Shown piece after piece: positions 1 to 20,324 of a stretch of 20,324 nucleotides of DNA. The translations under genes and the position numbers were made by a program. Under the pieces are notes generated by a model. It was not told the origin of the DNA. It made no database searches and saw only the letters and a list, made by a program, of their open reading frames with translations. The stretch is taken from the IMG/VR virus record IMGVR_UViG_3300021957_000411, positions 1-20,324 of that record, one strand, 5' to 3'. Origin of the DNA: a virus. Position 1 is the first letter of the stretch, and each line of letters begins with the position of its first letter.

Positions 1-481
1 CATCGATTGAGTATTTCTTTGGATCATGCGGCCCCTCAAGCCTCTCCACTGCATCCAACCCTATTTTGTCAATTAAGTTTGGACGATATTCAACTAAATT
101 ACCACTTTTATGATTATTGCAAACGCTGCATTGCTTATGGGTATTTTGCTCATCGAACCGTAAGGCAGCAGAGTGCCCGCCAACGCTCATGTAGTGACCG
201 GCATGGTATTGGCCTGTGTGATGACGCTTGCAGCTTATACACGGATCTCTGTGGTCTCTACTTCGTATATACTTGTTAAACTCCGTCTGAACGCGCTTTA
301 TCCAGTAGCCTCGATCCTTCTCTCTAGCCTTTTTCTTCTCTTGCCTGACAGATCTTTTGGTAAGCCGAGACGCTTCTTGTTTCCCAAACAGTATGATGCA
401 ATCCATGCTGTTGCACGTTTTCTGGAAGCTAGTGAACTCTGGGCTGAACGCGGTAGAGCAAATCTTACATTTCTTTGGCAT
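1..481 (-). CDS. ninG: NinG (Rap)-like recombination endonuclease, partial at left edge
   Basis: Reading from an ATG at 481 leftward gives 160 open codons that run off the window, so the C-terminus is missing. The protein has two cysteine/histidine clusters: C5-x2-C8 with C23 and C28, and then C81-x2-C84, H93, H96, C118-x2-C121 and H124. Between them is a basic, charged linker (residues 42-57). The second cluster, including the motif GQYHAGHY and the later KQCSVCNNHKSGN, is the signature of the lambda NinG (Rap) family. These are zinc-containing, structure-specific nucleases that act on recombination branch points. A ribosome site (GAGAGAAAGG) lies just upstream of the ATG. The gene follows the NinB-like gene by 38 bases, the same relative order as in the lambda nin region. 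Family call is strong; activity is inferred. Confidence 0.9.
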   Translation of the reverse strand, partial: MPKKCKICSTAFSPEFTSFQKTCNSMDCIILFGKQEASRLTKRSVRQEKKKAREKDRGYWIKRVQTEFNKYIRSRDHRDPCISCKRHHTGQYHAGHYMSVGGHSAALRFDEQNTHKQCSVCNNHKSGNLVEYRPNLIDKIGLDAVERLEGPHDPKKYSID

Positions 482-519
482 ACCCTTTCTCTCTAAATAT
501 CTCAGCCGCTAAGGATATG

Positions 520-1077
520 TTATTTTTTCGGCAAGTCCCAAGTGTGAGGGTTGGTTAGCTCAAATCCCAACCCTTCAAAGTGCTGCTTAACCTCGTCTAA
601 GAATGCGCCATGTTGCGCGATGTTCATTGCGGAGGTTACAGGGAAATCGAACGGCTCTACCATCAATTCTAGCTTTTGCTCGTAAGGCATTGGCCTGATT
701 ATTCTGTCGTACTTTGCTCGATACTCTGGGCTGTCGCGTCTTAGAATCGGAACGCCAAAGTGCAACTTGCAATAGGCCCGATACTCCCACGCCTTCTGAT
801 CGCCCTGCGACTCTGCATCCCTAAACCATTGCCATTGAGTCCTGTTTTGAGACAACGACCTTGATCTCGACGCCTTCTTGATAACTACGTCTATGGGATA
901 CTGTAGCTCGATTTGCTGAAGCGTTGTCAACAAGCTGTTCTTGTCTCCCTCGTCATGCAGGACCATGTGTATCTCAGACGCTGACAGAAGACCCCCACTG
1001 TTACCATTACCTAGTGTTTTAATTTCTGCGAGACGTTGTTTTTGGCGGTCTACCGCCTTTTGCGAGGCCTTTCTCAT
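520..1077 (-). CDS. NinB-like recombination mediator protein
   Basis: The 185-residue product has a core that resembles lambda NinB (Orf), a recombination mediator that binds ssDNA and SSB. The matching features are a strand ending in VVIKKASRSRSLSQNR (about residues 64-79, compare the RSLDQNRKLW motif of NinB), a tryptophan-rich helix after it, and a C-terminal helical segment (about 146-175). About 50 extra residues precede the core. The start codon overlaps the upstream stop as ATGA (1074-1077) and has no clear Shine-Dalgarno, which suggests translational coupling. A later in-frame ATG at 966 would remove most of the extension and cannot be excluded. NinG lies directly downstream, which supports the assignment. 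Similarity is judged by eye, so an unrelated phage family with the same layout remains possible. Confidence 0.65.
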   Translation of the reverse strand: MRKASQKAVDRQKQRLAEIKTLGNGNSGGLLSASEIHMVLHDEGDKNSLLTTLQQIELQYPIDVVIKKASRSRSLSQNRTQWQWFRDAESQGDQKAWEYRAYCKLHFGVPILRRDSPEYRAKYDRIIRPMPYEQKLELMVEPFDFPVTSAMNIAQHGAFLDEVKQHFEGLGFELTNPHTWDLPKK

Positions 1078-1547
1078 CGTAGTTGTGCAAACATTGCTTT
1101 AGTTTCCTCTATCTGCTCGTCGGTCACTTCGTATAGTGACTTTTCCCCGGTGACACAAACTTCATGGTGATGACGAGTGAATGCGTATGATCTACACACG
1201 TCACACATCCTAGTATCCTTTGTTGGTCTATGGGCTGGCTCTAGCTTTATCTCGTCGAGCAACTCCTTGAACTCGCCCAAGGTAGGCGCAAACTTCTTAA
1301 ACTTGTGAACGACCTCCAAGGTTGCTTTGTTCATCAACGCCTGATCGTAGTCCTTGAGGTATGACCACCACATCTTTTTAGTAGATGCGATGTCCTCATT
1401 GGAGGTGTCATTCAGGAACGACGGATAGTTCAATCTCATCACGCCAAACAACTGATTTATGTGCGACTTATCTAGCTCCTCACCAGTCCGTACTTGTGGC
1501 GATCTTCGTTGCGCTGTGACGGCGTTGCTGACGATTCTTGTGCTCAT
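1074..1547 (-). CDS. Probable replicative helicase loader (G39P / lambda-P type)
   Basis: The preferred ATG at 1547 has GGAAG seven bases upstream and gives 157 residues. In-frame ATGs at 1565 and 1583 lie deeper inside the upstream gene. The central part (about residues 25-95) is helical, with the pattern LNYPSF, then WWSYLKDYD, then FAPTLGEFKELL. This resembles the short helix bundles of phage helicase loaders such as G39P, where a phrase like 'FPPTPGEI' ends the bundle. The C-terminal part has C-x2-C and a histidine-rich HHHEVC stretch, so a small zinc site is possible. The gene overlaps the end of the initiator gene by 68 bases and ends in an ATGA overlap with the NinB-like gene. Its position directly after the initiator matches the O-then-P arrangement of lambda-like phages. 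Function is inferred from position and shape. Confidence 0.5.
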   Translation of the reverse strand: MSTRIVSNAVTAQRRSPQVRTGEELDKSHINQLFGVMRLNYPSFLNDTSNEDIASTKKMWWSYLKDYDQALMNKATLEVVHKFKKFAPTLGEFKELLDEIKLEPAHRPTKDTRMCDVCRSYAFTRHHHEVCVTGEKSLYEVTDEQIEETKAMFAQLR

Positions 1548-2190
1548 ATATTGTCTTCCATCCATTGCTATTTGCCTCCTCAAATAATGTTTTTATGTCT
1601 TCTCCGTTCTGAGAAAATTCCTCTGCCCTGCTCGCCAAAGTCGCCAATGCCCTTGCGGTATTGTTGGCCTTTAACTTTACCCTAGTCTTTAAGAATTCAT
1701 TCCATAACTGCCTATCAACCCCCAGTGCGGTAACGCGCTGGAAGATAGCTTTTATCTTTCTCTTTTCTGTATCTGCTTCTGTATCTGTATCTGTATCTGT
1801 ATCTTGGGTCGTCACCTTAGCGTTTTGGTGACGTTTTGGTTCCGTCACGCTTTTGCTAACCTTTTGTTTTTCCCGGTATTTTCTCTGACGTTCTTTGCTG
1901 GAATCCGACTTGTATTGTCGTTCTTCCCACTTGATGACATCCCAATTCTTATCAACCAAATTAACGTCTTTAAGACGCTTCTTTAGCTCATCAAGGGCGG
2001 GTAGTTGTAAGCCTAATTTGACTGCCAACGATCTGTTGACAAACTCTGCATCTGCGTTCTCAAAGATGCCTGATTGCTTGCACGCCATAATTGCTATGAA
2101 ATGCCATCGATCCTCGAATGCAAGTAGCCGCATCTTGTGGTTATCGACAATATTCGTGTATACTCTGAACCAAGGTAAACCATCTGACAT
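1480..2190 (-). CDS. Phage replication initiator / replisome organiser (O-like)
   Basis: The ATG at 2190 is chosen because GGAG sits five bases upstream. The longer frame to 2283 would read through a hairpin. The product has 236 residues in three parts. Residues 1-85 form a winged-helix-like domain of the type that starts many phage replication proteins, with WFRVYTNIVDNHKM near the front. This is followed by the common linker phrase WEERQYKSDSSKERQRKYREKQK (from about residue 86). Residues 110-145 are a low-complexity linker with DTDTDTDT. Residues 145-236 are a second helical domain with LWNEFLKTRVKLK and NGWKTIYEHK, a pattern frequent at the C-terminus of phage initiators. It likely binds the origin and recruits the helicase through the loader encoded next. 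The linker-coding DNA carries repeats that may be the origin itself. Confidence 0.7.
   Translation of the reverse strand: MSDGLPWFRVYTNIVDNHKMRLLAFEDRWHFIAIMACKQSGIFENADAEFVNRSLAVKLGLQLPALDELKKRLKDVNLVDKNWDVIKWEERQYKSDSSKERQRKYREKQKVSKSVTEPKRHQNAKVTTQDTDTDTDTEADTEKRKIKAIFQRVTALGVDRQLWNEFLKTRVKLKANNTARALATLASRAEEFSQNGEDIKTLFEEANSNGWKTIYEHKNRQQRRHSATKIATSTDW
1767..1848. repeat. Hexamer and 11-bp-spaced repeats, candidate replication origin
   Basis: On the + strand, six hexamers run from 1767 to 1802: five are CTGTAT, one is CTGCTT, and the last four are contiguous. Beside them, CGTTTTGGT occurs twice (1821-1829 and 1832-1840), spaced exactly 11 bases apart, about one helical turn. GTCACC at 1811 pairs with GGTGAC at 1827-1832, and another GTCAC is at 1844. 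The flanking DNA is rich in pyrimidine and T. All of it lies in the linker-coding part of the initiator gene, where lambda carries its iterons in gene O. The hexamers alone could simply reflect the Asp-Thr linker; the CGTTTTGGT pair is harder to explain that way. An origin role is inferred. Confidence 0.4.
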
Positions 2191-2245
2191 AACTGCTCCG
2201 TTTTGTTCCTTCGTTGCCTTTGCTTCCTGTTCCGAAGAAGCTATT

Positions 2246-2271
2246 AGCCCCCTTAATTGGGGGCTTTTTTT
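2246..2271 (+). terminator. Intrinsic terminator acting on rightward RNA
   Basis: AGCCCCC (2246-2252) and GGGGGCT (2259-2265) form a perfect seven-pair stem around TTAATT. Seven T residues (2265-2271) follow on the + strand. On the - strand the hairpin is followed by AATAGC, so it lacks a U-tract there. It lies between the stop of the repressor gene and the ribosome site of the replication initiator, both leftward genes. It therefore terminates antisense RNA rather than the local mRNA, although in the leftward mRNA the hairpin could still shape translation or decay. Confidence 0.75.
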
Positions 2272-2465
2272 CACCGCTCCCAAATGGTCTTGGTATTGAC
2301 CGACTCGATACGATCAATCTCAAAATCATCGGAACAATGTACCCAAGTCTCTCGACAGTTAGCCCAGTACCAGACCTTTTGCCTGGAGCAGCCCATCAGC
2401 CTAGCGACATCGCTAAACGACTTGCCTGATTCTTCGCAAAAGAATGTCAATTGCATCTTATTCAT
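2271..2465 (-). CDS. Small Cro-like HTH repressor
   Basis: The ATG at 2465 is preceded by GGAGGGACTT, a strong Shine-Dalgarno at five bases, and gives 64 residues. The open frame reaches further up (to 2567) but would cross both promoters. Residues 16-35 read as a helix-turn-helix: SFSDVARLMG, then CSRQKVWYWA. The style is that of Cro and YdaS-type phage repressors, which are about 60-75 residues. A C-terminal acidic and hydrophobic tail follows and could support dimers. The gene is the first of the leftward replication operon and sits opposite the rightward recombination operon, the classical position for a regulator of the divergent promoters. No larger CI-type repressor is in the window. 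Confidence 0.7.
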   Translation of the reverse strand: MNKMQLTFFCEESGKSFSDVARLMGCSRQKVWYWANCRETWVHCSDDFEIDRIESVNTKTIWER

Positions 2466-2489
2466 AAGTCCCTCCATTTGTTCCTGCGA

Positions 2490-2518
2490 ATTATAAGCAC
2501 AAAAAACTTGTCTCGTAA
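2490..2518 (-). promoter_or_regulatory. Leftward promoter for the repressor-replication operon
   Basis: The - strand has TATAAT (2495-2490), a perfect -10 box. A weak -35 box, TTACGA (2518-2513), lies 17 bases upstream. The expected start is near 2483, leaving a leader of about 18 bases that holds the GGAGG ribosome site at 2475-2471. The -35 region lies inside the candidate operator. Confidence 0.6.
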
Positions 2519-2529
2519 AGTCTTGACAA
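2508..2529. promoter_or_regulatory. Candidate operator, TTGTC-N12-GACAA
   Basis: TTGTC at 2508-2512 and GACAA at 2525-2529 form an inverted repeat with a 12-base, non-symmetric centre. The right half overlaps the -35 box of the rightward promoter, and the left half overlaps the -35 region of the leftward one. Bound protein could affect both promoters. The adjacent 64-residue HTH protein is the obvious candidate ligand. Only one such site is seen, and five-base half sites can occur by chance. Confidence 0.4.
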
Positions 2530-2551
2530 TGCTTTTTGTAAAATATATATT
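2523..2551 (+). promoter_or_regulatory. Strong sigma70-type rightward promoter
   Basis: A consensus -35 box TTGACA (2523-2528) is followed after 17 bases by TATATT (2546-2551), in an A/T-rich stretch. Transcription should start near 2558 and run into the gene at 2581, whose GGAG ribosome site is at 2571-2574. It would drive the annealing protein, SSB-like and zinc-ribbon genes as one operon. Confidence 0.8.
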
Positions 2552-2580
2552 TAACGGGCATTAACAAAACGGAGAAAACA

Positions 2581-2796
2581 ATGCGTATAGAAAAAGGTGT
2601 TCCATACCCGAAGCCAGTACCGACAAGTAGGATTGACTATTCAGTTCTTGATGACATGGAGGTCAATGATTCTGTGTACTGCGAAAGTCAAAACGTAGAA
2701 ATTTGGCGGTACATGAAGAACAAAGGTTGGACTGTTGCCTCGAAGTATTATCAAGTGGAAGGAAAGCGCCACATGCGAACTTGGAGGATGTCATGA
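2581..2796 (+). CDS. Small uncharacterised early phage protein
   Basis: The 71-residue product starts MRIEKGVPYPKP and later has the phrase DDMEVNDSVY. It ends in a basic segment with W-rich spacing (WRYMKNKGWTVASKYY and RTWRMS). This pattern is common among small early phage proteins that lie near recombination and regulatory genes, but no function is known to me. The ribosome site GGAG lies six bases before the ATG. It is the first gene of the rightward operon and overlaps the next gene by the ATGA motif at 2793-2796. It is soluble by composition, with no membrane segment. Confidence 0.75.
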   Translation: MRIEKGVPYPKPVPTSRIDYSVLDDMEVNDSVYCESQNVEIWRYMKNKGWTVASKYYQVEGKRHMRTWRMS

Positions 2797-3566
2797 GCGA
2801 CAGCAAAGCGCATAACGTGTTTAGAAACCTTGCCTCAATTGATGTCAACAAGCACACATCCAAGAAGGGTAAATTTACATACCTAAGTTGGACATGGGCA
2901 TGGGCGACCTTGATGGAGGAATACCCAGAATCAACCTATGAATTCCTGCCGAACGAGATCCATAACGACGAGTCAGTAACTGTACACTGTACTGTGACGG
3001 TTGAAGGCATCAGCAGAACGATGTGGCTTGCTGTAATGGATAACAACAACCGCGCCATCAAGAACCCGTCATCTACCGACATTGCGAACAACAAGATGCG
3101 TTGTTTAGTCAAAGCGTTGGCGATGTTTGGTCTAGGGCATTATATCTATGCAGGGGAATCAATGCCTGAAGTTGACTTGTACTCAGAGCTTCATCTTGTC
3201 CTTAAAAGCGGCAGTTCTTTAGATCTTCTTGATCATTTGGACCGGCTGTCTGATACAGAGCAAGCAGAGGCCTTTAACGGCGCTCCTAAAGGCCAGAAGC
3301 AAGCGTTTAAAGACCAAGTAAGGGTTGCTACCAAGGCTGCTCACGATGCCTTAGACGGCATTACAGCAGACCTAAGGGAGCTGATGAAAGATGATGATAA
3401 ATCGGGTCTTGACGAGGTGTGGGATGACACCACACCGTTACAGAAAAAACTTATTGGTGCTCGGTTTACGGCGGCAGAAAAACATGCCTTCAAAGCTATT
3501 AGAGCTGCTGGAGATGTTGAGGCCCCAGAAGGCGTTATCCATTATTTAGAAAAGAAAGGAGAGTAA
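2793..3566 (+). CDS. Single-strand annealing protein, Sak3 / DUF1071 type
   Basis: The ATG at 2793 is chosen because GGAGG is five bases upstream and the start overlaps the previous stop as ATGA. An earlier in-frame ATG at 2703 lies within the previous gene. The product has 257 residues. The N-terminal domain (about 1-130) carries the hallmarks of the Sak3/DUF1071 recombinase family: FRNLASIDVNKHT, then a YLSWTWAWATL segment, the IKNPSSTDIANNKMRCLVKA stretch, and AMFGLGHYIYAGE. Members anneal complementary ssDNA during phage recombination and replication. The rest (130-257) is charged and helical and is likely a partner-binding tail. The SSB-like gene follows two bases later, the usual pairing of an annealing protein and its SSB. 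Confidence 0.85.
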   Translation: MSDSKAHNVFRNLASIDVNKHTSKKGKFTYLSWTWAWATLMEEYPESTYEFLPNEIHNDESVTVHCTVTVEGISRTMWLAVMDNNNRAIKNPSSTDIANNKMRCLVKALAMFGLGHYIYAGESMPEVDLYSELHLVLKSGSSLDLLDHLDRLSDTEQAEAFNGAPKGQKQAFKDQVRVATKAAHDALDGITADLRELMKDDDKSGLDEVWDDTTPLQKKLIGARFTAAEKHAFKAIRAAGDVEAPEGVIHYLEKKGE

Positions 3567-3567
3567 A

Positions 3568-3885
3568 ATGAGTACAGTGGGAATTAATTTGTCAATCGAC
3601 GTTACAAAGCTCAGAAAAGAGCGGCTTTATAAGGGGAAGAAAGGCACTTATGCCGATCTAACTGTCTTCGTCAATAGCGATAAAGATGATTACGGCAAGA
3701 ACGGCAGCATCATGGAGTCGCTGTCTCAAGAAGAAAGGGATTCTGGGGCTGACAAGAACTGGCTAGGGGATGCCAAGGTCTTCTGGAGCGACTCAGGCGA
3801 GTTTAAGCAAGCTCCGAAGCAGGATGCGGCACCAGCTCATCATAAGCCAGCTACAGATGAGTTTGACGATGACATTCCTTTTTAA
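3568..3885 (+). CDS. Phage SSB-like ssDNA-binding protein with DDDIPF tip
   Basis: The 105-residue product has a short N-terminal beta-rich region (about 1-75, with LSIDVTKLRKERLYKGKKG and YADLTVFVN) that fits a reduced OB-fold-like ssDNA-binding domain. A Pro/Ala/His linker (80-95) follows, and the protein ends in FDDDIPF. The acidic, proline-phenylalanine tip is the docking tail by which SSB proteins recruit recombination and replication enzymes. AAGGAG precedes the ATG. It is shorter than bacterial SSB (about 170 residues), which is normal for phage versions. The last 17 bases also encode the start of the next gene, so the acidic tip and the neighbour's N-terminus share DNA. Confidence 0.75.
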   Translation: MSTVGINLSIDVTKLRKERLYKGKKGTYADLTVFVNSDKDDYGKNGSIMESLSQEERDSGADKNWLGDAKVFWSDSGEFKQAPKQDAAPAHHKPATDEFDDDIPF

Positions 3886-4027
3886 GCCGTCTTGCGGTTA
3901 TTGCGGAAAGCCTGTTAGGAGAGATTTTAAGATCTGCTCCAGATGCAGGGAAAAGAAACGAAGAAGCCCAGCAGACCTGTCAATGTCCGCTAACGCTAAT
4001 AAATGGCTCCAAAGGAGTTGGGGGTGA
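3869..4027 (+). CDS. Small zinc-ribbon protein overlapping the SSB-like gene
   Basis: An ATG at 3869 gives a 52-residue protein in the -2/+1 frame relative to the SSB-like gene, overlapping its last 17 bases. It has two CxxC knuckles, C9-x2-C12 and C23-x2-C26, spaced as in a zinc ribbon. A very basic stretch (REKKRR) comes next and a tryptophan-containing tail ends the protein. It could bind nucleic acid or another early protein. The ribosome site is weak, so expression probably depends on coupling to the SSB-like gene. A longer frame from 3770 exists but would lie almost wholly inside the SSB-like gene. The ordered cysteines make a chance frame unlikely, but function is unknown. Confidence 0.55.
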   Translation: MTFLFKPSCGYCGKPVRRDFKICSRCREKKRRSPADLSMSANANKWLQRSWG

Positions 4028-4095
4028 TTATTCAAGGAATCGAACCTTGATACGACCGTGAGGGAAGGAGGGGAATCGTAGGCCCAGCCATAATC
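4025..4095 (-). ncRNA. tRNA-like structured element (T-arm plus acceptor-like stem)
   Basis: Read on the - strand from 4095, the 71-base element starts GATTATG and ends AATAATCA. Six of seven acceptor-like pairs form. A perfect T-arm follows the canon: stem CAAGG/CCTTG (4049-4033) around the loop TTCGATT, with TTCGA as in real tRNAs. A third stem, TACGA/TCGTA (4080-4076 with 4055-4051), encloses a 20-base pyrimidine-rich loop. No acceptable D-arm or seven-base anticodon loop can be drawn, so it is not a standard tRNA. It lies between convergent gene blocks, just after the tail/lysis genes on the - strand, and overlaps the stop codon of the zinc-ribbon gene on the + strand. It could be a processing signal, a tRNA relic or the core of an attachment site. 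Confidence 0.5.
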
Positions 4096-4122
4096 AATTT
4101 GGTAGGGCTTGCGAAACCCGTT

Positions 4123-4521
4123 TTAACTGTCTCTATGCACCGCGTTTTTTTTCTCGTATGACCTCATTGCTCCTAATCCTAGCATACCCATCAGCACAGG
4201 CATCATGGTTTCTAGGGGGACTAAAGGTATAACTATGTCTATACCTAACAAGGCCAAGACAAAGTTGCTAAATGGGATAGTAATAAAGTTCCCAAACATT
4301 CCTAAAACGCAAACCCAACCCACTGCGGGTCGCCATCCGGACACAAACAGCGACTTGTGGGCTGCTTCAACCTGATTGATAGCCATCTGCCCTTTAGCAA
4401 GCTCTTGAGCGTGTTGATCGGCCATTGTGGCGAGATCATGCGCCAGCCTAGCCTTCTGGTCTTTGTCCTCAATAAACTTGTCCAGCAATCCTGTAACTGG
4501 GCCTATAAGAGCCTGTATCAC
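4123..4521 (-). CDS. Holin, 3-TM superfamily (GTA-holin-like)
   Basis: The start is GTG at 4521, overlapping the upstream stop (GTGA). The 132-residue product has an amphipathic N-terminal half (1-58) and then the phrase SGWRPAVGWVCVLGM, the mark of the 3TM holin family found in gene transfer agents and marine phages. Hydrophobic segments lie at about 61-82, 84-103 and 105-118, followed by a basic end (RSYEKKN). Holins form the membrane lesion that times lysis. It is the last leftward gene of the right arm, next to the convergent recombination operon. The family call is firm. Confidence 0.85.
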   Translation of the reverse strand: MIQALIGPVTGLLDKFIEDKDQKARLAHDLATMADQHAQELAKGQMAINQVEAAHKSLFVSGWRPAVGWVCVLGMFGNFITIPFSNFVLALLGIDIVIPLVPLETMMPVLMGMLGLGAMRSYEKKNAVHRDS

Positions 4522-4670
4522 TGCTTGGCCTTGCCGACATTAAGTGCGAACATTTCCAGCACCTTGTAAATCTTGCCTATGACGGCATCGTCTTTAGGTG
4601 TAGGGGTTACTGCACAAATTGCGCTAGCGAGGGCCACCAACATTGTCGCTATCTCTAAGTATTCCAGCAT
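4518..4670 (-). CDS. 50-residue membrane-associated protein in lysis cassette
   Basis: The ATG at 4670 has GGAG six bases upstream and gives 50 residues. The N-terminal half (MLEYLEIATMLVALASAICAV) is one hydrophobic helix. The rest, with PTPKDDAVIGKIYKVLEMFALN and a basic tail, is a short amphipathic helix. It overlaps the previous gene by 47 bases in a different frame and runs into the GTG start of the holin (overlap GTGA). The strong ribosome site and the double coupling argue that it is real despite its size. It may be a holin partner or antiholin; no family is certain. Confidence 0.7.
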   Translation of the reverse strand: MLEYLEIATMLVALASAICAVTPTPKDDAVIGKIYKVLEMFALNVGKAKQ

Positions 4671-4812
4671 ATTGTTCTCCAATTTCGCAAGCCGTTACTA
4701 TCTTGCCGTAGTTTAGTTTTTCCGCCGCCACTTCACACTGTTCTAGGGTGTCAAACTCTATCCGATCAGGAGACACCCAGCTCCCGATCATGATGATTAA
4801 AATAACCTTCAT
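4624..4812 (-). CDS. 62-residue small exported or membrane-anchored protein
   Basis: The product opens with MKVILIIMIGSWVSP, a short hydrophobic leader that could be a signal peptide or an anchor. The soluble remainder has two cysteines (C26 and C42), which could form a disulfide in the periplasm, and the phrase FDTLEQCEVAAEKL. The layout recalls small DUF1482-like phage proteins. Its ATG overlaps the upstream stop (ATGA at 4809-4812). It sits in the lysis cassette, so an accessory lysis or exclusion role is possible but unproven. Confidence 0.65.
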   Translation of the reverse strand: MKVILIIMIGSWVSPDRIEFDTLEQCEVAAEKLNYGKIVTACEIGEQYAGILRDSDNVGGPR

Positions 4813-5204
4813 TTGTTTGTTTTTAGTTCCTCTACTTCGTTCTCTAGGTATTCCAGCCTAATTTCTTGTGCGTAGTTGGTTCTTATTGACTCTTGAACTT
4901 CCGCAGGAGGTGCCCAGTTGTTCCTGAAATCGGTATTGAGGCCAACAACCTTTTCCAGCGCAGAAATCTGGCTGTTCTGCAATAGATCATCAGGTAACGC
5001 GCCTAACTCACCTCTAGGCCACTTAACACGAAACTCTGAGTTCATCTTCAGATCTACTTCTAGAATCGTCATCTGACGTTCTAGGACGCTGATACGGTTA
5101 GTCACTTCGGTATAAGCAAAAACGGCAACTACTACGCCAGCAATAATGGCCACTAGGTTCCGAATCGGAATCTCTATGGTCGTGTTGTCGTTGATTTCAG
5201 GCAT
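4809..5204 (-). CDS. Membrane-anchored coiled-coil protein with 35-residue repeat
   Basis: The ATG at 5204 overlaps the upstream stop (TAATG), so it is preferred to an earlier start at 5237 inside the neighbouring gene. The 131-residue protein has a short polar N-terminus, one membrane helix (about 14-31), a coiled coil (33-53), and then two tandem repeats with a 35-residue period. N55, F58-R59 and W62 recur as N90, F93-R94 and W97, and I80 recurs as I115. The end (115-131) is again coiled coil. The topology, a single N-terminal anchor plus a long periplasmic coil, is like an inner-membrane spanin, but the repeats are not typical of spanins. Function is uncertain. Confidence 0.7.
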   Translation of the reverse strand: MPEINDNTTIEIPIRNLVAIIAGVVVAVFAYTEVTNRISVLERQMTILEVDLKMNSEFRVKWPRGELGALPDDLLQNSQISALEKVVGLNTDFRNNWAPPAEVQESIRTNYAQEIRLEYLENEVEELKTNK

Positions 5205-5359
5205 TACTTGCGAATCAGCTCGTTGATCGCCTTCCAAGCCTCTACCATTTTAGATTCCAGCACTTCCAGCCGGTTCAGAATCTTGCCTATTGTCAGCACT
5301 AAGATAAATATTCCCGCAGCTATGGGCCAGCCTGACACAACCAAATTCCATGCTTCCAT
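5204..5359 (-). CDS. 51-residue single-TM protein
   Basis: An ATG at 5359 gives 51 residues with AAAGGA upstream. The N-terminal segment (about 4-24, NLVVSGWPIAAGIFILVLTIG) is one membrane helix. The C-terminal 26 residues (KILNRLEVLESKMVEAWKAI onward) are a coiled coil with heptad leucines. Start and end overlap the neighbours by one base each (TAATG), so three genes in a row are translationally linked. The size and topology fit a small holin-like or pinholin-like protein or a membrane partner of the 131-residue gene. It is too short for many gene finders. Confidence 0.7.
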   Translation of the reverse strand: MEAWNLVVSGWPIAAGIFILVLTIGKILNRLEVLESKMVEAWKAINELIRK

Positions 5360-5529
5360 TACTCGTCCTTTCTGCCGAAAATACCTTTTACGGTATCAGA
5401 CTCCCAGATCCGAATGGACAGCCATATTATCGTGACTCCAGCCGCTGCTTCAGGAAGCCAGCCAGCTAAACTGGCAACGCCGCCGCTAACGGCGACTGCA
5501 TCTACTATTGATTTGACTTCCTGTTGCAT
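5359..5529 (-). CDS. 56-residue small holin-like membrane protein
   Basis: An ATG at 5529 with AGGTG five bases upstream gives 56 residues. The sequence has an N-terminal amphipathic helix (QQEVKSIVDAVAVSGGV), a LAGWLPEAAAG turn, and a membrane helix (about 29-41, TIIWLSIRIWES) ending in DTVKGIFGRK. This pattern is familiar from small phage proteins annotated as holins. It may work with, or in place of, the 3-TM holin. It overlaps the following gene by the TAATG motif. Confidence 0.75.
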   Translation of the reverse strand: MQQEVKSIVDAVAVSGGVASLAGWLPEAAAGVTIIWLSIRIWESDTVKGIFGRKDE

Positions 5530-5536
5530 ATATCAC

Positions 5537-5755
5537 CTAGTGCGCTTCGTCAACTTCTTCAAAGACAGGTGCTTCGCCAGGAATCGGCGCTTCTTCTGTC
5601 TGCTGTTGCTGCTGCTGTTGTGCTTGAATCAAGCTAAGTTGTGCCTCTAAATCGGCAATTCTGAGAGCCTGACCAGCGTTTTGTTTAGCTAATGAATCAA
5701 TCTTAGCCATTGTTACATACTCGTCAGCACTCATCTCTCGCTTCTGTTCGCTCAT
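5537..5755 (-). CDS. 72-residue coiled-coil protein with glutamine tract
   Basis: AGGAGGGGACT right before the ATG is a very strong ribosome site. The 72-residue protein is hydrophilic. Residues 9-50 are a predicted coiled coil (heptads through IDSLAKQNAGQALRIADLEAQL), followed by seven glutamines (about 47-53) encoded by mixed CAG/CAA codons. The tail is acidic and proline-containing (EEAPIPGEAPVFEEVDE). There is no membrane segment. It may be a scaffold or adaptor. It begins the lysis/membrane cassette after a 76-base gap from the virion gene; no clear promoter or terminator is seen in that gap (5756-5831). Confidence 0.7.
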   Translation of the reverse strand: MSEQKREMSADEYVTMAKIDSLAKQNAGQALRIADLEAQLSLIQAQQQQQQQTEEAPIPGEAPVFEEVDEAH

Positions 5756-5831
5756 AGTCCCCTCCTAGTTTTTGGTTTTACGATTTTATCCCGTTCTTAG
5801 CACATCTTCCACTTGTTTAACAGATCAGCAT

Positions 5832-7157
5832 TTAGTTGAATTTATCTGTCCTAGCTCTCAGGCTGATCATAAAGTTTAGAGTTGTATCTTTCTCAATGAA
5901 GGTCCGATCTGCTGGGTTGTATCCAAGGAGCCTTAAAGCCCACCTGAACCTAATATCAACTGTTGAAACCTTGTCGCCATAAGTGAATCTAGGCATTGTG
6001 GTAGAGACTTGGAAACTTCTGCCGTAAGCGGTGTTTGCTGCCGTTGTTACAAATGACGTAATACTGTTGGTTGACATCAATGTCTCGCCAAATCCAGATA
6101 CGTTGTAAGAAGATTGGCCAATTTGACCGCCGCCGGGATTCTGCGTTCCGGTCGCTAGTGACTGATTGTGCTGAGACGTTAAAAGAGCTGCTTGTATAAC
6201 TTGGACGCCTTCAAATGTAATGGCGTCATTTGTGACTGCGCTGTAAGTTTGAGGACTGCCGGTTCCTGACGCTTCTGCGTTCCAATACTGATTAGTAAGA
6301 GTGATTGTAGCGCCGCTTCCGGTAAAGTTTCCGGTAGATAAAAGGTGATACCTTAGTCTTGTGTTAGTTCCGTCAAACTCTACAGTCATTCCGCATTTGG
6401 CAAGGCTTACCGCTGCATTAATGCTTGCGTTATCTATATCTGCATTTGCACTTGCTAACTTATAATTAAGGTCATTGCTGGTTGTGCTAAACAAACGCCT
6501 TCGCGTATAGCCTTGGTTCTCGCCAACGTTGCAAGGGTAATAATATTCTTTGATTGCATTCTTGCCGCCGCTTGCGATAGGGCTTCCCGCCACAGTGTTG
6601 TACCAATTCAAGGCACGAACGTCTGAGTCGTTTAAACCCACGGAAGTCCCAGAACTGCCCCCTGCGACCGTGTGTATTGTGTTCAAACTTAACGCCCCTG
6701 ACGCGGGCATAGATCCGCTATGCTTTACATACATGGCTTGAGTTGCACCAGAGGAAGACGATGCGAAAGGGAAGGATGACGCAGCCCAAGACCATCTAGT
6801 ATATGGACCGCCTTCCTCGCCTCCCGTTGGCGGCGGGCTTGGGTAATTAGCACTAGAATTGTCAGCGACTATAGCCCCGCCATAAGTAGCGGAAGATCTA
6901 TTGTAATTAACGCCGTTGATCGTTATGTAGTCCCAGCCAGAATTTTCGTGAATGCCGTACACTTCAAAGTTTATTTTGCTGGTTGAATTCTGCCAATACA
7001 AACCTCGCACACCATTACCGCCAAACGCAACGAGGTATTTCTCGCTTTGGTTAATAGTCGCAGAGCCGATAACGTCAGAAAATCCCGCAAAAACTGGTGG
7101 GCTGAATCCAAAAATATCAGTAGTTGATATTGTAAATTGGCTTATTGTGACTGCCAT
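5832..7157 (-). CDS. Probable virion/tail-associated protein, 441 residues
   Basis: The product is rich in Ser, Thr, Gly, Asn and aromatic residues and is beta-rich by appearance, typical of phage fibre or spike proteins. There is no signal peptide. A glycine/proline hinge (YPSPPPTGGEEGGPY, about 105-119) splits an N-terminal domain from a larger C-terminal part. The C-terminal end has RFRWALRLLGYNPADRTFIEKDT. I recognise no catalytic motif or named family. It follows the giant tail protein and two small genes in one leftward block, so it is likely a structural or receptor-associated protein. It starts inside the previous gene, with a 16-base overlap. Confidence 0.7.
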   Translation of the reverse strand: MAVTISQFTISTTDIFGFSPPVFAGFSDVIGSATINQSEKYLVAFGGNGVRGLYWQNSTSKINFEVYGIHENSGWDYITINGVNYNRSSATYGGAIVADNSSANYPSPPPTGGEEGGPYTRWSWAASSFPFASSSSGATQAMYVKHSGSMPASGALSLNTIHTVAGGSSGTSVGLNDSDVRALNWYNTVAGSPIASGGKNAIKEYYYPCNVGENQGYTRRRLFSTTSNDLNYKLASANADIDNASINAAVSLAKCGMTVEFDGTNTRLRYHLLSTGNFTGSGATITLTNQYWNAEASGTGSPQTYSAVTNDAITFEGVQVIQAALLTSQHNQSLATGTQNPGGGQIGQSSYNVSGFGETLMSTNSITSFVTTAANTAYGRSFQVSTTMPRFTYGDKVSTVDIRFRWALRLLGYNPADRTFIEKDTTLNFMISLRARTDKFN

Positions 7158-7321
7158 TCTTCCACCTGAGCTATGAACGCTTGCTCTTGAGCAACGAAAG
7201 ATTCTATCTGCTGCTCAGGAGTTAGATTAGGGTCAACAGCTAGGTGAAAAAACCCAGTCTCTCCATTGCTAAACTCATGGGAAAACTTCAGCAGTCCATC
7301 TTTAACCGTGTGCTCAGGCAT
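7142..7321 (-). CDS. 59-residue small tail-region protein, unknown
   Basis: An ATG at 7321 gives 59 residues. The protein is acidic with two parts: a front half with GLLKFSHEFSNGETGFFHLAV, and a helical end with TPEQQIESFVAQEQAFIAQVEEW. It overlaps its upstream neighbour by 8 bases and its downstream neighbour by 16 bases. The ordered overlaps and codon use suggest a real gene. It may assist tail-fibre assembly, as short helical proteins next to fibre genes often do, but no family is recognised. Confidence 0.65.
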   Translation of the reverse strand: MPEHTVKDGLLKFSHEFSNGETGFFHLAVDPNLTPEQQIESFVAQEQAFIAQVEEWQSQ

Positions 7322-7562
7322 CAGTCCAGACCGCCGCGCAGATGTCTTGGACTATCTGAGGTTGACCAGACACATCATCTCCAGGTTTAAAGTTAAACGA
7401 CCTGTTCTGCGTGATCGGCAGAGTGTCATCATCTGGGTCGTCAACCGTCACTCGGTCATTAACTGTCACTAATGTAACCATAGTGGAAGGGTCAGCGGGA
7501 CTCATGCTCATGTTAGGTCTAACCATGATATCCACGAGTTCAACAGTTTTTGTCATTGCCAT
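7314..7562 (-). CDS. 82-residue protein after the tail-fibre gene, unknown
   Basis: AAGGAG lies eight bases before the ATG at 7562; an ATG two codons later is also possible. The 82-residue product has beta-strand character with an acidic DDPDDDTLP loop and the phrase QNRSFNFKPGDDVSGQPQ. It carries no membrane segment. The gene starts one base after the stop of the giant tail-tip gene. Such small beta proteins directly after a J-like gene may be fibre accessories. Function unknown. Confidence 0.65.
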   Translation of the reverse strand: MAMTKTVELVDIMVRPNMSMSPADPSTMVTLVTVNDRVTVDDPDDDTLPITQNRSFNFKPGDDVSGQPQIVQDICAAVWTDA

Positions 7563-7563
7563 T

Positions 7564-10500
7564 TTACTTCTCCTTGAGTTTGGTTTTAAGGGTTTCTACT
7601 TCTTGCGTTAATTCCTTTATGGCCTCAACTAACAGCGGGACTAATTTTGAATAATCAACCGTCAGATAATTTTCACCAGATTTGGACGTGATCTCACCAG
7701 TATTCTCGTCGGTATCCATGTCAATTGGAGCCAACGACACGGCCTCGGGCAAGACGGCTTGAATTTGTTGCGCCGACAATCCCACTTGCTGCTTGTCGTT
7801 GCTGTAACCCAATTCTTTGGCAAGATCGTTTTCAACGTACTTGAAGCCTGAGAGGGAGTTAACTTTCTCTAAAGCGTTATCAATATCCGCTGTCTTAGTC
7901 TTTAGACGCATATCTGAATAATATGCAGTCACGTTCCCAGTGGTTGCTATCTCCGCAGAACCGCCGCCAACATATAGTCTTTTGTTGTTGTACGTTCTGA
8001 CCCAAGTGCTGTCCTCCATGTGGACGCCGCCAGTGTAGGCAGAGAAATATATCCCGTCATTGTTGTTGGTCCGATACCAAGTGTCAGTTCCGTTTATTAG
8101 TGTGTGACCGTCTTGGCTTAATCCGCCGTTTGCGTGAAGTCTTCCGGTAATCCTGACTCCACTATCCAAATTGCCGATAGACATTAATTCGGTGGACATC
8201 GCTGCGTCAGAAAAGAAACGCACGCCACCGTAATTAGGCAGAACGAAGAACCTGATGCCTGTATGCCATTTGATATTTAGCTTGGTGTAATTTCCGCCAA
8301 CGTTTTCCATTGAGGTGCCAATGGAGTAATTGTTTAGGTCATTGCCGCCGCCAAAAGCCAGTGAGGTAGAAGATACCGCGTTATAGGAGTTGTTTGTCCA
8401 CTCACCGCCAATGAGCATTGCATGCTGCCAAGTAAATCTTTTGGAAGTGTCTATGTATCCAGCAGACGCAGCGTTGATTATAAACGTGACGTTATTATTA
8501 GTGTATGTACCCAAATAACCGCCGCCACTGTTTAGCCAAGTATCGTGAGCGTACATGCCCATCTGTATACCGGCAGTAGTCTTGACGTGCATCCTAGCGT
8601 GGCCAGTGCCGTTTAAAGTTAGCTGCCTATCCCAACTTGCGTAGTTAACCGGCGCTTCTCCAATGGACAACCCGCCATAAGTAGCACCTGCGAAAGCTGA
8701 GTTGCCGGTTGTATTGAGATACCAAGTGCTGCTGTTATTAAGGTATAAATTACCTGTACGCGTTTTCCTTAGATCCCAAGAGCCCCAAGCACTTTCAAGG
8801 AATCCAAAGTCTGAGCCGTTGGCACCGTAAAGTTGCATTAAATGTGTATCATTTGCGGATCTTAAAACTAACCCGCCAGCGGTATTGCTCCCTGAGTTCT
8901 TTATAACTAAAGAATGAGTTCCTGTGTTTATCGTTTGAGGGCTAACCGCTCCATTAATAACAAAGGTTTTATTTGCTGCCGTATCAATCCCTTCAGGTAG
9001 AACGCGGAACACGCTGCTATTCCCAGAAGGATGAAAGGCAATAAGCCCGCTTGAGGTATATAAATTTAGTGAGTTTGCTCCACCCCAGTTTGTATATGTG
9101 GAGCTACCTTTAAATATCTCTGTGTTGCCGCCTTCGGCTGTCAAAATCAAAGAAGAATAAGACGTTTGCGTTGCATTCCCGATCTTGATACCGGCAAGGA
9201 TGGCGCTACTTGACAGCACTTCAAAAGGACTGCCAGAAGTTGCGCTAATTTTTAACGCTGGATATTCGTATCTTGCAGTGAACGGCTCAAAGATAGCGTA
9301 GTAATTGTATTGAGCGACATTTATGATAAGTAATGCCGTATCAAAATGAAAAGTTACGTTCGCACCTACCGCTACAGTTCGCTTAAGGACGTTGTTGTGA
9401 TAGTAGTAAGCGTTTGTGTTGTCATAAATAATTGACAGCTTATCGCCAATAGCAACAGTTCCAAAAGCCCCTCGGCTTGTACCGCTTTCGTATATATATA
9501 AAGTACTACCGGCTACATACCAAGCATAATTTATATTGGTGTAGCTCGCGCTGGCACTAGGATTTGTACTGATTCCCGCCATGTGTTCTAGCAGCGTAGC
9601 AGGAGAGTATTCCATCTTTACGCCAGACTTATAGCCTGTTGTGCTATAAACGTGCGTGTCCCATTGACTTGATCCGGCAGCCGCACCTTTACCGAATTGG
9701 CTTTTTGCGCCATTGAGGGTTGCGTATGCACTGCCGACTAATTGCAGAGACGGTTGATCTAAGTTTGTGCCGTTAATTGTCCCGATGTTGGAAAGGTTAC
9801 GGCTGGAGTCTATTACTGTGGTGCCGCCAACTTGAAAAGCGCCTGCGGAAGTAAAGCCAAACGTATCTGAGCCAGCGCCATTAGTCCTAACATAAACGCC
9901 TCTACCTGTTGCAGAGGCAAGAAATAATCCGTCACCGTTGTCATCTCTGCCAAACACTCGGTTGTAACCATTGGTTATGCCGCCAAAGCCAATAACCCCG
10001 TATCCGCCATACGTCCCATCTTCTCCAACTTGAGTACCTGTCTTTGCGTATATTTGGCGAGCAGGGGATATTACTGCTTGGCCACCCATCGCCAAGTTGC
10101 CGCTAACGATATTAATTAATCCGTTTCCATTAATCGTAAAGCGTTCGTTATTTGTCGCCTTGTCAGTTCCTGTTGCAGTGTGGAAACGAATAGCCGCTGC
10201 ATCGTTGGGATAAGTGGTATGCAAATGGACATCGCCCACATTATTGTCATACCAAATTTGAAATCCTTCAGTCGTAATTGCGCCTTGATCAGATCTTAGG
10301 TTGAGAACCGAATCAAAATTGCCATTCCCCCTGATGTCTATAATTGAATCAGCTGAGGCTTTGTTTACATCTAATTTATCAGTCAGGTTGGTCTGGCCAG
10401 ACACGTTAAGGCCGTAATAAACCCTTACGTTGTTATCAAGTTCGCCTACCGAAAATATTTTAACACCCGGCGTATTATCAGCCATTGCGTCATTGTAGAA

Positions 10501-13500
10501 GCGAGTTCCGCCGTAAGTTTCATTTGCACCTATCCTAATTCCGGTGTGCCACTGAATATCTAGCTTCGTGTAATCCCCGCCAACATCCTCTTTTACTCCT
10601 ACCCCGATTGAGTACGCGTCAGGGTAAGAGGTGTTTAATCCACCGAAATAAATCCTACCCGTTGCCACAGTGGCATAAGAGTTGGTCGTTCCATTATTAC
10701 CGACTAACAGATAAGCGTTCTTCGTATAAACTCGGCCAGATTCTACGACAAACCTATCTTGTTGACCTGCTGGGTGAAAGTTTATAGTTCCTTTTGAATT
10801 ATAGATGTTGAGAGAATCAGCGCCGCCCCAGTTTGTGTAGGTGTCAGATGCTTTGAACATTTGACCATTCTGAGTTCCAGTACCATCCGCCGCATGTAGG
10901 AGTAAATTTGTATAATCGGTTTGAGAGCTATCTCCAACATTTATCTGGGCAACAGTACTACTAGGGTTTACTGCTAAGTTGCCTGTGAGCGTTCCGCCCG
11001 TTAAAGGTAAGTGGCCTACTTGGGAGTAGCTGTAAGCTGTATCCCATTGAGTAATTTGCGTACTGCTAAAATCTGAGCTAGCCCATAGACCGTTGCCGTT
11101 GTATGTTGGTCTGCCTCGCGGGAAATTAACCACGCCTGCATTTGTTATGTTAATGGCTATCTGAGGCCCAGCGGCATAGCTGTTGGTAGTTGCGAGCGCC
11201 ATGTGCGTCCCAGTAGAATTGTCATTTACAACATAAATCCCTGCTTGCGCTTCATTAGCACTACCTCCTTGAAAGGTAATAGCGGCTTCTTTTGGAGACC
11301 CAGAAGCGCCAGCGCCATTTGTTATGTGAATGTTGCCAAGCAAAGATTTGCTAACATCAAAAGCCCCATTAGCCGATGTTGTGGTTACGTTCTTATTAAT
11401 GTCCAAGTTAGTAGCAGTTATAGCGCCTGAAAAAGTGCCTGTTGTTCCTGATAAGCCGCCTGTAAGCGTTCCGCCAGCCAGAGGCAGATGGCCTACTTGA
11501 GAGTAGGTATAAGCAGCGTCCCAGTTTGTATTTGTTACATTGGACAGCACACCAGAATGAAGGGTTTCAGCCGCGATCATCCCTGAATCAAAGTTGTCTA
11601 ATTCCTGTGTAGAGAATGCCAATCCTGTAAAGTAAAATGAGCCACGTTTATTTGTAATTCTTATGGAACTAAAGCTACTTAACCCAGTTCCTATTTTAAC
11701 AATCGCCTGCCCATCGTGTTCAGCGGGATCTCCCTCATTGCTAGTTTCTACTGACTGCCCTGTGCTTATCCTGCCGAGAAATACTAAATCGCCGTCAGCT
11801 TGTATCGCATGAACATCAACGTAACCCCCATCAGACCATTTTAGGAGTGACATATAACAAGTGTCAGCTCCAGCAGGGATGTTGTACTGCTTGTATGCCC
11901 CAGCGTTATAGGTATAAGAATATCCTGCGGCAAGTTTTATGGTCCCCCACGACGCTCCTGTAGTGCTTGAAGTCCAAGTCCCAGATTCAGCATCTTGGTC
12001 TGTTGCCTTCAAGTAAGTCTTTGGGATATTAGCGTTGTGGCTAAACTCAAAAGAATCGCTCGCAGTCTTCCATAAAATAGAGGCATCAGCCGTAGCAGAA
12101 ACCGCGTCTTGGATAGTGATACCCGCATCGTTAGCGGTGCTGGATGAATCACCCGTGGAATAGTTCAGGGTTATGTTGTTGTCTTTTACCGTTAGGTTGT
12201 CAGTATTGACCGTGGTAGTAGTGCCGTTTACCGTTAGGTCGCCGGTGATAGTTAAGTTTTGACTGATAGTCCCGCCAGTCAAAGGCAAGTGACCTATCTG
12301 CGAATAGTCATATCCGGTTTTCCACTGCGTAGAATTTGACGCTGCGCCGTCAGCATATATAGATCCAGAGGCGAGAAAATTGCCGTTGTCTCCAACAAAC
12401 GCGAAGGGTTGTGAGGTGCCATTATTGTACTTTATATTTAGTGTATTAGAGCCGCTTTCATTAATATCGGGCTTGGCTTCAATTGTAAATGTTTCGTCTT
12501 GAGTGTCTGAATCTCTCCAGCTAATAGATCTGCTTCCGCTTGATGCGGTCAGGATAACATCACCAGTAAGCAAACTTCCTGCCGCCTGATCCCTTATAAC
12601 GTTACTGCTATCAATTGTGAAGTATTGGCTGCTGCTATTGAAATAAAGTGTGCGGCTTGATGACGAACTAGGATTTGCTGTGCTGGAACCAGATCCTGCA
12701 ACGTAACTAACTTGCACGCGATAAGCTCTATCGCCCGGAGTACTGACAAAAGTTTTGCTCATTACAAGATTAAATTGGCTATCTATTGCATCTTTATCGC
12801 CTGCATACCAGCCAGTCCCAGATGCGTAAACAGAATAATAATTATCGTCTGATGCAGCCCCAGATAAGGTTCTGCGTGTAAATGTTTTGCTACCTAAAGA
12901 AACATTAGCAAAAGTTCCAACGACCCCACCATTAATATTGGCGACTTGTAAAGTCAGCGTTATGCTGTCGGGGAAATCTTCCGCGCTGTTGATGGCAAAA
13001 GGTAAATACCCCAACGGAAACAAAGTTTTAATAGTTAGACTTTGCGTTGCAGATAAAATCGTTCTGGCGTAATCAGTGTTACTGGTCAGCTCGTCTGCTA
13101 CTTGTGCCACCGCTGTGTCCGATCCTGACGCTAGACTAGCTAATCCTACCCCGACCAAGCCATCTTGCGCTGAATCAAAGATAACCGCGCTCGGATCATT
13201 TGGCCGAGTTATTACTATTCGGTCAGCGGTAACAGTCCCGCTGGCATCAACCTTGAAAGGAGACGCCCCAGCAGTAGCAGCGCCAGCGTAAAATTTATAA
13301 TTCTGATCGCCACCATCCATCGTTGCAGATGTCGCGCCAGATCCAGCAATAAACTTGGAATCAGTGCTAACGTCACCCGTAAATGCTCCAGCGGATGCGT
13401 TTACAGTTCCGGTAAATGTTCCTGATGTTGCTGTGATTGCGCCGGTTATCGTTGCACCTGTTGCGGTTAATGCGCCAGCTCTTGTTACCCTAAAAGGCGC

Positions 13501-15762
13501 GCTTGCAAAAGTGTTATTACCTAGACTAATTCCGTCATCTGTCGATAACGAGACCCTTGTTGCGCCGTCACCAGCGATTAAGTCGGTAGAGCTGATTGTA
13601 AATCCGCCGACACTACCAGTAGTGGCGCTTATGTTGCCGCGCACTACCGCGTTGTTAAAAGTGGCATCTCCTGACTTGGTTATTTCCCAGCCGGTTTGAT
13701 TCTGTACGCTGTAGTTATCGGATTGAAGTGTTTGGGCTATTTGGGCAGACCCAACTGCGTCATCTATAATCTGAGCAGTGTCTATTGAGTCTGAAGCCAT
13801 GACCGCGTTGGCAATCTTTAATGCAGTGACTGCTGTAGGCGAACCAAACGGGACTAATGCGGATTTGGCGGTATTGGTAGCTCCAGCCGCAGGAGTTGCG
13901 CCTAAAGGATACTTTACTGCCTGAATCCAATAATACTTAACCGTCCCGCCAGCGATTTGATGCGTAAAGCTGGTTCCTCTGAACTTCTCGATTGGCGTTG
14001 CTGGAGGCGTTGTCGTATCGCTCGCATAAATCCAAATCTGCTCCCAAGCGCCAGTGTTAGTTGGATTTGTCCAGGCAAGATTGACCGAGTTGTATCCAGC
14101 CGTTGCGGTAAATCCAGTAGGGAGTGGAACGTCAGCTAGGGAAGTAGTGATAACGCCAGTGTTAGATATCTGGTTGTATTCGCCCTCTGCTGGGTCAGCG
14201 TATCGTGCGGAATCATCTTCAATAAGGCTTAGGTCGATCGCGCCATTCCCACTTTCAGAAAACGACCAGCCAACAACTTTAAACTCTTTGCTTGGATTCC
14301 AATCAGCGTCAATCGTAGCGAAGTCATTCAGCGCAAGCGTAATGCGATCACCAACTGCGACCTTCATACCTTTTAGGTTGACAGGCAAACTTAAAGTAGT
14401 CTGCAAGAACGATTGATTGACCTTTTTAATTGCCAGCCTTTGTGCAACGTACCTGTCGGACGTAAACGTTAGCTTAATTTCTTCTTCTAAGACCTCGCCA
14501 TTGTCTCTAGCTACAGCTCCTGAAACCGTTCTAGGCGAAAACTCAGTCATCTTGTAGTTTGATTCTGGGTCTATAAACATGCCCTTAATCGTGTTGAATC
14601 GGTCTGCTCTAGGGATTGAAGTCTTGACCGTAAATTCACCAGCGATATCGTCTTCAGTAAATGCAAGATCAGCAGTTGCGGCTTGATGGACTCCTGCCTT
14701 AATAATGTATTTGCCCTGAGAGTAAATCAGGTCGCCGTTCATCCCACTAAGTATTTTAGAGATAGACTTTCGGTGATTATCTGACCCAAAGATGACCCCA
14801 GACCCAAAGAAGCGTTTTTGAGTCTGACTGACTGGGATGGGAACTAAGAAGTCACAAGCATCTGCCGCAGTAACAACCGCAGGCCAATCTATCTTGCTTG
14901 CAGGAAGCCCAAGCCCAAACGTAGAATCCATTAAGTAATCAGCAAGCATCAAGGCTGGGTTCTGCCCTTGCAAGTCTCTTTGATGCGTCGCCGTTGTAGC
15001 TCCGTCTGAATATTTTATATAAGCTGCTGTAGTAGGGTTGTCGCCAGCATCATTGCCCGCCGCTACATCCAATCGAGGGTCATAAACAGCCTTCCCTTTG
15101 ACTACTGCCTTAATGTTTTGGATGCCGCCAACTTCGTCCCAAGTCTCCGCCGAACCCTCGTGGATGGTCCATCTCGTGTAAATACTTGCTACACTATTGC
15201 CTTTATGAGTAGTCTCGTATCCTTTCCCTGAATTAGCCCCAGTGCCAGCAAACGCGGTAACTAAATTGGAATATGCTGTTTGAGACAAAGACCCGTCTCG
15301 CGTTTCGATATGAACCATCGTCTCAAGAGTGCCAGACTCGTTTGTCTTCTTTGCAAACTTGCCAGAAGTAACGTCACCATTGCCGTCAACTTGCGTCGAC
15401 AGGTCAATTGAGTAATCATCAAAAAATATCTTATCTATAGAGGTTAATTTGTGACCAGCAATAGCAATAACTTGATGCAGATTCTTGTTGTTAGCCCCAT
15501 CGACTTGCGCGAAAGAAACCACACCACTGATCATTGTCTCGCCGTAAACTAACTTTCTAGGCTCAATGGTGCTTCGTACTGTGGTCTGTCTTGATCGGTC
15601 AGTATCAACAACGCCCATGTCTACTTTGGGTATTAAAGATCTAATAGCCATAGCGGCACTTGCTATTATCAAAGTCCCAGCCACGGTAGCCGCTGTTGTT
15701 GCCGCCGCTATTCCGGGAATTAAAGCACCTATTGCTTGTATGGCAGCTATTACTGGTGGCAT
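7564..15762 (-). CDS. Giant tail-tip/fibre protein: J-like hub fused to S74-terminated fibre
   Basis: ATG 15762 (GGAG eight bases upstream) is preferred to a GTG at 15771 and gives 2,732 residues, against about 1,130 for lambda J. Residues 1-45 hold a hydrophobic Ala-rich helix, as in J-family proteins, and residues 45-535 are the J-like hub. A fibronectin-III-like domain spans about 545-640 (LPTGFTATAGYNSVNLAWTN). A long repetitive fibre follows. The motif YSQVGHLPLTGGT occurs three times (about 1155, 1425, 1580), and the first copy leads into a cyanophage-style fibre module with TVNGTTTTVN. Two longer modules are duplicated (1,610-1,790 against about 2,190-2,550). A lectin-like region lies at about 2040-2170 (IYESGTSRGAFG). 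The last 117 residues are an S74 intramolecular chaperone: S2616 in SDMRLKT is the expected self-cleavage serine, with a C-terminal coiled coil. Host recognition is the likely role. Confidence 0.85.
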   Translation of the reverse strand: MPPVIAAIQAIGALIPGIAAATTAATVAGTLIIASAAMAIRSLIPKVDMGVVDTDRSRQTTVRSTIEPRKLVYGETMISGVVSFAQVDGANNKNLHQVIAIAGHKLTSIDKIFFDDYSIDLSTQVDGNGDVTSGKFAKKTNESGTLETMVHIETRDGSLSQTAYSNLVTAFAGTGANSGKGYETTHKGNSVASIYTRWTIHEGSAETWDEVGGIQNIKAVVKGKAVYDPRLDVAAGNDAGDNPTTAAYIKYSDGATTATHQRDLQGQNPALMLADYLMDSTFGLGLPASKIDWPAVVTAADACDFLVPIPVSQTQKRFFGSGVIFGSDNHRKSISKILSGMNGDLIYSQGKYIIKAGVHQAATADLAFTEDDIAGEFTVKTSIPRADRFNTIKGMFIDPESNYKMTEFSPRTVSGAVARDNGEVLEEEIKLTFTSDRYVAQRLAIKKVNQSFLQTTLSLPVNLKGMKVAVGDRITLALNDFATIDADWNPSKEFKVVGWSFSESGNGAIDLSLIEDDSARYADPAEGEYNQISNTGVITTSLADVPLPTGFTATAGYNSVNLAWTNPTNTGAWEQIWIYASDTTTPPATPIEKFRGTSFTHQIAGGTVKYYWIQAVKYPLGATPAAGATNTAKSALVPFGSPTAVTALKIANAVMASDSIDTAQIIDDAVGSAQIAQTLQSDNYSVQNQTGWEITKSGDATFNNAVVRGNISATTGSVGGFTISSTDLIAGDGATRVSLSTDDGISLGNNTFASAPFRVTRAGALTATGATITGAITATSGTFTGTVNASAGAFTGDVSTDSKFIAGSGATSATMDGGDQNYKFYAGAATAGASPFKVDASGTVTADRIVITRPNDPSAVIFDSAQDGLVGVGLASLASGSDTAVAQVADELTSNTDYARTILSATQSLTIKTLFPLGYLPFAINSAEDFPDSITLTLQVANINGGVVGTFANVSLGSKTFTRRTLSGAASDDNYYSVYASGTGWYAGDKDAIDSQFNLVMSKTFVSTPGDRAYRVQVSYVAGSGSSTANPSSSSSRTLYFNSSSQYFTIDSSNVIRDQAAGSLLTGDVILTASSGSRSISWRDSDTQDETFTIEAKPDINESGSNTLNIKYNNGTSQPFAFVGDNGNFLASGSIYADGAASNSTQWKTGYDYSQIGHLPLTGGTISQNLTITGDLTVNGTTTTVNTDNLTVKDNNITLNYSTGDSSSTANDAGITIQDAVSATADASILWKTASDSFEFSHNANIPKTYLKATDQDAESGTWTSSTTGASWGTIKLAAGYSYTYNAGAYKQYNIPAGADTCYMSLLKWSDGGYVDVHAIQADGDLVFLGRISTGQSVETSNEGDPAEHDGQAIVKIGTGLSSFSSIRITNKRGSFYFTGLAFSTQELDNFDSGMIAAETLHSGVLSNVTNTNWDAAYTYSQVGHLPLAGGTLTGGLSGTTGTFSGAITATNLDINKNVTTTSANGAFDVSKSLLGNIHITNGAGASGSPKEAAITFQGGSANEAQAGIYVVNDNSTGTHMALATTNSYAAGPQIAINITNAGVVNFPRGRPTYNGNGLWASSDFSSTQITQWDTAYSYSQVGHLPLTGGTLTGNLAVNPSSTVAQINVGDSSQTDYTNLLLHAADGTGTQNGQMFKASDTYTNWGGADSLNIYNSKGTINFHPAGQQDRFVVESGRVYTKNAYLLVGNNGTTNSYATVATGRIYFGGLNTSYPDAYSIGVGVKEDVGGDYTKLDIQWHTGIRIGANETYGGTRFYNDAMADNTPGVKIFSVGELDNNVRVYYGLNVSGQTNLTDKLDVNKASADSIIDIRGNGNFDSVLNLRSDQGAITTEGFQIWYDNNVGDVHLHTTYPNDAAAIRFHTATGTDKATNNERFTINGNGLINIVSGNLAMGGQAVISPARQIYAKTGTQVGEDGTYGGYGVIGFGGITNGYNRVFGRDDNGDGLFLASATGRGVYVRTNGAGSDTFGFTSAGAFQVGGTTVIDSSRNLSNIGTINGTNLDQPSLQLVGSAYATLNGAKSQFGKGAAAGSSQWDTHVYSTTGYKSGVKMEYSPATLLEHMAGISTNPSASASYTNINYAWYVAGSTLYIYESGTSRGAFGTVAIGDKLSIIYDNTNAYYYHNNVLKRTVAVGANVTFHFDTALLIINVAQYNYYAIFEPFTARYEYPALKISATSGSPFEVLSSSAILAGIKIGNATQTSYSSLILTAEGGNTEIFKGSSTYTNWGGANSLNLYTSSGLIAFHPSGNSSVFRVLPEGIDTAANKTFVINGAVSPQTINTGTHSLVIKNSGSNTAGGLVLRSANDTHLMQLYGANGSDFGFLESAWGSWDLRKTRTGNLYLNNSSTWYLNTTGNSAFAGATYGGLSIGEAPVNYASWDRQLTLNGTGHARMHVKTTAGIQMGMYAHDTWLNSGGGYLGTYTNNNVTFIINAASAGYIDTSKRFTWQHAMLIGGEWTNNSYNAVSSTSLAFGGGNDLNNYSIGTSMENVGGNYTKLNIKWHTGIRFFVLPNYGGVRFFSDAAMSTELMSIGNLDSGVRITGRLHANGGLSQDGHTLINGTDTWYRTNNNDGIYFSAYTGGVHMEDSTWVRTYNNKRLYVGGGSAEIATTGNVTAYYSDMRLKTKTADIDNALEKVNSLSGFKYVENDLAKELGYSNDKQQVGLSAQQIQAVLPEAVSLAPIDMDTDENTGEITSKSGENYLTVDYSKLVPLLVEAIKELTQEVETLKTKLKEK
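8122..8420 (-). repeat. Duplicated fibre module B', second copy
   Basis: It encodes NNSYNAVSSTSLAFGGG, NYSIGTSMENVGGNYTKLNI and KWHTGIRF, matching part B. It ends about 70 residues before the S74 domain, so this copy forms the fibre tip just ahead of the chaperone. Confidence 0.6.
8982..9190 (-). repeat. Duplicated fibre module A', second copy
   Basis: It encodes GNATQTSYSSLILTAEGG through YTNWGGANSLNLYTSSG and FHPSG, matching part A of the first copy with the same order of aromatic and glycine positions. The DNA has diverged, so the duplication is old. Confidence 0.6.
10397..10943 (-). repeat. Duplicated fibre module, first copy (parts A and B adjacent)
   Basis: Part A (10726-10943) encodes GDSSQTDYTNLLLH to the FHPAG segment. 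Part B (10397-10715) encodes a stretch with GGDYTKLDIQWHTGIRIG and NYGG-like turns. Diverged second copies of both occur nearer the C-terminus: A' at about 8982-9190 (YTNWGGANSLNLYTSSG) and B' at about 8122-8420 (GGNYTKLNIKWHTGIRF). A and B adjoin here, but A' and B' are about 190 residues apart. Confidence 0.65.
10981..11050 (-). repeat. Fibre repeat copy 3 (about 70 bp)
   Basis: This is the C-terminal-most of three related DNA repeats that encode the YSQVGHLPLTGGTLTG motif and the preceding W-D-x-A-Y segment. It shares long identical runs with the copy at 11460-11530, such as CCTACTTG and GCGTTCCGCC. The repeat separates fibre modules and could promote module exchange by recombination. Confidence 0.7.
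11460..11530 (-). repeat. Fibre repeat copy 2 (about 70 bp)
   Basis: It encodes the middle YSQVGHLPLAGGTLTG motif. The DNA is close to the copy at 10981-11050, with substitutions mostly at third positions, so both protein and DNA similarity are visible. Confidence 0.7.
12262..12331 (-). repeat. Fibre repeat copy 1 (about 70 bp)
   Basis: It encodes YSQIGHLPLTGGTISQ, the most divergent and N-terminal copy. A fibre module with repeated Thr-Val-Asn strands follows it in the protein. Confidence 0.6.
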
Positions 15763-16142
15763 ATCGCCCACTCCGCTATTACATATTTATATTCAACAGC
15801 CTTTAAGCCTTTCTCGGTTATGCAAACCACATTGCCGTTGTACCGAACGCCTAACAGCTCGCCAATAGACGGGATAAATAAAACGCAAACATCCCCATCT
15901 TTCTCCGCCTTTTTAGGCTCTCCAAGTAGACTTGATATCAAGCCCACTAACCCGTTGTGTTCTTCTATAATTCTTTGAGCTTCTGCTTCTGATCCATACT
16001 CAAACTTAGATGCGTGATCTTCGCCGGTTATCTCTTTGACAACATGGGAAGCAAATTGGCAGCAATCGGTTGTGCCGTATTCAAAATCGCCTTTCTCCCA
16101 AGAGTTTAGGGAAGATAAAAGTTTGTTGGCAACAATATTCAT
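15750..16142 (-). CDS. NlpC/P60-like tail protein (lambda K position, DUF6950 type)
   Basis: The 130-residue product begins with a helix and then the phrase FEYGTTDCCQFASHVV (about 20-35). A cysteine following Asp at the start of a helix is the hallmark of NlpC/P60-like domains, and the small phage version resembles DUF6950. A GDVCVLF strand and a GVRYNGNVVCITEKGL strand follow, and the sequence ends EWAICHQ. A clear catalytic histidine is not evident, so activity is uncertain. Position between the L-like and J-like genes equals lambda K, whose NlpC domain is thought to aid tail-tip assembly or wall passage. The start overlaps the previous stop (TAATG), and the gene overlaps the J-like start. 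Confidence 0.75.
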   Translation of the reverse strand: MNIVANKLLSSLNSWEKGDFEYGTTDCCQFASHVVKEITGEDHASKFEYGSEAEAQRIIEEHNGLVGLISSLLGEPKKAEKDGDVCVLFIPSIGELLGVRYNGNVVCITEKGLKAVEYKYVIAEWAICHQ

Positions 16143-16831
16143 TACTTTCTATTTAGGTCTAGGTTTTCTAAATCAATATCGTCAAAAGGTGCGCTATCAA
16201 ATCCCGGAGTTCTCCCTGCAATTCGAGAGCCTTTATTTCCCCAGGACAAAGTAAGGTCTTCCATATCTTGAAGTTGATTGAAGAATGTGTCGCCACTACT
16301 AATGACTTGCTGAGATGAGTTTGTGAACAACAAATTGCGAGATCGCTCAAACATTGCAAGCTCGCTCTCACAATTCAATACTAGCGAATCTCCGCCTTCA
16401 GCTCCAACGCTTGCCGACATTAGGTCCATAAACCCAGTCCACATTACGTCTGGCGTTGCTACTAGCTGGTCGCTATCGTTTAACGCACCAACATACAAAG
16501 TAACTGGGCGCTGATAGTAGGTTTCTTTAATAGCCTCTCCAACCAAGTCAGGATCTAAGCCCGATAGGGTTAGCTGGATGCCATAAGGGCTGACTTCTTC
16601 GCCTTCTTGTATCTTGCTTATCTGTCCTAAATCGCCCGTCCCAAGCCAGCTCTGACTCCCAGACCCATCATCCCAAGTGTAAGTCCCCAGTCCGTTGTGT
16701 AGTCTAATAGTACCGACACCGGCAGTAGGCTGAGCGGTAGTCGGTAAAAACTCCAGCTTCACAAATGTAATCGGAAATACATTCGTTGATGCGTATTTTA
16801 TCGCCGTGTTGCTGGCTAAATCTCTGCTCAT
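16142..16831 (-). CDS. Tail-tip protein (lambda L position)
   Basis: The 229-residue product has the common pattern of phage tail-tip proteins: an N-terminal strand with PITFVKLEF, then GTIRLHNGLGTYTWDDG with a GTGDLGQISKIQEGEE stretch, the phrase GIQLTLSGLD, a YYQRPVTLYVGALN strand, WTGFMD, and later LNCESELAMFERSR. This order is shared by many tail proteins in siphophages and gene transfer agents that sit after the tape measure and before the hub. It lacks the iron-sulfur cysteines of lambda L in the C-terminal part, so homology to L itself is doubtful. The ATGA overlap with the previous gene supports the start. Confidence 0.75.
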   Translation of the reverse strand: MSRDLASNTAIKYASTNVFPITFVKLEFLPTTAQPTAGVGTIRLHNGLGTYTWDDGSGSQSWLGTGDLGQISKIQEGEEVSPYGIQLTLSGLDPDLVGEAIKETYYQRPVTLYVGALNDSDQLVATPDVMWTGFMDLMSASVGAEGGDSLVLNCESELAMFERSRNLLFTNSSQQVISSGDTFFNQLQDMEDLTLSWGNKGSRIAGRTPGFDSAPFDDIDLENLDLNRK

Positions 16832-17433
16832 GTTGCTAAGACATCCTCTATTGCGTCAATACTGAAGCTAGAAAATAACCCCGGCTTGGTGTCCCAGCTT
16901 GCGCTCGAAGTCAGCATAAAAACACCTGAGGGGGTATCTAAATCCACCGCCGCTCCAACTGATGAATTCCTTACCGCTGGAGAAACGCCTACGCTAAGCC
17001 CCGAAGTCGCCGTAGTCGCAGCCATTGCAGTTGTACACATAAACAACTGGCCGTTTGCGCTTATGTAGTCGCCTTTGTTTATGCTAATAGAGCTAGTCGC
17101 AGACCGCGTAAAATTTAAAGTATTTCCTGAACTTGCAGCCGTCACTAGCCCGGTATCGGCACCAGAACCCCTGCGAACAAAGGAATGGTCTATGATACTG
17201 AATCTATGTTCTTGACCTTCCAGCTTAGTAAGAAATGCCTGTAAATTTGCTCGATCTTCACCCGACAAATTATCGAAGGATAAAGATATTTTCCAGTGAG
17301 AACCTTTTCTGGCCGCTGTTTGTATGGCATTGGTCAACGGGCTACGGAACATCCTAGAGTTGCTTACTAGCTCCCAAGCCGATGTGCTGGGCAATACGTT
17401 TGGAACATCTGTTGCAAATGCGAAAGTGCTCAT
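16828..17433 (-). CDS. Minor/distal tail-tip protein (lambda M position)
   Basis: The 201-residue product begins MSTFAFATDVPNVLPSTSAW. Its core has SRMFRSPLTNAIQTAARKGSHW and FDNLSGEDRANLQAFLTKLEGQ, then FSIID. This spacing resembles small tail-tip proteins that form a ring between the tube and the hub. A Ser/Thr-rich beta region follows (100-190). It is larger than lambda M (109 residues). The gene lies directly after the tape measure, with ATGA overlaps on both sides. The role is inferred from position and fold-like pattern. Confidence 0.7.
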   Translation of the reverse strand: MSTFAFATDVPNVLPSTSAWELVSNSRMFRSPLTNAIQTAARKGSHWKISLSFDNLSGEDRANLQAFLTKLEGQEHRFSIIDHSFVRRGSGADTGLVTAASSGNTLNFTRSATSSISINKGDYISANGQLFMCTTAMAATTATSGLSVGVSPAVRNSSVGAAVDLDTPSGVFMLTSSASWDTKPGLFSSFSIDAIEDVLAT

Positions 17434-19649
17434 ATAAATCTACGCCTTCTTGATAAGTCGCGTATTGTTTCGATAGTGGTGGCCGCTGTCTCTTGCATTG
17501 CCTTTCTTATCTTAACATCTACGCTCGCATCCGCACCTCTAGCGTCTACGTTATTTACAATCGTTATGCCTCCGCCTCCTCCAACTGCATTCTTGAGTTG
17601 ATCGTTGCTCGATATACGACCTGAGCCTCCCATAGTCAACAGCTCTGGGCCTCGCTCACCGACTAAGTATGATTGCCCGCCTCTAACCTGGCCGCCAGTT
17701 GCTCTTGCTGCCGCCGCTGAGGTGCTCAAGGCTGAAACCGCTGATGCTAACGGAGCAGTAATACCTATTGCAGTTGCCATCGCTGCGGGTGCTGCTGCTG
17801 GGCCTACGACGGGGATCGCGGCTGTACTAGCGAAGGCATTTAGCCCGGCTTGCATACTCATTGCTGCTGCATTTAGCCCCATATAAGTTGCGGCACTTGC
17901 TGCTGTAGTCTTGCCAATTAGCTTTTCGACAGCGAACAAGGCCAACCGCTTTGCCGCCATTTGAGCGATCATGGTCAAGAATGATTGCAGCATACTTTTT
18001 GTGAAGTCTACGAAGGCTTCCTTAACGGTCATGGTGCCTGTAAGTATTCCCTCAAAAGCGGTTGCTATACTAGACTCTAGGTTTACCGCCATCATCATGT
18101 ACATGGCGTCTACATTCTTGATAGCTTCCTGCGTACTAAGCATCCACTTCTCTACAAGAGACATCTTCTCATAAGCCAGATCTGCTGCTCTCTGCAATTC
18201 CCTAGCCTGTCTCTGAGCCTCTATTAGCTCTGCTTTTTCCTCTTGCTCTTGCACAAAAGCAACGTAATCTTCTCTAATTCGTTTTTTGGCTGCAATAAAC
18301 GCTTCTTCTTCCATCGCGCCTTTTGCGTGGGATTCTTTTAATATAGCTAGAATGGTCTGCTGCTGTCGTGCAAAGGACAACACAGCAGGGCTGGTCTCGC
18401 TGTACAAGGTGGATAATATTTTTTGAGTTCGCTCTACTAACTCAGCTTTTTCCCTTTCCGCGTTTTCTGTCTCTTTAACTTCTCTATCTAAAGTGGCAGT
18501 CAAGCCCTTTCGATTTTGATTAGCCAACTTGTCTCTAGCGTCGAGTTCTGCTTGTGCAGCAGCAGAAAGGTTCTTCCTTGCTTTTTCTTCAGCCTCAAGT
18601 TGAGATACGGTCTTTAAAGTTCCTTCTTGTATCATCGCCGTAACGGCTGCGTTATCCTCTAAGGCTTTAGTCCCTGCCCGGATACTCCTTGCTTGATTGA
18701 CAAAAATATCTGCTAGTTTGTCGTAAGCCTCTGTATTTGTGGTTTCCCCTCTCAACCTCTTGAATGTTGCTTGTAATTCGTCAAATAGCTCAGGAGTCCT
18801 TTGCTCCTTAAACTTGCCAAAAGCTAAACCAAGATCACTAGCTTCCCGAGCTGTTAAGCCTATACTTCTACCGAACGCACTTATTTTTTTACTTCCCGCA
18901 AGGCTTATAGTGCTGAAGTCATTGACAGACTTGCTTACCCCGTTGATCTTGTCTTGATAGTCTTGGAATAACCTTGACTGTATTTCTAAAGGAAAGTTAA
19001 AACCTTCTTCAATCTTTTCTATTGCCTGATCAAGCCCTTTCTCGATCTTGCTTGCATCTAAAGCCAGCTCAAGCTCTGCTAGTGCGCCTGACTCTCTCGC
19101 TAAAGTGGCAAATTCTTGACTAAGAGCTAGAACGCCGCCTTTTGTTCTGTCTGTTGCCGCTTTCAAGCGGTCGAGAGCTTCACCTAAGTTGTCAACCTTT
19201 TCTTCGCTATCCATTAAGCCGGGCAACAGCACACCGGCAATCAATGCGCCAAAGGCAACAAAAGCACCAGCAACGGCACCGGCGGGGCCAAACACTGAAA
19301 GGAGCTGCGGTCCCTGTTGGGCCAAAATAGTTAAACCAGCGGTTCCTGATTGAGCCTGGACTGCGATATCTTGAAGTTGAAAGGATACTTGCTGAGTAGC
19401 TCCTCGCATTGCGCGAAAGCCGCCTCTAGCCTCTTTGTGAACTTTGGCTGCTTGGCTAACTGCTACGTTAGTTTTGGCCTGCTGGGTTGCGTACTGCTTC
19501 TGAGCGGTAGTGCTTTTCTTGGTTTCGTCTTTGTACTGTCTAACCGCGTCTTCGGCTTTGTCCGCATTGATGCCTAGCTTCTGAAGCGCGAGATGTGCTT
19601 CTTTGATACCCTTAGAGGTGACTCTTATGTCTAAATTTGCGTCAGCCAT
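17430..19649 (-). CDS. Tail length tape measure protein (lambda H type)
   Basis: The 739-residue product has a coiled, basic N-terminus (1-75), the conserved block GGFRAMRGATQQVSFQLQDI (about 76-95), and a Gly/Ala-rich hydrophobic segment (116-145). These mark the prophage tail length tape measure family. A long helical rod with heptad-rich regions fills 150-480. The region around 500-590 (SSIATAFEGILTGTMTVKEA then FTKSMLQSFLTMIAQMA) matches the lambda-family tape measure C-terminal domain, and the tail end has GGQVRGGQSYLVGERGPELL. At about 1.5 angstroms per residue, it predicts a tail near 110 nm. The ribosome site GAGG is nine bases from the ATG. The frame is intact. Confidence 0.9.
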   Translation of the reverse strand: MADANLDIRVTSKGIKEAHLALQKLGINADKAEDAVRQYKDETKKSTTAQKQYATQQAKTNVAVSQAAKVHKEARGGFRAMRGATQQVSFQLQDIAVQAQSGTAGLTILAQQGPQLLSVFGPAGAVAGAFVAFGALIAGVLLPGLMDSEEKVDNLGEALDRLKAATDRTKGGVLALSQEFATLARESGALAELELALDASKIEKGLDQAIEKIEEGFNFPLEIQSRLFQDYQDKINGVSKSVNDFSTISLAGSKKISAFGRSIGLTAREASDLGLAFGKFKEQRTPELFDELQATFKRLRGETTNTEAYDKLADIFVNQARSIRAGTKALEDNAAVTAMIQEGTLKTVSQLEAEEKARKNLSAAAQAELDARDKLANQNRKGLTATLDREVKETENAEREKAELVERTQKILSTLYSETSPAVLSFARQQQTILAILKESHAKGAMEEEAFIAAKKRIREDYVAFVQEQEEKAELIEAQRQARELQRAADLAYEKMSLVEKWMLSTQEAIKNVDAMYMMMAVNLESSIATAFEGILTGTMTVKEAFVDFTKSMLQSFLTMIAQMAAKRLALFAVEKLIGKTTAASAATYMGLNAAAMSMQAGLNAFASTAAIPVVGPAAAPAAMATAIGITAPLASAVSALSTSAAAARATGGQVRGGQSYLVGERGPELLTMGGSGRISSNDQLKNAVGGGGGITIVNNVDARGADASVDVKIRKAMQETAATTIETIRDLSRRRRFI

Positions 19650-19986
19650 TCTTATTTGCCTCTACCCTTTGGGCTTGGTCTAATTCGACGATTGTTTCTA
19701 TCTCAAAAAGCGTTAGCTCCCCAAATATGGACATATAATCTTTTATATGAGTGTAGCTTATTGCCTCTCCAGACGCGTTCTTCAACCGAACAAACATCAA
19801 CCAAAGGTAAGCAAGCTCGTCCCGTAAAACAGGCGCGGCTTGCAATTCTTTAGGCTTGCGTCCCAGTGTCTTCTCGACTTGCCTCAAGTTTTCAATACGG
19901 CTAACGTTGGAGTCTTTATCGTAACCAGAGGCCCAAAACTGCCACTGTGCATACGTAAAGATTTCGTCAGTTAGCCCTTGGTAAAA
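19642..19986 (-). CDS. Tail assembly chaperone GT, C-terminal (T) part, made by -1 frameshift
   Basis: This frame has no ATG in its upstream part, but it is open from 19986 down to the stop at 19642, overlapping the end of the G-like gene. A -1 slip at the heptamer at 19989-19983 joins the two. The fused tail reads NFYQGLTDEIFTYAQW, then WASGYDKD and later LAYLWLMFVRLKNASGE. This is the arrangement of lambda G and GT. The T part (about 113 residues) has a helical composition and lies just before the tape measure, which GT proteins bind during tail assembly. A stand-alone start at TTG 19887 would leave an unexplained 83-base open gap, so the fusion is preferred. Confidence 0.8.
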   Translation of the reverse strand, partial: FYQGLTDEIFTYAQWQFWASGYDKDSNVSRIENLRQVEKTLGRKPKELQAAPVLRDELAYLWLMFVRLKNASGEAISYTHIKDYMSIFGELTLFEIETIVELDQAQRVEANKNG

Positions 19987-20324
19987 TTTTGGCGCTGGCT
20001 AACAAAAGTCATAACCTGAGTTGCTACATCAGGCGATTGATCGTAAATCTTTCTAGCTGCTTCAGGAGAGAAAGGAACGTCTTTCGCGTCCTTACCACTT
20101 CCTTGCTTCAAGCCCTTCCAACCTATCGTCACTGCGACCAACAGGTTCGTCATGCTATCTGCATCGTCAACCTCAAGATTTGCTCGATTAGACTTTAGTA
20201 TCGCTTTCCTAAAAGTCTTTGAGTCTGGCCCCCTAACTATAAACACCACATCTGACGGCTCGCCAGTGCTGGGGTTATTTATAGCTACCTCTCGGCCTTT
20301 CTCATGCTCATCCGCTGTATAAAA
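19971..20324 (-). CDS. Tail assembly chaperone (lambda G position), partial at right edge
   Basis: The frame is open from 20324 to the stop at 19971 with no ATG in the window, so the gene starts outside it; a GTG at 20249 is only an internal codon. The visible 117 residues include EHEKGREVAINNPSTGEPSD and the FIVRGPDSKTFRKAILKS block, then a helical part ending QRQNFTKG. This resembles tail assembly chaperones of siphophages that act with the tape measure. Its position just before the T frame and the tape measure, and the frameshift site at its end, make the role almost certain. Confidence 0.8.
   Translation of the reverse strand, partial: FYTADEHEKGREVAINNPSTGEPSDVVFIVRGPDSKTFRKAILKSNRANLEVDDADSMTNLLVAVTIGWKGLKQGSGKDAKDVPFSPEAARKIYDQSPDVATQVMTFVSQRQNFTKG
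19983..19989 (-). promoter_or_regulatory. -1 ribosomal frameshift site, A_AAU_UUU
   Basis: On the - strand, the G-frame codons AAT TTT are preceded by A, giving the X_XXY_YYZ heptamer A AAT TTT. After a -1 slip the reading continues into the T frame. The G-frame stop TAA lies ten bases downstream (19973-19971). No strong stem is seen just after the site, as is also the case at lambda G/T. Confidence 0.8.

Follow-up and report, generated by a model that had tools for sequence, protein, structure and literature searches.

A 71-nt element on the minus strand of the analysed window (the whole 20,324-nt stretch of the IMG/VR virus record IMGVR_UViG_3300021957_000411) has a four-way, tRNA-like fold, lies behind the last gene of the late/lysis operon, has been kept by compensatory evolution in a small group of related, uncultured phages, and carries a constant C/U-rich loop as well as ACC after its acceptor stem (Table 1). 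The preservation of the folding by matching mutations makes it very probable, as judged from sequence comparison, that the element does a job, the most likely one being the trimming of the late message together with the release of a small RNA. We give an even chance to the explanation that this conserved tRNA-like structure (TLS) is the 3' end of the late/lysis transcript and is probably processed by tRNA enzymes.

Fold of the element

Minimum-free-energy folding of the minus-strand stretch from 4095 to 4025 gives a four-way junction, at the coordinates and on the strand that had been proposed in an earlier inspection of the letters (hereafter, the sequence-only reading). That reading had drawn an acceptor stem with six of seven pairs and a T stem of five; both helices stand, but are better drawn with 6 bp each. 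Its third stem, of five pairs with a 20-base loop, also stands and occupies the anticodon position, where a closing U-G pair extends it to 6 bp and leaves a loop of 18 nt. The assertion that no anticodon arm can be drawn thus holds for the 7-nt loop of a canonical tRNA only, which is replaced by a loop of 18-22 nt in all ten distinct variants of the element, because an arm with a C/U-rich loop does exist. The D arm, which had been considered missing, is present in the minimum-free-energy fold as a miniature hairpin.

Table 1 Features of the tRNA-like structure and of its surroundings in the window
Feature	Positions	Strand	Basis and remarks
tRNA-like structure, G1 to discriminator-like A	4025-4095	-	Fold, covariance model, covariation; from 4095 to 4025: GATTAT-GGC-TGG-GCC-TACGAT-(18-nt loop)-GTCGTA-TCAAGG-TTCGATT-CCTTGA-ATAATC-A, then CC
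Acceptor-like stem, 5' strand GATTAT, 6 bp	4090-4095	-	Pairs with 4026-4031; fold, 10 variants
Miniature D hairpin GGC-TGG-GCC (GGC-UGG-GCC in RNA), 3 bp	4081-4089	-	Fold
Anticodon-position arm, stem TACGAT/GTCGTA, 6 bp with the closing U-G pair included	4051-4080	-	Fold
C/U-rich loop of the anticodon-position arm, 18 nt, 89 % pyrimidine	4057-4074	-	Window copy
T arm, stem TCAAGG/CCTTGA, loop TTCGATT	4032-4050	-	Fold, 10 variants
Acceptor-like stem, 3' strand ATAATC	4026-4031	-	Fold and hand alignment
A-C-C 3' of the acceptor stem, R73-C-C-like	4023-4025	-	ACC kept in relatives
Small hairpin GGGTTTCGCAAGCCC between the holin stop and the element	4105-4119	-	Read from the sequence, no statistics
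Holin gene, upstream neighbour of the element and final gene in the late/lysis operon	4123-4521	-	Pfam PF11351, 2.6e-20; phrog_3427
Convergent genes downstream	3568-4027	+	Putative SSB gene 3568-3885; small CxxC...CxxC frame with its stop at 4025-4027
Probable tail-assembly gene, start beyond the window	19971-20324	-	Function assigned only from its place before the tape measure

By energy the window copy is ordinary (z -0.83, with 43 of 200 shuffles equally stable), and the question of a chance fold is decided by the compensatory changes in relatives described below. As for the shape, a closed cloverleaf was obtained for 42 of the 10,128 overlapping 71-nt stretches of the window (both strands), among which the strict tRNA-like form was listed for the 4025-4095 element alone, and 3,000 dinucleotide shuffles yielded nine cloverleaves and none of the strict form. 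We rejected a chance fold on this rarity of the cloverleaf shape relative to shuffles together with the compensatory changes, the energy z-score alone being non-discriminating. ARAGORN called no tRNA in the window or in 15 contigs with the element, some of which are fragments (G007 was read to base 20,000 of 20,312). No Rfam family matched the window at the gathering threshold, nor any of seven further contig pieces at the gathering score.

The discriminator-like A followed by CC, pointed out in the sequence-only reading, proved to be a general feature: ACC sits at, or at most 1 nt from, the place after the acceptor in all 15 loci listed, and a U directly precedes the acceptor on the 5' side in all 15. 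A complete CCA is not constant in the DNA (ACC is followed by A, C or T, and L005, L090 and L210 have AACC), which counts against processing by tRNA enzymes.

Relatives and covariation

The element is present in 20 contigs, the window included, with 10 distinct cores. An identical copy occupies the corresponding position in L002, altered versions lie at the same junction in relatives of the neighbouring gene 3568-3885, and further copies came from a pattern scan of IMG/VR. The cores form two groups, group 1 consisting of the window, L086, L092 and L005 and group 2 of L087, L090, L176, L188, L210 and L219. Identical cores were counted once (in group 1, L002 with the window, and L095 and L228 with L092; in group 2, L185 and L220 with L176, L088, L091, L093 and L094 with L087, and L089 with L090), and two stretches from other phages, L206 and L296, were excluded from all counts. 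The covariance model R1, built on seven group 2 sequences, matches positions 4022-4095 of the window with 37.1 bits (E 4e-8). A genome search with this model picked up 15 of 17 records; the two left undetected, G010 and G016, do contain the element.

In the model-fitted alignment (20 rows, 13 of them distinct), 99.6 % of the stem cells form standard pairs, and slid stem partners pair in only 31-54 %. Both-sided changes affect 10 of the 20 pairs, a count as high as which was seen in 2 of 500 shuffles, and the covariation score was reached by none of 500; further pair types are no more numerous than in shuffles (245 of 500 as high). Because such an alignment is biased toward the structure, the 10 cores were also aligned by hand. 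Here, 199 of 200 stem cells pair, the sole unpaired one being an A-C in the acceptor of L005. Compensatory change in related phages, by which the sequence-only reading had proposed to judge the fold, is evident at 12 of the 20 pairs, that is, in four of the six acceptor pairs, five of the six in the anticodon-position stem and three of the five inner pairs of the T stem, with none in the D hairpin, the variants being related, so that independent double changes are fewer than the cell counts. Some stem pairs show three or four pair types. The stem of the D hairpin is invariant in all ten variants, and its loop reads TGG or TAG(T). Among the wobble and mismatch cases one favours each strand, which makes them uninformative on strand. 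Folded singly, all seven sequences (the window and six relatives) gave the four-way shape, L005 with a shortened acceptor; the energy z-scores of the six relatives run from -0.17 (L005) to -3.72 (L219), with the window and L005 not below shuffles.

The D and T loops change jointly: UGG goes with UUCRAUU (TTCGATT or TTCAATT in the DNA) in the four group 1 variants, and UAG(U) goes with UGCRAUU, which departs from the TTCRANT pattern at the second base, in the six variants of group 2. This joint switch is a single change, as would be expected if both loops touch.

Searches beyond the family returned little. In 81 other loci (L003, L004 and 79 holin loci among the matches listed), model R2 gave no convincing match, the best one having 17.5 bits (E 0.095), and in 62 further loci its best matches were L206 and mostly sites of ordinary phage tRNAs called by ARAGORN. 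These R2 searches did not extend to L141-L164 or to the greater part of L231-L440, of which the loci collected by then were covered with a descriptor. The descriptor, run on 342 sequences (2.78 Mb, overlaps included), many of which had been selected with related patterns and are not a random background, returned only the element family, L206 and L296. The whole-element pattern has no match in GTDB genomes, and a literature search over titles and the starts of abstracts found no such phage element described.

Place in the genome

In all 14 loci inspected, the element lies 3' of the last gene on the late strand, which is the holin gene in 13 and another small gene in L176. The seven holins aligned from beside the element are 72-84 % identical to that of L210. 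In group 1, 26-27 nt separate the holin stop from the element (27 nt in the window) and include a small hairpin, the place of which is taken by a different hairpin in L005; in the eight inspected group 2 loci with a holin the gap is -2, the UGA stop overlapping the first acceptor bases. The downstream neighbour is mostly the gene corresponding to 3568-3885 with its CxxC frame. This gene has no Pfam match and belongs to phrog_24909, of unknown function; its product is a putative SSB, given its acidic DDDIPF tail and its place beside a Sak-like gene. Another gene of the DDDIPF type is found there in L185 and L220, and a different gene in L219. The place of the element is thus kept while the downstream gene (L219, L185, L220) or the upstream gene (L176) differs, which ties the element to the late-operon end.

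The element occurs in seven of the 40 loci that contain a relative of gene 4809-5237, which lies upstream, the ends having been inspected in 15 of the 40 and several loci stopping too soon for its presence to be judged. In the near relatives L443, L444, L450 and L451, the holin gene is directly followed by another gene, presumably endolysin-like by its first residues, and the inspected loci with the element are without that gene there. Together, these two observations indicate that the element is dispensable to the wider group.

A pattern scan of positions 3600-4700 found five terminator-like sites in all, with 1.4 expected, and listed no promoter, with 1.0 expected. On the strand of the element, terminator-like sites lie downstream at 3993-3968 and 3776-3759, both within the convergent genes. 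In L185:3019-3092 and L220:6329-6402, a T run follows right after ACC, and a terminator-like end is possible in both copies.

How the element may act

The actual 3' end of the late RNA is placed here by gene order. Late transcription passing the holin gene would produce an RNA that adopts the elbow and acceptor shape of a tRNA; RNase P of the host would then cut on the 5' side of the element, and the 3' side would be handled by the tRNA 3' trimming and CCA-adding enzymes. In this way the end of the late mRNA would be fixed with no need for an intrinsic terminator, and what is left over would be a stable RNA, about 70 nt long, on which the loop is exposed. In group 2, where the holin UGA overlaps the acceptor, cutting would compete with translation of the last codons. 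The loop would probably bind purine-rich RNA, such as ribosome-binding sites, or else a C/U-binding protein.

RNase P reads the stack of the acceptor and T stems. In the element, this stack comprises 6+6 bp in the window and 6+5 bp in group 2, to be compared with a substrate criterion of about 12 bp and a 3' RCC. From this recognition, and from reports on viral and phage RNAs, we infer that the late RNA may be cut at the element and leave a small RNA behind. RNase P RNA is reported to pair with a 3' RCCA (PMC11143913), and according to the same source the enzyme cuts the tRNA-like ends of plant viruses as well as two phage noncoding RNAs listed among its substrates, M3 RNA and the C4 antisense RNA of P1/P7, to which we liken the element by description and not by sequence. 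Thus, of the proposal in the sequence-only reading that a tRNA mimic ends the leftward mRNA, the conserved and covarying structure at that place has been borne out, and recruitment of RNase P or RNase Z is its putative part.

Comparison with known systems

The only relaxed Rfam match of the window is mascRNA-menRNA (RF01684), the tRNA-like end released from the MALAT1 and MEN beta RNAs. It covers all 56 model positions with 19.9 bits (E 0.13; 15.6 bits for L005) and falls far below the cut-off of 42.5. The two elements share a short D hairpin, an arm in the anticodon position and a T arm, set side by side, whereas the phage acceptor has 6 rather than 7 bp, the phage loop spans 18-22 nt, and a phage mRNA stands in place of a metazoan noncoding RNA. 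For the group 2 copy L188, the only relaxed match is the tRNA-like 3' UTR element of Tymovirus/Pomovirus/Furovirus (RF00233; 19.9 bits, cut-off 40, E 0.043), with which it has in common the letters AGUGC and GGGGUGCAA and the ACCA end; furthermore, the combination of D and T loops in group 2 resembles the loops of the tymovirus element. In tymoviruses the acceptor is a pseudoknot, whereas the phage element has an ordinary acceptor stem and belongs to a DNA phage. Bacterial small RNAs of the staphylococcal type bind Shine-Dalgarno sequences through C-rich loops. The element likewise displays a C/U-rich hairpin loop complementary to AGGAG, but does so on a tRNA-like scaffold and with a regulatory role that is putative here.

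Structures of this kind at 3' ends are classic in plant RNA viruses and are known from a few metazoan noncoding RNAs. A covarying TLS at the end of the late message in a tailed DNA phage, with one loop version resembling mascRNA and the other the tymovirus element, would suggest that bacteria are a further setting in which this solution evolved. The element offers a simple test of whether tRNA-processing enzymes are used instead of terminators in phages, and a C/U-rich loop presented on a tRNA scaffold would add a new design to the small RNAs of phages.

The C/U-rich loop and alternative explanations

In all ten variants the loop in the anticodon position is 18-22 nt long, 89-100 % pyrimidine and nearly free of G, and contains CUCCU. 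Among the C/G-rich runs of at least 12 pyrimidines or purines, none is longer than the loop in 14 of 15 contigs, whereas G010 has one longer run. Such a loop on a tRNA-like scaffold might pair with ribosome-binding sites and make the element a regulatory small RNA, whose main target in the lineage of the window would be the tail-assembly gene of the same operon; we regard this as rather unlikely. A perfect 12-nt complement of the loop lies at the ribosome-binding site of this gene in G001 and G010, and in each of them none of 300 permuted loops reached it, but G001, a close relative of the window, and G010 are themselves related, with tail genes 96 % identical, so the match amounts to about one observation. 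The site is the best off-site pairing in these two contigs and the second best in G002. In the other 12 contigs tested, 10-111 of 300 permuted loops had a perfect complement as long. Mean pairing of the loop with start regions leans the right way in seven of nine group 2 contigs (the seven, of which four share one loop, are equalled by 1-10 of 40 permuted loops, and the remaining two by 19 and 30), yet all six group 1 sequences, the window included, show no preference (26-39 of 40 as good), and the group 2 sequence examined, which consists partly of fragments, yielded no relative of the tail gene. We rejected both a general anti-Shine-Dalgarno pairing of the loop, with no preference in group 1 and a weak one in seven of nine group 2 contigs, and a single target across all lineages, which was not found, the tail-gene match being confined to group 1. 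The tail-gene site is a candidate target and as such a lead only. Distinctly unlikely, in our estimate, is the full scheme in which the processed 3' end of the late mRNA would be a tRNA-mimic small RNA, its anti-Shine-Dalgarno loop would silence the tail-assembly gene late in infection and, by composition, other purine-rich ribosome-binding sites as well, and timing would depend on holin translation versus cutting by tRNA enzymes. Independently of what the loop does, a long run of purines surrounds the ribosome-binding site of the probable tail-assembly gene (L345 near 6284; L342 near 8900), the run being 18 nt in G002.

The fold might instead act mainly as a barrier against 3' exonucleases, shielding a late mRNA that Rho or another mechanism ends and that RNase P leaves uncut, with the C-rich loop as a site for Rho or a pyrimidine-binding protein. 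We regard this, too, as rather unlikely: the composition of the loop and the two downstream terminator-like sites on the same strand speak for it, but a barrier needs neither D-loop/T-loop pairing nor an ACC end, both of which are conserved, and 18-22 nt is short for a Rho site. The element also fills the gap between the convergent genes, and most of its stems could form in the plus strand as well, as would suit a function in that strand or in the DNA, at the junction of the two operons. Yet the T loop, the D loop, ACC and the preceding U are sensible only on the minus strand, the strand of the late genes, on which all 20 covariance-model matches of the family and the seven from the upstream-gene loci lie, making such a function very unlikely. 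The two further readings advanced from the letters of the window did not survive the comparison. Decay of a phage tRNA would explain the tRNA-like T arm, and a similar GGCTGGGCC stretch does occur in tRNA genes of other phages, for example in the tRNA-Met gene of L165, but the stems are kept by compensation, all ten variants retain the large loop and the 15 contigs, some of them fragments, are negative by ARAGORN, which renders decay extremely improbable. The 3' part of a host tRNA retained as an attachment core, such as the T arm and the acceptor 3' strand resemble, has a negligible probability, given that none of 17 records has an integrase above the cut-off (one sub-threshold match of 12.3 bits in G008), that GTDB genomes contain no exact copy of the 21-nt 3' part, and that covariation extends to the 5' half.

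Other tRNA-like stretches and the remainder of the window

Two stretches in other phages recall the element. L206:2398-2468, at the edge of the stretch examined, has a tRNA-like fold with the same GGCTGGGCC D hairpin and a T arm; its stem in the anticodon position is long, the loop closed by it measures about 15 nt and lacks the C/U richness, ARAGORN is negative, and R2 gives 33.2 bits. In L296, which was selected by a CTCCT pattern and thus contains that motif by construction, the minus strand at about 2736-2806 holds a tRNA-like stretch whose anticodon-position loop is pyrimidine-rich and 15-17 nt long; the stretch is preceded by a hairpin resembling an Arg-CCT anticodon arm, and ARAGORN is negative there as well.

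The window has no near match in the phage collection, and a distant search with its positions 500-8000 gave short pieces in eight records only. Its regions 1-2567 and 7564-15771 hold NinG-like and replication-initiator-like genes and a tail protein of 2,735 aa.
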